From the NCBI GenBank assembly GCA_947175295.1, contig CAMWMK010000001.1, forward strand, positions 1 to 64,000: a stretch of DNA of 64,000 nucleotides. Reading direction: 5' to 3'. The notes below the pieces were generated by a model that saw only the letters and a program-made list of their open reading frames with translations, ran no database searches and had not been told where the DNA came from. A program made the position numbers and the translations under genes. Origin of the DNA: an uncultured Porphyromonadaceae bacterium. Its GTDB lineage: Bacteria > Bacteroidota > Bacteroidia > Bacteroidales > Muribaculaceae. Position 1 is the first letter of the stretch. Each line of letters opens with the position of its first letter. Positions 1 through 64,000 of the stretch are shown one piece after another.

Positions 1-74
1 AGGCCGTCTTAGCCGTGGTTGGTGTTGCCGTGGGACTTGATGTCGGATCTGTTAATGTGGCGGCTCTGATATTA

Positions 75-1685
75 TTAGGAGTGGCGGGTGTAGACGAGGG
101 TGGCGTCGACATAGTGCTCGTTAAACTGTCCGCTGTAGCTGAGGATGTTGTCCCATACCCATGATTTGTCTTTGCGGAAATAGTTGTAGCCGTTGGCCGA
201 AGCGAGATAGCCGGCCACTGCGGAGTCGGTATAGTAGGCGTCAGCGTCCTCGATGGCTACGCCCGACATCTCGCGTACGTAGTAACCCTCATGGGTGAAG
301 TAGTCACGTTCCGTGTTCTGAAGGGTGAAGCTGCCGTTCATGCGGAACTGAAGTCCTTTCACCCATGGACATTTGAGGATAAGGTGTCCCTTAAGGCTGG
401 TGGTGTTGTAGATGTCGTGGTCGTCGATGGTGTTGGAGAGCACGCTCCAGAGCGGGTTGAGTCGGTAGGCGCCCTCATTGACGGGATACTTGTTTACTTC
501 TCCGTTCTGGCGGGTAGGCTGTCCGTAGGGGCTGAGGCGTGTGGTCTGATAGAGGTCGTAGGTAGTCGGGCCTGAATAGTTGTTGTGTGAATAGTTCATC
601 TGGGCTCCGAGCTGCAGCCAGTCGGTTACGTCGGAAGTAAGGCGTGTGTTCATCACGAAGCGTTCGTAGTCGTCGCCTATCACTACGCCTTCCTGCTTTG
701 TATAGGATCCCGATGCGTAATAGTTGACTTTACTGTTGGCGCCCGATACTGATACTGTGTAGTTCTGCATAAGGCCCGTACGGGTGGAATAGTCAAACCA
801 GTCGGTGGTCTGTCCTTTCTTGTAATTTTCATATTCGAACTTGCTCATCCATGTAGGGTCGGCGTTTTCGTCGAGGCCTGCGAGGATATTGTTCTTTCTG
901 ATGTAGTCTGCCGGGCTCAGGAGGTCGGGCTTTGAGGCGGCGTTAGACCATGCCCATGAAGTGGAGAGTGTGATGAGGGGCTTGCCCTCTACTCCTTTCT
1001 TGGTAGTGATCATGATTACGCCGTTGGCGGCCTGCGAACCGTAGGCCGCAAGGGAAGTAGCGTCCTTGAGTACGCTCATCGACTCTATGATTGAGGGATC
1101 GATGTCGCGGAGAGCTCCCTGGAAGATGACGCCGTCGAGCACGATAAGCGGGTCGCTGCCGCCGTTGATCGATTTCTGTCCGCGCACTACCATGGAGGGC
1201 ACCTGTCCTGCACCCTGCTGCTGCGATACGGTGATGCCTGTCACTGTCCCGCGAAGGGCGTCCATTGCGTTGGAGGTGGGAATGAGGGAGAGGGGAGAGT
1301 CTGCGACCTTTACGGTCGAAACCGAACCTGTGAAGTTCTTTCTCTGCATGGAGCCGTAGCCTACTATCACTACTTCATCAAGCTGCTGGTTGTCTACGAG
1401 CATGGTGACCTTTAGATCCTTCTGGCCGTTGATCTTTATCTTCTGGGCGAGATAGCCGATGTAGCTGACTGAGATCACGTCTCCGTTGCTTACATTAAGG
1501 GTGAAGTTGCCGTCAAGGTCGGTGGCTGTGCCGTTGGAAGTGCCTTCCACCATGATGGTGGCTCCGATGATGCCTTCACCGTTTTCGTCCAGCACCGTAC
1601 CATGCAGGGGATACTGCTGGGCTGTCATCGTGGCTGTCCCTATCAATAGGAGGAAGAGCCACAGAAAGAAGAGTTCTTTTCTCAT
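75..1685 (-). pseudogene. SusC-like TonB-dependent outer membrane receptor, N-terminal ~536 aa, interrupted by tandem TAA stops
   Basis: Signal peptide (MRKELFFLWLFLLLIGTATMTAQ), CarboxypepD-reg-like domain (GTVLDENGEGIIGATIMVEGTSNGTATDLDGNFTL), TonB box (LDEVVIVGYG) and plug (VLDGVIFQG...SMSVLKDATSLAAYGSQAANGVIMITTKKG). The ORF stops mid-barrel at about half the normal SusC length. Start set to 1685 because the -7 box at 1787-1794 lies inside the longer called ORF. Confidence 0.8.
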
Positions 1686-1786
1686 TAGTGTTAGATAAGT
1701 GGTTAATGTATTATTATTGTTAGGTTGATTTCCGTGTCGGTTGACGCGGTCATGACTTGTGTCATGAAGCCACGGATTGAACGGCA

Positions 1787-1794
1787 CAAAATTA
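1787..1794 (-). promoter_or_regulatory. Bacteroidales -7 box (TAATTTTG, consensus TAnnTTTG) for the SusC gene ending at 75
   Basis: Exact TAnnTTTG match on the minus strand ~100 nt upstream of the inferred start. Confidence 0.5.
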
Positions 1795-2048
1795 CTCAGA
1801 TAAACTGTTGTGAGGTCGGAAAAATCCGTCAAATTACGCACTTTAATATGTCAGATGTGTCATTTGACATATTTTTACATATCTTTGCAATATTTTTAAC
1901 CCCTTGGCCCCTCGTATATGGGTGTATGGGAGTGTTTATGGCCTAACTCTAAGTATTGCCGTTGGGCCGGAGGAGCTTTATATGAGGTTTTGACATATTT
2001 TCGCTTTGCTTTGAATGATTACAATGCTGATAATTTAAATAAATGTGC

Positions 2049-2056
2049 TAACTTTG
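2049..2056 (+). promoter_or_regulatory. Bacteroidales -7 box (TAACTTTG) for HTCS-1
   Basis: Exact TAnnTTTG match 28 bp upstream of ATG at 2084. Confidence 0.55.
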
Positions 2057-2083
2057 CAATGGGAACTTAAATTTAATACCGAA

Positions 2084-5000
2084 ATGAAATGTTTTCTGCT
2101 GACCTTGTATTGTCTGGCTATGGCATTAGTGTCTTCTGCGATGGGCCTGCCTTCCTATCAGCGCATAAGTCTTAATCATGACGATGGGCTGTGTGATGAC
2201 TATGTCCGTTATATAAGCCAGGACGCCCATGGATACGTATGGGTGGTGACCAATCATGGACTCAACAGATTTGACGGCAACAGCTTTAAGAGGTTTACCA
2301 AAGAAAACTCAGGCCTGACTACGAGTGAACTCAATTGCGTGCTGCAGGATCCTGAAGACGACGATCTGTTGTGGATAGGTTCCAGGTTTGATGGCCTTTT
2401 CTGCTACAGTCAATCCACTGGGAAGATCACTCCCGTCGACGTGCCTCTTAACACGTCTGACATCACGGCGCTTTCCGTATCCTCCGACAGTCAGATATGG
2501 ATCACTCATTACAACAGTCCTCCTGAGAAGTTCAATCCGTCTACCAGGGAACTCCAGCGCATCTTCAGTTCCGATCCGGAAGGATTTCCTTATAGGATTT
2601 GGTGTTCGGTAGAGGATCCATCCGGTAGGTATATGTATTTAGGTCATGAATCCTTCGGCATGACCAGGATAGACTTGACTACTAAGAAGTATGAGGAGTT
2701 CCCTTGTTTCGGTACGGATTTGGATGAGAGTAGGAAAGGATCCGTATATTCCCTTTATGCAGCTTCCGGCGGCTATGTCTGGGCGGGAACGGATGAGGGT
2801 GTGTATATTTTCGATCCATTCAGTCGTGTATTCAGCCGACCAGGAGAGATGTCGGATTCCAAGGGCCTGCCGATTGGGCCTGTCAAAGCCATTCATTCGA
2901 TGTCCGACGGCACGGTATGGGCCGGGACGTCAAGCGGCATATCCTTGTTTTCCCCTTCTGGAAGAAAACTGAATGCGGCGGAGATCGGCAGGATACCGGG
3001 CCGCTCCACGCCTGTCGGTTTTCGGGAACTCTCTTCTTCTGCTCCTTCCGCCATCTTCGAGGATGGATATGGCAACAAATGGGTAGGCTATAACGGGCAT
3101 GGACTCGACGTCCTCAATCCTGCCTTAGGACCGGTATCCTTCTATTTTTCTACTGCCGACGATGGAAAATCTCTTTATGATACCCCGGTATGGAGTGTGA
3201 GGGTCTCATCTGGAAAGGATGTATGGATAGGAGGGGAGCGCCTATTGACGAGAGTGTCGGGCGATTCCCACAGGTCCTACACTCTGCTCCATCAGCGGTT
3301 GACCCCGGTCAGGTGTATTTATGAGGATGATGAGGAGACTGTATGGGTAGGCACCTCAAATTCCGGTGCTTTCCGGATGAAGAAGGGGGAATCAGGTTTT
3401 TCACCTGTTAAGGACATCGATAATGAAGTTAGGGATTTTGTTGCCATGCCGGGATTCGGAATGCTGGCGGCTACCCACAACGGCATCTATAAGATCGGGA
3501 GGGATGGCGTTGCCGCTCCATCAACGCTCTTCAATGGTCAGATGTCGGATTTTTATGCTACGTCTTTATTGCTGGCTTCAGGGGGAACACTTATAGTGGG
3601 GACCTTCGGTCATGGAATACTGGCTTTTGATTCAAGCGGACACCGGTCGGCATTGCTTGATAAGCGTGATGGCCTTCCCTCAAGCACAGTCAACGATATT
3701 AAGGAAGGTCCCGACCATAGGATATGGATTGCTACCAGAGACGGATTGGCCATTTGCGATCAGTCGGGATTGAAACTGGAGAAAGTGATACGTACCGACG
3801 ATGGTGTTCACTCCTCCAATTTCAAGGCGATTGAATTCGGACGTGACGGTAGGGCCTGGATAAGCGCTGAAGACGGGATAGCATGCTATAGCATCGCAGC
3901 CGACAGGCTTTCCTTCTTCCACAAAGCCAATAAGGCATTATTGGGTAGCTTCATTGAAGGCGCGTCTGCCGTGACTCCGGGCGGAAACATTCTGTTCGGT
4001 TCGCTCAACGGTATGAAGGTGCTCGACCTTGATTTTGCGTCTTCTGTCTCGGCTTCCAGCAATACAAGGGTGACTGAAATGCTTGCAAATGATTCAAAAG
4101 GCATCGATCATGACATAGAGATCAGTCTCCCTGTAAATTCCGGTCGGATGAGTATCCCTTACAATCTCAACACATTTACTTTGAAATTCAGCGATCCGGA
4201 TATCTCGACCGACATAAATTCCGAGATAAGATACAATATGAAGGGTGTCAACGATGTGTGGACCAATTCAGAGGGTCGTAACGAGGCAGTCTACCGTAAC
4301 CTTAAACCCGGAAAATATGAATTCAGGATAAGCACAAGATATTTCGGAGGCGAATGGTCTGATCCTGAGACTATTCTGACCATCGACATCACTCCTCCGC
4401 TTTATCTTACATGGTGGGCGAAGACTTTCTATGTACTGGTCGCCCTGATGATATTGGCGGTAGTCATGTATTTCTACCGTTACAAGTCTGATCTTGAGAA
4501 GAATCTTGAGACTGAGAGGGAAAACAGTAGGGTCGATAGATTGCTCAACGAAGAGAAGCTGATGTTCTATACCAATGTCACTCATGAACTTCGCACTCCG
4601 CTGTCTCTTATTATCGGGCCCATAGAGGATATGGTCAATTCTACCGATATATGCGATGAGAATCGTAGGAAACTGCACACGATAAGGTCGAGCGCGATAC
4701 GCCTGTTGAATCTGATCAACAGCATTCTTGAATTCCGTAAGACCGAGACATGCAACAGGCATCTGGAGGTCACCTATGGAAATATGGCAAACGTCGTGAG
4801 GGAAGTGGCCTTGCGTTTCAAGGAGCTTAACAACAATCGCCATGTATCTTATGTGATTGATGTAGCCCGTATGGAAGGCCGCGATGTGTATTTTGATTCC
4901 GAGATAATAACTACGGTTCTTAACAACCTGATAGGTAATGCCGCGAAATACACAAGACAGGGGGAGATCTCAGTGTCGCTTAAGTCTGAGAATGTGGACG

Positions 5001-6184
5001 GAATCGAATACGTCGATCTCATAGTGGCCGACACAGGCGAAGGAATATCTGACGACGAACTTCCACATATATTTAAAAGGTTTTATCAGGGGGCCCACAA
5101 TAGAAAAGTGGCTGGTACCGGAATCGGCCTTGCATTGGTGAAGAACCTTGTGGAGATTCATGAGGCTTCAATCTGCGTGAAGTCTGAAATAGGGAAAGGC
5201 AGCACGTTTGTAGTGAGGTTTGTAGCTGATAACTCCTATCCCTCTGCCCGGCATAAGGATGCGGATGTGGCAGGTGATGAATCTCGTGGCTCTTTGGAGG
5301 ACGCTGCCGGTATGGATTCTAAGGAAAGTCGGCTGACGGTGTTGGTGGTGGAAGACGATGAGGATGTCAGGGCATATATAGAGACTTCATTGTCATCTAC
5401 CTATCATGTGGTGACTGCAGAAGACGGAGAGAGGGGTTGGGAGATAGTGAGGAAGATTGTTCCCGATGCCGTGGTGAGCGATATAATGATGCCGAAGATG
5501 AATGGAATTGAATTATGCAGGAAGATCAAGGATGATTTTACGCTGAATCATATTCCGGTGATTCTCCTCACTGCGAAGGATTCCCTTCTTGATAAAGAGG
5601 AAGGGTATGAATCAGGTGCTGACTCCTATATCACCAAGCCGTTCAGCTCGAAACTCCTTCTGTCGCGCATACGCAACATAATAGAGGCCCGCCATAGGCT
5701 GTCGATCCGCTACATAAATATGAAGGCGGCTGAAGCTGAAGTCCCGGCTGATTCGGAATGTCCCGCTCCCTCTGACGTTCTCCATGATGAAGACTTTGGC
5801 CCGCAGGAGTCGGATATGCTGTCGAATGGAGACTGCACTCGCGATCTCCCGCCGGCCGATAAGGAATTTATCGATAGATTCAGAAGATTGATAGAGGAAA
5901 ATATAGAGCAGCAGGAACTCGACATCGCTTTTCTCACGGATAAGATGTGTATGAGCCATTCCACTCTATATAGGAAAGTGAAAAGCATTACAGGCCTTAC
6001 ACCTAATGAATTTACAAGAAAGATCAAGCTCGCACGCGCAGTGGAAATCCTTCGCTCGGGAGAGCATGACATAGCGAAGGTGACGGTCATGACCGGATTC
6101 AACAGCCCTTCCTATTTCCGGAGGGTGTTCAAAAAGGAATATGGCTTATCTCCGAGCGAATATATTGAGCAGACTATTGACTAA
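2084..6184 (+). CDS. Hybrid two-component system regulator (HTCS-1): periplasmic two-component-regulator-propeller/Y_Y_Y sensor, histidine kinase, receiver, AraC HTH
   Basis: Repeated propeller motifs (GYVWVVTNHGLNRFDG, LWIGSRFDGLF), H-box THELRTPLSL, receiver (VVEDDEDVRAYI...VSDIMMPKMNG...TKPF), C-terminal AraC HTH (ARAVEILRSGEHDIAKVTVMTGFNSPSYFRRVFKKEYGLSPSEY). Start moved from 2045 to 2084 (signal peptide MKCFLLTLYCLAMALVSSAMG, promoter at 2049). Confidence 0.93.
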   Translation: MKCFLLTLYCLAMALVSSAMGLPSYQRISLNHDDGLCDDYVRYISQDAHGYVWVVTNHGLNRFDGNSFKRFTKENSGLTTSELNCVLQDPEDDDLLWIGSRFDGLFCYSQSTGKITPVDVPLNTSDITALSVSSDSQIWITHYNSPPEKFNPSTRELQRIFSSDPEGFPYRIWCSVEDPSGRYMYLGHESFGMTRIDLTTKKYEEFPCFGTDLDESRKGSVYSLYAASGGYVWAGTDEGVYIFDPFSRVFSRPGEMSDSKGLPIGPVKAIHSMSDGTVWAGTSSGISLFSPSGRKLNAAEIGRIPGRSTPVGFRELSSSAPSAIFEDGYGNKWVGYNGHGLDVLNPALGPVSFYFSTADDGKSLYDTPVWSVRVSSGKDVWIGGERLLTRVSGDSHRSYTLLHQRLTPVRCIYEDDEETVWVGTSNSGAFRMKKGESGFSPVKDIDNEVRDFVAMPGFGMLAATHNGIYKIGRDGVAAPSTLFNGQMSDFYATSLLLASGGTLIVGTFGHGILAFDSSGHRSALLDKRDGLPSSTVNDIKEGPDHRIWIATRDGLAICDQSGLKLEKVIRTDDGVHSSNFKAIEFGRDGRAWISAEDGIACYSIAADRLSFFHKANKALLGSFIEGASAVTPGGNILFGSLNGMKVLDLDFASSVSASSNTRVTEMLANDSKGIDHDIEISLPVNSGRMSIPYNLNTFTLKFSDPDISTDINSEIRYNMKGVNDVWTNSEGRNEAVYRNLKPGKYEFRISTRYFGGEWSDPETILTIDITPPLYLTWWAKTFYVLVALMILAVVMYFYRYKSDLEKNLETERENSRVDRLLNEEKLMFYTNVTHELRTPLSLIIGPIEDMVNSTDICDENRRKLHTIRSSAIRLLNLINSILEFRKTETCNRHLEVTYGNMANVVREVALRFKELNNNRHVSYVIDVARMEGRDVYFDSEIITTVLNNLIGNAAKYTRQGEISVSLKSENVDGIEYVDLIVADTGEGISDDELPHIFKRFYQGAHNRKVAGTGIGLALVKNLVEIHEASICVKSEIGKGSTFVVRFVADNSYPSARHKDADVAGDESRGSLEDAAGMDSKESRLTVLVVEDDEDVRAYIETSLSSTYHVVTAEDGERGWEIVRKIVPDAVVSDIMMPKMNGIELCRKIKDDFTLNHIPVILLTAKDSLLDKEEGYESGADSYITKPFSSKLLLSRIRNIIEARHRLSIRYINMKAAEAEVPADSECPAPSDVLHDEDFGPQESDMLSNGDCTRDLPPADKEFIDRFRRLIEENIEQQELDIAFLTDKMCMSHSTLYRKVKSITGLTPNEFTRKIKLARAVEILRSGEHDIAKVTVMTGFNSPSYFRRVFKKEYGLSPSEYIEQTID

Positions 6185-6195
6185 AACGATTTGAT

Positions 6196-7347
6196 ATGAA
6201 GAATGGAATATTTAAAGCTTCAGTAGTGGGGGCATTGCTGGGAATTACTGCTTCGGGCTGCTCTACGGCATCCAGGGAGAAGACTGATCCCCAGATGCCG
6301 CTGCTTCTCGGCGAGACGCTCCTTGCCGACGACAGCGTCCACGTGAATGCCCACGGCGGAATGATAATGGAGAAGGACGGTGTGTTCTACTGGTATGGCG
6401 AGCACCGCGGCGACGGCACACCCGGAAGCATGCAGCAGGGGGTGTCGCTCTATACATCCTCCGATCTGCGCAACTGGAAGAACCGCGGCATTGTGCTGCA
6501 GCTTCTCGACTCCGTAGGGCATCCCTTGGAACTCGGGTGCAAGATCGAGCGCCCCAAGGTGGTCTACAATCCGACAACGGGGAAATACGTCATGTGGTTT
6601 CACCACGAGCTTAAAGACCGCGGATATGCGGCGGCACAGGCCGGAGTGGCGGTAGCCGACACTCCGGAAGGTCCGTTTGAGTTTATCAGAAGCGCGCGCG
6701 TGAACCCAGGTGTGTACCCAGAAAACCTGAGCGAGGAAGACCGCAATGCGGCTTGGGATCCGGAAATGGAATGGTGGTCCGAACCATGGTATGGGCAGCT
6801 GCGACAGGGCAGCTTCGTGAAGCGCGACCTCGACGGCGGACAGATGGCCCGCGACATGACCATCTATGTAGACAAAGATGGAAGGGCATACCATATATAT
6901 TCATCGGAAGACAACCTCACACTCCAGATAGCGGAACTCGATCCGACTTATACCGACCACACCGGCCGATATATACGTGTGGCTCCCGGCGGCCACAACG
7001 AGGCGCCGACACTAATGGAGCACGACGGCACTTACTGGATGATCACTTCCGGCTGCACCGGCTGGGCGCCAAACGCCGCACGTCTGCTCCGCGCCGACTC
7101 CATAATGGGTGAATGGACACAGCTTGATGTGAATCCGGCAAGGGGAGAAGGAGCCGAGACCACTTTCGACACCCAGGGCACCTATATAATGAAGATAGGC
7201 GACAGCTTCACTTTCATGGCCGACAGATGGAACCCCGAAAACCTCGGCGATTCTCGCCATGTATGGATTCCAGTGAAGTTTGACGAATCAGGCAATCCCT
7301 ATCTCGAGATGCCAGTCGATACTGAGACAGTCACGGCCGAGCCCTGA
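6196..7347 (+). CDS. GH43-family lipoprotein, resembling the exo-beta-1,3-galactanase-like branch
   Basis: Lipobox (GITASGC); VNAHGGMIMEKDGVFYWYGEHRG and LELGCKIERPKVVYNPTTGKYVMWFHHE motifs. Confidence 0.7.
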   Translation: MKNGIFKASVVGALLGITASGCSTASREKTDPQMPLLLGETLLADDSVHVNAHGGMIMEKDGVFYWYGEHRGDGTPGSMQQGVSLYTSSDLRNWKNRGIVLQLLDSVGHPLELGCKIERPKVVYNPTTGKYVMWFHHELKDRGYAAAQAGVAVADTPEGPFEFIRSARVNPGVYPENLSEEDRNAAWDPEMEWWSEPWYGQLRQGSFVKRDLDGGQMARDMTIYVDKDGRAYHIYSSEDNLTLQIAELDPTYTDHTGRYIRVAPGGHNEAPTLMEHDGTYWMITSGCTGWAPNAARLLRADSIMGEWTQLDVNPARGEGAETTFDTQGTYIMKIGDSFTFMADRWNPENLGDSRHVWIPVKFDESGNPYLEMPVDTETVTAEP

Positions 7348-7350
7348 TTG

Positions 7351-7405
7351 GTTTAGGAGGTTTAGGAAGTTTAAGGGGTTTATGGGGGAGGATGTTTAGG
7401 AAGTT
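7351..7405. repeat. Degenerate tandem GTTTAGGAR repeat in the intergenic leader
   Basis: GTTTAGGAG GTTTAGGAA GTTTAAGGG GTTTATGG...GTTTAGGAA GTT read directly. Confidence 0.7.
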
Positions 7406-7442
7406 AAAATTTTGAACTAAAAATTATATAATCTAACCTTAC

Positions 7443-9755
7443 ATGAAGATAAAGACACTGATAACGGGGACTGCGCTTTTAGCAGCAACCGCCTTTTCAG
7501 CTTCGGCGGCGACCACAAAGGAGTCGAAGGCCGTGCGCGACATCATCACCAAGGTCAACGACCACTGGCAGGCCACCCATCCTGCCGAACACAACGCCTT
7601 CTGGGACGAAGCCGCATACCATACCGGCAATATGGAGGCTTACTCCATCACAGGCAACCCCGAATGGCTCGACTATTCGCAGAAATGGGCGGAACACAAC
7701 GGATGGAAAGGCGCCAAAGGCACCGACCGATCCAAATGGAAATACAACTACGGCGAGACCGACGACCATGTGCTCTTCGGCGACTGGCAGATATGCTTCC
7801 AGACATATGCCGACCTCTACAACATCCTTCCTGACGACCGGCGCATCAAGAGGGCTAAGGAAGTGATGGAGTATGAGATGTCGACTCCGCAGTCTGACTA
7901 TTGGTGGTGGGCCGACGGCCTATACATGGTGATGCCGGTCATGACTAAGCTCAATAAGATCACCGGCAACAAGAAGTATCTCGACAAACTCTATGAATAC
8001 GTGCTGGTCAGCGACAGCATCATGTACGACCCTGAGGAGGGGTTGTATTACCGCGATGCGAAATACGTATATCCCAAGCACAAGAGCGCCAATGGAAAGA
8101 AGGATTTCTGGGCACGCGGCGACGGCTGGGTGCTCGCCGGACTCGCCAAGGTGCTCAAGGATGCTCCCGCCGATTGGGAACACCGGAAGTTTTTCGAGGA
8201 TAAATACCGTAAGATGGCCGATGCCGTAGTGGCCTGCCAGCAGCCCGCCGGCTACTGGAGCCGCTCAATGTATGACGAGGAGCATGCTCCCGGTCCGGAA
8301 ACAAGCGGAACGGCTTTCTTCACCTACGGCTTGCTCTGGGGTATCAACAACGGCTATCTTACGGATCCGAAATATCTTGATGCGGCACAGAAGGGTTGGA
8401 ACTATCTCTCGAAGACCGCCCTTCAGAAAGACGGATCCGTAGGCTATGTGCAGCCCATCGGCGAGAAGGCCATTCCGGGCCAGGTGGTAGACCGCAATTC
8501 CACCAGCAACTTCGGGACGGGCGCCTTCCTTCTGGCAGCCAGCGAATACGTGCGCATGCTTGAGAAGGAAGCCAGCGAAGACCGTGCCTACTGGGCGAAG
8601 CTGGCCTACGACATGGCGGCTCCCATCCTGAAAAACATGGCGGAGGGTAAGCTGCAGGAGAATATGCTCGTGGAGGTAAGCCCCAACTGGGACGGCCGCA
8701 ATAAGAAAGTGACCTATATGGAGGCTTTCGGCCGCCTCATGGCAGGAATCGCTCCCTGGCTCGCCCTTCCCGACGACGACACCGAGGAAGGAAAGATGCG
8801 CAGGCAGCTCCGTGAATGGGCACTGAAGGCCTATGCCAATGCTGTGGATCCGAACAGCCCCGACTGCCTGCTATGGTCGGGAGAGGGACAGGTGATGGTG
8901 GATGCGGCATATATCGCCGAATCCTTCCTGCGCGCCTATGATGCCCTCTGGGAACCCCTTGACCAGACTACAAAAGACCGCTACATCAAGAACTTCACCA
9001 ATATCCGCCACATAGATCCTCCCTATACCAACTGGCTCCTCTTCTCCGCACTCATCGAGAGCTTCCTCGCCAAGAGCGGCGCCGACTGCGATGAATATCG
9101 CGTGAACTCGGCCATACGCAAGGTGGAGGAGTGGTATGCCGGCGACGGCTGGTATTCCGACGGTCCGGACTTCGCCTTCGACTACTACAGCAGCTACGTG
9201 TTTCATCCCATGTATCTCGAGACCCTGAAGGCCATGCAGGAGGCCGGGAAGCGCAACCGCATAGACTATCAGAAGTATTATGACAGAGCCTTGAAGCGCG
9301 CCCGGAAATACAGCATCGTGCTTGAGCGCTTCATCTCTCCTGAAGGAACGTTCCCCGTCTTCGGCCGCTCGATACCTTACCGCATGGCCACCATGCAGCC
9401 CCTCGCCCTCATGGCCCTCTATGAGAAACTTCCGGAAGGCCTGAGCAACGGCCAGGTGCGAGCAGCGCTGACGAAAGTAATGCACAATATGTATGACGGC
9501 AAGGAGAACTTCAACGATGGGGGCTACCTGACGATAGGCTTTGCAGGGCGTCAGCCCAACATCGCCGATTGGTATACCAACAACGGCTCCCTCTATATGA
9601 CCTCCCTCTCGCTCCTGCCGCTCGGCCTTCCCGCCACGCATCCTTTCTGGAGCGACGCTCCGCAGCCCTGGACCAACAAGAAGGCCTGGGGCGGCCAGCC
9701 CTTCCCGAAAGACCACATCTGGAAAGACACCATCCGCACCTCCGACCGCTATTGA
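7443..9755 (+). CDS. Fusion of GH88/GH105 unsaturated glycuronyl hydrolase (N-terminal) with DUF2264 (C-terminal)
   Basis: Signal peptide; YWWWADGLYMVMPVMTKL, FWARGDGWVLAGLAKVL, ETSGTAFFTYGLLWGIN (GH88/105); then MLVEVSPNWDGRNKKVTYMEAFGRLMAGIAPWLAL, WYAGDGWYSDGPDFAFDYYSSYVFHPMYLE (DUF2264-like). Confidence 0.8.
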   Translation: MKIKTLITGTALLAATAFSASAATTKESKAVRDIITKVNDHWQATHPAEHNAFWDEAAYHTGNMEAYSITGNPEWLDYSQKWAEHNGWKGAKGTDRSKWKYNYGETDDHVLFGDWQICFQTYADLYNILPDDRRIKRAKEVMEYEMSTPQSDYWWWADGLYMVMPVMTKLNKITGNKKYLDKLYEYVLVSDSIMYDPEEGLYYRDAKYVYPKHKSANGKKDFWARGDGWVLAGLAKVLKDAPADWEHRKFFEDKYRKMADAVVACQQPAGYWSRSMYDEEHAPGPETSGTAFFTYGLLWGINNGYLTDPKYLDAAQKGWNYLSKTALQKDGSVGYVQPIGEKAIPGQVVDRNSTSNFGTGAFLLAASEYVRMLEKEASEDRAYWAKLAYDMAAPILKNMAEGKLQENMLVEVSPNWDGRNKKVTYMEAFGRLMAGIAPWLALPDDDTEEGKMRRQLREWALKAYANAVDPNSPDCLLWSGEGQVMVDAAYIAESFLRAYDALWEPLDQTTKDRYIKNFTNIRHIDPPYTNWLLFSALIESFLAKSGADCDEYRVNSAIRKVEEWYAGDGWYSDGPDFAFDYYSSYVFHPMYLETLKAMQEAGKRNRIDYQKYYDRALKRARKYSIVLERFISPEGTFPVFGRSIPYRMATMQPLALMALYEKLPEGLSNGQVRAALTKVMHNMYDGKENFNDGGYLTIGFAGRQPNIADWYTNNGSLYMTSLSLLPLGLPATHPFWSDAPQPWTNKKAWGGQPFPKDHIWKDTIRTSDRY

Positions 9756-9772
9756 AAATCATTATTACATGA

Positions 9773-9805
9773 AAGCCTCCCCTGAAGAAAAATCAGGGGA
9801 GGCTT
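9773..9805. terminator. Perfect 13-bp stem hairpin between convergent genes (probable bidirectional terminator)
   Basis: AAGCCTCCCCTGA-AGAAAAA-TCAGGGGAGGCTT. Confidence 0.75.
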
Positions 9806-9820
9806 GTGTTGTATTGGTCC

Positions 9821-12406
9821 TTATCTCACTCTCCTGTGGTTTGATTCCTTTCCGAAGAGATAGGCCGGCTCATAGCCACCGAGGTCTATTACGATCTTTT
9901 CGAATACGATTCCCGGGTCGAGGGGTCTTACTTCAAGAATCGTCTCTCCGGTCTTGGCTGCTTTGACCGGTATGCTCTTCTCCACGACGCGACGTGCTAC
10001 GGTAGGATAGAATACGTTGTAGATGTTCTGCGGATCCTCGTTTAGGTCGGAGTTGAAATTGATTTCCACTGGTTCTCCGCCTTCGAATCCTACGGTATAC
10101 CTATGTCCCTCCTTTCGCTGGAATGCCAGAGTCGACTTGGTGACCACATGCACCCTCACGCTGTCGGTACCATCCGGAATCGAGACTGCATATCTCAATA
10201 CGGCTCCTTCCGGACTCTCCGTATACGGACGCACCGCAACTCCGCTGAGTGTACGGCCCATGTCGGGAAGCACCTCCCATTTTGCGGAGGAAGACGGATC
10301 CACGGCCTGGTTGAAATGCTCAGCCTCAATCACTATGGCTCCTTCAGAGGGCATGAAGACATAGCCTCCGGCCGTTGGAGTCTGCGTGTCGAGTGTAAAG
10401 GTCTCGGGAAGTATCTCGGCTGGGAAGGCGTCGTTCCAGCTCGTATAGCCGATATGTTTCTGAGTCATCATTCCGTCCCATTTCCCTCCGGCTATCTCCT
10501 TGTTGTAGCTCTTCATGAGGTCTGCGTCGCGGTCGAAGCATCGCTTCACTTCCGCCGCCCAATAGTTGGCTTCCGGCAGTCCATTCTCATAAGCCGCGTG
10601 GTTCATGGCCTGCGCGTAATACATCTGATAGAGGTTGCCCATCAGCTGCAGCGGAAAAAGTATCAGCTCATTGTAGGCATCTTTCCGCTCCGGATCGAGC
10701 GTCAGATACTGGCGTAGCGCTTCTGCTTCAAGACGCATGTAATCGTCGGCCACCTGCTTCCACTCCCCGGAATGCAGGCTGTAGGTGTTGCGGTCGAGCA
10801 TCTCCGGAGTGACGCGCCCGTTGTATTTGCAGAGGAGATTGAATATCCTTGTGGCCTCCTTCGCCTGGTCTGGTCCTAACTGCTGCTCGAAGAAGCGGAG
10901 GGTATGGCCTAAGAGATTGTCGGCGGTAAACTGCTTTGGATTCCATGCCATATCGAGGAAGAGAGTGATGGGATATTCCATAGGCTTCAGGTCGCCTACG
11001 TTTAGGATCCATAGCTTATCCACTCCATAGTCGTAGGTCAGCTCGAGCTGCTCCCACATGTTCTGTATCGGAGTGCAGTTTAAGAGTTTGCTGTTGCGTG
11101 GAGCCCCTACATAGTCCACATGGTAGTACATTCCCCATCCTCCGGGATGCTTGCGCTCCTCTGCGTCTGGCAGACGGCGCACATTGCCCCAGTTGTCGTC
11201 GCAAAGGAGATATATCACGTCGTCGGGAGCGCGCAGCCCTGCGTCGTAATAGTCGAGCACTTCCTTATATAGGGCCCACACCTGTGGAGTCTCCTTGGCT
11301 TTCTTTCCTGTTTCCTTGGCGATTATCTTCCGTTGATTATCAATCACCTTCTTAAGTAGAGCTACATCGGCCTCCTCGCTCATCGCCTCGTCTCCGTCGC
11401 CGCGCATGCCTATGGTCACAACGTCTTCCGTATCCTTCATCCTCTTTATCCCTTCAATGAAGAATCCATCGATGGTCTTCTGGTTTGTCGAGTAGTTCCA
11501 TGCCCCGTAGTCGTTGCGGTGTCTTGCCCATTCCTGATGGTTGCGGGCCATGGGCTCATGGTGGGAAGTACCCATGACGATGCCCATCTCGTCGGCGGTC
11601 TTCATGTTTTCAGGGTCATCGGCGTAGAAGGCCCAGCTCCACATCGCGGGCCACATGAAATTGCCACGCAGACGGAGGATGAGTTCAAACACTCTGGCAT
11701 AGAAACGGTGGTCGCCATAGTTGGTGCCGTAAGTGTTCTTTACCCAGCCAGTGAGGCATGGAGCCTCATCGTTGAGGAATATGCCACGGTATTTCACCGC
11801 GGGTTCTCCGGCCGTGTATGTTCCGGGAGCGATATAGAGGCTCTCATGTCTGTCAGGGGAGACATCGGCCCAGTCATACCATGGCGAGACGCCTATCTGT
11901 TCGGAAAGCTCATAGATGCCGTAGATCGTGCCTCTTCGGTCGCTTCCTGCTATCACGAGTGCTTCCTTCACTCCGGGATATGGATTCTCCACGGTAGTCA
12001 TCACGTATTTCTCGAATTTCCCTTTCAGGTCGGCTTCATTGAGCTTCTTCTTTCTGTATAGGTCTTTGATAAGCGGACTTTCCGATGATGCCGCCACTAT
12101 GATGCGCTCGGGAAGGGAGGCTCCATCTGCCTTGGATGCTTTGACGATCATTGCGTCCGTCCCGCACACTTTACCGAAGTCTTTGGAAAGGTTTTCCGCA
12201 GCTGTGGCAACTCCCTTCAGGTCGTCGGGATCGATCAGGATCGGAGTAGGGGAGGGTTTGGTGTCCATGGAAGTGATCAGTGGAAAATATCCGTCAAGGT
12301 GTGTGGTTGAAGTGATGCCCTGATGGTCGATCGCTGAGGCGCTCTGCTCTGTCAGCAGGCTGGCTGTCAGTACTGCGAATGTCTTGATGAGTGTCTTTAT
12401 GGTCAT
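9821..12406 (-). CDS. GH115 xylan alpha-1,2-glucuronidase
   Basis: Signal peptide; VIAGSDRRGTIYGIYELSEQIGVSPWYDWADVSP, EPAVKYRGIFLNDEAPCLTGWV, NFMWPAMWSWAFYADDPEN, GTSHHEPMARNHQEW: GH115 hallmarks. Confidence 0.92.
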   Translation of the reverse strand: MTIKTLIKTFAVLTASLLTEQSASAIDHQGITSTTHLDGYFPLITSMDTKPSPTPILIDPDDLKGVATAAENLSKDFGKVCGTDAMIVKASKADGASLPERIIVAASSESPLIKDLYRKKKLNEADLKGKFEKYVMTTVENPYPGVKEALVIAGSDRRGTIYGIYELSEQIGVSPWYDWADVSPDRHESLYIAPGTYTAGEPAVKYRGIFLNDEAPCLTGWVKNTYGTNYGDHRFYARVFELILRLRGNFMWPAMWSWAFYADDPENMKTADEMGIVMGTSHHEPMARNHQEWARHRNDYGAWNYSTNQKTIDGFFIEGIKRMKDTEDVVTIGMRGDGDEAMSEEADVALLKKVIDNQRKIIAKETGKKAKETPQVWALYKEVLDYYDAGLRAPDDVIYLLCDDNWGNVRRLPDAEERKHPGGWGMYYHVDYVGAPRNSKLLNCTPIQNMWEQLELTYDYGVDKLWILNVGDLKPMEYPITLFLDMAWNPKQFTADNLLGHTLRFFEQQLGPDQAKEATRIFNLLCKYNGRVTPEMLDRNTYSLHSGEWKQVADDYMRLEAEALRQYLTLDPERKDAYNELILFPLQLMGNLYQMYYAQAMNHAAYENGLPEANYWAAEVKRCFDRDADLMKSYNKEIAGGKWDGMMTQKHIGYTSWNDAFPAEILPETFTLDTQTPTAGGYVFMPSEGAIVIEAEHFNQAVDPSSSAKWEVLPDMGRTLSGVAVRPYTESPEGAVLRYAVSIPDGTDSVRVHVVTKSTLAFQRKEGHRYTVGFEGGEPVEINFNSDLNEDPQNIYNVFYPTVARRVVEKSIPVKAAKTGETILEVRPLDPGIVFEKIVIDLGGYEPAYLFGKESNHRRVR

Positions 12407-12431
12407 GATGCGATTTGATTTTTTACGTATG

Positions 12432-12439
12432 CAAAGTTA
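12432..12439 (-). promoter_or_regulatory. Bacteroidales -7 box (TAACTTTG) for GH115
   Basis: Exact TAnnTTTG match on the minus strand, 26 bp from the start codon. Confidence 0.5.
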
Positions 12440-12587
12440 GTGAAAAATCCTGTATTGCCGTCTTGTAAAGCTTCTCTATGGTGTCTGTATTCGTAACTTC
12501 CACATTAGTTTTCGTAACCAAACAGTGCCTTTATGTAAATAGTGGACATTTGTTGAAAAAAAATGCTTGTATATCGTATTTTTTTTG

Positions 12588-12595
12588 TAAATTTG
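12588..12595 (+). promoter_or_regulatory. Bacteroidales -7 box (TAAATTTG) for HTCS-2
   Basis: TAnnTTTG match with a TTG about 20 nt upstream; start codon at 12659. Confidence 0.45.
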
Positions 12596-12658
12596 CAAAA
12601 TCGTAACCTACATCATTGATTAAAATCATAGTAACCTTAGCATTATACCGTTCTGTAC

Positions 12659-15600
12659 ATGCGACGCATAATATTGCTGATCATCATATTGTTGACGATG
12701 ATTCCGGTGTCCGTCAGATGCCGGGCCGTCCAGCGTACCGGGCGCCTCTTCAGCGACCCGGTGGTAGTAGCCGGAAACTACACCGGTTTTTGTCAGGACA
12801 AGGAAGGCTTTATCTGGATAGGCTCCAACAGAGGTCTTCTTCGTTTCGACGGAAATACGTATGATCTCTATCGGCATGACGATTCCAGCCCCGGATCCCT
12901 CAGCGACAGCCGCATCCTCGGAGTGATATGCGACAGTAAAGGGCGTGTATGGGTGGCCACTGCCAATGGTCTCAACCTCTATCGATCATCGTCAGACGAT
13001 TTCCTGACCATCGCGCTCCCTTCAGAGGATTTCTACGGCTATATTATCGGTCTCGCAGAGCAGTCAGACGGGACTGTCACTTTTGTAGTGTCGGGCGTCG
13101 GCATATATGTGGTGAGCGATGATGCAGGCGATCCTGTTGCAGTGAAATACTACAGCGGCGACATGGAAAAGGATGTCAACACCATAACATGCGGTCCCAA
13201 TGGCCGTATCTATATGGGGACTAACGACGGACGCCTTAATATCATGGCTTCCAACGGAACGATCAATTCCGTCAATGTCTCTGACGGCGACTATATCCAG
13301 GCATTGGCGATGGAGGCAGACGGCAACGTCCTTGTCTCAACGCTGTCTGACCTGTATCGGCTCGATTCCTCCGGCGGAAAGTTGTCACGCCTGAATGTCG
13401 ATGGTTCTATATCCATTGAGAGTCTTTCCAATACGGCAGGCAACGCAGTCTATATCGCTACCTCCGGTCAAGGCCTTTGGCGCATCGCTGCCGGGGATGA
13501 CACCGCATTGAAATGCACGGATATCTACAGCCCCTTCATGAATATAGATACAGCCAGGATCGGTTCGGTATATAACGCTCCAGACGGAACCCTCTGGCTT
13601 GGCTGTGACTATAGGGGCATAGTGATGGTTCCGCAAAAATCGATTCCTTTTATCTATAGGAAGCTTGACGCTTACTATCCCGACTTCGACGGAGGCTTCA
13701 GCGCGCTCGGAATGTGGAACGGCAATGTCATAGCCTGCCTCGACAAAGGGCGCATCCTGATGCTCGACCAGTCGGGGAAGGTGGTCATGTCTGCTGTCGT
13801 TCCCGGTGCCGACAGGATCACCCACATAGAGGTGATGGATGGCGATAAAGCCATCATAAGTGTGGTCGACAACGGCTTATGGCTGCTCGACCTACGCAGC
13901 GGAAAGGTAAGTAAATACCTCGATATTCCCGGGAAATACACTTGTTTATTCACTTCCCGGGGACTTTCAGGTGAATTGTTCGTAGGTGTCCATGGTATCG
14001 GTCTGATGCGATATAGAGAGGCCACTGGAGAGAAGGAATGGATTCCGTATAAGTCGGCTGGCAATACGTTTACCAATCCATATGTCACGTGCCTCACACG
14101 AAGCGGCGACAGATTATGGATCGGCCTCTTCAGCGGCATAGCATGCTACGACCTGAAAAAAAACAGGATGATAGAGATTGAGCAGGATCCGTTTCTGAAA
14201 GGAGCCACTTTTGCGATAGTGCCGTGCCTTACGGATTCAAGCGTGTGGGTCGGTACGAGCCACGGCCTCATACATTTCGATCCTGCGAAGGGGGTAATAG
14301 AGAAATTCACTACAAAAAACGGCTTGAGCGACAATGATATCCGTGGCATAGTCCGCGACCGTAAAGGAGGGAAGTGGATCGCCACCATGCATGGACTCTC
14401 TTATGTGCCCGCCGACAACGACACCATACTATCGTATTATGGTGGCAACGGCCTGGTGGAGACTTCGTTCAACCATATAGGATTCTCCCGCGAAGACAAC
14501 AGGATTTATATGGGAAGCGATCTGGGCATCACGTCTTTCGTGCCCGACTCGCTTCCGGCTCCCGGATTCGGCAGCGGAGTGAAGGTATCGGCTGTCTTCA
14601 TCAATGGAAAGCGCATAGCCCCTTATGCCAATAAGAAAGGATGTGAGGCTGTCCCCGGCAATGGCGGATGTCCTATGTCGTTGAAGCTGCCCTATCGCGA
14701 CAATGCCTTGACCTTCAGGCTTTCCATGATGGACTACCGCGATGCCTCCAACGTAAGGTATATGTGGCGTCTCAGCAAGAAGGAGCAATGGATCACAGGC
14801 CCTCCGGGTGAAAACACAATCAATCTTCCCCATCTTGATCCCGGCACATACGATCTGGAGATATGCGCGCTTGAAAATAATGTGACGTCTCCGGTGAAGA
14901 GGATACGAATAGAGATTTCGTCGCCCTGGTATCTTACTGTCTGGGCAAAACTTGTCTATCTGGCCATATTCCTGTCTATGGCGGCGCTTGCCTTCATGGT
15001 ATTCAAGAAGAAAAAGGAAGAGGAGGCTAATGAAGACAAGATAAAGTTCTTTATGGATGTCTCTCACGACATCCGCTCCCCGATGACCCTTATCATGAGT
15101 CCGCTTGAGACTATGCTCAAGGAGAACCACGATCCCGCACTTACGGCTAAGCTCAACGTCATGCACCGCAATGCGCAGCGCGTGATGAACCTTGTCAATC
15201 AGCTTCTTGATATCAGGAAGCTTGATAAGGGAAAGATGCGGCTGGCTTGCAGGATGACCGATGTGAAGGCATTCGTAGGGGAACTCGTTGAGCTATTCCG
15301 GCCTCAGGCAGCTGATAAGGGGCAGACTCTGTCGATGACCGGGCTATGCGACCCCGGAGAGGTATGGCTCGACCGCGACAATTTCGACAAGATAATGGTC
15401 AATCTCATATCCAACGCCATAAAGTATACTCCAGACGGAGGAAAGATAGATGTCGCCGTCGATACCGTGACCGACGGCACGCTTGGCCGGTGTCTGAAGG
15501 TGAGTGTGACGGATACAGGAATCGGACTCGACGACAAGGCGTTGTCTAAAATGTTCGAGCCGTTCTATCGCGTGCGGGAAAGCCATGCCGCTGCTACGAT

Positions 15601-16642
15601 GGGATTCGGCATAGGTCTCGATCTCTGCAGGCGCATTGTCGAGCTTCATCATGGGACTATCTCCGCAGCAAACCGCAGCGACGGAGTGAAAGGCAGTGTC
15701 TTCACCGTATTGATTCCTCTTGACGAAGGCGCCTATGCCGAAGGAGAGCTCATCGAGGGCACGGCAGCCGGTTCGGATGCCGGCAAGCACCTGATGGTGG
15801 CCGGTGCGTCCCCTGCAGGGGACCTGCCGTCGAGGTCTGCGCCCTCGACGGCAGGTAATAAAATCCTCGTTATCGACGACGATTCCGAGCTTCGCGGATA
15901 TATAGCTTCTCTTTTAGGCCGCTATTATAAGGTGAAGGAGGCATCCGACGGAGTCGAGGCCCTGAAGATAGTAGCCGACTGGAAGCCTGATATTGTGGTC
16001 AGCGATGTCGTGATGCCCGAGATGGATGGTCTCACACTGCTGAAGCGCCTTAAGGCGAATACGGAGACCAGCCACATTCCGGTAGTGCTTCTAAGCTCTA
16101 AGACGGCTGTAGCCGACCGTATGGCTGGCTGGGACAAGGGAGCCGACGGCTACCTCGGCAAACCCTTCAATACAGAGGAACTTGAGGCTCTCGTAGACAC
16201 ATTGATAGAAAACCGGCTGAGGATGAAGGGCAAGTACTCCGGAGCGCAGGACACGGAAGGAAAGATCGATGCTCCTGAGATGAAGGGTAACGATGAAGTG
16301 CTTCTTGACCGCATCATGAAGGAAATCAACGCCCATATCGATGATCCGGACCTTAATGTGGAGCGTCTGTCGTCGGAAGTAGGTGTGAGCCGGGCTCATC
16401 TGCATCGTAAGATGAAGGATCTCATAGGCATGACCCCGAGCGACTATATACGCAATATCCGGCTGAAGCGCGCTTGTGAGCTCCTGAAGCGGCCTGACAT
16501 CGAGGTGACGCAGGTGGCCTACAGGATCGGGTTTACTTCGCAGCCTCATTTCTCATCGCATTTCAAGCGCTATACCGGTTTTACTCCCTCCGAATACAGG
16601 GAGAAATGCCTTGCCGGCGCCACGCCCGACGTGAAGTTCTGA
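12659..16642 (+). CDS. Hybrid two-component system regulator (HTCS-2)
   Basis: Propeller repeats, H-box SHDIRSPMTL, ATPase (NLISNAIKYTP...GFGIGLDLCRRIVELHHG), receiver (VIDDDSELRGYI...VSDVVMPEMDG...GKPF), AraC HTH (ELLKRPDIEVTQVAYRIGFTSQPHFSSHFKRYTGFTPSEYR). Confidence 0.93.
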   Translation: MRRIILLIIILLTMIPVSVRCRAVQRTGRLFSDPVVVAGNYTGFCQDKEGFIWIGSNRGLLRFDGNTYDLYRHDDSSPGSLSDSRILGVICDSKGRVWVATANGLNLYRSSSDDFLTIALPSEDFYGYIIGLAEQSDGTVTFVVSGVGIYVVSDDAGDPVAVKYYSGDMEKDVNTITCGPNGRIYMGTNDGRLNIMASNGTINSVNVSDGDYIQALAMEADGNVLVSTLSDLYRLDSSGGKLSRLNVDGSISIESLSNTAGNAVYIATSGQGLWRIAAGDDTALKCTDIYSPFMNIDTARIGSVYNAPDGTLWLGCDYRGIVMVPQKSIPFIYRKLDAYYPDFDGGFSALGMWNGNVIACLDKGRILMLDQSGKVVMSAVVPGADRITHIEVMDGDKAIISVVDNGLWLLDLRSGKVSKYLDIPGKYTCLFTSRGLSGELFVGVHGIGLMRYREATGEKEWIPYKSAGNTFTNPYVTCLTRSGDRLWIGLFSGIACYDLKKNRMIEIEQDPFLKGATFAIVPCLTDSSVWVGTSHGLIHFDPAKGVIEKFTTKNGLSDNDIRGIVRDRKGGKWIATMHGLSYVPADNDTILSYYGGNGLVETSFNHIGFSREDNRIYMGSDLGITSFVPDSLPAPGFGSGVKVSAVFINGKRIAPYANKKGCEAVPGNGGCPMSLKLPYRDNALTFRLSMMDYRDASNVRYMWRLSKKEQWITGPPGENTINLPHLDPGTYDLEICALENNVTSPVKRIRIEISSPWYLTVWAKLVYLAIFLSMAALAFMVFKKKKEEEANEDKIKFFMDVSHDIRSPMTLIMSPLETMLKENHDPALTAKLNVMHRNAQRVMNLVNQLLDIRKLDKGKMRLACRMTDVKAFVGELVELFRPQAADKGQTLSMTGLCDPGEVWLDRDNFDKIMVNLISNAIKYTPDGGKIDVAVDTVTDGTLGRCLKVSVTDTGIGLDDKALSKMFEPFYRVRESHAAATMGFGIGLDLCRRIVELHHGTISAANRSDGVKGSVFTVLIPLDEGAYAEGELIEGTAAGSDAGKHLMVAGASPAGDLPSRSAPSTAGNKILVIDDDSELRGYIASLLGRYYKVKEASDGVEALKIVADWKPDIVVSDVVMPEMDGLTLLKRLKANTETSHIPVVLLSSKTAVADRMAGWDKGADGYLGKPFNTEELEALVDTLIENRLRMKGKYSGAQDTEGKIDAPEMKGNDEVLLDRIMKEINAHIDDPDLNVERLSSEVGVSRAHLHRKMKDLIGMTPSDYIRNIRLKRACELLKRPDIEVTQVAYRIGFTSQPHFSSHFKRYTGFTPSEYREKCLAGATPDVKF
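15808..15856. repeat. Two adjacent REP-like palindromes inside the HTCS-2 kinase-receiver linker
   Basis: GTCCCCTGCAGGGGAC (15808-15823, perfect palindrome) and ACCTGCCGTCGAGG-TCTGCGC-CCTCGACGGCAGGT (15822-15856, perfect 14-bp stem). Confidence 0.8.
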
Positions 16643-16746
16643 CCTTTTTTACTGATTCGTATCTATTGTATTCAGATTTGAATGTGCATGAATCGTGAAG
16701 CAATATATCGTTTACATTCAGAAACGTCTGTTTGCGGGATTCTTTG

Positions 16747-16906
16747 TAATTTTGCAACCGTAAGATGGATGTCGTTTTTAAGCCCCGGCCTTAAGGCGGC
16801 GTCTAATGAAATTGATTGGAATTAGTAAAGATTGATTATAGGTTTAGTTATTAGGTAATGGCTGCGGCCCGAGATGCGCGATGCATGTCGGCCGCAGCTT
16901 TCTTTA
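16747..16906 (+). ncRNA. Candidate small RNA or leader: -7 box (TAATTTTG 16747-16754) followed by a strong hairpin ending in TTTCTTT
   Basis: TAnnTTTG promoter-like box; hairpin GCTGCGGCC(16861-16869)...GGCCGCAGC(16890-16898) then TTTCTTT; no ORF between. Confidence 0.4.
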
Positions 16907-17147
16907 CGTAGGCATCCATGCGGTCGTCGGTGTCGTGCGCGCTCGTCGTAGACTCCGGGAGATACGTTCTGGATTTTTACTTGCCGATTATGGCCTGTAA
17001 AAATGTCGCATTGGTAATCTATTGAAAATAAATGTATTGAAAAATCATGTTACGGATTCTTACGAAAATGAGACGCAATTCCGATACGATGTGACGAATA
17101 GTGACGATATAGAAATGTCTGCGCGCGTATATATCGGAGAAGTTGAC

Positions 17148-17155
17148 TAATTTTG
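17148..17155 (+). promoter_or_regulatory. Bacteroidales -7 box (TAATTTTG) for GH43/xus operon 1
   Basis: Exact TAnnTTTG match 40 bp upstream of the ATG at 17195. Confidence 0.55.
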
Positions 17156-17194
17156 CATCCGTTAACCTGACAATTCAACAACACAACAACTCAT

Positions 17195-18916
17195 ATGGCA
17201 AAACTCACTGACATCGCAATCGCTCTAAGCGCACTGACCTTTATGACGGCCTGTTCCGCCAATAAGTCAGGAATTGCCCCTCAGAGCTCGGTGGCGATAT
17301 TCGACTCATTCAGCTATGAAGGCGACGACGATTTCTACAAGACAAATCCCCTTCCTGACGAAAGCTCCTATTTCAATCCGGTGCTCGCAGGATGGTATTC
17401 CGACCCTTCGCTCTGCACCAACGGCAACGGCGACTATTTCCTCGTGACATCTACCTTCACCTTCTTCCCGGGTGTCCCCATTTTCCATAGCCGAGATCTC
17501 GTCAATTGGGAGCAGGTGGGCCATGTGCTGACCCGGGAGTCTCAGCTTGTCAATCTGGAGAAGCAGCACGTAAGCGGCGGTATATTCGCGCCCGACATCG
17601 CCTACAATCCCGCGAATCAGACATACTATATGGTGACCACCAATGTCGGAGCCGGCAACTTCTTCGTAAAGACTCAGGATCCTTTCGGAGAATGGAGCGA
17701 CCCCATCATGCTTCCTGAAGTGGCAGGTATTGATCCGGCTTTCTTCTTCGATGAGGATGGAAAAGGATATATCGTCAACAATGACGACGCGCCGGAGGGT
17801 AAACCTGAATATGACGGCCACCGTACTGTTCGTGTGGTGGAGTTCGACCCTGCTACCGACAAGTGTGTAGGCGAACGCCGCATCGTAGTCAATAAAGGGT
17901 GCCGTCCGGAGGAAAAGCCCATTTGGTGTGAAGGTCCCCATATCTATAAGGAAGGGGGCAGCTACTATCTGATGACGGCTGAAGGCGGCACCAGTTCCTG
18001 GCATAGCGAGGTCATCTACAAAGGTCCGACTCCGTTTGGCCCGTTCTCTCCATGGGAAGGAAATCCCATATTGACTCAGCGCACGCTCGACCCGTCACGC
18101 GACAATCCTGTGACCTGCGCCGGCCATGCCGATATGGTGAAGACTCCGGAAGGAGACTGGTGGGGTGTCTTCCTTGCATGCCGCCCGGTAGAGGGAGGTA
18201 AGGAGAACCTCGGCCGCGAGACATTCCTCATGCCGGTCAACTGGACTGCCGACGGATGGCCTCGTTTCGTAGAGAACGGAGAGACTGTTCCCCTTCTCGG
18301 AAGCAAGCCGGGAGTGAAGAGGGCTGAAAGGCTCACTTTCGGCAACTACAGCCGCAAAGACGAATTCAACGACTCCACTCTCGACCATGAATGGATGACA
18401 CTCCGCGGCCCGGCCGCCGACTACTATTCCCTCACTCAGAATCCGGGCCACCTCACTGTGAAATGTGCCGATGTCAAGTCGAGCGAGAAAGCTGTGCTTC
18501 CTTATGTATGCCGCCGCCTTTGCCATCACAGTTTCAACTGCTGCACGCATATGACGTTCATTCCCGAATCTGACAGCCAGCTCGCCGGAATGCTGGTGCT
18601 TAAAGACGAGACCCACCAGTATCTCCTCGCGCGTACGAAAAAGGGTGATTCCCATAAGCTCGAGGTGCGAAAGATTGCTGAAGACGGTATCCATACCTTG
18701 GCGGAGATACCAGTCGACGCTTCCCTATCCGATGTTGACTTCAAGATTTCCGGCGACGGGCGGAACTATGGATTCCACTATTCCACCGACGGAGGAAAGA
18801 ACTGGGAGATGCTCGCTGATGAAGTGGATGCCGGTTTCACTTCCACAGCCGAGGCCGGTGGCTTCACCGGCACCGTCGTAGGTCTCTACGCCTCCAATGC
18901 GGAGAATATAGATTGA
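17195..18916 (+). CDS. GH43 beta-xylosidase/alpha-L-arabinofuranosidase lipoprotein with C-terminal beta-sandwich domain
   Basis: Lipobox (LTFMTAC); FNPVLAGWYSDPSLCTNGNGDYFLVTSTFTFFPGVPIFHSRDLVNWEQVGHVL; GGIFAPDIAYN; IWCEGPHIYKEGGSYYLMTAEGGT. Confidence 0.9.
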   Translation: MAKLTDIAIALSALTFMTACSANKSGIAPQSSVAIFDSFSYEGDDDFYKTNPLPDESSYFNPVLAGWYSDPSLCTNGNGDYFLVTSTFTFFPGVPIFHSRDLVNWEQVGHVLTRESQLVNLEKQHVSGGIFAPDIAYNPANQTYYMVTTNVGAGNFFVKTQDPFGEWSDPIMLPEVAGIDPAFFFDEDGKGYIVNNDDAPEGKPEYDGHRTVRVVEFDPATDKCVGERRIVVNKGCRPEEKPIWCEGPHIYKEGGSYYLMTAEGGTSSWHSEVIYKGPTPFGPFSPWEGNPILTQRTLDPSRDNPVTCAGHADMVKTPEGDWWGVFLACRPVEGGKENLGRETFLMPVNWTADGWPRFVENGETVPLLGSKPGVKRAERLTFGNYSRKDEFNDSTLDHEWMTLRGPAADYYSLTQNPGHLTVKCADVKSSEKAVLPYVCRRLCHHSFNCCTHMTFIPESDSQLAGMLVLKDETHQYLLARTKKGDSHKLEVRKIAEDGIHTLAEIPVDASLSDVDFKISGDGRNYGFHYSTDGGKNWEMLADEVDAGFTSTAEAGGFTGTVVGLYASNAENID

Positions 18917-18951
18917 GAATTTTTTCCATTATACTTTAATATTTAATAGCG

Positions 18952-21900
18952 ATGAAAAATGTAAAGAAACCATTTCGCTGCATCGCGTTGCTGATGGTCA
19001 TGCTTCTGGCCGGGTCGATATCGGCCTGGGCGGATACTGTCAAAGGCAATGTGGTCGATGAGTCGGGCGAACCGCTCATCGGCGTGACTGTCAGAGTAGA
19101 CGGCACCTCCATTGGTACGGCTACCGACATGGATGGCAACTACACCATCAACGTACCTAACATCAAGAAAGACCACCTCATTTTCGGCTATGTAGGAATG
19201 GCTGACCAGAAGATAGCGGTCGGCGGCCGTAAGGTCGTAGACGTGGTCATGAAGGAAGACTCCGAAATCCTCGACGAAGTAGTGGTGGTCGGCTACGGCC
19301 AGCAGAAAAAGGCGTCGGTGGTGGGAGCCATCACTCAGACCACAGGCGAGGTCCTTGAACGCGCGGCAGGCGTGCATGACATCAGCGCCGCCCTTACCGG
19401 CAACCTCCCCGGTGTCGTCACCGTCCAGTCTTCAGGCATGCCGGGCGATGAATCCGCGAAGATCACCATCCGCGGTGCCTCTTCCTGGAACAACAGCGCC
19501 CCCCTTGTCCTCGTCGACGGTATCGAACGCGAGATGAGCAGCGTCGATGTCAGTTCGGTGAAATCGATCTCCGTACTTAAGGACGCATCCGCAACCGCGG
19601 TCTACGGTGTGAAGGGCGCTAACGGCGTGATCCTAATCACGACCAAGCGCGGTCAGGAAGGACGCGCAAAGATCGATGTAGGCTTCACCGCGACCATGAA
19701 GACCATTTCCAAGCTTCCCGATAAGATGGATTCATACGACGCTCTTCTTTGGAGAAACAAGGCCGTGATGCACGAGCTTCCCATCATGGGGTCTTCCTGG
19801 TCATACATGACTCCGCTCGCTGTGGCCGACAAATACCGTAATCCTGCAAATCTTGAGGAGTCTGAGCGTTATCCCAACGTAGACTGGAAAGACTATCTTT
19901 TCAAAGACCATGCGATGTCTTACAACGGCAACGTTTCGATCAGCGGCGGTACGAAGTTCGTACGTTATTTCGCAGTGATCGACTTCGTGAGCGAGGGCGA
20001 TATGTTCAAGGACATAGACAACGGACGTGGATATGACACCGGCTTCGGCTACAACCGCATCAACGCACGCTCCAATCTCGACTTCTCCCTTACTCCGACC
20101 ACTACCTTCAAGGTGAACCTTGCCGGTTCCACCGCGCAGAGGCGCTCCACATGGCCGAGCGACGGCAATTCTTTCGACCAGAGCAACTGGAACAACCAGC
20201 AGGTATGGGCCGGTGTCTACAACATCGCCCCGGACGTATTCCTCCCTATCTATTCCGATGGCTCTTTCGGCTACTATCCGTCGTTTAAGTCGCAGGTGGC
20301 CAACTCCGCGGAGCAGCTCGCCATGGGCGGCGCGTTCAAGACCACCGATACTTCCATCACTACCGACTTCGTACTCAACCAGGACCTGAAGTTCATCACT
20401 CCCGGCCTCAACCTTATGGGTATGATTTCATGGGACAACCGATTCCGTGAGGCATCACGTGGCATCAACGACCTTAACAACAGTCCTCAGCACAAATGGA
20501 TCGATCCTGAGACCGGTATGGTCCAGACCGAGACCAACTACGACAAGACCACGATGTTCGACTATATGCCGGGCAACAAGTGGAGCACACAGGGCGGAGA
20601 AGTGCAGAACTGGAACACTGTCCGCAACATGAACTATCAGGTGCAGCTCAACTGGGCACGCGAGTTCGGCAAGAACGATGTCGGCGCCACTGCCGTATGG
20701 ACACGTCAGGAAGTGGCTACCGGCTCGATGATCCCTATCCGCCGTGAAGACTGGGTGTTCCGTCTGACCTACAACTTTGACGACCGCTATTTCGTGGAAT
20801 ACAACGGCGCCTACAACGGCTCCGAGAAATTCGGCAAGGGCTTCCGTTTCGGCTTCTTCAACTCCGGAGCTATCGGTTGGCGTCCGTCGGAGGAGAAGTT
20901 CTGGAAGGCCGCAGGGCTCGACAACTGGTGGCAGGAACTTAAGATACGCGCTTCCTACGGCGAAATCGGCGACGACTCAGGCGCTCGCTTCCTCTACATG
21001 GACCAGTGGGCCTATGGCGGCAACACCAAGATGGTCACTACAGGCTACGGCGACAAGGCGACACCGGGAGTATATACAGATGGCTCCATCTACTCCTACT
21101 ATCGCCAGAGCGCGCTCGGAAACCCCGATGCCCACTGGGAGAAGGTGAAGAAGATGAACCTCGGTATCGACTTCTCGTTCCTCAACAGCATGTTCTCCGG
21201 TACGGTCGAGCTCTTCAAGGACAAGCGTGACGACATCCTCATCAGCGGCGGCGACCGCTCTATGCCCTCTTACTTCGGCCAAACTCCTCCTACCGCCAAC
21301 CTGGGTAAGGCTACAGTGTCAGGCTATGAATTCGAACTCCGCTTCAACAAGCCTATAGGCAGGGACATGCGCATCTGGGCCAACCTCAATATGACTCATG
21401 CCGCGAATAAGATTACATTCCGCGACGACCCGGAGCTAAAGCCCGACTATCAGAAGCAGGCGGGATTTGCCATCGGCCAGACCCACTCCCACATCAGCGG
21501 AGGATTCCTCAACTCGCTTGATGAACTCTACGGAGCCCCCAGCCATGACATCAACAACGAAAGCCGCCTTCCCGGCGATTACTATATCGTAGACTTCAAC
21601 GGCGACGGCATTGTAGACGAGAAGGACTCAGCTCCTTACGGATACACCGGCACTCCGCAGAACACCTACAACGCCACCATCGGATATGAATGGAAGGGCT
21701 TCAGCTGCTTCGTTCAGTTCTATGGCGTGACCAACGTCACCCGCGACGTGGGCCTGACATCATTCAGCCACAACACCGACAACGTCTACAACCTCGGTTC
21801 GTGGTGGAACGGCTATGACCTCGACGGCGATGTGCTGCTGCCACGCTGGTATTCGCAGTCAAGCTCCTACAGCAACGGTACGCAGTATCTCTACGACGCT

Positions 21901-22122
21901 TCCTACGTCAGACTGAAAAACGTCGAGGTGGCCTACACATGGAACGGCGGCTGGATCAAGAAGCTCGGAATGAACAACCTTAAGGTCTACCTCAACGGCA
22001 ATAACCTCTGGCTCTGGTCGCGCATGCCCGACGACCGCGAATCAAACTTCGCGGGCTCCGCAGGTTCCGGCGCTTATCCTACACTCCGCCGTTTCAACTT
22101 AGGCATCAAGTTCAACTTCTAA
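18952..22122 (+). CDS. xusA: SusC-like TonB-dependent receptor, xus operon 1 (XusA-like)
   Basis: Signal peptide, CPD-like domain, TonB box LDEVVVVGYGQQKKASVVGAI, plug and barrel. Confidence 0.9.
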   Translation: MKNVKKPFRCIALLMVMLLAGSISAWADTVKGNVVDESGEPLIGVTVRVDGTSIGTATDMDGNYTINVPNIKKDHLIFGYVGMADQKIAVGGRKVVDVVMKEDSEILDEVVVVGYGQQKKASVVGAITQTTGEVLERAAGVHDISAALTGNLPGVVTVQSSGMPGDESAKITIRGASSWNNSAPLVLVDGIEREMSSVDVSSVKSISVLKDASATAVYGVKGANGVILITTKRGQEGRAKIDVGFTATMKTISKLPDKMDSYDALLWRNKAVMHELPIMGSSWSYMTPLAVADKYRNPANLEESERYPNVDWKDYLFKDHAMSYNGNVSISGGTKFVRYFAVIDFVSEGDMFKDIDNGRGYDTGFGYNRINARSNLDFSLTPTTTFKVNLAGSTAQRRSTWPSDGNSFDQSNWNNQQVWAGVYNIAPDVFLPIYSDGSFGYYPSFKSQVANSAEQLAMGGAFKTTDTSITTDFVLNQDLKFITPGLNLMGMISWDNRFREASRGINDLNNSPQHKWIDPETGMVQTETNYDKTTMFDYMPGNKWSTQGGEVQNWNTVRNMNYQVQLNWAREFGKNDVGATAVWTRQEVATGSMIPIRREDWVFRLTYNFDDRYFVEYNGAYNGSEKFGKGFRFGFFNSGAIGWRPSEEKFWKAAGLDNWWQELKIRASYGEIGDDSGARFLYMDQWAYGGNTKMVTTGYGDKATPGVYTDGSIYSYYRQSALGNPDAHWEKVKKMNLGIDFSFLNSMFSGTVELFKDKRDDILISGGDRSMPSYFGQTPPTANLGKATVSGYEFELRFNKPIGRDMRIWANLNMTHAANKITFRDDPELKPDYQKQAGFAIGQTHSHISGGFLNSLDELYGAPSHDINNESRLPGDYYIVDFNGDGIVDEKDSAPYGYTGTPQNTYNATIGYEWKGFSCFVQFYGVTNVTRDVGLTSFSHNTDNVYNLGSWWNGYDLDGDVLLPRWYSQSSSYSNGTQYLYDASYVRLKNVEVAYTWNGGWIKKLGMNNLKVYLNGNNLWLWSRMPDDRESNFAGSAGSGAYPTLRRFNLGIKFNF

Positions 22123-22126
22123 CATT

Positions 22127-24085
22127 ATGCAACCAATCATGAACAGATATATAAAATTCTTTGGAGCCATCGCGTTGGGAATGACCCTGACAGCCGGAAT
22201 GACTTCTTGCGAGGACTATCTCGACAAGGAGCCGGATTCAAACGTCTCTTCCGACACTCCCTTCAAGAATTTCACCAATATGCAGGGATATGTGGAGGAG
22301 ATCTACAACTGCATCCCTGACAAGGCCAAGTGCTACTGGACTTCATCATGGAATCTCGGCGACGACGAGGTCATGAATCCACAGGCGGAATCAGACCGCG
22401 TAATCCAGACCCAGATCGACCTCGGAAACTTCTATGCCTGGCAGAGCAACAACCAGTTCTGGTTTGCCGCGAATAAGTCAGGACTCGACCCGACCTCCAA
22501 CGACGCTTTCAACCATCGTCTCGCGGGCCATGCCTGGTATTGCATCGCCAAGGCCAACAAGGGCATACAGGAGATCGACAACCACTTCACCGGCACTGCT
22601 GAAGAGAAGAACCTCATACTCGGTCAGCTCTACTTCTTCCGCGCATGGTGGCACTTCGAGATGATGCAGTTTCTCGGTGGTCTTCCCTACGTGGATATGG
22701 TGTTTTCGGCTACCGAGTCGCCGCGCCTGGAGCGCCTTTCCTATCTGGAATGCGCCGACAAGGCAGCCGCCGACTTTCAGAAGGCTGCGGAGCTCCTTCC
22801 CGTAAACTGGGACAACACCACTGCCGGAAAGAACACACTCGGCAAAAACGAGCTCCGCATCAATAAGATCACGGCCCTCGCTTACCTCGGCAAGAACTAT
22901 CTTTGGGCCGCCAGCCCGCTTATGCAGCATGGCGCTCAGACAGGTGGCGGTCAGACCTATAGCTACAGCGAAGACTATGCCCGCAAGGCTGCCGACGCCT
23001 TTGGCGAGATCATTTCGCTCGTGGAGTCCGGACAGACGCAGTATGAGTTCGCTTCGTTTGACTACGACAACATCTACGACCATAAGAAGGCTTCCGGAGT
23101 CGACAACAGCTACAGCGAGCTCTTCTTCACTTCAGGCAGAAGCTGGGAGCAGCCCGGCGGCAAGGAGGCTCTCCTCCGCGGTCCTTCCGCAGGATGGTCA
23201 TATACCCGCTATAACTTCAGCCGTACCTTCGGACCCAACCAGCTTTGCGCACAGGACAACCATATCCATCAGCCTACTGCAAACTATGTGGCCAACTACG
23301 GCATGGCCAACGGTCTTCCTATCGACGATCCCGAATCAGGATGGGATCCCAAGCACCCCTTCAAGGGTCGCGACCCGCGTTTCTACCATGACATCGTGTT
23401 CGACGGTGTGAAGTATATCAATGCTGAGCCGGATGCAGCGGATAAGGCCATGAAATATGCCGGCCTCGCTACGGGCGGCTCCATGCGTGCCATCACCAAC
23501 GCTTCGCGTTCGGGCTATTTCTATCAGAAACTCGTACCCCACACATGCCAGAAGTATGATTCCGGCTCATCCGACGACTACGGTCCCAACCCACACAGCT
23601 ATATCCCCTATATGCGTCTTGCCGACGTCTATCTGATGTATGCCGAAGCTACTGCGGTATTCGGCGGACAGCAGGGCAAGTCGGGCAAGTGCCAGCTGAC
23701 TTCAGTTGACGCCATCAACAGGCTTCGCGACCGCGTGGGCGCAGGCCATGTAGCCGATAAGTATACCGGCAACGCATATATGGATGAGGTGCGCCGCGAA
23801 CGCGCCGTAGAGCTTGCCTTCGAAGGCTTCCGTTTCAATGACCTTCAGCGCTGGCTTCTCCTCACCGAGCCGAAATACTGCGTCAAGACATCTCAGGAGT
23901 TCATCCGTGTCTCGGGTGTCGACGAGAAGTTCTACGCTGAAAACGATCCCGCCGAGGCCGAAGTGGCTGAGTTCCGTGAAGAAGTGATACTGACACGCAA
24001 CTTCGATACGAAGCACTACTGGTTTCCGCTTCTCCGTGATGACACCTACATCTATGCAGGTTTCGAGCAGAATCCGGGATGGTAA
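22127..24085 (+). CDS. xusB: SusD-like surface glycan-binding lipoprotein (XusB-like)
   Basis: Lipobox (AGMTSC) EDYLDKEPDSNVSSDTPF; SusD motifs (LGQLYFFRAWWHFEM, EVRRERAVELAFEGFRFNDLQRW), C-terminal GFEQNPGW. Confidence 0.9.
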   Translation: MQPIMNRYIKFFGAIALGMTLTAGMTSCEDYLDKEPDSNVSSDTPFKNFTNMQGYVEEIYNCIPDKAKCYWTSSWNLGDDEVMNPQAESDRVIQTQIDLGNFYAWQSNNQFWFAANKSGLDPTSNDAFNHRLAGHAWYCIAKANKGIQEIDNHFTGTAEEKNLILGQLYFFRAWWHFEMMQFLGGLPYVDMVFSATESPRLERLSYLECADKAAADFQKAAELLPVNWDNTTAGKNTLGKNELRINKITALAYLGKNYLWAASPLMQHGAQTGGGQTYSYSEDYARKAADAFGEIISLVESGQTQYEFASFDYDNIYDHKKASGVDNSYSELFFTSGRSWEQPGGKEALLRGPSAGWSYTRYNFSRTFGPNQLCAQDNHIHQPTANYVANYGMANGLPIDDPESGWDPKHPFKGRDPRFYHDIVFDGVKYINAEPDAADKAMKYAGLATGGSMRAITNASRSGYFYQKLVPHTCQKYDSGSSDDYGPNPHSYIPYMRLADVYLMYAEATAVFGGQQGKSGKCQLTSVDAINRLRDRVGAGHVADKYTGNAYMDEVRRERAVELAFEGFRFNDLQRWLLLTEPKYCVKTSQEFIRVSGVDEKFYAENDPAEAEVAEFREEVILTRNFDTKHYWFPLLRDDTYIYAGFEQNPGW

Positions 24086-24119
24086 TGGAGTATAAACTAA
24101 CCTTACTGTAAGAAAACTT

Positions 24120-26957
24120 ATGACAACAAATTATAATAAGATCCTCCCGATGGTAGCTTTAGCGGCAATGTGCGTCCCTCAGGCGGCGGCCGCCAACGAC
24201 GAGGCCGCGGATTCTGTGGCCGGCTACAAGGTGCATCTGCCTTTCCGCACTGTGGAGAGCGGCGATATGCTCGGCGGTGCAGAAGTGCTCGACCTGGAGA
24301 AGCTGATGGAGGTCAACTATATCAACGATATCAATACCGGAACCATCTCCGGCTACGTCTCCGGTTTCAACGGCAACTCCCTCTGGGGTATGGATGCGGA
24401 CAACGAGGGTTTCCTCGTGCTTATCGACGGTGTGGTCCGCGATATGAACAACGTCATCTCCACCGAAGTGAAGGACATCACCTTCATCAAGGGGGCCGCC
24501 GCTACGGTCCTTTATGGCGCGCGTGCCGCAAAGGGTGTGATCTACATCACTACCAAGCGCGGCGAGAACGCACCCCTTTCCATCAATGCACGCGTCAATA
24601 CCGGATGGCATGTGGCCAAGTCTACTCCCGAATACTTAGGCTCGGCTGAATACATGACCCTCTACAACCAGGCCCTTGCCAACGACGGCCTCGCTCCACG
24701 CTATTCGGCAGAGGACATCTATAACTATGGAAGCGGCGCGAATCCCTACCGCTATCCCAATCTCAACATGTATTCCGGCGACTACCTGAAGAAGGCCTAC
24801 AACCGCACGGACGCATCCGTTCAGATCTCAGGCGGCAACGAGCGCGCACGCTACTACACAAACATCAACTATTTCCGTCAGGGCGACTATCTTAAGGTAG
24901 GGGAGGCAAAGCACAACTTCACCGACCGCTTCAGCGTACGCGGCAACATCGACGTCGACATCACCGACTTCATCAGTGCCTACGTCAACGCAAGCGCCAC
25001 TTTCTACGGGGCGCGTAGCGCCAATTCCAACCTCGGCAGCTATTGGTCGCAGGCGGCTTCCCTGCGTCCCAACCGCTTCACTCCCTTCATTCCCGTGAGC
25101 CTTGTCAATACGGGAGCGTTGAGCTCGATGGAGCTGCTCGGAAGCACTACCAATATCTACGACGGATGTTTCCTCGGTGGCACACAGATCGACAAGACAA
25201 ACATTTTCGCCGACTACATGGCTGCCGGCTATAATAAGTATACAAGCCGCCAGTTCCAGTTCGATACCGGTGTCAACGTCGACCTCGGCATGGTGACAAA
25301 GGGTCTTACCTTCAACACCAAGTTCGCTGTAGATTATGCTACTTCCTACACTACGAGCTACAATAACTCCTACGCGGTCTTCATTCCGGAATGGAGCCAG
25401 TACAACGGTGTGGATGAGATCACTTCCGTCACTATCGAAGGCAAGGACGAGCACTCCGGCAAGCAGAACATCGGCGGCTCCTCAAGCCGTCAGACCATGT
25501 ACTGGTCCGGCCAGTTCGACTATGCCCGCACATTCGACGACGTACATAACTTCCATGCCCTTGCAGTCGCAGCCGGATGGCAGCGTACGTTATCCGGCCA
25601 ATACCACCGCACGAGCAGCGCCAACATAGGCTTCGAGGCCGACTACAACTACGACCGCCGCTACTATGTGGATCTCGCTGTGACCGGCGTCCACTCGTCG
25701 AAGCTCGCTCCCGGACACCGTCAGGCATGGTCGCCGGCCGCTACCATCGGATGGCGCCTGACAGGCGAGGAATTCCTTCAGGACAACAGCGCCATCAACG
25801 AACTCATGCTCTCCGCTTCAGGCGCAATCCTGCATCAGGACATCGACATCGCGGACTACTATATGTATACCGCCAACTACACCAACGGCGGATGGTACAG
25901 CTGGGCGGTCGGCGGCACATCGGCTGCCTATCCCAAGCGCGGCAACAACGAAGACCTCAACTTCATCAATCGTAAGGAATTCACCGTTGGCCTACGCGGC
26001 GAGCTCGCCAACCGCATGATCGACTTCAACGCGATGTATTTCCTTTATAAGACCGAAGGCCTCATCAGCAATCAGTCCACTAAATTCCCGAGCTACTTCT
26101 CTACTTACTATCCCGAGGCTTCATTCGTGCCTTATGTCAATATGAATGACAACAAGCGCACCGGTTTCGACTTCGCTGTCAATTTCAAGAAGAACTTCGG
26201 AGAGTTCGACCTTAAGGTGGGTGTCACAGGCACTTACTACGACACCAAGGCCACGAAGCGCGACGAAGTATATGAGAACGCTTACCAGTATCGTCAGGGA
26301 CACATCGTCGACGGCATCTGGGGCTACAAGTGCCTCGGATTCTTCCAGACCGATGAGGAGGCCGCCTCTGTCGACCAGTCCGCCCTCGGAAGTTCCGGCC
26401 TTAAGGCAGGTGACCTCAGATACGCCGACCTGAACGGCGACGGCAAGGTAGACCAGAACGACCAGACATTCCTCGGAAAGGGCGGATGGTATGGCAGCCC
26501 GTTCTTCATGGGTGTCAACCTTCAGATGTCGTGGAAAGGGTTCACGCTCTTCGTGCATGGCCTTGGAAACTTCGGAGGACACGGCACACTCAACGGCAAC
26601 TCCTACTATCAGATGTATGGCGAGAACAAATATTCCGAGATGGCACGCGAGTGCTGGACTCCGGAGACAGCCGCTACAGCGACCCTTCCCCGCCTGACCA
26701 CTACCAACGCAGCCAACAATTACGTGACCTCCGACTTCTGGATGTACAGCACAGACCGCTTCGACATCGATAAGATACAGCTGACCTACGACTTCCCGAA
26801 GTCGATCATCAACGGTCCCGTGGTCAAAGGCCTTCAGGTCTATGTAAGCGGAGACGACCTCGTGACATTCGGTAAGAACCGTAAGATCCTCGAGATGAAT
26901 GTGGGATCCGCTCCCCAGTCTCGTTTCTACAACATCGGTGCCCAGATAACTTTCTAA
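24120..26957 (+). CDS. xusC: Short SusC-like receptor without CPD domain or canonical DEVVVVGYG TonB box (XusC-like)
   Basis: Signal peptide then plug directly (FLVLIDGVVRDMNNVISTEVKDITFIKGAAATVLYGARAAKGVIYITTKRG); barrel to terminal phenylalanine. Confidence 0.88.
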   Translation: MTTNYNKILPMVALAAMCVPQAAAANDEAADSVAGYKVHLPFRTVESGDMLGGAEVLDLEKLMEVNYINDINTGTISGYVSGFNGNSLWGMDADNEGFLVLIDGVVRDMNNVISTEVKDITFIKGAAATVLYGARAAKGVIYITTKRGENAPLSINARVNTGWHVAKSTPEYLGSAEYMTLYNQALANDGLAPRYSAEDIYNYGSGANPYRYPNLNMYSGDYLKKAYNRTDASVQISGGNERARYYTNINYFRQGDYLKVGEAKHNFTDRFSVRGNIDVDITDFISAYVNASATFYGARSANSNLGSYWSQAASLRPNRFTPFIPVSLVNTGALSSMELLGSTTNIYDGCFLGGTQIDKTNIFADYMAAGYNKYTSRQFQFDTGVNVDLGMVTKGLTFNTKFAVDYATSYTTSYNNSYAVFIPEWSQYNGVDEITSVTIEGKDEHSGKQNIGGSSSRQTMYWSGQFDYARTFDDVHNFHALAVAAGWQRTLSGQYHRTSSANIGFEADYNYDRRYYVDLAVTGVHSSKLAPGHRQAWSPAATIGWRLTGEEFLQDNSAINELMLSASGAILHQDIDIADYYMYTANYTNGGWYSWAVGGTSAAYPKRGNNEDLNFINRKEFTVGLRGELANRMIDFNAMYFLYKTEGLISNQSTKFPSYFSTYYPEASFVPYVNMNDNKRTGFDFAVNFKKNFGEFDLKVGVTGTYYDTKATKRDEVYENAYQYRQGHIVDGIWGYKCLGFFQTDEEAASVDQSALGSSGLKAGDLRYADLNGDGKVDQNDQTFLGKGGWYGSPFFMGVNLQMSWKGFTLFVHGLGNFGGHGTLNGNSYYQMYGENKYSEMARECWTPETAATATLPRLTTTNAANNYVTSDFWMYSTDRFDIDKIQLTYDFPKSIINGPVVKGLQVYVSGDDLVTFGKNRKILEMNVGSAPQSRFYNIGAQITF

Positions 26958-26969
26958 CAACCCGACAAA

Positions 26970-28751
26970 ATGAAAAATATAATAAAATATTTCGCTGCGG
27001 CTTCGATCATGATGGGCCTTGCTTCGTGCGACGACCTCTTTGAGCCTGCCAATGAGAACATCAAGGATGAGAACTCGATGATCACTGAGCCGAACTATGC
27101 CGACGCGATCCTCGGCAGCGCGTATATCCTGATGCCTTATCCAAGCAGTTCTGAAAACGATGTCGCTACCGACGACGCTGTGTCGAATCAGCTCGATAAC
27201 TCATATCTTAAGATAGCCGGAGGCGCATGGAACTCACAGACCGGTGTATCCGTCAACAACTGGCGCGACCGCAACGCTTCAATACAGTACTGCAATCTCT
27301 TCCTTGAGAAGGTAGACGAGGTGGCTTTCTCGACAACTCCTGAAATCAACGAGATGTTTCAAGACCGCCTGAAAGGCGAAGCCTACGGCCTGCGCGCACT
27401 CAATATGCTTTACCTCCTTCAGAACTACGCAGGCAAGACCGCTTCCGGCGAACTCATGGGTGTGCCTGTCTGGACTGAGTCATGGAACGCTACCTCCAAC
27501 CTCAATGTGCCGCGCAACACATTCAGGGAGTGCTTGGCGCAGCTGCTCGACGATGTTGACAAGGCTGTGGCTCTCCTTCCCCTTGACTTCAAGGATGTCA
27601 GCGATGCTGAAGTTCCCGATAAGTATAAATCAAAAGGCGTCAACGCCGCTGTCTACAACCGGGTGAACGGCGCTACGACTGCACTTCGTCTTTCCGGCCG
27701 CATTGCGGAAGCAATCGGCTCACAGGCCGCGCTTCTCGCCGCAAGTCCCGCTTTCTCCGACCAGTCGGGAGTGGACTGGGCTGAGGCCGCCAACCGTGCC
27801 GGCAACGTACTGAAGCGTATCGGCGGCGTGGCTGGAATGCCCCAGAAGGGTCATCTCTGGTATACGGCCGAGGAAATCGGCAACAGCGTGACGGCATCAG
27901 TCAATCATCCCGAAGTGATATGGCGCGACGGCGCTTCCGAAAGCTCCTCGCGCGAGGAAGACAACTTCCCCCCGACACTCTACGGCAAAGGACGCGTCAA
28001 TCCTACCCAGAACCTTGTCGATGCCTTCCCGATGGCCAATGGTTATCCCATCACTGATTCCCGCTCCGGATACAATGCCAATGATCCCTACTCCGGTCGC
28101 GACCCTCGTCTTGGTGCATACGTGGTGGTCAACGGCAGCACTTTAGGCGTAAACAACAGCGTGATCCACACAGGCACTGACGCCGGCAACAACGACGGCA
28201 TCAATCAGGAGGCGGAATACTCCACCCGCACCGGCTACTACATGCGCAAGCTCCTCCGCAGCGACGTGAACCCCAACTCCACCAACAAGGTAGAGAAGTA
28301 TCACTACACCACCCGTATCCGTTTCACAGAGATATTCCTCGCATATGCTGAGGCGGCCAACGAGGCATGGGGCCCGACAAACGGCGGCAGCTACGGATTT
28401 TCTGCCTACGACGTGATCAAGGCCATCCGTAAGCGCGCGATGGGCGATGCAATAGGCGACGACCCGTATCTGGAATCGGTAAAGGGCAACAAAGACGAGA
28501 TGCGCAAGCTCATCCGCAACGAACGCCGACTCGAACTCTGCTTCGAGAATAAGCGCTTCTGGGACCTCCGCCGCTGGAACTCCAACATAAGCGAACTCAA
28601 CGAAGCGGCACAGGGCATGGAGATCACAGGCTCTTCATATAAGAAGATCGAAGTGGAAACCCGAAACTATAAGGAATATATGATCTATGGTCCACTCCCG
28701 TACAGCGACGTGCTGAAGTTCAGCGCGCTTGAGCAGAACGCGGGTTGGTAA
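26970..28751 (+). CDS. xusD: SusD-like lipoprotein (XusD-like)
   Basis: Lipobox (MGLASC) DDLFEPANENIKD; KLIRNERRLELCFENKRFWDLRRW; C-terminal ALEQNAGW. Confidence 0.9.
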   Translation: MKNIIKYFAAASIMMGLASCDDLFEPANENIKDENSMITEPNYADAILGSAYILMPYPSSSENDVATDDAVSNQLDNSYLKIAGGAWNSQTGVSVNNWRDRNASIQYCNLFLEKVDEVAFSTTPEINEMFQDRLKGEAYGLRALNMLYLLQNYAGKTASGELMGVPVWTESWNATSNLNVPRNTFRECLAQLLDDVDKAVALLPLDFKDVSDAEVPDKYKSKGVNAAVYNRVNGATTALRLSGRIAEAIGSQAALLAASPAFSDQSGVDWAEAANRAGNVLKRIGGVAGMPQKGHLWYTAEEIGNSVTASVNHPEVIWRDGASESSSREEDNFPPTLYGKGRVNPTQNLVDAFPMANGYPITDSRSGYNANDPYSGRDPRLGAYVVVNGSTLGVNNSVIHTGTDAGNNDGINQEAEYSTRTGYYMRKLLRSDVNPNSTNKVEKYHYTTRIRFTEIFLAYAEAANEAWGPTNGGSYGFSAYDVIKAIRKRAMGDAIGDDPYLESVKGNKDEMRKLIRNERRLELCFENKRFWDLRRWNSNISELNEAAQGMEITGSSYKKIEVETRNYKEYMIYGPLPYSDVLKFSALEQNAGW

Positions 28752-28775
28752 CATTCATAAATTAACTGAAACGAC

Positions 28776-29846
28776 ATGACTGATTTTAAGAACGGCCTCA
28801 TCGGAGGCTTTGGAATACTTCTCGCCCTCTCCGCCGCTTCCTGCAAGAACGGCAACAACGACTTCCCTGACTACGATGGAGGCATCACCGCATATTTCGC
28901 TAATCAATATCCCGCTACGATCGTAGTGCTGGGTGAATATCCCGAGGGTGATAACTCCGACAATCTGGAACACAAGATCAACATCTATGCGACTCAGGGC
29001 GGAGCTTACGAGCCGAAAGACCTCAAGATAGATGTAGTGGTAGACAACAGCCTTGTCTCCGACCTCTACTTCCCCGACGGATCTCCTGTCAAGGCCATGC
29101 CGGAGAATTATTACTCTCTTGAGAGCAATACCTTGACACTAAGCAAAAAGCATAAGGAAGACAAGACTCCTCTCTTCGGCACTAAGGTGCAGCTTACCGA
29201 TGCTTTCTTCAATGACCCCGCTTCCGTAAAGGAGACATATGTGATTCCCGTGAGGATGGTGAAGGCCATCGGAGCCGACAGGATCCTGACCGGCACTCCG
29301 GCCATACCTGATTCCAATCCCGCTCTGACTGACGCATCCGCGTGGGACGTACAGCCCAAAGACTTCACCCTTTATTGCGTGAAGTATGTCAATCCCTGGG
29401 CCGCAAGCTACCTCCGCCGCGGTGTCGACCAGATCACTGACGCGGTGGCAGGCAGCAGCACTGATGTTCGCCACGAGCAGTATATAGAGAAGAACGAGGT
29501 GGTCTACCTTACTACTGAATCGATGACGGAAGTGCTCTTCCCGCTTTCCACCGTAGTGCCTGACGGAGAGTCGGTCAAGACACTTACCTGCGACTTGATG
29601 CTCAAGTTCAGCGGCGATGACTGCACTGTCTCCACATCCACCGAAGGCATGACAGCTACCGGTAGCGGCAAGTTCGTCAAGAAAGGCGACAAGAACTTCT
29701 GGGGCGACAAAGACGCTCACGACGTGCTCTATCTTGACTATCAGGTAGACTTCGGTCCCCGGCAGTTCAGCACGAAGGATACGCTCGTGGTTCGCTCGCG
29801 CGAGATAGCTCCGATATTAGATTTCAATCCCGTCTATAAAAACTGA
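28776..29846 (+). CDS. xusE: XusE-like outer-membrane lipoprotein (DUF1735-type, putative surface glycan-binding protein)
   Basis: Lipobox (LSAASC); position between susD and GH10 as in xus loci; ITAYFANQYPATIVVLGEY, YVIPVRMVKAIGADRILTG. Confidence 0.75.
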   Translation: MTDFKNGLIGGFGILLALSAASCKNGNNDFPDYDGGITAYFANQYPATIVVLGEYPEGDNSDNLEHKINIYATQGGAYEPKDLKIDVVVDNSLVSDLYFPDGSPVKAMPENYYSLESNTLTLSKKHKEDKTPLFGTKVQLTDAFFNDPASVKETYVIPVRMVKAIGADRILTGTPAIPDSNPALTDASAWDVQPKDFTLYCVKYVNPWAASYLRRGVDQITDAVAGSSTDVRHEQYIEKNEVVYLTTESMTEVLFPLSTVVPDGESVKTLTCDLMLKFSGDDCTVSTSTEGMTATGSGKFVKKGDKNFWGDKDAHDVLYLDYQVDFGPRQFSTKDTLVVRSREIAPILDFNPVYKN

Positions 29847-29854
29847 TCATCACC

Positions 29855-32050
29855 ATGAAATTCAATAGATATCATCTGGGTCTCGCCCTTCTTCCGATGC
29901 TTGCCGGCTGTGCTGACTATATCGACACAGACAACTACATCGTGGAGAAACCCGCTTCAATCGCGGAGTTCGAGTACCTTAACGACTACAAACCCCTCAA
30001 GGAATACGTCAACCGCAGCGCGCATCCCGGCTTCACGCTGGGAACAGCGCTCAGCGTAGACGACTATCTGAAGCAGGGTAGCGTCTATCTGCTGACCAAC
30101 TCCAACTTCGACATGATGACAGCCGGCAATGCCATGAAGTATGCTTTATGCGTTTCCGACAACGGCACCATGAATTTCGATAAGGTGCGCAGCTTCGTCG
30201 ACGCCGCAAGAAACGTCGGAATGCAGATCTACGGACACACACTGCTCTGGCACTCACAGCAGAACAATAAGTGGCTCAACAGCCTTCTCGCCGACAAGGA
30301 ATTTGACTTCGATCCTGACGCGAAGAACGAGGTGGTGGACTTCGAGCTCGACTTCTCATCGCTCAGCGAATACACCTACTGGCACCAGTCGCCTGACGCT
30401 ACCGTCTTCTCAATTGAAGGCGGCTGCCTGAAGATCGACAATCCGGCTGCTGTCAACTTCTGGGAGGTGCAGTATTTCACTTTCGACAACGTCAACCTTC
30501 AGAAAGATGTGGAGTATCAGCTCACAGTTGAGCTCAAGGCTACCGCCGAGGGCGCTGTGCAGGGCAATGTAGGCGGATGGAGCGACAATGCGGGTATCCG
30601 CATTCCCTATTCGACCGATTGGGAGACGAAGACCATTACCTTCACCTCAGCTACCGATGGTGGAACACATGGACTTTTCCAGACCGGCGACCTTGTGGGC
30701 ACTATATGGTATAAATCAATCAAGATCTCCCATCTCGAGGCTCCCGCAATGGAGATAGGGGTCTCACTGATGTCGGGAGGCGACGCCGACAAGGGTGAAA
30801 GCGCCAACATCATCGCCCGCGAACACGGCAATTCAGATATTTCGGCAAGAGTGGTAGACGATCCCGCGGGCACGGGCAAGGTGTATGAGTGTAACTACAA
30901 CGCCAATCCTTCCGAAGCGTGGGACTCTCAGCTCTTCATCTCTTCCAATGAGCCTCTTGAGGCCGGAACCAAAGTGCACGTGAAGTTCCGCTACCGCGCT
31001 ACTGACGCCCGCTCCATCGACACGCAGGCACATGGCGCTCCCGGAAGCTACCACCATTGGCAGTTTATCGGTACGCTCAACGCTACTACCGACTGGCAGG
31101 AACATGAATACACCGGCACCATCTCCGGCGATCAGGCCGGATCGGATGGTTGCTCCGCAATTGCATTCAACCTCAGTTCGCAGCCTGCCGGCGGTACGTT
31201 CTACATCGACGATGTGGTGTTTGAGAAGATTGTCTCCGCCAATACGATTCCGTTGACTCCTGAGGAGAAGGCAGAGGTGCTTGACGCCGAGCTTGGACGC
31301 TGGATAAAGGGTATGATGGACGCTACCGGAGGATATGTGAAGGCTTGGGACCTCATGAACGAAGGCCTCGCCGACACATGGGGCGACATAGACCTGAAGC
31401 ATCAGTCTACCGTACCTGACGCAAATGCATTCTACTGGCAGGACTACCTCGGCGACATGTATGTGCGCAACGCCGTGAAGTATGCGCGCCAGTACTACGC
31501 CGAGCAGGAAAACGCCAACCCCGACGACCTTAAGCTCTTCATCAACGACTATAACCTTGAAGCCACCTACAACAACAACGACAAGGCGAAGAGCCTCGTC
31601 AAGTGGATAGCCAAATGGGAGGAAGACGGAGTGACACGGATCGACGGCATCGGCTCGCAAATGCATATCAGCTACAGCTGCAATCCGACCGAGCAGAAGA
31701 AGCGCGAAGAGGGCGTGGTCAACATGCTCAAGATCCTTGCCGCTTCCGGCAAACTCATCCGCATCACAGAGCTCGACATGGGCATCGACGATGAGAACGG
31801 CAACGCCATCCAGACAGCCGACGTTACTCTCGAGCAGCACAAGGCAATGGGTGAATACTACCGATTCATAATCAATAAGTATTTCGAGCTCGTTCCCGTC
31901 GAGCAGCAGTTCGGTATCTGCCATTGGTGCCAGACCGACAGTCCTGAAGGCTCAGGCTGGAGGGCAAACACTCCCGTGGGTCTCTGGAACCTCAACCTTC
32001 AGCGCAAGCCTACCTACGGCGGATATGCCGACGGACTCGGCGACAACTGA
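29855..32050 (+). CDS. xyn10C: GH10 endo-1,4-beta-xylanase lipoprotein with two CBM-like modules inserted in the catalytic domain (Xyn10C-like)
   Basis: Lipobox (PMLAGC); GHTLLWHSQ, then ~300-aa insertion with two beta-sandwich modules, then WDLMNEG (acid/base Glu codon 31361-31363), ITELDM (nucleophile Glu codon 31769-31771). Confidence 0.92.
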   Translation: MKFNRYHLGLALLPMLAGCADYIDTDNYIVEKPASIAEFEYLNDYKPLKEYVNRSAHPGFTLGTALSVDDYLKQGSVYLLTNSNFDMMTAGNAMKYALCVSDNGTMNFDKVRSFVDAARNVGMQIYGHTLLWHSQQNNKWLNSLLADKEFDFDPDAKNEVVDFELDFSSLSEYTYWHQSPDATVFSIEGGCLKIDNPAAVNFWEVQYFTFDNVNLQKDVEYQLTVELKATAEGAVQGNVGGWSDNAGIRIPYSTDWETKTITFTSATDGGTHGLFQTGDLVGTIWYKSIKISHLEAPAMEIGVSLMSGGDADKGESANIIAREHGNSDISARVVDDPAGTGKVYECNYNANPSEAWDSQLFISSNEPLEAGTKVHVKFRYRATDARSIDTQAHGAPGSYHHWQFIGTLNATTDWQEHEYTGTISGDQAGSDGCSAIAFNLSSQPAGGTFYIDDVVFEKIVSANTIPLTPEEKAEVLDAELGRWIKGMMDATGGYVKAWDLMNEGLADTWGDIDLKHQSTVPDANAFYWQDYLGDMYVRNAVKYARQYYAEQENANPDDLKLFINDYNLEATYNNNDKAKSLVKWIAKWEEDGVTRIDGIGSQMHISYSCNPTEQKKREEGVVNMLKILAASGKLIRITELDMGIDDENGNAIQTADVTLEQHKAMGEYYRFIINKYFELVPVEQQFGICHWCQTDSPEGSGWRANTPVGLWNLNLQRKPTYGGYADGLGDN

Positions 32051-32076
32051 TTTACCTACCTGATGAATACCTGAAT

Positions 32077-32112
32077 CTCGCCGGAAGTCAGTAAAGTCCG
32101 GCTTCCGGCGAG
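32077..32112. promoter_or_regulatory. Intercistronic hairpin (11-bp perfect stem, no U-tract)
   Basis: CTCGCCGGAAG...CTTCCGGCGAG between the xyn10C-like gene and the CBM gene. Confidence 0.6.
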
Positions 32113-32156
32113 CCAATAACAACCTTCATAATCATCTTTATTAAATTTCATCAACC

Positions 32157-33299
32157 ATGAAGAGATTTCTACTCATTGCCTCTGCCGCCATCATCGCAGC
32201 AGGCGCTTCCGCCGAGACAAGGAATGTTCTCGCTGAAATGTATCCGGGTTCCGCCTCCCTTATCGGATGGGGTCTTGAATCAAGCCGCGAAGTTGTCACT
32301 GAAGATGGCCGTGAAAGCCTTAAGGTGACTAATCCTTCAGCAGGTCAGAGCTGGGAGGCTCAGATAGCCTACGACGCTGAATTTACCGAAGGCACCACCT
32401 ACTATTTCACTTTCGACGTGAAGGGCGACGCGGGCACGATCACTTCCGGATTCCAGCAGACCAACGGCTATGCCGGATGCGGCAACTTCAGCAATTTCGA
32501 GATCAAGTCTGACTGGAATACAGTCACCATCAAGGGCACGGCAGGCACTTCCGAGAATGGCGATCCCAACCGCTGGGTGGCCAATATCGGTGACTATACA
32601 GGCACCTTCTACATCTCCAATATGTCGCTCTATACTTTGGAAGAAGGAGGTGAGACTCCCGTGGATCCCGGTCAGGGATGGTCGTCGATCATAACGGGTG
32701 GAAATGCTGCCGACGGCGAGACTTCATCGATTCAGGCAGGCTGGAGTGGTCCGGCGAAGGTAGTGGCCAATCCTGCCGGTGCGGGCAATGTATTCGAGTC
32801 TCCCATCGCCGCCGATCCCGCGAATGCCTGGGATTCGCAGCTCTTCATCGTCTTCAACGAGGCCCTTGAGGCCGGTGCGAAGTATAAGGTCAGCTTCGAC
32901 TACTACTGCACCGACTCCCGATCCATCGACGTTCAGGCCCAGGGCGATATGGGCGCCTACCATCACTGGACCTGTGGCTTCTCGGCCCTTAGCGCCAAGC
33001 CGGAATGGCAGTCTGTAAGCCTCCCTGAATATGAGGTGACGGCGGAAATGGCCGGAGCCGACGGCTTCAAGACCATGGCGTTCAATCTCTCTTCCGCTCC
33101 GGCAGCCGCTACATTCTACATCAACAATGTGATTGTGGAGAAAGAGGCATCTACAGCTGTCGAGGCCGTAGCTTCCGCAAAGGCCGCCATGACCGGTGTC
33201 TACAACCTTAACGGCGTCAAAGTGCTCGACAACGCTCAAGACCTCAATGCCCTTCCGAAGGGCATATATATCGTAAACGGCAAGAAAGTCGTTCGCTAA
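32157..33299 (+). CDS. Secreted protein with two CBM-like modules and a C-terminal sorting-domain-like tail (no catalytic domain)
   Basis: Signal peptide; N-terminal CBM4/22-like sandwich; second module matching the second insert of the upstream xylanase (AWDSQLFI..NEALEAG..RSIDVQAQG..YHHW..AFNLSS.PA..TFYI); C-terminal GVYNLNGVKVLDNAQDLNALPKGIYIVNGKKVVR. Confidence 0.75.
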   Translation: MKRFLLIASAAIIAAGASAETRNVLAEMYPGSASLIGWGLESSREVVTEDGRESLKVTNPSAGQSWEAQIAYDAEFTEGTTYYFTFDVKGDAGTITSGFQQTNGYAGCGNFSNFEIKSDWNTVTIKGTAGTSENGDPNRWVANIGDYTGTFYISNMSLYTLEEGGETPVDPGQGWSSIITGGNAADGETSSIQAGWSGPAKVVANPAGAGNVFESPIAADPANAWDSQLFIVFNEALEAGAKYKVSFDYYCTDSRSIDVQAQGDMGAYHHWTCGFSALSAKPEWQSVSLPEYEVTAEMAGADGFKTMAFNLSSAPAAATFYINNVIVEKEASTAVEAVASAKAAMTGVYNLNGVKVLDNAQDLNALPKGIYIVNGKKVVR

Positions 33300-33320
33300 A
33301 ATTAGTCATAAACCATCCTG

Positions 33321-34521
<1,201 letters not shown>

Positions 34522-34537
34522 GTTATACCCCATACAG

Positions 34538-35410
34538 ATGAATATACTGAATAAACTGCTATGTTCCGCTGCCGCCATAGCATCGGCTCTCTCTATTCAG
34601 GCGGCCGACCCGAACTTCCATATCTACCTATGTCTCGGCCAATCCAACATGGAGGGCAATGCCCGTGTGGAGCCGATTGACCGTCAGGACGTCCCGGAGC
34701 GTTTCCGGATGATGGCTTGCGTGGACTTCTCCGAGCCTCAGCGCACTCAGGGGGAGTGGTATGTAGCCGCTCCGCCGCTCGTACGCGAACAGACCGGCCT
34801 AACTCCTATGGACTATTTCGGACGTATGATGACATGCAACCTTCCCGAAGACGTGCGGGTAGGAGTGGTGGGTGTAGCGATCGGTGGCTGCAGGATAGAG
34901 CATCTTGATAAGGATTTCGATCCGACTGCCCTTGCCGATGAGGCCGATTGGTTTAAAAACTATATGAAGGCTTACGACGATGCCCCTTATGCGCGTCTGG
35001 TCGCCTGCGCTAAGAAAGCGCAGGATGCCGGAGTCATCAAAGGTATACTTCTACATCAGGGAGAGTCGAATACCGGCGACCCGGAATGGTGGAATAAGGT
35101 GCATAAGATCTATGATGATCTTATCACCGACCTCTCTCTCGAACCAAATTCAATCCCCCTCATCGCGGGGGAAGTAGTGGCTTCGGATATGGGAGGATCT
35201 TGCGGGGCGATGAATTCCATAATAGGCAATGTTCCGGAAGACTTCCCGATGGCTCATAGTGTTTCTTCAGCCAATCTTCCCCACAACGGCGATGGCCTCC
35301 ACTTCACGGCCCACGGCTACCGGGTGCTCGGATGCCGCTATGCCACTGAGATGCTCGCAACCATGGGTGTCACCGATCCGATCGTTCCCTATACTGAAAA
35401 CGGTAACTAA
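34538..35410 (+). CDS. SGNH-like carbohydrate acetylesterase (CE6/sialate-O-acetylesterase-like, putative acetyl-xylan esterase)
   Basis: Signal peptide; FHIYLCLGQSNMEGNA; GVAIGGCRIE; ILLHQGESNTGD; GDGLHFTAHGYRVLG. Confidence 0.82.
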   Translation: MNILNKLLCSAAAIASALSIQAADPNFHIYLCLGQSNMEGNARVEPIDRQDVPERFRMMACVDFSEPQRTQGEWYVAAPPLVREQTGLTPMDYFGRMMTCNLPEDVRVGVVGVAIGGCRIEHLDKDFDPTALADEADWFKNYMKAYDDAPYARLVACAKKAQDAGVIKGILLHQGESNTGDPEWWNKVHKIYDDLITDLSLEPNSIPLIAGEVVASDMGGSCGAMNSIIGNVPEDFPMAHSVSSANLPHNGDGLHFTAHGYRVLGCRYATEMLATMGVTDPIVPYTENGN

Positions 35411-35457
35411 CACTATTGGATTTGTAGCCATGTATAGGATGACTGAATAATTATCAT

Positions 35458-35465
35458 TATCTTTG
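35458..35465 (+). promoter_or_regulatory. Bacteroidales -7 box (TATCTTTG) for GH97
   Basis: Exact TAnnTTTG match ~30 bp upstream of the ATG at 35494. Confidence 0.5.
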
Positions 35466-35493
35466 CATGACTTCAATTAACCGATTCAAACAT

Positions 35494-37440
35494 ATGAAAA
35501 GACAATTTTTGATTTCCTTATCCCTTATAGGAGCGTTTTCCGCTGTGGCTGAGAGCTATGATGTGGTTAGCCCCGATGGCAAGACTGTAGTGACCGTCTC
35601 CGACGATGGCCTCGAGCCATCGTATTCCGTAAGATACAACGGCACCGACTTCCTGCTCAGATCTCCACTCGGCCTGAAGACCAATATCGGTGACTTCACC
35701 GCCGGACTCAATATCGGGAAAGTGCGTCCTGCAAAGCGCTCCGATTCCTACGCGCTGAACAACATCAAGACCGGAAAGGTAGACTATGAGGCCAATACAT
35801 CCGACTTCACCTTCTGCCGCGAAGACGGCACTCCGGTCTTCGAGTTCCAGGTGGAGGTAAGCGACAACAACGTGGCCTACCGCTATGTGATGCTGCCGCA
35901 GAAGGAGACGCTCTGCTGCGTAGTGGAGAGCGAAGCCACAGGCTTTGTGATGCCTGATGGAACCACTACATTCCTTTGTCCGCAGATGAATCCCATGACA
36001 GGATTCGCACGCACGGCCCCAAGCTACGAGACCAACTACGACCTTGACGACTCTATGGGTAAGAACGGCTGGGGCAACGGGTATGTATTTCCCTGTCTTT
36101 TCAAGAACGGCGACCACGGTTGGACCCTAATCTCCGAGACAGGATTGGCGGGTGACTATGTGGCCTCGCATCTTGCCAATAAATCCGGCAACGAATACGG
36201 TATAGCTTACGCCGTGGCGGCCGAAAACAATGGTTTTGGTTCCACAGGCGCGCAGATCGCACTTCCGGGAGGCACCCCCTGGCGTACTGTAACCGTAGGC
36301 GAGACACTCGCTCCCATAGTGGAGACGACGATACCATTCGACGTGGTGCAGCCGCTTTACGAACCGTCAAAGGAATATGACTACGGCAAAGGAAGCTGGA
36401 GCTGGATCATTAAGATGGATCCGAGCTGCAACTTCGAGGAGCAGAAAAAATACATAGACTTCTCCGCGGCAATGGGCTGGGATACGGTTCTGGTCGATGC
36501 CCTGTGGGACTCTCAGATCGGCTACGAAGGCATTGAGAAGCTGGCCGCCTACGGAAAGCAGAAAGGTGTGGACCTATATCTATGGTATAACTCCAACGGC
36601 TCATGGAACGATGCTCCCCAGGGACCGCGCGGAGTGATGAACGATATCGTAAAGCGTCGTAAAGACATGAAATGGATGCAGGAAAACGGTATCCGTGGCA
36701 TAAAGGTGGATTTCTTCGGTGGCGACAAGCAGGAGACCATGCGCCTCTACCATGATATCCTCGCCGACGCCAACGACCACGGCATACTCGTGATCTTCCA
36801 CGGTTGCACCCTTCCGAGGGGATGGGACCGCATGTATCCCAACTTTGCGGCGGCTGAGGCGGTGCTTGCAAGTGAAAACCTCCATTTCTCACAGGCGATG
36901 TGCGACGCGGAGGCAAAGAATGCCGCCACCCATCCATTCATCCGAAACGCTGTAGGAAGCATGGACTTCGGAGGAAGCGCCCTCAACAAATGGTATAACT
37001 CCAAGAACGAACCGGGACGTGGCAGCGAGCGCAAGACTTCAGACGTATTCGCCCTTGCTACCGCAGTGCTCTTCCAGAGTCCCGTGCAGCATTTCGCGCT
37101 TGCTCCCAACAACCTTGAGGATGCACCGGCTTGGGCGATCGACTTCATGAAGGCAGTGCCTACGGAGTGGGATGAGGTGAAATTCATCGACGGCTATCCC
37201 GGCAAATACATCATTCTGGCGCGTCGAAGCGGCGACGACTGGTATGTGGCCGCCATCAATGCGGAGGAGACTCCGCTCAAGGCTGAGATCGAACTCCCCG
37301 GCTATAAGGCCGGGGAAGAAATTGCATTTTACAGTGACGACAATAACCTCAACGGCTCCCTTAAGAGCGTAAAAGCCGACAAAAAAGGCAGGATAAAGCT
37401 CAACATCCCTCAAAATGGCGCCACCCTCCTCAAATACTGA
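35494..37440 (+). CDS. GH97 alpha-glycosidase (alpha-glucosidase/alpha-galactosidase family)
   Basis: SYDVVSPDGKTVVTVS, RYNGTDFLL.SPLGL, YRYVMLPQ, TVLVDALWD, GIRGIKVDFFGGDKQETM. Confidence 0.88.
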   Translation: MKRQFLISLSLIGAFSAVAESYDVVSPDGKTVVTVSDDGLEPSYSVRYNGTDFLLRSPLGLKTNIGDFTAGLNIGKVRPAKRSDSYALNNIKTGKVDYEANTSDFTFCREDGTPVFEFQVEVSDNNVAYRYVMLPQKETLCCVVESEATGFVMPDGTTTFLCPQMNPMTGFARTAPSYETNYDLDDSMGKNGWGNGYVFPCLFKNGDHGWTLISETGLAGDYVASHLANKSGNEYGIAYAVAAENNGFGSTGAQIALPGGTPWRTVTVGETLAPIVETTIPFDVVQPLYEPSKEYDYGKGSWSWIIKMDPSCNFEEQKKYIDFSAAMGWDTVLVDALWDSQIGYEGIEKLAAYGKQKGVDLYLWYNSNGSWNDAPQGPRGVMNDIVKRRKDMKWMQENGIRGIKVDFFGGDKQETMRLYHDILADANDHGILVIFHGCTLPRGWDRMYPNFAAAEAVLASENLHFSQAMCDAEAKNAATHPFIRNAVGSMDFGGSALNKWYNSKNEPGRGSERKTSDVFALATAVLFQSPVQHFALAPNNLEDAPAWAIDFMKAVPTEWDEVKFIDGYPGKYIILARRSGDDWYVAAINAEETPLKAEIELPGYKAGEEIAFYSDDNNLNGSLKSVKADKKGRIKLNIPQNGATLLKY

Positions 37441-37458
37441 TAATCAATTATTAAAATT

Positions 37459-37505
37459 CATGATGCATCATGATAAAACATGATACATCATGATATATCA
37501 TGAAT
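37459..37505. repeat. Palindromic CATGATNNATCATG array, copy 1
   Basis: CATGATGCATCATGATAAAACATGATACATCATGATATATCATGAAT; 43/47 identical to 40209-40255. Confidence 0.85.
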
Positions 37506-37539
37506 AACCCCGCAACTGACAACTAACTGAAAATAACCC

Positions 37540-38955
37540 ATGGAACCCATCTCAACCAGCCAAAACTTAGAATCGAAAGGATTCTACAAGGTCTCGATGC
37601 TAAAGTGCATCGGGTTTGGTTCGGGCGACCTTGCCCAGAACCTGATCTATCAGACCATAAGCATGTATCTGCTTTTCTTCTATACCAACGTCTATGGTCT
37701 CGACCCGGCGGTCGCCGCCGTGATGTTTCTTATAGTCAGGATCATAGATGTGATATGGGATCCATTGGTGGGCACTTTCGTCGACAAGCATGAGCCCCGG
37801 CTCGGTAAATACCGTTCCTACCTTATTCTGGGCGGTATCCCCTTGACCGGCTTCGCCATCCTCTGTTTCTGGAATGGTTTCTCAGGCTCGCTCCTCTACG
37901 CCTACATCACATATGTAGGTCTCTCCATGTGCTATACCCTCGTCAATGTACCATACGGCGCCCTCAATGCCTCCCTCACCCGCGATACGGCCGAGATCAC
38001 GAAACTTACTTCCGTACGTATGTTCATGGCGAATGTCGGCGGCCTGGCAGTAGGTATGGGTATTCCTATCGTGCTGAAGATGTTCGACCCTGCTGAGACC
38101 GAAGACATGTCGACCCATGACTCCGCGTGGCTCGCCACCATGACCATCTACGGCCTCGTAGGTCTCGCCCTGCTTTTCTTCTGCTTCTTCCAGTGCAGGG
38201 AAAGGGTTGTGATGGACAGATCCGAAACTGAAAACGTTAAGGTTTCCGACCTCTGGATGGAATTCGTTCACAACCGTCCGCTCCGCGTGCTCGCCTTCTT
38301 CTTCATCACTGCGTTCGGAATGATGGCGATTGCCAACTCGGCAGGTGCCTACTACATCAACTACAATATGCACGGCAATGCCGGGGAACTCTCCATCTTC
38401 ATGGGACTCGGCTCCATCCCTGCCTTCATCTTCATGCCTATGATTCCGGCCATAAAGAAGAGGGTAGGAAAGAAGGGGATGTTCAATATCTTCCTCGTCA
38501 CCGCCATCGTCGGCATGACCCTCCTCTATATCGTGACCATGGTGCCTTTCCTCAAAAACATATGGCTCGTCTATATAGCTCAGTTCATCAAGTCTACAGG
38601 AGTCATCGTCGCTACGGGCTACATGTGGGCCCTCGTCCCGGAGGTGATTTCATTCGGAGAGTATACCCATGGCCGCCGCATATCAGGAATCGTCAACGCC
38701 TTGACCGGTATCTTCTATAAGGCCGGAATGGCTCTCGGAGGCGTAGTGCCCGGACTTGTACTCGCCTTCGTGGGTTTCGACAAGGATGCCGCTGAGCAGA
38801 CGGTATTCGCACAGCAGGGTATCCTCTGGCTCGTAGCCGTCATTCCCGCCTTGCTGCTTATCCTCGCGATGGTGATCATCTCCCGTTATGAACTCAGCGA
38901 TGAGCGCATCGATGAAATAAACCGTGAGATTGAAGCACGTCACAATAAAGACTGA
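37540..38955 (+). CDS. MFS/GPH-family (MelB-like) sugar:cation symporter
   Basis: Twelve-TM-like hydrophobic pattern; GSGDLAQNLIYQTISMYLLFFYTNVYGL, RIIDVIWDPLVGTFVDKHEPRLGKYRSYLI, NVPYGALNASLTRDTAEI. Confidence 0.9.
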   Translation: MEPISTSQNLESKGFYKVSMLKCIGFGSGDLAQNLIYQTISMYLLFFYTNVYGLDPAVAAVMFLIVRIIDVIWDPLVGTFVDKHEPRLGKYRSYLILGGIPLTGFAILCFWNGFSGSLLYAYITYVGLSMCYTLVNVPYGALNASLTRDTAEITKLTSVRMFMANVGGLAVGMGIPIVLKMFDPAETEDMSTHDSAWLATMTIYGLVGLALLFFCFFQCRERVVMDRSETENVKVSDLWMEFVHNRPLRVLAFFFITAFGMMAIANSAGAYYINYNMHGNAGELSIFMGLGSIPAFIFMPMIPAIKKRVGKKGMFNIFLVTAIVGMTLLYIVTMVPFLKNIWLVYIAQFIKSTGVIVATGYMWALVPEVISFGEYTHGRRISGIVNALTGIFYKAGMALGGVVPGLVLAFVGFDKDAAEQTVFAQQGILWLVAVIPALLLILAMVIISRYELSDERIDEINREIEARHNKD

Positions 38956-39029
38956 TGGAAGGGCAGATTGCCCAATATTAATACACAACACATCCATATC
39001 CTCTAACTGAATCACTGAATCACAAAATC

Positions 39030-40163
39030 ATGAAAAAACATCTATTCTGCTATTTTGCATCCGCCCTTCTCGCTGCCTCCTGTTCTTCCGCTAAGGAAGG
39101 GCAGCAGGTGGCTACGGTCAAAGACCATTTCAAGGACGACTTCCTTATCGGAGCCGCCATCCCTGTCCGTCACATCAACGGGGAAGACCCTAAGGCCGAT
39201 TCCATAGTAAGCCTTCACTTCAATTCAATCGTGGCTGAGAACTGTATGAAAAACGAAGTCCTTCAGCCCCGCGAAGGGGAATTCTTCTGGGATGACGCCG
39301 ATAAGTTCGTGAAATACGGTGAAGACCGGGATATGGCCATCATCGGACATACTTTAATATGGCATTCACAGCTTGCTCCATGGTTCACGGTGGATAAGGA
39401 CGGCAATGATGTAAGTCCCGAAGTCTTGAAGCAGCGCATGAAAGACCATATATATGCCGTGGTAGGCCGCTATAAAGGCAGGGTCAAAGGCTGGGACGTG
39501 GTCAACGAGGCGATAGAAGACGACGGCAGCTACCGGAAATCGCCCTTCTATCGGATCCTCGGCGAGGAATACATTCCCCTCGCTTTCCAATATGCGCATG
39601 AAGCGGATCCTGAGGCCGAACTCTACATCAACGACTACTCCATGTTCAATCCCCGCAAGCGCGAGGCTTACGTGAGGATTGTCAACGACCTTAAGAAGCA
39701 GGGTCTCCGCATCGATGGCATCGGAATGCAGAGCCATATAGGTATGGACTATCCCGCTCTTGATGAATATGAGAAGAGCATCGTGGATTTTAGCGGCACA
39801 GGCTGCAACGTCATGATTACCGAACTCGATATGTCGGCGCTCCCCACCGTGCAGATGAGCGCTGATGTGGGTTCGATGGCGAAGATGAGTCCGGAAGAGC
39901 GAAAGGAAGCGATGAAGAAATTCGACGTATATCCCGACGGCCTCCCCGAAGAGGTCAGCAAGCAGTGGAACGACCGCATGGCTCAGGTCGTGGCACTCTA
40001 CAAGAAGCATGCCGACAAGATATCGCGCGTCACATGGTGGGGCACTACCGACGGGATGTCGTGGAAAAACGGCTTCCCCATCCCCGGACGCACCGACTAC
40101 CCCCTCCTCTTCGATAGAAATTATAATCTGAAGCCCTTCATGGCAGAAATAATTGAGAATTGA
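39030..40163 (+). CDS. GH10 endo-1,4-beta-xylanase lipoprotein (uninterrupted catalytic domain)
   Basis: Lipobox (LLAASC); [39 protein letters not shown]. Confidence 0.93.
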
Positions 40164-40207
40164 GAATTAAGAATTGAGAATTTTAGAATTGAGAATTTTA
40201 GAATTAT
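40151..40207. repeat. Low-complexity AATTGAGAATT(TTAG) intergenic repeat
   Basis: AATTGAGAATTGAGAATTAAGAATTGAGAATTTTAGAATTGAGAATTTTAGAATTA. Confidence 0.75.
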
Positions 40208-40208
40208 C

Positions 40209-40255
40209 CATGATGCATCATGCTACAACATGATATATCATGATAAATCATGAAT
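40209..40255. repeat. Palindromic CATGATNNATCATG array, copy 2
   Basis: CATGATGCATCATGCTACAACATGATATATCATGATAAATCATGAAT. Confidence 0.85.
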
Positions 40256-40320
40256 TCCACCTCCCAACAACCCACCAACCCAACAACCAAAAAACCCACC
40301 AACCCAACAACCCAACCCCA
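40256..40320. repeat. CA-rich CCAACAACCCA-type low-complexity leader repeat
   Basis: CCCAACAACCCACCAACCCAACAACCAAAAAACCCACCAACCCAACAACCCAACCCCA immediately before the ATG at 40321. Confidence 0.7.
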
Positions 40321-41295
40321 ATGCTACACCCCGAAAAAAGATACCTTTTCCCTGCCGACTATATGGCAGACCCCAGCGTACACATCTTCAATGGCCGGCT
40401 CTACATCTATCCTTCCCACGACTGGGAGTGCGAGAACGTGGAGAACGACAACGGCGACCAGTATGTGATGAAAGATATGCACGTACTCTCGATCGACGGC
40501 GATCCCATGACCGGCAAGGTGACCGACCATGGCAAGGCCCTCGACATCGCCGACATCCCATGGGCCGGACGGCAGCTTTGGGATTGTGACTGCGCTGAAA
40601 AAGACGGCAAGTACTACCTTTACTTCCCTCTCAAGGACAAGAACGACATCTTCCGTATCGGAGTAGCCATAGCCGAACGTCCCGACGGTCCGTTCGTTGC
40701 CGAACCCGATCCCATACGCGGCAGCTACTCCATGGATATCTGCGTTCTGAAAGACGGTGATGAATATTACCTTTATTTCGGAGGCCTATGGGGAGGCCAG
40801 CTTCAGCGCTATAAGGACAACAAGGCCCTCGAAAGCGCCTATCTTCCGGAAGGCGACGAGCCCTCACTTCCAAGCCGCTGTGTCCGTCTGGCCAAGGATA
40901 TGCTTCAGTTTGCGGAGGAGCCTCGTCCCATCCTGGTAGTGGATGATAATGGAGAGCCGCTTAAGGCCGACGATCCGCACCGTTTCTTTGAGGCCTCATG
41001 GGTGCATAAGTACAACGGAAAGTATTATTTCTCTTATTCTACGGGCGACAGCCATCTGCTTTGCTACGCAGTAGGCGACAATCCTTACGGACCCTTCGTA
41101 TATCAGGGTGAGATACTGACCCCGGTAGTAGGATGGACCACCCATCACTCCATAGTGGAATATGAGGGTAAGTGGTATCTGTTCCATCACGACAGCGTCC
41201 CCTCCGGAGGAAAGTCATGGCTGAGGAGCCTCAAGGTCTGCGAACTAACCTACGACAAGGACGGCCGCATCCAGACCATCGCCGGCATCGACTGA
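40321..41295 (+). CDS. GH43 beta-xylosidase/arabinofuranosidase, predicted cytoplasmic
   Basis: MLHPEKRYLFPADYMADPSVHIFNGRLYIYPSHDWE; RGSYSMDICVLKDGDEYYLYFGGLWGGQLQ; no signal peptide from the inferred start. Confidence 0.85.
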   Translation: MLHPEKRYLFPADYMADPSVHIFNGRLYIYPSHDWECENVENDNGDQYVMKDMHVLSIDGDPMTGKVTDHGKALDIADIPWAGRQLWDCDCAEKDGKYYLYFPLKDKNDIFRIGVAIAERPDGPFVAEPDPIRGSYSMDICVLKDGDEYYLYFGGLWGGQLQRYKDNKALESAYLPEGDEPSLPSRCVRLAKDMLQFAEEPRPILVVDDNGEPLKADDPHRFFEASWVHKYNGKYYFSYSTGDSHLLCYAVGDNPYGPFVYQGEILTPVVGWTTHHSIVEYEGKWYLFHHDSVPSGGKSWLRSLKVCELTYDKDGRIQTIAGID

Positions 41296-41303
41296 TATGG
41301 GAA

Positions 41304-41378
41304 GGCGGTTTCCCAACCGCCTCGTGCCGGTAAAAGGTAACTAATACGAAGACCCTCCTAAAGAAAAGGAGGGTCTTC
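41304..41378. terminator. Two hairpins: GGCGGTT-TCCC-AACCGCC (41304-41321) and a perfect 12-bp stem GAAGACCCTCCT-AAAGAAA-AGGAGGGTCTTC (41348-41378)
   Basis: Read directly. Confidence 0.65.
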
Positions 41379-41396
41379 CATCATATGAAATGACCC

Positions 41397-43811
41397 ATGA
41401 AGAAACACATCTTATACCTCCTCCTCACATTAATGAACATATCGGCGCAAGCCGCTGCCCCCGTCATTGACTTTGTCACCCCTACCATAGCAAGGGTTCG
41501 CTGGACCCCTGATGGCACTGTCACCGACAATGCCACAGGAGTCTGCGTCTATAAGAAATATCCTGTGGATGTAGACGTGACGAAATCCGGCAACCTCTCC
41601 ATCTACGCGACGGACTCACTCGAAGTCACGGTCGATGGCAGGGGAGGAGTGACATTCATTGACCCGATTGCAAAAAGAATATTACTGAGCGAATCCGTAA
41701 ATGTCCCGCGGAAATTCGAAAGGGTTGCTCAAGAGAAGATAATCTACGACGAAGCCTCAGCCCATATGGAGGAGACCGCCAACGGCAAGGTGACGGTGAA
41801 GGATATACTCAGGCGTGATACGCTCGGGATGAAGCAGCGCTTCGCAATCACGTTCGATATGTCGGCCGGAGAGGCCCTCTACGGGCTTGGCCAGCAGATG
41901 GAAGACTACGTCAACCTTCTCGGCAAGACCCTGTATCTAACCCAGCACAACCTGAAGATATTCATCCCGATGATGGTGTCTACTGCCGGTTATGGCCTGC
42001 TTTTCGATGCCGGATGCTCAATGAAGTTCGACAGCAAAGACAAAGGACAGGGAATGAAGATAGGGGAGGTCTCCTCCGGTTTTGAGACCACTCTTGAGAT
42101 GGAGGCGGCCAACACTGTAGACTACTATTTCATCAAGGGTGGGATGCCGGAAGATGTGGTGGCGGGCTATCGATATTTGACAGGCAATGTGGCTATGATG
42201 CCTCGGTATATGTTCGGCTATGTGCAGTCAAAGGAACGCTACGTATCATCCGACGACATCGTCAATACCCTTAAGGAATACCGCCGTCGCCATGTCCCGA
42301 TAGATGTAATCGTACAGGACTGGAACTACTGGCCGCAGGGCTGGGGCTACATGAAGATGAACCGCGAGCACTATCCCGATCCTAAGGCCCTCGCCGACTC
42401 TGTGCATGCGCTTGATGCCAAACTGATGGTCAGCATCTGGGCCAACCCTCAGTACTGCCCGGAAGAGGAGGATTTCAGAAGCAAAGGGCTCATGCTTGAG
42501 CATTCCGTCTACGATGCCTTCAGTCCCGAAGGTCGCGACCTATACTGGAAATATGCCGAAGAGGAATTCTTCTCAAACGGCTTCGATTGCTGGTGGTGTG
42601 ACAGCAGCGAACCTCTCGACGGCGACTGGAACCGTATGCCGGAACCGGAAAACGGACGTCCCTATTCCTGGGACGACCATGAGCGCCGCTGGCGTCTCAA
42701 CGATGCCGTTCTCTCCGAGGCGTTGGGGGCCGGGCGGGCCTGCCTATACTCACTCAACCACGCCAAGGGAATCTACGAGCATCAACGAGCCGCTACCGAC
42801 AGAAAACGGGTGGTCAACCTTACACGCTCATCCTTCGCAGGGCAGCAGAGATACGCTACGGTTTCCTGGAACGGCGACACCTTTGCATCATGGGATTCAT
42901 TCAAGAAGCAGATTCCCGGCAGCTTAAATTATTTCGCATCGGGAAATCCTTATTGGACTACCGACATAGGTTGCTTTTTCGTAAAGACCACTCCGAGATG
43001 GTTCTGGAAAGGGGAATTTCCAGACGGGGTCAATGATGACGCCTACAAGGAATTCTATACACGTATGTTCCAATGGGGCACATTCCTTCCCATACTGCGT
43101 AGCCATGGCACGGAGACACCCCGCGAGATATGGCATTTCGGCGAGGAGGGCTCTCCGTATTATGACGCAATACTCGGAATGATCCGACTCCGCTATTCCA
43201 TGCTCCCCTACATCTACAGCATGGCCGATGCTCAGACCCGAAGCGGTTACAGCATGGCGCGTCCTCTTGCGTTCGACTTTCCGGACGACCGCAATGTTTT
43301 CGACATCAAGGACCAGTATATGTTTGGCGACATAATGGTCTGCCCCGTCACGGATCCCGGGGTCAAGTCGCGCTCAGTCTATCTCCCTAAATCCGAAGCA
43401 GGATGGATCGACTTCTGGACCGGCACGAGGTTTGTCGGAGGTGAAATGATAGAGGCTGATGCTCCACTTGACCGTCTCCCCCTCTTCGTCAAGGCCGGAA
43501 GCATAATCCCCACCACGGAAGCAGTTGAATACAGCGGAGCCTCTGCCGGCAAGCCCCTTGCAATCGACATCTATCCCGGAAAAGACGCTCACTTCACACT
43601 CTATGACGATGCCGGCGACACCTACGACTTCGAGAAGGGAGAGCTGACCCGCATAGGCATGCACTGGGACGACAGCAGAAACACCCTGACCATAGATGAA
43701 GCCGACGGCACCTACCCTGATGCCCCTGCCGCAAGAAAGATGACCATCCGTAAGGGCTACACATCCAAGACCATCACCTACAAAGGCAAAAATACCAAAA
43801 TAAAATTATGA
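41397..43811 (+). CDS. GH31 alpha-glycosidase (probable alpha-xylosidase)
   Basis: Signal peptide; GLGQQMEDYVNLLGKTLYLTQHN; DVIVQDWNYWPQGWGYMKMN; nucleophile region FDCWWCDSSEP; DIMVCPVTDPG. Confidence 0.88.
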   Translation: MKKHILYLLLTLMNISAQAAAPVIDFVTPTIARVRWTPDGTVTDNATGVCVYKKYPVDVDVTKSGNLSIYATDSLEVTVDGRGGVTFIDPIAKRILLSESVNVPRKFERVAQEKIIYDEASAHMEETANGKVTVKDILRRDTLGMKQRFAITFDMSAGEALYGLGQQMEDYVNLLGKTLYLTQHNLKIFIPMMVSTAGYGLLFDAGCSMKFDSKDKGQGMKIGEVSSGFETTLEMEAANTVDYYFIKGGMPEDVVAGYRYLTGNVAMMPRYMFGYVQSKERYVSSDDIVNTLKEYRRRHVPIDVIVQDWNYWPQGWGYMKMNREHYPDPKALADSVHALDAKLMVSIWANPQYCPEEEDFRSKGLMLEHSVYDAFSPEGRDLYWKYAEEEFFSNGFDCWWCDSSEPLDGDWNRMPEPENGRPYSWDDHERRWRLNDAVLSEALGAGRACLYSLNHAKGIYEHQRAATDRKRVVNLTRSSFAGQQRYATVSWNGDTFASWDSFKKQIPGSLNYFASGNPYWTTDIGCFFVKTTPRWFWKGEFPDGVNDDAYKEFYTRMFQWGTFLPILRSHGTETPREIWHFGEEGSPYYDAILGMIRLRYSMLPYIYSMADAQTRSGYSMARPLAFDFPDDRNVFDIKDQYMFGDIMVCPVTDPGVKSRSVYLPKSEAGWIDFWTGTRFVGGEMIEADAPLDRLPLFVKAGSIIPTTEAVEYSGASAGKPLAIDIYPGKDAHFTLYDDAGDTYDFEKGELTRIGMHWDDSRNTLTIDEADGTYPDAPAARKMTIRKGYTSKTITYKGKNTKIKL

Positions 43812-43815
43812 ACCT

Positions 43816-44014
43816 GTAAGTAGCTCGCAAAAATTAATTATATGATAAATGTGAGATAATCTTGAGTCAGCTTGGCTGCGGAGCGAACGAGCTTAGCGAG
43901 CTAAGTGAGTGAGCGACAATGCCAAGATGGCCAAGATTAGCCGCATTTATCATATAAAGATTTTCCAGACTACTTTGTATTGATATTATCGTTTAATTTT
44001 TGTGAGCTACTTAC
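43816..44014. mobile_element. Putative 199-bp MITE-like nested inverted-repeat element (no transposase)
   Basis: 22-bp terminal inverted repeats with one mismatch (43816-43837 / 43993-44014) plus inner 13-bp IR (43839-43851 / 43944-43956) and 8-bp IR (43857-43864 / 43932-43939). Confidence 0.55.
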
Positions 44015-44047
44015 TATCCTAAATTTTAAAATCAGAGGTTTACAACA

Positions 44048-44085
44048 AGAGAGGCGCAGATATCACATCTACGCCTCTCTTTCTT
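44048..44085. terminator. Hairpin terminator between convergent GH31 and GH43 genes
   Basis: AGAGAGGCG-CAGATATCACATCTA-CGCCTCTCT followed by TTCTT. Confidence 0.65.
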
Positions 44086-44182
44086 AACTGAATTCGTTGA
44101 CTTGATTTTATAGTGCAGACTCTATATATTTGTGCATTTCAGTTTCGTGTCATGCAACATGTCGACATCCGTTGGAACGTAG

Positions 44183-44230
44183 GGACGCACGGTTCGTGCG
44201 TCCGCGCTCGACAGTGTTCGTCCGACACTG
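44183..44230. repeat. REP-like double hairpin
   Basis: GGACGCACG-GTT-CGTGCGTCC (44183-44203) and CAGTGT-TCGTCCG-ACACTG (44212-44230). Confidence 0.6.
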
Positions 44231-44313
44231 AAAATGCATATTTACTTTCTGCCCGAACTATAAGTTAGATTTTTTCCATTATATTTCAATATTCAGTTGC
44301 GTTCAATATTCAG

Positions 44314-45936
44314 TCAATGATTGTAGGATACCATGTCGGTGCTTTGAGGTGTTTTTGAATATTCAAAATAATCGATGTCTACGTATCCTCCCGGCTTTAC
44401 GGTAGCGTAATTGTAGATGGCGAAGCGGGTGCCCATGAAGAGTCGTTTGTAATCAAAGCGCATCTTGAAAGGTTTTCCTATCTCAATCCACTTGTCACCG
44501 TCAAGGCTATAGCTGAAATATGCCATATCTTGTCCGAGTCTGAAATCGGCGTCTATCTTCAGATAGATGTTTCTCTTTTTCAGCAATACTCTCTCTTCTT
44601 CGGTATCGTCAGTGCCGACGATGACTTTTTCATTGCCATCCAGATTTACAACCGAAGAATGGCTGACGAGGTAGGAGCGTCCGTTTTCTTTTTTGACGGA
44701 AAGAAGGCCTGAGTGTCCGTTGAAGGCTCCGAATCCGGCTACATCGCCGTCCTTCATATGTGAAATATCGATTTTTACGCAGCCGTGGCATTCCGGTCCC
44801 TCCATACGCTGGCTTATGGTGTTGGGAGCTTCATAGAGGTTTCCTACTACCCTTCCTGTATGCAGTCGCAGATGTCCCGGACGCTCAGTGAGCGACCAAC
44901 GGGAATTGTCGGGATTATGGTTCCATTGCCATTGCACTGCCAGGGTGGGAGAGTCGAAATGGTCGGTTGCCGATAGAGAGGTATGTGCGCTATCTGATGA
45001 GGCGACCTCCACTTCCGCAGGCACTTCTCGGTTCTCGTCTCCCAGCATGGGCCATCCTTCTTCCCATGTGCATGGCATGAGAGTCAGCACTCGTCCTACT
45101 CCTCCTCGGTCCTGGAATATGACTCCCCACCAGTTGTCGGCTCCGTCATCTACTATGCAGCCTTGCCCGACGTATGGAAATCCTGCGAACTGGCTCTGTA
45201 GGATTACCTTTTTCTCATATGGGCCCGTAATGTGGTCTGCTCTGTAGCAGACCTGTCTTCTTGGTTTGCCCTGAGGCCAGGAGATGGCAAGTATGTAGTA
45301 TTTTCCATCGTGCTTGACTACGCGGCTCCCCTCAAGAAGACCGGTCTCTTCTTCGTCTGGCACGATTACAGCCATATCTATTCCGTCTTTTTTTACGGCT
45401 GAGAGGTCATGCTCGAGTTCCTTGAGCTTGATGGTGCCGGATCCGGAAAAGACATATACTCTTCCGTCGTCATCGAAAAAGAGCGACGAGTCGTGGAAAT
45501 GGTCGCATCGCGAGACGAGCGTCCATTCTCCGGCGGGATCAGTAGCAGTGTAGACAAACGACCTGTAGGGCTGGTCGTTGGGTGAGAACAGCACATAAAA
45601 TCTGCCGTCGGCATATCTAAGTGATGTAGCCCACTGTCCACGCCCGTAGACGCTTCCCTCAAGTAGATCATAGCGGGGATTGTCTTCTATGCGGTCGAAT
45701 ACATACCCCGCTATCTCCCAGTCGGCGAGATTACGTGATTTCATGACCGGGCATCCGGGCATCAGATGCATCGTTGTGCTGACCATATAATACCAGTCGC
45801 CTACATGGATCACGTCGGGATCGGGAACATCGGCCCAGATCATAGGATTGGAGATCCTGACTGTTGGGGCTGAAGCGAGTCTGATACCGCCCGACATCAT
45901 AGATAGGGCGAGGGTCAGCAATAAGGATTTGCGCAT
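44314..45936 (-). CDS. GH43 beta-xylosidase/arabinofuranosidase with C-terminal beta-sandwich domain
   Basis: Signal peptide; NPMIWADVPDPDVIHVGDWYYMVSTTMHLMPGCPVMKSRNLADWE; GLLEGSRVVKHDGKYYILAISWP. Confidence 0.88.
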   Translation of the reverse strand: MRKSLLLTLALSMMSGGIRLASAPTVRISNPMIWADVPDPDVIHVGDWYYMVSTTMHLMPGCPVMKSRNLADWEIAGYVFDRIEDNPRYDLLEGSVYGRGQWATSLRYADGRFYVLFSPNDQPYRSFVYTATDPAGEWTLVSRCDHFHDSSLFFDDDGRVYVFSGSGTIKLKELEHDLSAVKKDGIDMAVIVPDEEETGLLEGSRVVKHDGKYYILAISWPQGKPRRQVCYRADHITGPYEKKVILQSQFAGFPYVGQGCIVDDGADNWWGVIFQDRGGVGRVLTLMPCTWEEGWPMLGDENREVPAEVEVASSDSAHTSLSATDHFDSPTLAVQWQWNHNPDNSRWSLTERPGHLRLHTGRVVGNLYEAPNTISQRMEGPECHGCVKIDISHMKDGDVAGFGAFNGHSGLLSVKKENGRSYLVSHSSVVNLDGNEKVIVGTDDTEEERVLLKKRNIYLKIDADFRLGQDMAYFSYSLDGDKWIEIGKPFKMRFDYKRLFMGTRFAIYNYATVKPGGYVDIDYFEYSKTPQSTDMVSYNH

Positions 45937-45985
45937 GTGTCTTAATGGTATTTGTGTTTCGGTAAAAGGTTAGGGATTCACAATG

Positions 45986-45993
45986 CAAAATTA
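45986..45993 (-). promoter_or_regulatory. Bacteroidales -7 box (TAATTTTG) for GH43 44314-45936
   Basis: Exact TAnnTTTG on the minus strand, ~50 bp from the start codon. Confidence 0.5.
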
Positions 45994-46079
45994 GCTTTTC
46001 CTAAAAGAATCTTCATCTATCTTTATGCCAAATCCTTATAGTTATGTAGCCGCATTTATGAATTTGTAACATATCCTTT

Positions 46080-49000
46080 CTAATCCGCAACATCCGCTGC
46101 ATTTTCCTTTACCGGAGCCGCATCGTCTCCGGTCTCCTTTGCTATATATTCGCTTGGTGAGCAACCGTAATATTTCTTGAAGGATTCCGAGAACTGTCCA
46201 GGACTGGAGAATCCGACGGAATATCCCACCTGGGATATATTGGTGTTCCTCTTCAGGAGCATTTCGGCCGCGCTCTTAAGCCTGACGCTTTTTAGGAAGT
46301 CGCGGGGAGCCAGGCCTAAGAGAGCTTTCATCTTTCGGTGAAGATGCACCCTGCTGAGTCCTACGGATTCAGCCAGCTCTTCCACTCCGAATTCCGAATC
46401 GCCTATGTTTTCGTTGATGGCTTTTGTGATTCTTTCGAGAAGTAGTTCATCGTTGCCTTTAAGCTCGACTTTGTCGATGTTCCCTTCTATTTTCTCTCCA
46501 TGGCTGAAGCGTCCCTTCAGACGTATGCGCCCTGAGATCAGGCTTGCACAAAGCTGCCTTAGTTCCTCGATGCGGAATGGTTTCGTAAGATAGGCGTCGG
46601 CTCCTTTTTCCCATCCCGACATCCTCGTATCGAAGTCTTCGGAAGTGGTCAGAAGGATGATGGGGATATGGGCTGTATCGGCGTTGCTGCGTATCTTCCT
46701 GAGGAGTTCGAAGCCGTCTGATTTAGGCATCATGATGTCGGATACAATCAGGTCGATATTCTTCTCAAGCGCTATGGCATATGCCTCTTCGCCATCGCTT
46801 GCGGTGATCACCTTATATGAGTTGCCGAGTTCTTTCTTCAGATAGTTGCGTATCTCGTCGTCGTCATCCGCTATAAGTATGCGGTGGCTGTGGTTTCCTT
46901 TCCTGCAATTATCCTCCTCCGGCAAAGCCATGCTCTCATCCGCTTCAATGTATCTTTTAGGCGTTTCTATGTCTGGGGTATCCCTTATATCCTTATCTTT
47001 GAGATGCGCTCTTCCTAATGGAAGCGTCACGTCAAACCTGGCTCCGCTTCCGTCGTTTCTGTTGAAAGCGCGAATCGTGCCTTGGTGCATGTCGACGAGC
47101 ATTTTCGAAAGATTGAGGCCTATGCCGAATCCATTGCTTTTACGGTCTACTTGATAGAAGCGGTCGAAGATGTGCTTGAGGTTCTCCGGAGGTATTCCTG
47201 ATCCGGTATCGGCCACTTCCACGAGTGCCTGCTCCTTTCCGTCAGGTCCTGTCGTTTTGCGCAGGGTCACGTCTATTGACCCTCCGTCGGGAGTGAACTT
47301 GAGCGCGTTGCCGATGAGGTTTACAATCACCTTATCGAAGTTGTCCGGATCTATATATGCGTCTATCCGGCCGTCGGGGGCCGAGAAGGAAAGGTCTATT
47401 CTCCTTGTTTCGGCCTGCAGCCTGAATTCATCAATGATAAGTCCGATATATTCCTTCAGGTCGGTCTCTGAGAATAGAAGGTTCATCTGGCCTTTCTCAA
47501 TTCTCCTGACGTCGAGCATCTGATTGACCAGATTAGTGATGCGGTAGCCGTTGCGCTGTATCATCCTGAAGGTATTGGCTTTGTTTTCGTCCTTTTCTTC
47601 TCTTATCAGAGATGTCAGCGGGCTTGTTATCAAGGTGACTGGCGAGCGGAGCTCATGTGCGAAATTATACAGCATCTTGAATTTCTCCTCAGCCATTTCC
47701 TCTTTTCGGCGCTGCTGTCGGTAGCGGCGAATCACATACCATACAGTTGCGGTTATTAGGAGGATGACTATGGCATAGACGGTTTTCGCCCATATGGTCA
47801 GATACCAGGGTGGAAGTATCCTTATGAGTATTGAGGTGGCTGGAGAAGTCTGGCCGTTGTCAGTGGCCCTGATTTCAAGGATATAGCTGCCGGGCTCCAT
47901 ATAGTTGCAGACCACTTTGTTGTCGCCCGGAGGATTGATGTGCCATTCCTTATTGAGCGAGGGAATCCTGTATTCGAAGCAGATACTTCCGGAATTGAGG
48001 AAGTCGAATGTTGAGAATTCAAGTGAGAATGTGTTCTGGAAATAATTCAACAGGACTTCTGCGGATATGTCTTTGTCGGAATCGGCATAGGAGATTTCCG
48101 TATTTCCTTCGTTCCTGCTGCTGAGGTTGATGCGCGTGAGTATCGGCGGAGAAAGCGGTCTGGTGTCGTTGATAGCGTCCGGATAGAATGCGGTAAGGCC
48201 TTTGAATCCGGCTGCGAAAAGCTTATCGCCTGAAGTGCGCAGAAGCATTCCCTTTCTGTAGTCTCGTTCTCCGAGACCGTTGCCTGTAAGATAGCTGACG
48301 GTTTTGTTGTCGGCATATCTGATTCTCGACAGTCCGTTGTTGGTAGTACACCAGATGTCTCCGTTGTTGGCTTGCTCTATTCCGCATATGATGTTTCCCG
48401 GCATTCCCTGCACAGGGCCGTAGTGGTCCATGCGGTCTTCATCCGGAAAGAGATGATAGAGGCCGTTGTTGGTGCCTATCCATATGGTCTTGTCCTTTGC
48501 CGGCAGTATGTCGTAGACTATATGCGACCGAAGGGTCTTTACCGAATTGTTTTCGGTAAATCTATTGGTGTCGGGATTGAAGATGTCGATGCCGTTGAAG
48601 TGTCCGAGCCATACTTCTCCGGAGTATCCCGGAGCTATTACGCTGATCCAGTCGTTGCCAAGATGGGCCGGGGTGGCCATAGCGGTGGCTTCAGTCACGG
48701 AAATCCATTTGCCTTCGCTGTTACGGTATTTAAGGCCTTCTCCTGAAATGGAGGCATAAAGCCTTCCGGAATTGTCTTCGGCTATCGCGAGTATATCTTT
48801 GGAGCTTATCCTGTCAAGAAGTTCAGGTCCGTGTTCGGAATACCTCATTATTCTTCCGTCGTCATATCCCAGTAGGATATGTCCGTTGCTGGTCGTGCAT
48901 GATGAGGTCACGCGTCCTTTCGACTGAAAGGTGGCTTTGTGATTGAGGTCATGGTCAAACACCATTATGCTCCAGTTGCTTAGGGCCACTGCTATTCCTT

Positions 49001-50024
49001 TCCCGTCAGTTGAGGGGAATATAGTCTCTGTCTTGACGGATGGGGCCGTAGGGATTTCCCTGAAATTAAAAAGCTCCGGAGCCGTTGGTTGCATAGCGAG
49101 TCCCCCCTTTCGTGTGCCTGTCCATATATTGCCGTCTCGGTCTTCAAGCATGTCGAGTATTCCCTCCCCTTTTAGTCCGGCGTAGCTATCTTCAGGATAC
49201 ATGGTATCGTCCTCCATCCTGAAGACACCGTTTTCCAATGTATGGATCAGTATGTTTCCTTTGGAGTCTGTAAGGAATTTGATGTTGCTCCATCCCTGCG
49301 TGCCGTCAAGATGCCTGAACTCCTGTTTTGATGCGTCCCATAGATATATGTCAGACAGTGTCGACACATATAGGTTGTTGTTGCGGTCGTATGCGATGTC
49401 ATGTACAGCTTTTGGGAAAACCGTCGAGTAAAGTTTATTGAGGTTCTTGTCCAATGCCAGGAGTCGGCCGTCTCTTGCTCCTATCCATATTCGGTTGAGT
49501 GGATCCATCTTTATGAGATGGGAATATTTGGTCCCGATGAGTCGGTTGAGCGATTCAAGGGGTGTGGCTTTCATCGTTTTTGTGTCGACCGAATAGGTTC
49601 CGAAGCCAGCGCTGACGATAAGGAGTTCATTGTCGCTTCTCTGAATGATTGATCTTACTGATAGTGGATGTGTTTCCGGAAATGCCACGCTCTCGAATTT
49701 TCCGCTACCTTGCTCATATCGCTGCAGACCTTTCCCCGAACCTACCCATAGGTTTCCTTCCGCATCGTTAAATAGAGATTCCACGATATTGCTTTTAAGA
49801 GAAGTGGAATCTTCGGGATTGTTGGTGAAGGTGACGTTGGTCCATCCGTCGAATCGGTTGAGGCCGTTGTCTGTGCCGATCCATAGGAATCCTTTGGAGT
49901 CCTGTATGATATGAGTTATTTCGCGTGATGTCAGATTGCGCAGGTCATATCTGACGAGGGCTGATATCTGCATTGCAGACACCATTGTTAAGATAAGCGA
50001 GATGAGAATTCTGACATGGGTCAT
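46080..50024 (-). CDS. Hybrid two-component system regulator (HTCS-3)
   Basis: Propeller repeats (GFLWIGTDNGLNRFDG), AHELRSPVTL H-box, receiver (IADDDDEIRNYL...VSDIMMPKSDG...TKPF), AraC HTH (AAEMLLKRNTNISQVGYSVGFSSPGQFSESFKKYYGCSPSEYI). Confidence 0.93.
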   Translation of the reverse strand: MTHVRILISLILTMVSAMQISALVRYDLRNLTSREITHIIQDSKGFLWIGTDNGLNRFDGWTNVTFTNNPEDSTSLKSNIVESLFNDAEGNLWVGSGKGLQRYEQGSGKFESVAFPETHPLSVRSIIQRSDNELLIVSAGFGTYSVDTKTMKATPLESLNRLIGTKYSHLIKMDPLNRIWIGARDGRLLALDKNLNKLYSTVFPKAVHDIAYDRNNNLYVSTLSDIYLWDASKQEFRHLDGTQGWSNIKFLTDSKGNILIHTLENGVFRMEDDTMYPEDSYAGLKGEGILDMLEDRDGNIWTGTRKGGLAMQPTAPELFNFREIPTAPSVKTETIFPSTDGKGIAVALSNWSIMVFDHDLNHKATFQSKGRVTSSCTTSNGHILLGYDDGRIMRYSEHGPELLDRISSKDILAIAEDNSGRLYASISGEGLKYRNSEGKWISVTEATAMATPAHLGNDWISVIAPGYSGEVWLGHFNGIDIFNPDTNRFTENNSVKTLRSHIVYDILPAKDKTIWIGTNNGLYHLFPDEDRMDHYGPVQGMPGNIICGIEQANNGDIWCTTNNGLSRIRYADNKTVSYLTGNGLGERDYRKGMLLRTSGDKLFAAGFKGLTAFYPDAINDTRPLSPPILTRINLSSRNEGNTEISYADSDKDISAEVLLNYFQNTFSLEFSTFDFLNSGSICFEYRIPSLNKEWHINPPGDNKVVCNYMEPGSYILEIRATDNGQTSPATSILIRILPPWYLTIWAKTVYAIVILLITATVWYVIRRYRQQRRKEEMAEEKFKMLYNFAHELRSPVTLITSPLTSLIREEKDENKANTFRMIQRNGYRITNLVNQMLDVRRIEKGQMNLLFSETDLKEYIGLIIDEFRLQAETRRIDLSFSAPDGRIDAYIDPDNFDKVIVNLIGNALKFTPDGGSIDVTLRKTTGPDGKEQALVEVADTGSGIPPENLKHIFDRFYQVDRKSNGFGIGLNLSKMLVDMHQGTIRAFNRNDGSGARFDVTLPLGRAHLKDKDIRDTPDIETPKRYIEADESMALPEEDNCRKGNHSHRILIADDDDEIRNYLKKELGNSYKVITASDGEEAYAIALEKNIDLIVSDIMMPKSDGFELLRKIRSNADTAHIPIILLTTSEDFDTRMSGWEKGADAYLTKPFRIEELRQLCASLISGRIRLKGRFSHGEKIEGNIDKVELKGNDELLLERITKAINENIGDSEFGVEELAESVGLSRVHLHRKMKALLGLAPRDFLKSVRLKSAAEMLLKRNTNISQVGYSVGFSSPGQFSESFKKYYGCSPSEYIAKETGDDAAPVKENAADVAD

Positions 50025-50050
50025 GATGAATGGCTGTATGGTTACGTCTG

Positions 50051-50058
50051 CAAAGGTA
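50051..50058 (-). promoter_or_regulatory. Bacteroidales -7 box (TACCTTTG) for HTCS-3
   Basis: Exact TAnnTTTG on the minus strand, 27 bp from the start codon. Confidence 0.5.
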
Positions 50059-50471
50059 ACATTTTATTTTGACTCCTCAAAGTCCCCTGCGTCCTGAAAA
50101 TATTGCAGAAAGGGGTGAAACACAACAAAAAGACCTCTATGTTACATTTGCCGTAAAGTATGTAACATGTCTTATGAAGCTCTTGGCTGTGTGCGTAGGT
50201 CCGGTATGGTTACGGTGGAATGGGAGGAAGACTGTGAGGGCTGGGAAGGAGATTGCGGGTAGGATGTCCGTGATATGGCCTTTTATGTAAGGTAATGTAT
50301 GGTTTGTATGGATTTATATAAGAATGCAGGAAAGTTTTTGTTTAGGATAAGATGTTGATATTCAATATGGTGATTACGGATTTGTATTAATTTTGGAGAT
50401 TTTTCCCGGTATGTGATACATAATGCGCACCATTTGAATCATAGAGTAAACCGCAGGATGACGATTCGACG

Positions 50472-50479
50472 TAACTTTG
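50472..50479 (+). promoter_or_regulatory. Bacteroidales -7 box (TAACTTTG) for xus operon 2
   Basis: Exact TAnnTTTG match ~80 bp upstream of the SusC start. Confidence 0.55.
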
Positions 50480-50557
50480 TGGCCACAAAACCGAAACATC
50501 AGAGTTTGGCTTGCACCGAATCTAACGACCATGAAATTTCCATTAACAATCTAAATA

Positions 50558-53500
50558 ATGACAGCGATGAAAAATGATCACAGACTGCTTCATTGCATTG
50601 CTTTGTTGCTAATCTTCATCATGACTTCAGCCCTTGGCGCGAGAGCCGACACAGTCAAGGGTAATGTGACCGACGACACCGGAGAGCCGCTCATCGGCGT
50701 GACCGTTATGGTGGTCGGTCAAAAGGGCGGCACAGTGACCGACCTTGACGGCGACTACTCGATAGAAGTGGCCAATCTGGGAAAGGCTGAGCTACGCTTC
50801 ACCTATGTTGGTATGGAGACCCTGACCGTGAAGGTCAATTCCCGCCGGCAGGTGAACGTGGAGATGAAAAGCGCAGACTCCACACTTGATGAGGTTGTGG
50901 TGGTAGGCTACGGACAGCAGAAGAAAGCTTCCGTCGTAGGCGCTATCACGCAGACTTCCGGTAAGACCCTTGAGCGTGCCGGAGGTGTCTCCAGTGTGGG
51001 AGCCGCTCTCACCGGCAATCTTCCCGGTGTGATCACCATGGCCTCGTCAGGTATGCCCGGCGAAGAGGATCCGCAGATCATCATACGCTCGGCATCCACT
51101 TGGAACGGCAGTGATCCCCTTATTCTCGTCGATGGTATCGAGCGCGATATGGCCTCCGTGGATATCTCTTCAATAGAAAGCATATCTGTGCTTAAGGATG
51201 CCTCCGCTACTGCCGTATATGGCGTGAAGGGCGCCAATGGCGTGATCCTCATCACTACCAAACGCGGCAGTGAAGGCAAGGCGGTAGTCACGGCAAAGGT
51301 CAACATGACCGCGAAGGTTGCCTCGAAACTCCCCGCTAAATTCGATGCATACGATACGTTCTATCTGATGAACAATTCCATCGAGCGCGAAGCCGCGCTC
51401 AACGACAAAGGCTGGGGCGACTACACTCCGGCTGCCATTATCGATAAATACCGCAATCCTGCTGACGCCGAGGAATGGGACCGTTATCCCAATACCGACT
51501 GGGAAGACGCCCTCTTCAAGAAAAGCGCCTTATCCTACAATGCTTCCGTGTCGGCATCCGGAGGAACGAAGCTTGTCAGATATTTCGCTTCTGCCGATTT
51601 CACCCACGAGGGCGACCTTTTCAAGCAGTATGACAACCACCGCGGCTATAAGACCGGATTCGGATACAACCGTATAAATGTACGCTCCAATCTTGATTTC
51701 TCACTGACGAAGACTACCGAACTGACAGTAAACCTCTTTGGCTCTAACGCCACCCAAAAGACTCCATGGGACTACAACGGCGATGGAAACTCCTACTGGG
51801 GCTCCGCCTATAAGTCAGCTCCTGATGCTATGCGTCCGATCTACTCAAACGGCATGTGGGGATGGTATGCTCCCCGCGACGCCGACGTGCCCAACTCGGT
51901 AAGGATACTGGCGACAGGCGGTGATAAGACCTCCACCAACACCCGTATAAACAGCGACCTCGCATTGGTGCAGAAGCTTGACTTCGTGACAAAAGGACTG
52001 AGCTTCCGTGCAAAACTGGCTCTTGACTATAAATTCCTGGAGGAAAACAGAGGTATCAACGACCAGTATCACGAAGGTCAGCTTTATTGGGTCAATCCTA
52101 CCGACGGCAGCCAGCATCCAAAGAATCCTGATCCGCAGACAGGCCTTGATGTGACCGTAAATCCCATTCTCTGGGGTCATCAGGCGGGTGCAGTGAATGT
52201 CAATCAAACATTCAGAAGGGTCTATTACTCATTCCAGTTCGACTATAACCGTTCGTTCGGCCAGAATGAGGTCAGCGCACTCGCTCTTTTCAGCCGTGAG
52301 AAGACCACAGGCGGCAGCTCTTTCCCGGTATACCGCGAAGACTGGGTGTTCCGCCTGACTTACAACTGGGCCTACCGATATTTCGCTGAGTTCAACGGTG
52401 CTTATAATGGATCCGAGAAGTTCGGTCCGAAAAACCGCTTCGAGTTCTTCCCCTCCATGTCGATCGGATGGATGCTTTCCAACGAGCCTTTCATGGAATG
52501 GGCTCGCGCAAACAACTTGCTTACCACCTTGAAAATCCGCGGATCGATTGGTAAGGTCGGAGACGACCATGCCGGAGACCGCCATCTTTATCGGACCCAA
52601 TACAGCTATGGGGGCAACATCCAGATGGGAACCATCAATCCTCAGAACTCTCCATATACCTTCTACATCATCTCTCGTCTCGGCAATGAGAATATCTCAT
52701 GGGAAAAAGTTGAGAAGCAGAACATCGGTGTCGACTATTCGTTTATTGGAGGCATGTTCGCAGGTTCGGTCGATTTCTTCCGCGACAAGCGTACCGACAT
52801 CATCCTGACAGGAGGCGACCGCACATCCATTCCCTCATACTTCGGAGCGGAAGCCCCTACGGCTAACCTCGGCCGTATGGACAGCCACGGATACGAACTT
52901 GAACTCCGCTTCAACAAGCAGATAGGCAGGAACATGCGAGTATGGACCAATCTCAGTATGACGCATGCCACCAACGAAGTAAAATTCCGCGACGACCCAG
53001 CCCTAAAACCCGATTATCAGAAATACGCAGGCCATGAGTGGGGACAGGTGACGAGCTATATCGACCACGGCAACTTGACTTCATGGGATGATGTGCTCGG
53101 AAGTACTGTCTGGAACACCGGCAACGACTTCAAGCTCCCGGGCGACTACAACATCATCGACTTCAACGGCGACGGCGTGATCAACACCGAAGACAAGGCT
53201 CCCTACGGATATTCCACAACTCCACAGAACACCTACAACGCTTCGGTAGGATTCGAATGGCGCAACTGGAGCATCTTCGCTCAGTTCTATGGAGTCTCCA
53301 ACGTAATGCGCTACGTGAAATATCCTACTTTCCGCTCCACTGCCCACGTGGCTTACGACGAGGGTGAATACTGGACTCCCTTCAATGGTGCATATCTCCC
53401 TCAGCCACGCTGGGGAACCACCATCGATGAATGTGCCGACGGAACACGCTATCTCTACGACGGCTCCTATATCCGCTTGAAAAACGTTGAGATATCCTAT

Positions 53501-53677
53501 GAGTTCCAAGGAAGATGGATGGCTAAGGCCGGTCTTAAGTCACTGCGCCTATACGTCAACGGCAACAATCTCTTCATGTGGACAAAAATGCCCGACGACT
53601 GTGAGCGTGGCGGTTCCGGCGACGGTGTGTATCCTTCCTTCAAACGATTCAATGTCGGCATAGACCTGACCCTCTGA
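50558..53677 (+). CDS. SusC-like TonB-dependent receptor, xus operon 2 (XusA-like paralogue)
   Basis: CPD-like domain (GNVTDDTGEPLIGVTVMVVGQKGGTVTDLDGDYSI), LDEVVVVGYGQQKKASVVGAITQT, strongly similar to the 18952-22122 product. Confidence 0.9.
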   Translation: MTAMKNDHRLLHCIALLLIFIMTSALGARADTVKGNVTDDTGEPLIGVTVMVVGQKGGTVTDLDGDYSIEVANLGKAELRFTYVGMETLTVKVNSRRQVNVEMKSADSTLDEVVVVGYGQQKKASVVGAITQTSGKTLERAGGVSSVGAALTGNLPGVITMASSGMPGEEDPQIIIRSASTWNGSDPLILVDGIERDMASVDISSIESISVLKDASATAVYGVKGANGVILITTKRGSEGKAVVTAKVNMTAKVASKLPAKFDAYDTFYLMNNSIEREAALNDKGWGDYTPAAIIDKYRNPADAEEWDRYPNTDWEDALFKKSALSYNASVSASGGTKLVRYFASADFTHEGDLFKQYDNHRGYKTGFGYNRINVRSNLDFSLTKTTELTVNLFGSNATQKTPWDYNGDGNSYWGSAYKSAPDAMRPIYSNGMWGWYAPRDADVPNSVRILATGGDKTSTNTRINSDLALVQKLDFVTKGLSFRAKLALDYKFLEENRGINDQYHEGQLYWVNPTDGSQHPKNPDPQTGLDVTVNPILWGHQAGAVNVNQTFRRVYYSFQFDYNRSFGQNEVSALALFSREKTTGGSSFPVYREDWVFRLTYNWAYRYFAEFNGAYNGSEKFGPKNRFEFFPSMSIGWMLSNEPFMEWARANNLLTTLKIRGSIGKVGDDHAGDRHLYRTQYSYGGNIQMGTINPQNSPYTFYIISRLGNENISWEKVEKQNIGVDYSFIGGMFAGSVDFFRDKRTDIILTGGDRTSIPSYFGAEAPTANLGRMDSHGYELELRFNKQIGRNMRVWTNLSMTHATNEVKFRDDPALKPDYQKYAGHEWGQVTSYIDHGNLTSWDDVLGSTVWNTGNDFKLPGDYNIIDFNGDGVINTEDKAPYGYSTTPQNTYNASVGFEWRNWSIFAQFYGVSNVMRYVKYPTFRSTAHVAYDEGEYWTPFNGAYLPQPRWGTTIDECADGTRYLYDGSYIRLKNVEISYEFQGRWMAKAGLKSLRLYVNGNNLFMWTKMPDDCERGGSGDGVYPSFKRFNVGIDLTL

Positions 53678-53710
53678 ATCAAGGGTGTCAGTATATTTTT
53701 CTAACGATTC

Positions 53711-55582
53711 ATGAAATTGCAGATTATGAATATCTCTAAATACATAATAACGCTGGCTCTTGTCGCCGCATCAATAGGCGCGACTTCCTGCTCCGACTAT
53801 CTCGACAAGGCTCCCAACAGCGACATAGATGAGTCGGTTCCATACCAGAACTTCCGTAATTTCCAGGGATTCGTGGAGGAGCTTTACGATCGCATCCCGG
53901 TTATCTCCAACAACGAATACCACACTACCTTCAATTATGGCGAGGAAGACTATTGGGAGCCGCAGGAGACACGCCTGTTCGCCCGCAGCGTTGACTACGG
54001 CGACTTCTGGGGATTCACCACTTGCTACTATTCATATCCCAACACATATGATGATCCTAAAAACAACCCACGCCGCTACAAGGCAAACCTCTGGGAAAAC
54101 GCCTGGTATGCCATAAGGAAGTCCAACATAGGACTCTCCAAGCTTGATGGTCTTGTAGACGCAACTGCTGAAGAACGCGACCTTATCGAGGGTCAGCTTT
54201 ATTTCTTCCGTGGACTGTTTCATTATCTCGTAATGGAATGGTGGGGAGGTGTACCCTATATCGACCGCGCTATCGGACCGGACGAGACCATCACGCTGCC
54301 ACGGGAGACGTGGCAGGCCTGCGCTGAGAAATGCGCGGCTGATTTCCAGAGGGCATCGGAGCTGCTTCCGGTTGACTGGGACAGTACTGCCGCAGGAAAG
54401 GCCACACTCGGCAACAACAACATGCGCGCCAACAAGATCATGGCGCTCGCCTACAAGGGAAAGGTGCTTCTATGGGCAGGAAGCCCCCTTATGAACTGGG
54501 ATTCCCACGAGCGAAACAACGCCTATGCCGTCTACGATGAGGATTTCTGCAGGCAGGCCGCAGAGGCCCTCGGACAGGCTCTGAAGCTGACAGAGCAGAC
54601 CGGACGCTACTCGCTACTTCCCATAGACCGCTTCAACGACCTTACACTCGTGTATAACTCAAAGGCTCTTCCCGGCGGCACTGAGACCATACTTCAGGAG
54701 AACATCCGCGACTATAGCGGTCGCTGGTCTTGGAACATGAACACCGACTTCCGTCCGCAGACGCATATAAGCGCAGGTGTCAAGTGCTGGCCTACAGCCA
54801 ACTATTCCAACTATTTCGGTATGGCAAACGGCTATCCGATCGAGGATGCAGCCGTAAAGGACAGTGAGGCCGGATATGATCCCGAATACCCTTGGCGCAA
54901 CAGAGATCCGCGTTTCTACAAGACATATGTATTCGACGGCGAATTCTGTGGCGAAGGTGGTCAGGGACTTGAGGCTACTCTCTTCACCGGCGGAGCGGAC
55001 CGCGAAGGGGCTAATCCGCAGAAGGGTTGTTATACAGGTCTGTTCAATGCCAAGCTCTCCCTTAAGAACTGCCATAACGGCAATGTCCGCGACCAATGGG
55101 CTTGCGTGCTTTCGCTGATGCGTCTTGCCGATGTATATCTCCTTTATTCCGAGGCTACGGCAGTGGGATATGGAGTGAAGCAGGCTTCTTCGGCTTATGG
55201 CCGCACCGCAGAGGATGCGATCAATGTAGTCAGAGACAGGGCGCAGGTGGGGCATGTCTTGCCGAAGTTCACTGATTCCAAGGACAGTTTCCTCAGTGAG
55301 ATCCGCCGCGAACGAGCCGTTGAGCTCGCATTCGAGGGAATGCGCTTCCACGATCTCCGACGATGGATGCTCATCACGCAGCGTCCTTATACGCTGAAGA
55401 CTGCCTTTCAGTTCGACAGAGGTCCTGGATTCTCTCAGAATTCTACCGAAAACAAGGTGCTCAACCTTCGTGAAGAGGTTTTGCGTGAGCGCAATTTCAC
55501 AAGCCGCCATTATTGGCTTCCCCTTCCAAATAAGAACGACACATACCTCTACGAGGGTTTCGAACAGAACCCCGGTTGGTAA
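53711..55582 (+). CDS. SusD-like lipoprotein (XusB-like paralogue)
   Basis: Lipobox (GATSC) SDYLDKAPNSDIDESVPYQNF; EIRRERAVELAFEGMRFHDLRRW; GFEQNPGW. Confidence 0.9.
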   Translation: MKLQIMNISKYIITLALVAASIGATSCSDYLDKAPNSDIDESVPYQNFRNFQGFVEELYDRIPVISNNEYHTTFNYGEEDYWEPQETRLFARSVDYGDFWGFTTCYYSYPNTYDDPKNNPRRYKANLWENAWYAIRKSNIGLSKLDGLVDATAEERDLIEGQLYFFRGLFHYLVMEWWGGVPYIDRAIGPDETITLPRETWQACAEKCAADFQRASELLPVDWDSTAAGKATLGNNNMRANKIMALAYKGKVLLWAGSPLMNWDSHERNNAYAVYDEDFCRQAAEALGQALKLTEQTGRYSLLPIDRFNDLTLVYNSKALPGGTETILQENIRDYSGRWSWNMNTDFRPQTHISAGVKCWPTANYSNYFGMANGYPIEDAAVKDSEAGYDPEYPWRNRDPRFYKTYVFDGEFCGEGGQGLEATLFTGGADREGANPQKGCYTGLFNAKLSLKNCHNGNVRDQWACVLSLMRLADVYLLYSEATAVGYGVKQASSAYGRTAEDAINVVRDRAQVGHVLPKFTDSKDSFLSEIRRERAVELAFEGMRFHDLRRWMLITQRPYTLKTAFQFDRGPGFSQNSTENKVLNLREEVLRERNFTSRHYWLPLPNKNDTYLYEGFEQNPGW

Positions 55583-55615
55583 ACATTACGTCTCACATTT
55601 TTATATGAATCATCA

Positions 55616-58429
55616 ATGAATACTAAATTTCATATAGGCCTGACGGCTCTCGCTCTTTCGCTCTTCATCTTTCCGGCCTGGGCGGCAGACGAGACGCAGG
55701 ACAGCTTGGTAAACATAGCTTTCGGCAAGATTGACAGGAGAGACGTGATCACTGCCTCATCATTTGTCAACATCAGCGATATAAGCAAAAAGAACGCCAA
55801 CAACAGTCCGCTTTCTGACGTAGCTACCCATGTAGGAGGCTACAACGGCAATATTTGGGGGCAGGCACCTCTGGTGCTCATCGACGGTGTGCCGCGTGAT
55901 GCGTCGCTCGTAAAGGCTTCGGAGGTGGAAAGCGTCTCTATCCTTAAGGATGCGGCCGCCGTAGCCCTCTACGGTAGTCGGGGGGCTAAAGGAGTCGTAC
56001 TCATCACTACGAAAAGGGGCTACGTGGCTCCCATGAAAATCGATGTGCGGGCAAACGTTGGAGCTATGCTTCCGAAGTCATATCCGAAATATCTTGACGC
56101 GGCCACATACATGAGTCTCTACAATGAAGCTTGTGCCAACGACGGCAAGTCGCCGCTTTATGACCAGGCTACAATCTACAACACTGCGATTGGTACGAAT
56201 CCCTACAGATATCCGGACGTGGATTTCTATTCTTCCGACTATCTGCGCGATTTCGTGACGACGGCCGACATCACAGGCGAAGTATACGGCGGAACGGAGA
56301 AGACAAAGTATTATCTGAACTTAGGTGTGGATTACGCCAACGACCTCATTAAGTACGGCGAGCACCATAAGTCAAATACATTTAACTTCAATGTGCGCGG
56401 CAATGTCGACATGACTATTGCGAAATGGCTCACCGCTACCACCAATGCCGCCATCATTGTAAGCGATAGTTATAGTGGCCGTGGAGATTTCTGGGGAGGT
56501 GCGGCTAACCTGCGTCCCAACTGGTTCTCACCCTGGCTTCCTGTGAGCATGATGGATCCGAACAATGCATCTATTCAGGACTACATCAATACGAGCACCC
56601 ATCTTGTAGGTGGACAGTATCTCCTTGGCGGTACTACTTCCGATCAGACAAATGCTTTCTCCGAGGCGTTGGCTGCAGGATACACGCGTCAGAAATACCG
56701 TAAGTTCCTTTTCGACCTTACCTTGAACGCCGATCTCTCCGGCCTTACCGAGGGTCTCTCTTTCAAGGCCGCCTATAGTGTGGACTACAACGCCCACTAT
56801 TCCGAGGCTTATGCACAGCCTTATGCTGTCTATAAGCCTACATGGGCCAATACCAATGGAAAGGATATCATCATCGGTCTTGACAAGATTAACGAGGACA
56901 AGTCGTCAACTAATGAGTACGTAGGACAGTCTACCTATCATCAGACAATGATGTTCAGCGCTCAGTTCGACTATGCCCGTTCATTCGCCGAAGCCCACAA
57001 CGTCAACGCAACTCTGGTAGGATGGGGTTATCAGCAGCACTTCTCCGCCGATGGCGGACATTCGAGCGAAGGCGGCTACCATCGTCCGAGCAATGTCAAT
57101 GCAGGCTTGAGATTGGACTATAACTACCGTCATCGCTATTATGCCGACCTCACGGGCGCATTTGTCCACTCCTCCAAGCTTCCCGAGGGTAGGCGTAACG
57201 CGTTCTCTCCGGCAGTCTCGATAGCATGGCGCCTATCCAACGAGGATTTCATGAGTGGATCGCGTACATGGCTCGACGACCTCAAGATTATGGGCTCCTA
57301 TGCCAACCTCCATCAGGATATAGACATCAGCGACTGGTATCTATACATGGCTGACTACCAGTTCTCCCCATCGAGCGGTTGGTTTCAGTGGGCCGACGGT
57401 ACCGTAGGTGGGTCTACCTCCACTTCAAAGAGAGGTTCCAACGACAGGCTTTCATTCATAACCCGCAAGGAATTTCGCTTTGGCCTCGACGCATCGCTCT
57501 TCGACGGTCTTCTTTACTTGAATGCCAACTGGTTTAATCAGACCACCAACGGCCTCCTTACCCAGGGTTCCAGCACGCTCTATCCATCATTCTACAATTC
57601 AGGCACAGGCAACTTCCTTCCCTATATCAACTACAACAGGGATGAGCGTACCGGTGTGGACTATACGTTCAATATCAAAAAGGAGTTCGGCGACTGGAAA
57701 TTCTCTCTCGGTCTCACTGGAATGTACTTTGATTCAAAGGCTAAGCTACGCGACGAGGTGTGGGAGGAAGACTATCTTTACCGGCAGGGTCACGCTCTTG
57801 ACGCTTCCTGGGGATATATATGCGAGGGGTTCTTCCAGTCTGAGGAGGAGATCGCTTCTTCTCCAAAGCAATCTTTCGGCGGTACCGTACGCCCCGGCGA
57901 CCTTAAGTACAGGGATATAAACGGTGATGATGTGATAGACTCTAAAGACCAGGTGGATCTTGGAAAGATGGGATGGAGTTCCTCTCCTTATGTCTACGGA
58001 CTCAACCTGACGGCACAATACAGGAAATTCACCCTTTACCTTTCCGGTACCGGCGTGAGCGGCAGTAAATTCTACAAAAACGACAGCTACTACTGGCTAC
58101 GAGGTACAAGCAAATACTCCGAGATGGCTCTCGGACGCTGGACTCCGGAGACTGCGGCCACTGCTTCCTTCCCGCGCCTGACCACTGAAAACGGCGACAA
58201 TAACTACCAGAACTCTACTTTCTGGATTGCCAAGGGGGATTGCTTCCGCCTCGACAACCTCCAGCTAACGTATGACATCACTCCGGGTAAGGGTTTTATC
58301 CACGGCATAAGCTTATATGCCGGTGCCTACAATCTCTTTACTATCTCTAAGGAGCGTGAGCATCTGGAACGAAGCCTCTATGGTCCGCAGTTCCGCACCA
58401 TCTACATAGGTTGCAAACTTAACATGTAA
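55616..58429 (+). CDS. Short SusC-like receptor without CPD domain (XusC-like paralogue)
   Basis: Signal peptide, then DSLVNIAFGKIDRRDVI, plug (PLVLIDGVPRDASLVKASEVESVSILKDAAAVALYGSRGAKGVVLITTKRG). Confidence 0.88.
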   Translation: MNTKFHIGLTALALSLFIFPAWAADETQDSLVNIAFGKIDRRDVITASSFVNISDISKKNANNSPLSDVATHVGGYNGNIWGQAPLVLIDGVPRDASLVKASEVESVSILKDAAAVALYGSRGAKGVVLITTKRGYVAPMKIDVRANVGAMLPKSYPKYLDAATYMSLYNEACANDGKSPLYDQATIYNTAIGTNPYRYPDVDFYSSDYLRDFVTTADITGEVYGGTEKTKYYLNLGVDYANDLIKYGEHHKSNTFNFNVRGNVDMTIAKWLTATTNAAIIVSDSYSGRGDFWGGAANLRPNWFSPWLPVSMMDPNNASIQDYINTSTHLVGGQYLLGGTTSDQTNAFSEALAAGYTRQKYRKFLFDLTLNADLSGLTEGLSFKAAYSVDYNAHYSEAYAQPYAVYKPTWANTNGKDIIIGLDKINEDKSSTNEYVGQSTYHQTMMFSAQFDYARSFAEAHNVNATLVGWGYQQHFSADGGHSSEGGYHRPSNVNAGLRLDYNYRHRYYADLTGAFVHSSKLPEGRRNAFSPAVSIAWRLSNEDFMSGSRTWLDDLKIMGSYANLHQDIDISDWYLYMADYQFSPSSGWFQWADGTVGGSTSTSKRGSNDRLSFITRKEFRFGLDASLFDGLLYLNANWFNQTTNGLLTQGSSTLYPSFYNSGTGNFLPYINYNRDERTGVDYTFNIKKEFGDWKFSLGLTGMYFDSKAKLRDEVWEEDYLYRQGHALDASWGYICEGFFQSEEEIASSPKQSFGGTVRPGDLKYRDINGDDVIDSKDQVDLGKMGWSSSPYVYGLNLTAQYRKFTLYLSGTGVSGSKFYKNDSYYWLRGTSKYSEMALGRWTPETAATASFPRLTTENGDNNYQNSTFWIAKGDCFRLDNLQLTYDITPGKGFIHGISLYAGAYNLFTISKEREHLERSLYGPQFRTIYIGCKLNM

Positions 58430-58444
58430 TTATCCGAAAGCAGT

Positions 58445-60202
58445 ATGAAAAAACTATTATATGCAATGGTGGCTGTAGCTTCCCTCGGACTCACAAGCTG
58501 CGACGACCTCTTTGAGCCTGCCAAGCAGAACTTCAAGGATCTAAGCCAGATGGAGACGGAGCCTGACTTCGCTATGGGATTCCTGACAAGAGCCTATAGT
58601 TCCCTCTCCGGCTACTATACCAATACGGAGTATGCCACAGACAATGCCGTAGTGAACCAGAACAGTGAAGGTTTCCGCACTATGGCTACCGGCGGGTGGA
58701 CATCGTCTTCCTGGACCGGCATCAACGAATGGTCGGGATCTTATGCAGGCATACAGTATATCAACCAGTTTCTCTCCAAAATAGACGATGTGGAGTGGAG
58801 CGCCGATCCCGAGAGGCGTGAGATGCTTTCTGTGCGTCTACGCGGAGAGGCCTACGGTTTGCGTGGAATCCTCCACTATCAGCTTCTGCGCGCCCATGCC
58901 GGTTATGACGATGCCGGTCAATTGCTTGGTGTGCCGTATCTTGAAAGCTATCTCGGTGCCAACGACGACATGAATGCCGCTATGGCGCGTCCTTCTTTCA
59001 AGGAATGTGTAGAGAAAATAAAGGCCGACCTGAATCGTGCGATAGAGATACTTCCTCTCGACTATGAGGATATGGACGAAGTGCCGGCCAAATACACTCA
59101 ATATACTGATGATGTGGCTATTTACAACCGAACGATGGGATCGCACTTCCGCCAGCTTGTCAGTGGACGTATCGCTCAGGCATACATCTCACGCCTCAAT
59201 CTTCTCGCTGCAAGCGACGGATTCGGGAATTCCATTTCCTGGACGGAGGCGGCCGAGGCTTCGGCTGTCCTGCTCATGGAGAACAAGGGTATTGATGGCG
59301 TGAAGGCCGGTGCCTACGAGTACTATGTTGCCGGTATCGCCGACAATCTTCAGGAAGGCGTCAATCCCTCTGAGATCATCTGGCGTGAGAATGTGGCTGA
59401 CAACAACAATACGGAATCAGACAATCTTCCTCCAAGCCTCAACGGAAACGGCCGGATGAATCCCTCTCAGAATCTTGTCGACGCTTTTCCGACTGCAAGC
59501 GGATATCCCATTGGAATTGCCGACGACTACGATGCTGCCGATCCCTATGCCAACCGTGATCCCCGGTTGAGTGCCTACATAATCTACAACGGAAGCACTC
59601 GGGTCGGTGTCGACAATGTCACGGTCTCTACTGTTGCCGGTTCCACTGATGGTATCGGCGGCGTAGAACAGCGTTCTTCACGTACTGGCTACTACATGAA
59701 GAAGCGACTGCGTATGGACGTGAACTGCACGGCAGGTTCCACCACCACTAAGCCTCACTATACCCCCCGCGTGCGATACACCGAGATTTATCTCAACTAT
59801 GCTGAGGCGGCCAACGAGGCCTACGGACCAAAGGCCGACGGCGGCAATGGTTTCTCTGCCTACGATGTGATAAAAGCCATCCGTCAGCGTGCAGGTATCG
59901 GCGCTGCAAACGGTGACGCATACCTTGAGGAGTGTGCCGCTTCCAAGGAAAAGATGAGGGATCTTATCCGCAACGAGCGTCGCATCGAGCTTTGCTTTGA
60001 GAACTCTCGTTTCTGGGATCTCCGTCGTTGGAAACTCGACCTCAACGAAACCGTCAAAGGTATCGACTGGCAGGCTGACGGCACATATAAGATCATTGAT
60101 GTCGAGACGCGTGACTTTGAAGACTATATGGCCTATCCTCCCATTCCTCAGTCAGAGATACTTAAATACAGCAATCTCCAGCAGAACATGGGCTGGCATT
60201 AA
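58445..60202 (+). CDS. SusD-like lipoprotein (XusD-like paralogue)
   Basis: Lipobox (LTSC) DDLFEPAKQNFKDLSQME; DLIRNERRIELCFENSRFWDLRRW; LQQNMGWH. Confidence 0.9.
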   Translation: MKKLLYAMVAVASLGLTSCDDLFEPAKQNFKDLSQMETEPDFAMGFLTRAYSSLSGYYTNTEYATDNAVVNQNSEGFRTMATGGWTSSSWTGINEWSGSYAGIQYINQFLSKIDDVEWSADPERREMLSVRLRGEAYGLRGILHYQLLRAHAGYDDAGQLLGVPYLESYLGANDDMNAAMARPSFKECVEKIKADLNRAIEILPLDYEDMDEVPAKYTQYTDDVAIYNRTMGSHFRQLVSGRIAQAYISRLNLLAASDGFGNSISWTEAAEASAVLLMENKGIDGVKAGAYEYYVAGIADNLQEGVNPSEIIWRENVADNNNTESDNLPPSLNGNGRMNPSQNLVDAFPTASGYPIGIADDYDAADPYANRDPRLSAYIIYNGSTRVGVDNVTVSTVAGSTDGIGGVEQRSSRTGYYMKKRLRMDVNCTAGSTTTKPHYTPRVRYTEIYLNYAEAANEAYGPKADGGNGFSAYDVIKAIRQRAGIGAANGDAYLEECAASKEKMRDLIRNERRIELCFENSRFWDLRRWKLDLNETVKGIDWQADGTYKIIDVETRDFEDYMAYPPIPQSEILKYSNLQQNMGWH

Positions 60203-60226
60203 TACTGCAATAATCTGATCAATCTT

Positions 60227-61261
60227 ATGAAACGTAAATTTATATTTCCCGCATCCCTTGCCGCACTGGCTTTGCTTTCAGGTTGCCATAACGGAGACAA
60301 CGAATTCTCCGATTTCGACTATCAGACAGTGTATTTTGCCAATCAGTACGGCATGCGCACCATAGAACTCGGTACTGACGAAAACGTTGACCTTACTTCC
60401 GACAACAATCATGAGGTAAGCATTGTCGCAGCCTGGGGTGGAGGCTACAGCAACAAGAAGAACGTGCTCATCGACTACGTGGTGGATCCTTCGATTGTTG
60501 ATGGATTCTACTTCAAGGATTCCGACCAGCTCGTTGAGGTGATGCCTTCCGACTACTATACTATCGACGCGAATCAGATCCGTATACCTTCAGGACAGAT
60601 CAATGGCGGAGTGAAGGTGCGTCTGACAGACAAGTTCTTCGCCGACAGAAAGGCAGTGGGCAACTGCTATGTGATTCCGGTGCGCATGACGGATGTATCC
60701 GGAGCCGACAGGATTCTTACCGGCACTGCAACAGAGGAAAATCCGGTGCTTACAAATGATGCTCATTGGTCGGTACAACCCAAGAATTTCATGCTTTTCG
60801 GAGTCAAGTTTGTCAATCCATGGCATGGCCAGTATCTCCGCAGAGGCGTAGATGACGCCTCTGTTGAAGGACAGGCATCCAGGATTGTCCGCCACAGCCG
60901 GTATGTTGAGAACGACGAGGTCGTGGACCTATCTACTTCCGCCTACAAGGAAGATGTGTTGCCTGTGACTGTAAAGGATGCTCAGGGTGCCGGACATACA
61001 GTGGATGTGGTGCTATCGTTTGCTGATGACAATTCCTGTACGCTTTCTTCCGGTACGGAGGGCGTAATGGTCTCCGGCTCCGGTAAGTTTGTGGCCAAAG
61101 GGGAGAAGCAGAGCCTCGGAGGCAAAGACCGCGATGCCATCTATCTGGACTATATCATGGATCTGCCAGGCCTAAATATGAAGCTTGGGTCGAAAGACAC
61201 TCTCGTGCTCCGTACCCGGAATGTCTACGGCGCCCAGGCGTTCAGCATTGAAAGAAAATAA
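60227..61261 (+). CDS. XusE-like lipoprotein (paralogue of 28776-29846)
   Basis: Lipobox (LLSGC); QTVYFANQYGMRTIELGTDENVD, CYVIPVRMTDVSGADRILTG, FGVKFVNPWHGQYLRRGVD. Confidence 0.78.
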   Translation: MKRKFIFPASLAALALLSGCHNGDNEFSDFDYQTVYFANQYGMRTIELGTDENVDLTSDNNHEVSIVAAWGGGYSNKKNVLIDYVVDPSIVDGFYFKDSDQLVEVMPSDYYTIDANQIRIPSGQINGGVKVRLTDKFFADRKAVGNCYVIPVRMTDVSGADRILTGTATEENPVLTNDAHWSVQPKNFMLFGVKFVNPWHGQYLRRGVDDASVEGQASRIVRHSRYVENDEVVDLSTSAYKEDVLPVTVKDAQGAGHTVDVVLSFADDNSCTLSSGTEGVMVSGSGKFVAKGEKQSLGGKDRDAIYLDYIMDLPGLNMKLGSKDTLVLRTRNVYGAQAFSIERK

Positions 61262-61280
61262 CCCTCAATAAATTGTAATT

Positions 61281-62921
61281 ATGAAAAAGTTGTTTATCTA
61301 CGCTCTGCCCGCACTTTCCTTGGCAATGGCTTCCTGTGCCGACGGCTATGAGGGTGATTTCAAGATGGACAAGCCGGAGAGTGTGGCTCTCGACGAGCGG
61401 ATTGCTTCCTATGCTGTGCTTCCGGAATATGCATCAAAAGCCGGTGTCTCACTTGGTGTGGCGGTAGATCCTTCTGACTTTGCGGCTCAAGGACTGGCCT
61501 ACAGTATCGTAAAGACAAATTTCAGCGAGGTGGAAAGCGCTGTAAGCATCACTCCGTCCGCTTTGATGACAGAAGAGGGTGCCTATGACTTCACTCCTCT
61601 TTCGGCTCTTGTCGAGACTGCCGGCAAAGCTGGAGTCAGAGTTTTCGGACCCGCTCTCTGTTCTGATGTCAACATATCGGCCTCTTATCTTAATTCTCTG
61701 CTTGCCGATGTAGTGATTCCTTATCAGCCATGGAACGAGGAGATATTGGTATATGATTTTGAGGATGACGCGGTAGGCACTCCCTATGCCTCGCAGAAGA
61801 AAGCCGCCGGAAGCGTAAATGTCGCTGTGATGGACGATCCTCTCAGCCAGCAGGGAAAGGTGCTTGGTGGCACCAAGTTGACTATGGATGTGCCACTCGT
61901 AGAAGTAACGCTTCCCGAGGGGTCGACCCTTGCCGATGTCTCGAGAGTGACTTTGAAATGCCTATTGCTTGAAGGCACTCCTACGTCCGCAAGGATTCAG
62001 GTAGAGGCTTCCGGTCTCAACGATAAGGCCAATCCTTATCTGAGCAAAGGCAGATGGGAGGAGTATATCTTTGATCTCTCAAACATTAAATTCAAGGAGG
62101 CCGAACTTAAGGTCAATAAATTCAAGCTTGCCGTTGGTGCTTATGGGTCAGGTATTAGCTGCTGCATCGACGACATCACGATACGTCTTGAGCATCCCAT
62201 CGGTGATGACACTGTAATCGTTAAGACTCCTGAGGAAAAGACCGGAATCATCCATGGTGAGCTCTATAGGTGGATCGATGGTATTACCGACATCTGTGCC
62301 GGTTCCGTAAAGGATTACGTCATCAAGGATCAGCCTCTCGAATCAGGAAATGCCGGGTTCCTGTGGAGTGATTATCTTGGTACTGAATATCTTGCAGATG
62401 TGCAGAAGGCAGTTGTTGCCAAAGTTGGAAGTGATGCTGTATTCTATGTCGGCCAGAACATTGCCGTCAGCGATGCAGTTGCGGCGGATGTGGACGCACT
62501 CAAGGCTGAGATTCAGACTCTCGAACGTCAGGGTGTGAAAGTAGATGGTGTCAGTATCGTACTCAATGCCTCATACTACCTTGACGCGTCGTCTCAGACA
62601 GCGGCGGAAGCCGGCACTGTGGCTTTAATCAGCAGCCTTGCATCGCTTGGCAAGCCGGTAAGGCTATCATCTCTTAAGATCAATGTGATTAATGAGAACG
62701 GCATGCAGGCCAACCCTGTCAATCTATCGGTAGAGCAGCGCAAGGGGATAGGGGAGTACTATGGCTTGATGATAAGCACATTCCTTTCCGCGCTTGGCGA
62801 CGACGCTAAAGGCATATCTTTCTCATCCGTGCTTAACACCCCAACGGACACGGCCCCTTGGCAGCAGAACGGCAACCGCTCCTTCGTCTACGAAGGTATA
62901 GTGAAAGGCCTATCCAAATGA
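61281..62921 (+). CDS. Catalytically degenerate GH10-like lipoprotein with CBM-like insert (putative surface glycan-binding pseudoenzyme)
   Basis: Lipobox (LAMASC); collinear with the 29855-32050 xylanase (LNSLLAD, YLG, VDG, EQRKGIGEYYG...), but WDLMNEGL is replaced by YVIKDQPL and ITELDM by LSSLKI. Confidence 0.8.
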   Translation: MKKLFIYALPALSLAMASCADGYEGDFKMDKPESVALDERIASYAVLPEYASKAGVSLGVAVDPSDFAAQGLAYSIVKTNFSEVESAVSITPSALMTEEGAYDFTPLSALVETAGKAGVRVFGPALCSDVNISASYLNSLLADVVIPYQPWNEEILVYDFEDDAVGTPYASQKKAAGSVNVAVMDDPLSQQGKVLGGTKLTMDVPLVEVTLPEGSTLADVSRVTLKCLLLEGTPTSARIQVEASGLNDKANPYLSKGRWEEYIFDLSNIKFKEAELKVNKFKLAVGAYGSGISCCIDDITIRLEHPIGDDTVIVKTPEEKTGIIHGELYRWIDGITDICAGSVKDYVIKDQPLESGNAGFLWSDYLGTEYLADVQKAVVAKVGSDAVFYVGQNIAVSDAVAADVDALKAEIQTLERQGVKVDGVSIVLNASYYLDASSQTAAEAGTVALISSLASLGKPVRLSSLKINVINENGMQANPVNLSVEQRKGIGEYYGLMISTFLSALGDDAKGISFSSVLNTPTDTAPWQQNGNRSFVYEGIVKGLSK

Positions 62922-63011
62922 TTCTGTCGACTCTCTGCATTGTTTCCTCGACCTCCATCCTTGAAACAACTCTATAACAATACTATTTATTAACCTTAAA
63001 AAATTTTTCTT

Positions 63012-64000
63012 ATGGAATTTCATTATCTGAAATCCTTGTCAGCGGTTGCGCTGGCCGGCATTTTTGCAGTCAATGCATATGCCGAGACTCTCTCCGAAGA
63101 GTTTATCGTAGATTTCACTCAGAAGGAAGCTGGCTTCAAGCTTAACTCTTTCTGGGGCGGTCCTAACGACAACATGCAGGTAGTGGCTACCGATGAAGGC
63201 AATCTTCTGCTGATCAATGGTGTGACTATCGGTGAGGATGGAACTCCGGCAGTCAATGACGCAGGGTATCCATCTTGGAGCACAATGGCTCGCTATGAAG
63301 GTCTGACTCTTCCTTCGGGATTCAACTTCTCCAACGTGCTTCTGATTGAGGTGGAATACAAACCTACACAGCCCGACAATGTGCCTTTCGCGATTCAGCT
63401 CAGAAATGCCACCAATCCCCTCTATTATGCGGAGGAAGTGGCCGTAGATGAGTGGAATACACTGGCTTTCGACCCGTCTGAAATGACCGTGGGAGACGAT
63501 AATGCCCCTTACTCAGGCAATCTGTCGAGCTTCGATTTCTGTATGGGTGCCAACGGATCTTCCAACTACTACATCAAGCAGGTGACTTTCTATCTCGAGA
63601 AGGAAGTGACACAGCGTGAGAAAGACGAAGCGGCCCTTGACAAGTCTACTGCTAAGTGTGTTGAGTTTGATTTCGATGGTTATGAAGTGTCGGGTGAAGT
63701 CGATGGTGCTTTCTCTTCCCCCTATCTCGGCTCTAACGGCGGCGGTATCAACCGTCCTGATATGATTATAGACAAGGGGCCGGATGGCTACGACAACAAC
63801 TGCGCCCACATCATATATCAGGGCTGGACCCAGATCTTCATCACCGAGGCTGTTGTGGTTCCCGAAGGATACACATTCGACGATCTCCGTCTGGTGGAAT
63901 ATGATATCTATGAGACGGATATTCCCGGTGTAGACTATACCAAACCTGATGAGCAGGCTTCCGGCAGAAACGGCGCTCCCATCCTGAAGATGAAGGAATC
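63012..64000 (+). CDS. Secreted multi-module (CBM-like) protein, 3' end beyond the window; absent from the supplied ORF track
   Basis: Manual translation from ATG 63012: MEFHYLKSLSAVALAGIFAVNAYAETLSEEFIVDFTQKEAGFKLNSFWGG..., open to base 64000; signal peptide, then sandwich-like modules (CVEFDFDGYEVSGEVDGAFSSPYLGSNGGG). Confidence 0.75.
   Translation, partial: MEFHYLKSLSAVALAGIFAVNAYAETLSEEFIVDFTQKEAGFKLNSFWGGPNDNMQVVATDEGNLLLINGVTIGEDGTPAVNDAGYPSWSTMARYEGLTLPSGFNFSNVLLIEVEYKPTQPDNVPFAIQLRNATNPLYYAEEVAVDEWNTLAFDPSEMTVGDDNAPYSGNLSSFDFCMGANGSSNYYIKQVTFYLEKEVTQREKDEAALDKSTAKCVEFDFDGYEVSGEVDGAFSSPYLGSNGGGINRPDMIIDKGPDGYDNNCAHIIYQGWTQIFITEAVVVPEGYTFDDLRLVEYDIYETDIPGVDYTKPDEQASGRNGAPILKMKE

Follow-up and report, generated by a model that had tools for sequence, protein, structure and literature searches.

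The gene at 61281-62921 of the window (the whole 64,000-nucleotide stretch of Muribaculaceae DNA analysed here) encodes a degenerate, probably non-catalytic GH10 protein. Our computational analysis shows that it descends from GH10, has lost its catalytic residues, is kept intact by selection and lies in a genomic setting like that of PUL-XylL in Bacteroides ovatus. We think it likely that the product is an outer-membrane, probably surface-exposed lipoprotein that no longer hydrolyses glycans and has an accessory role in a PUL-XylL-type locus, binding glycan at the cell surface. The sequence-only reading held that such an exapted xylanase would be a notable system, but the kind was described in 2015: BACOVA_03431 of B. 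ovatus PUL-XylL is an inactive GH10 protein that sits on the cell surface and binds xylan, and by that paper's account it was then the only natural inactive GH10 described (Rogowski et al., 2015; PMC4491172). The window gene is thus a second, Muribaculaceae instance of a published kind, and the parts that add to the known case are the recurrent degeneration of GH10 proteins in this slot and an apparent two-body cassette. The features discussed below are listed in Table 1.

Table 1. Features of the locus in the window, with strand and basis of assignment
Feature	Position	Strand	Basis or remark
Hybrid two-component regulator (HTCS), likely PUL regulator	46080..50024	-	Sensor, kinase, receiver and AraC-type output regions read from sequence
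susC-like 1	50558..53677	+	Pfam
susD-like 1	53711..55582	+	Pfam
susC-like 2	55616..58429	+	Plug domain and position between two susD genes
susD-like 2	58445..60202	+	Pfam
BT_3987-like_N + DUF5627 lipoprotein, 59% identical to BACOVA_03430 (PDB 3N91)	60227..61261	+	
Degenerate GH10 lipoprotein, 546 aa	61281..62921	+	Open ORF; PF00331 1.3e-5; predicted GH10 barrel
Lipoprotein leader and N-terminus, codons 1-35, lipobox Cys19; common to both body types	61281..61385	+	
GPALCSDVN in place of GH10 motif GHTLLWHSQ	61647..61673	+	Sequence alignment
Beta-sandwich (CBM-like) insert within barrel, residues 152-304	61734..62192	+	AlphaFold2 model secondary structure
Asp350-Gln351 at Asn-Glu acid/base position	62328..62333	+	Asp350 62328-62330, Gln351 62331-62333 (CAG)
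Ser464 at nucleophile Glu position	62670..62672	+	Codon TCT
Start of secreted protein of unknown family (482 aa), ends at contig 64460; part of exchanged segment	63012..64000	+	

The sole family match in a Pfam search of the protein is to PF00331 (GH10), which scores 25.1 bits (cut-off 22.1 bits) and covers residues 49-126 only. BLASTP against the xylanase encoded at 29855-32050 of the window, with which the sequence-only reading had aligned the product, returned two collinear segments of 27-29% identity on either side of an insert (E = 5e-23 and 2e-17); the kinship with GH10 is therefore not due to chance. The frame and the lipobox (MASC19) are intact, as had been read from the letters. An AlphaFold2 model (mean pLDDT 71.8), built on an alignment of eight sequences, predicts a GH10 barrel that a beta-sandwich breaks at about residues 152-304. 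When this model was submitted to Foldseek, nearly all of the best 50 matches listed carried the description of a GH10 xylanase or design, with E from 3e-11 to 1e-7 and target-normalised TM-scores of about 0.6-0.7 for single-barrel structures. The CBM-like insert of the earlier reading is a predicted beta-sandwich, but residues 153-304 matched no CBM profile or any other entry in Pfam. Nor was homology between the insert and the product of the next gene significant (E = 0.04). In active GH10 enzymes with CBM inserts, such as the window xylanase and the B. ovatus surface enzyme BACOVA_04390, one or more beta-sandwich modules break the barrel at the same place.

The window xylanase occupies the same PUL position in an operon of its own, which lies within a large xylan-degrading region (2084-45936) that also holds further HTCS-like regulators and several GH-like genes; this first operon reads susCD-susCD-DUF5627-GH10, and its xylanase is intact. 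A xylanase of the same genus (L022:1501-2775, 424 aa) has intact catalytic motifs, does not carry the insert of the window xylanase and is 75% identical to it in its C-terminal part.

Alignment with active GH10 enzymes shows that both catalytic glutamates are gone: the acid/base is Gln351, preceded by Asp350, and the nucleophile is Ser464. The residues named in the sequence-only reading, including GPALCSDVN for GHTLLWHSQ, are all correct, and the loss is wider than it had stated, extending to most of the remaining -1 subsite. Relative to the window xylanase, WDLMNEGL has become YVIKDQPL (MNEGL to KDQPL), GSQMHISY SIVLNASY, RITELDMG RLSSLKIN, AGNAMKYA SAVSITPS and CHWCQTDS SFSSVLNT. In the -1 subsite, Lys, His, Trp, Asn, Gln and His have all given way to other residues. 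The active GH10 enzymes with CBM inserts keep the Asn-Glu pair, the nucleophile Glu, GHTLxWHxQ and QMH (checked for 29855-32050), whereas the 61281-62921 product has none of them.

The loss extends beyond this one protein. The nucleophile Glu is missing in every member of the Muribaculaceae group, including the two body types described below; its position holds Asn or Asp in the more distant relatives L004-L007, while the close ones have either Ser there or a gap next to Val/Ser. The acid/base Glu is kept in L004-L007 (YDEP) and is Gln in the genus of the window. Because all members lack the nucleophile while L004-L007 retain the acid/base, the pattern suggests that the nucleophile was lost first in this group. 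The persistence of YDEP, a part of the machinery that outlasted the nucleophile, could also be taken to mean that these proteins are still enzymes with relocated or unusual catalytic residues. We find this very improbable, given that the nucleophile is replaced across the group, that the -1 subsite residues named above are replaced in the window protein and that BACOVA_03431, itself lacking the nucleophile, is inactive against xylans (PMC4491172).

Loss of catalytic residues alone would equally fit a decaying pseudogene. Yet relatives with 66-78% identity to the product (L033-L035 and L040-L045) are intact, as are more distant ones (L004, 48%; L005, 42%; L006 and L007, 37-39%), and among the full-length relatives found all frames are open and none has an internal stop. 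Among pairs for which dS could be estimated (Nei-Gojobori), dN/dS lies between 0.05 and 0.12; the least saturated pair (dS 0.68) gives 0.09, comparable with 0.07 for the neighbouring gene. The same locus also recurs in independently assembled MAGs. The selection test refutes pseudogene decay, as the sequence-only reading had expected in calling the gene selected, and decay or an assembly artefact can in effect be dismissed.

The composition of the locus resembles that of B. ovatus PUL-XylL, a locus for complex glucuronoarabinoxylan (PMC4491172). The contig was read on over 62900-82800, and past the end of the window its positions 64570-78358 carry a GH98 gene (64570-67743), two GH43-CBM6 genes and genes of families GH31, GH95 and GH127; among solved structures, the GH95 protein matches 4UFC (BACOVA_03438) best. 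No solved structure came close to the SusD proteins, a search for DUF5627 in the control genomes gave no match, and a promoter and terminator scan returned hits at chance level only.

Like the window protein, BACOVA_03431 is a GH10-like lipoprotein without a catalytic nucleophile, encoded directly after BACOVA_03430 (the 3N91 protein) and two susCD pairs, in a locus with GH98, GH43, GH31 and GH95 genes. The window protein differs in its Muribaculaceae host and in having also lost the acid/base Glu, of which the paper makes no mention for BACOVA_03431, naming just the nucleophile and the -2 subsite. Judged by position, architecture and shared lesion, it is plausible that the two are counterparts. 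Searches with 3N91 in several Bacteroidales families and viral contigs, and with the window protein in plasmids, did not find B. ovatus or BACOVA_03431.

BACOVA_03431 binds glucuronoxylan and corn xylan, while BACOVA_03430 did not bind xylan (PMC4491172). Since a protein in the same PUL slot binds xylan, xylan binding by the window protein is plausible by analogy, and by the same analogy this protein, with its lipobox Cys19, is probably displayed at the surface. There it would hold xylan chains beside the SusCD transporters and the GH98 xylanase, in a PUL-XylL-type locus for complex glucuronoarabinoxylan, with binding through the beta-sandwich insert, a remodelled barrel cleft or both. Cooperation with SusCD may be inferred from BACOVA_03431 and from the stable complexes, or utilisomes, that outer-membrane PUL components form (PMC7618045).

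Such complexes also speak for the main rival explanation, in which the dead barrel binds no glycan and is a structural or adaptor subunit that docks on SusC or positions other outer-membrane PUL components. The old active-site segments show no excess conservation over the barrel: of their 50 motif columns 10 are invariant, compared with 69 of 350 columns for the barrel as a whole (P = 0.54). They therefore give no sign that the former cleft is the binding site, which also suits an adaptor. There is a precedent as well: GH18-like BT1284 and its Bacteroides faecium orthologue are catalytically impaired glycoside hydrolases kept in Bacteroidales PULs, and BT1284 had no measurable binding to its expected glycan, although it belongs to another family and to an N-glycan PUL (PMC11180146). 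Against an adaptor stand the xylan binding of BACOVA_03431 in the same slot (PMC4491172) and the beta-sandwich insert, which every type A relative retains and of which the 728-aa relatives L006 and L007 carry two. We regard the adaptor role as unlikely, though it is the main rival.

In the genus of the window, the slot holds a degenerate GH10 body of either type A or type B. Identity within each type is 74-87% (67-69% for the outlier L045), but between the two types it is only 26-32%. The type B model is also a GH10 fold, at lower confidence. L045 aside, neither the leaders (61-97% identity) nor the upstream gene (72-83% DNA identity) track body type. DNA collinearity between the window and L036, a type B locus, stops at 61386, codon 35, and returns in the GH98 gene at 64570; in between, only a 150-base tail of the next gene (64315-64464) matches. 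The segments compared are contig 61281-64460 and L036:8001-10956, and the picture is the same for L037, whose type B protein lies at L037:8001-9653, and for L038. On its simplest reading from present sequences, this pattern looks like the exchange of a cassette of about 3 kb. We tentatively propose, as a possibility we would not yet favour, that the slot in this one Muribaculaceae genus is a swappable ligand-recognition cassette, in which A and B bodies replace each other by recombination together with the next gene, behind a conserved leader, and so would tune which xylan is captured by the same SusCD.

Across the Bacteroidales, the 3N91 homologue is as a rule followed by an active GH10, but degenerate forms recur in this slot. 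In a different family, three same-slot GH10 proteins (L113:7308-9434, L120:2997-5126 and L121:1890-4079) have lost both Glu positions, possibly a separate origin. The same-slot GH10 at L110:6401-9064, likewise from outside the Muribaculaceae, has lost the acid/base (VSDP) and kept the nucleophile motif (SELD), and it has an intact sister (L112:6576-8795); judged from these sequences, its degeneration is independent. L123 has lost the nucleophile. In one further locus (L106, G429), a 3N91-type lipoprotein (8851-9900) has no GH10-like gene after it, and the next gene (6102-8084) reads as a GH43-type beta-xylosidase/arabinofuranosidase.

A GH10 tree built without the motif columns and without the insert places the window gene among degenerate forms, in a clade with strong support (100/99 with L004-L007, 99/96 with type B), and requires three changes of state. 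This deep, separately branching lineage rules out a recent duplication of the window xylanase. A single origin of all degenerate forms was rejected (AU test, p = 0.004), but it was not rejected when L110 was left out (p = 0.115). We therefore hold the claim to at least two origins of GH10 degeneration in the slot, and not to the three of the tree.

These findings turn one characterised case of an inactive GH10 into a deep and recurrently evolved group in the Bacteroidales. Natural intermediates are available, with the nucleophile lost and the acid/base kept, and then with both lost. Annotation pipelines may label such genes as xylanases, so that catalytic capacity can be overcounted. Finally, with two exchangeable bodies it would be possible to test directly whether surface glycan-binding proteins derived from dead enzymes set the ligand range of a PUL.
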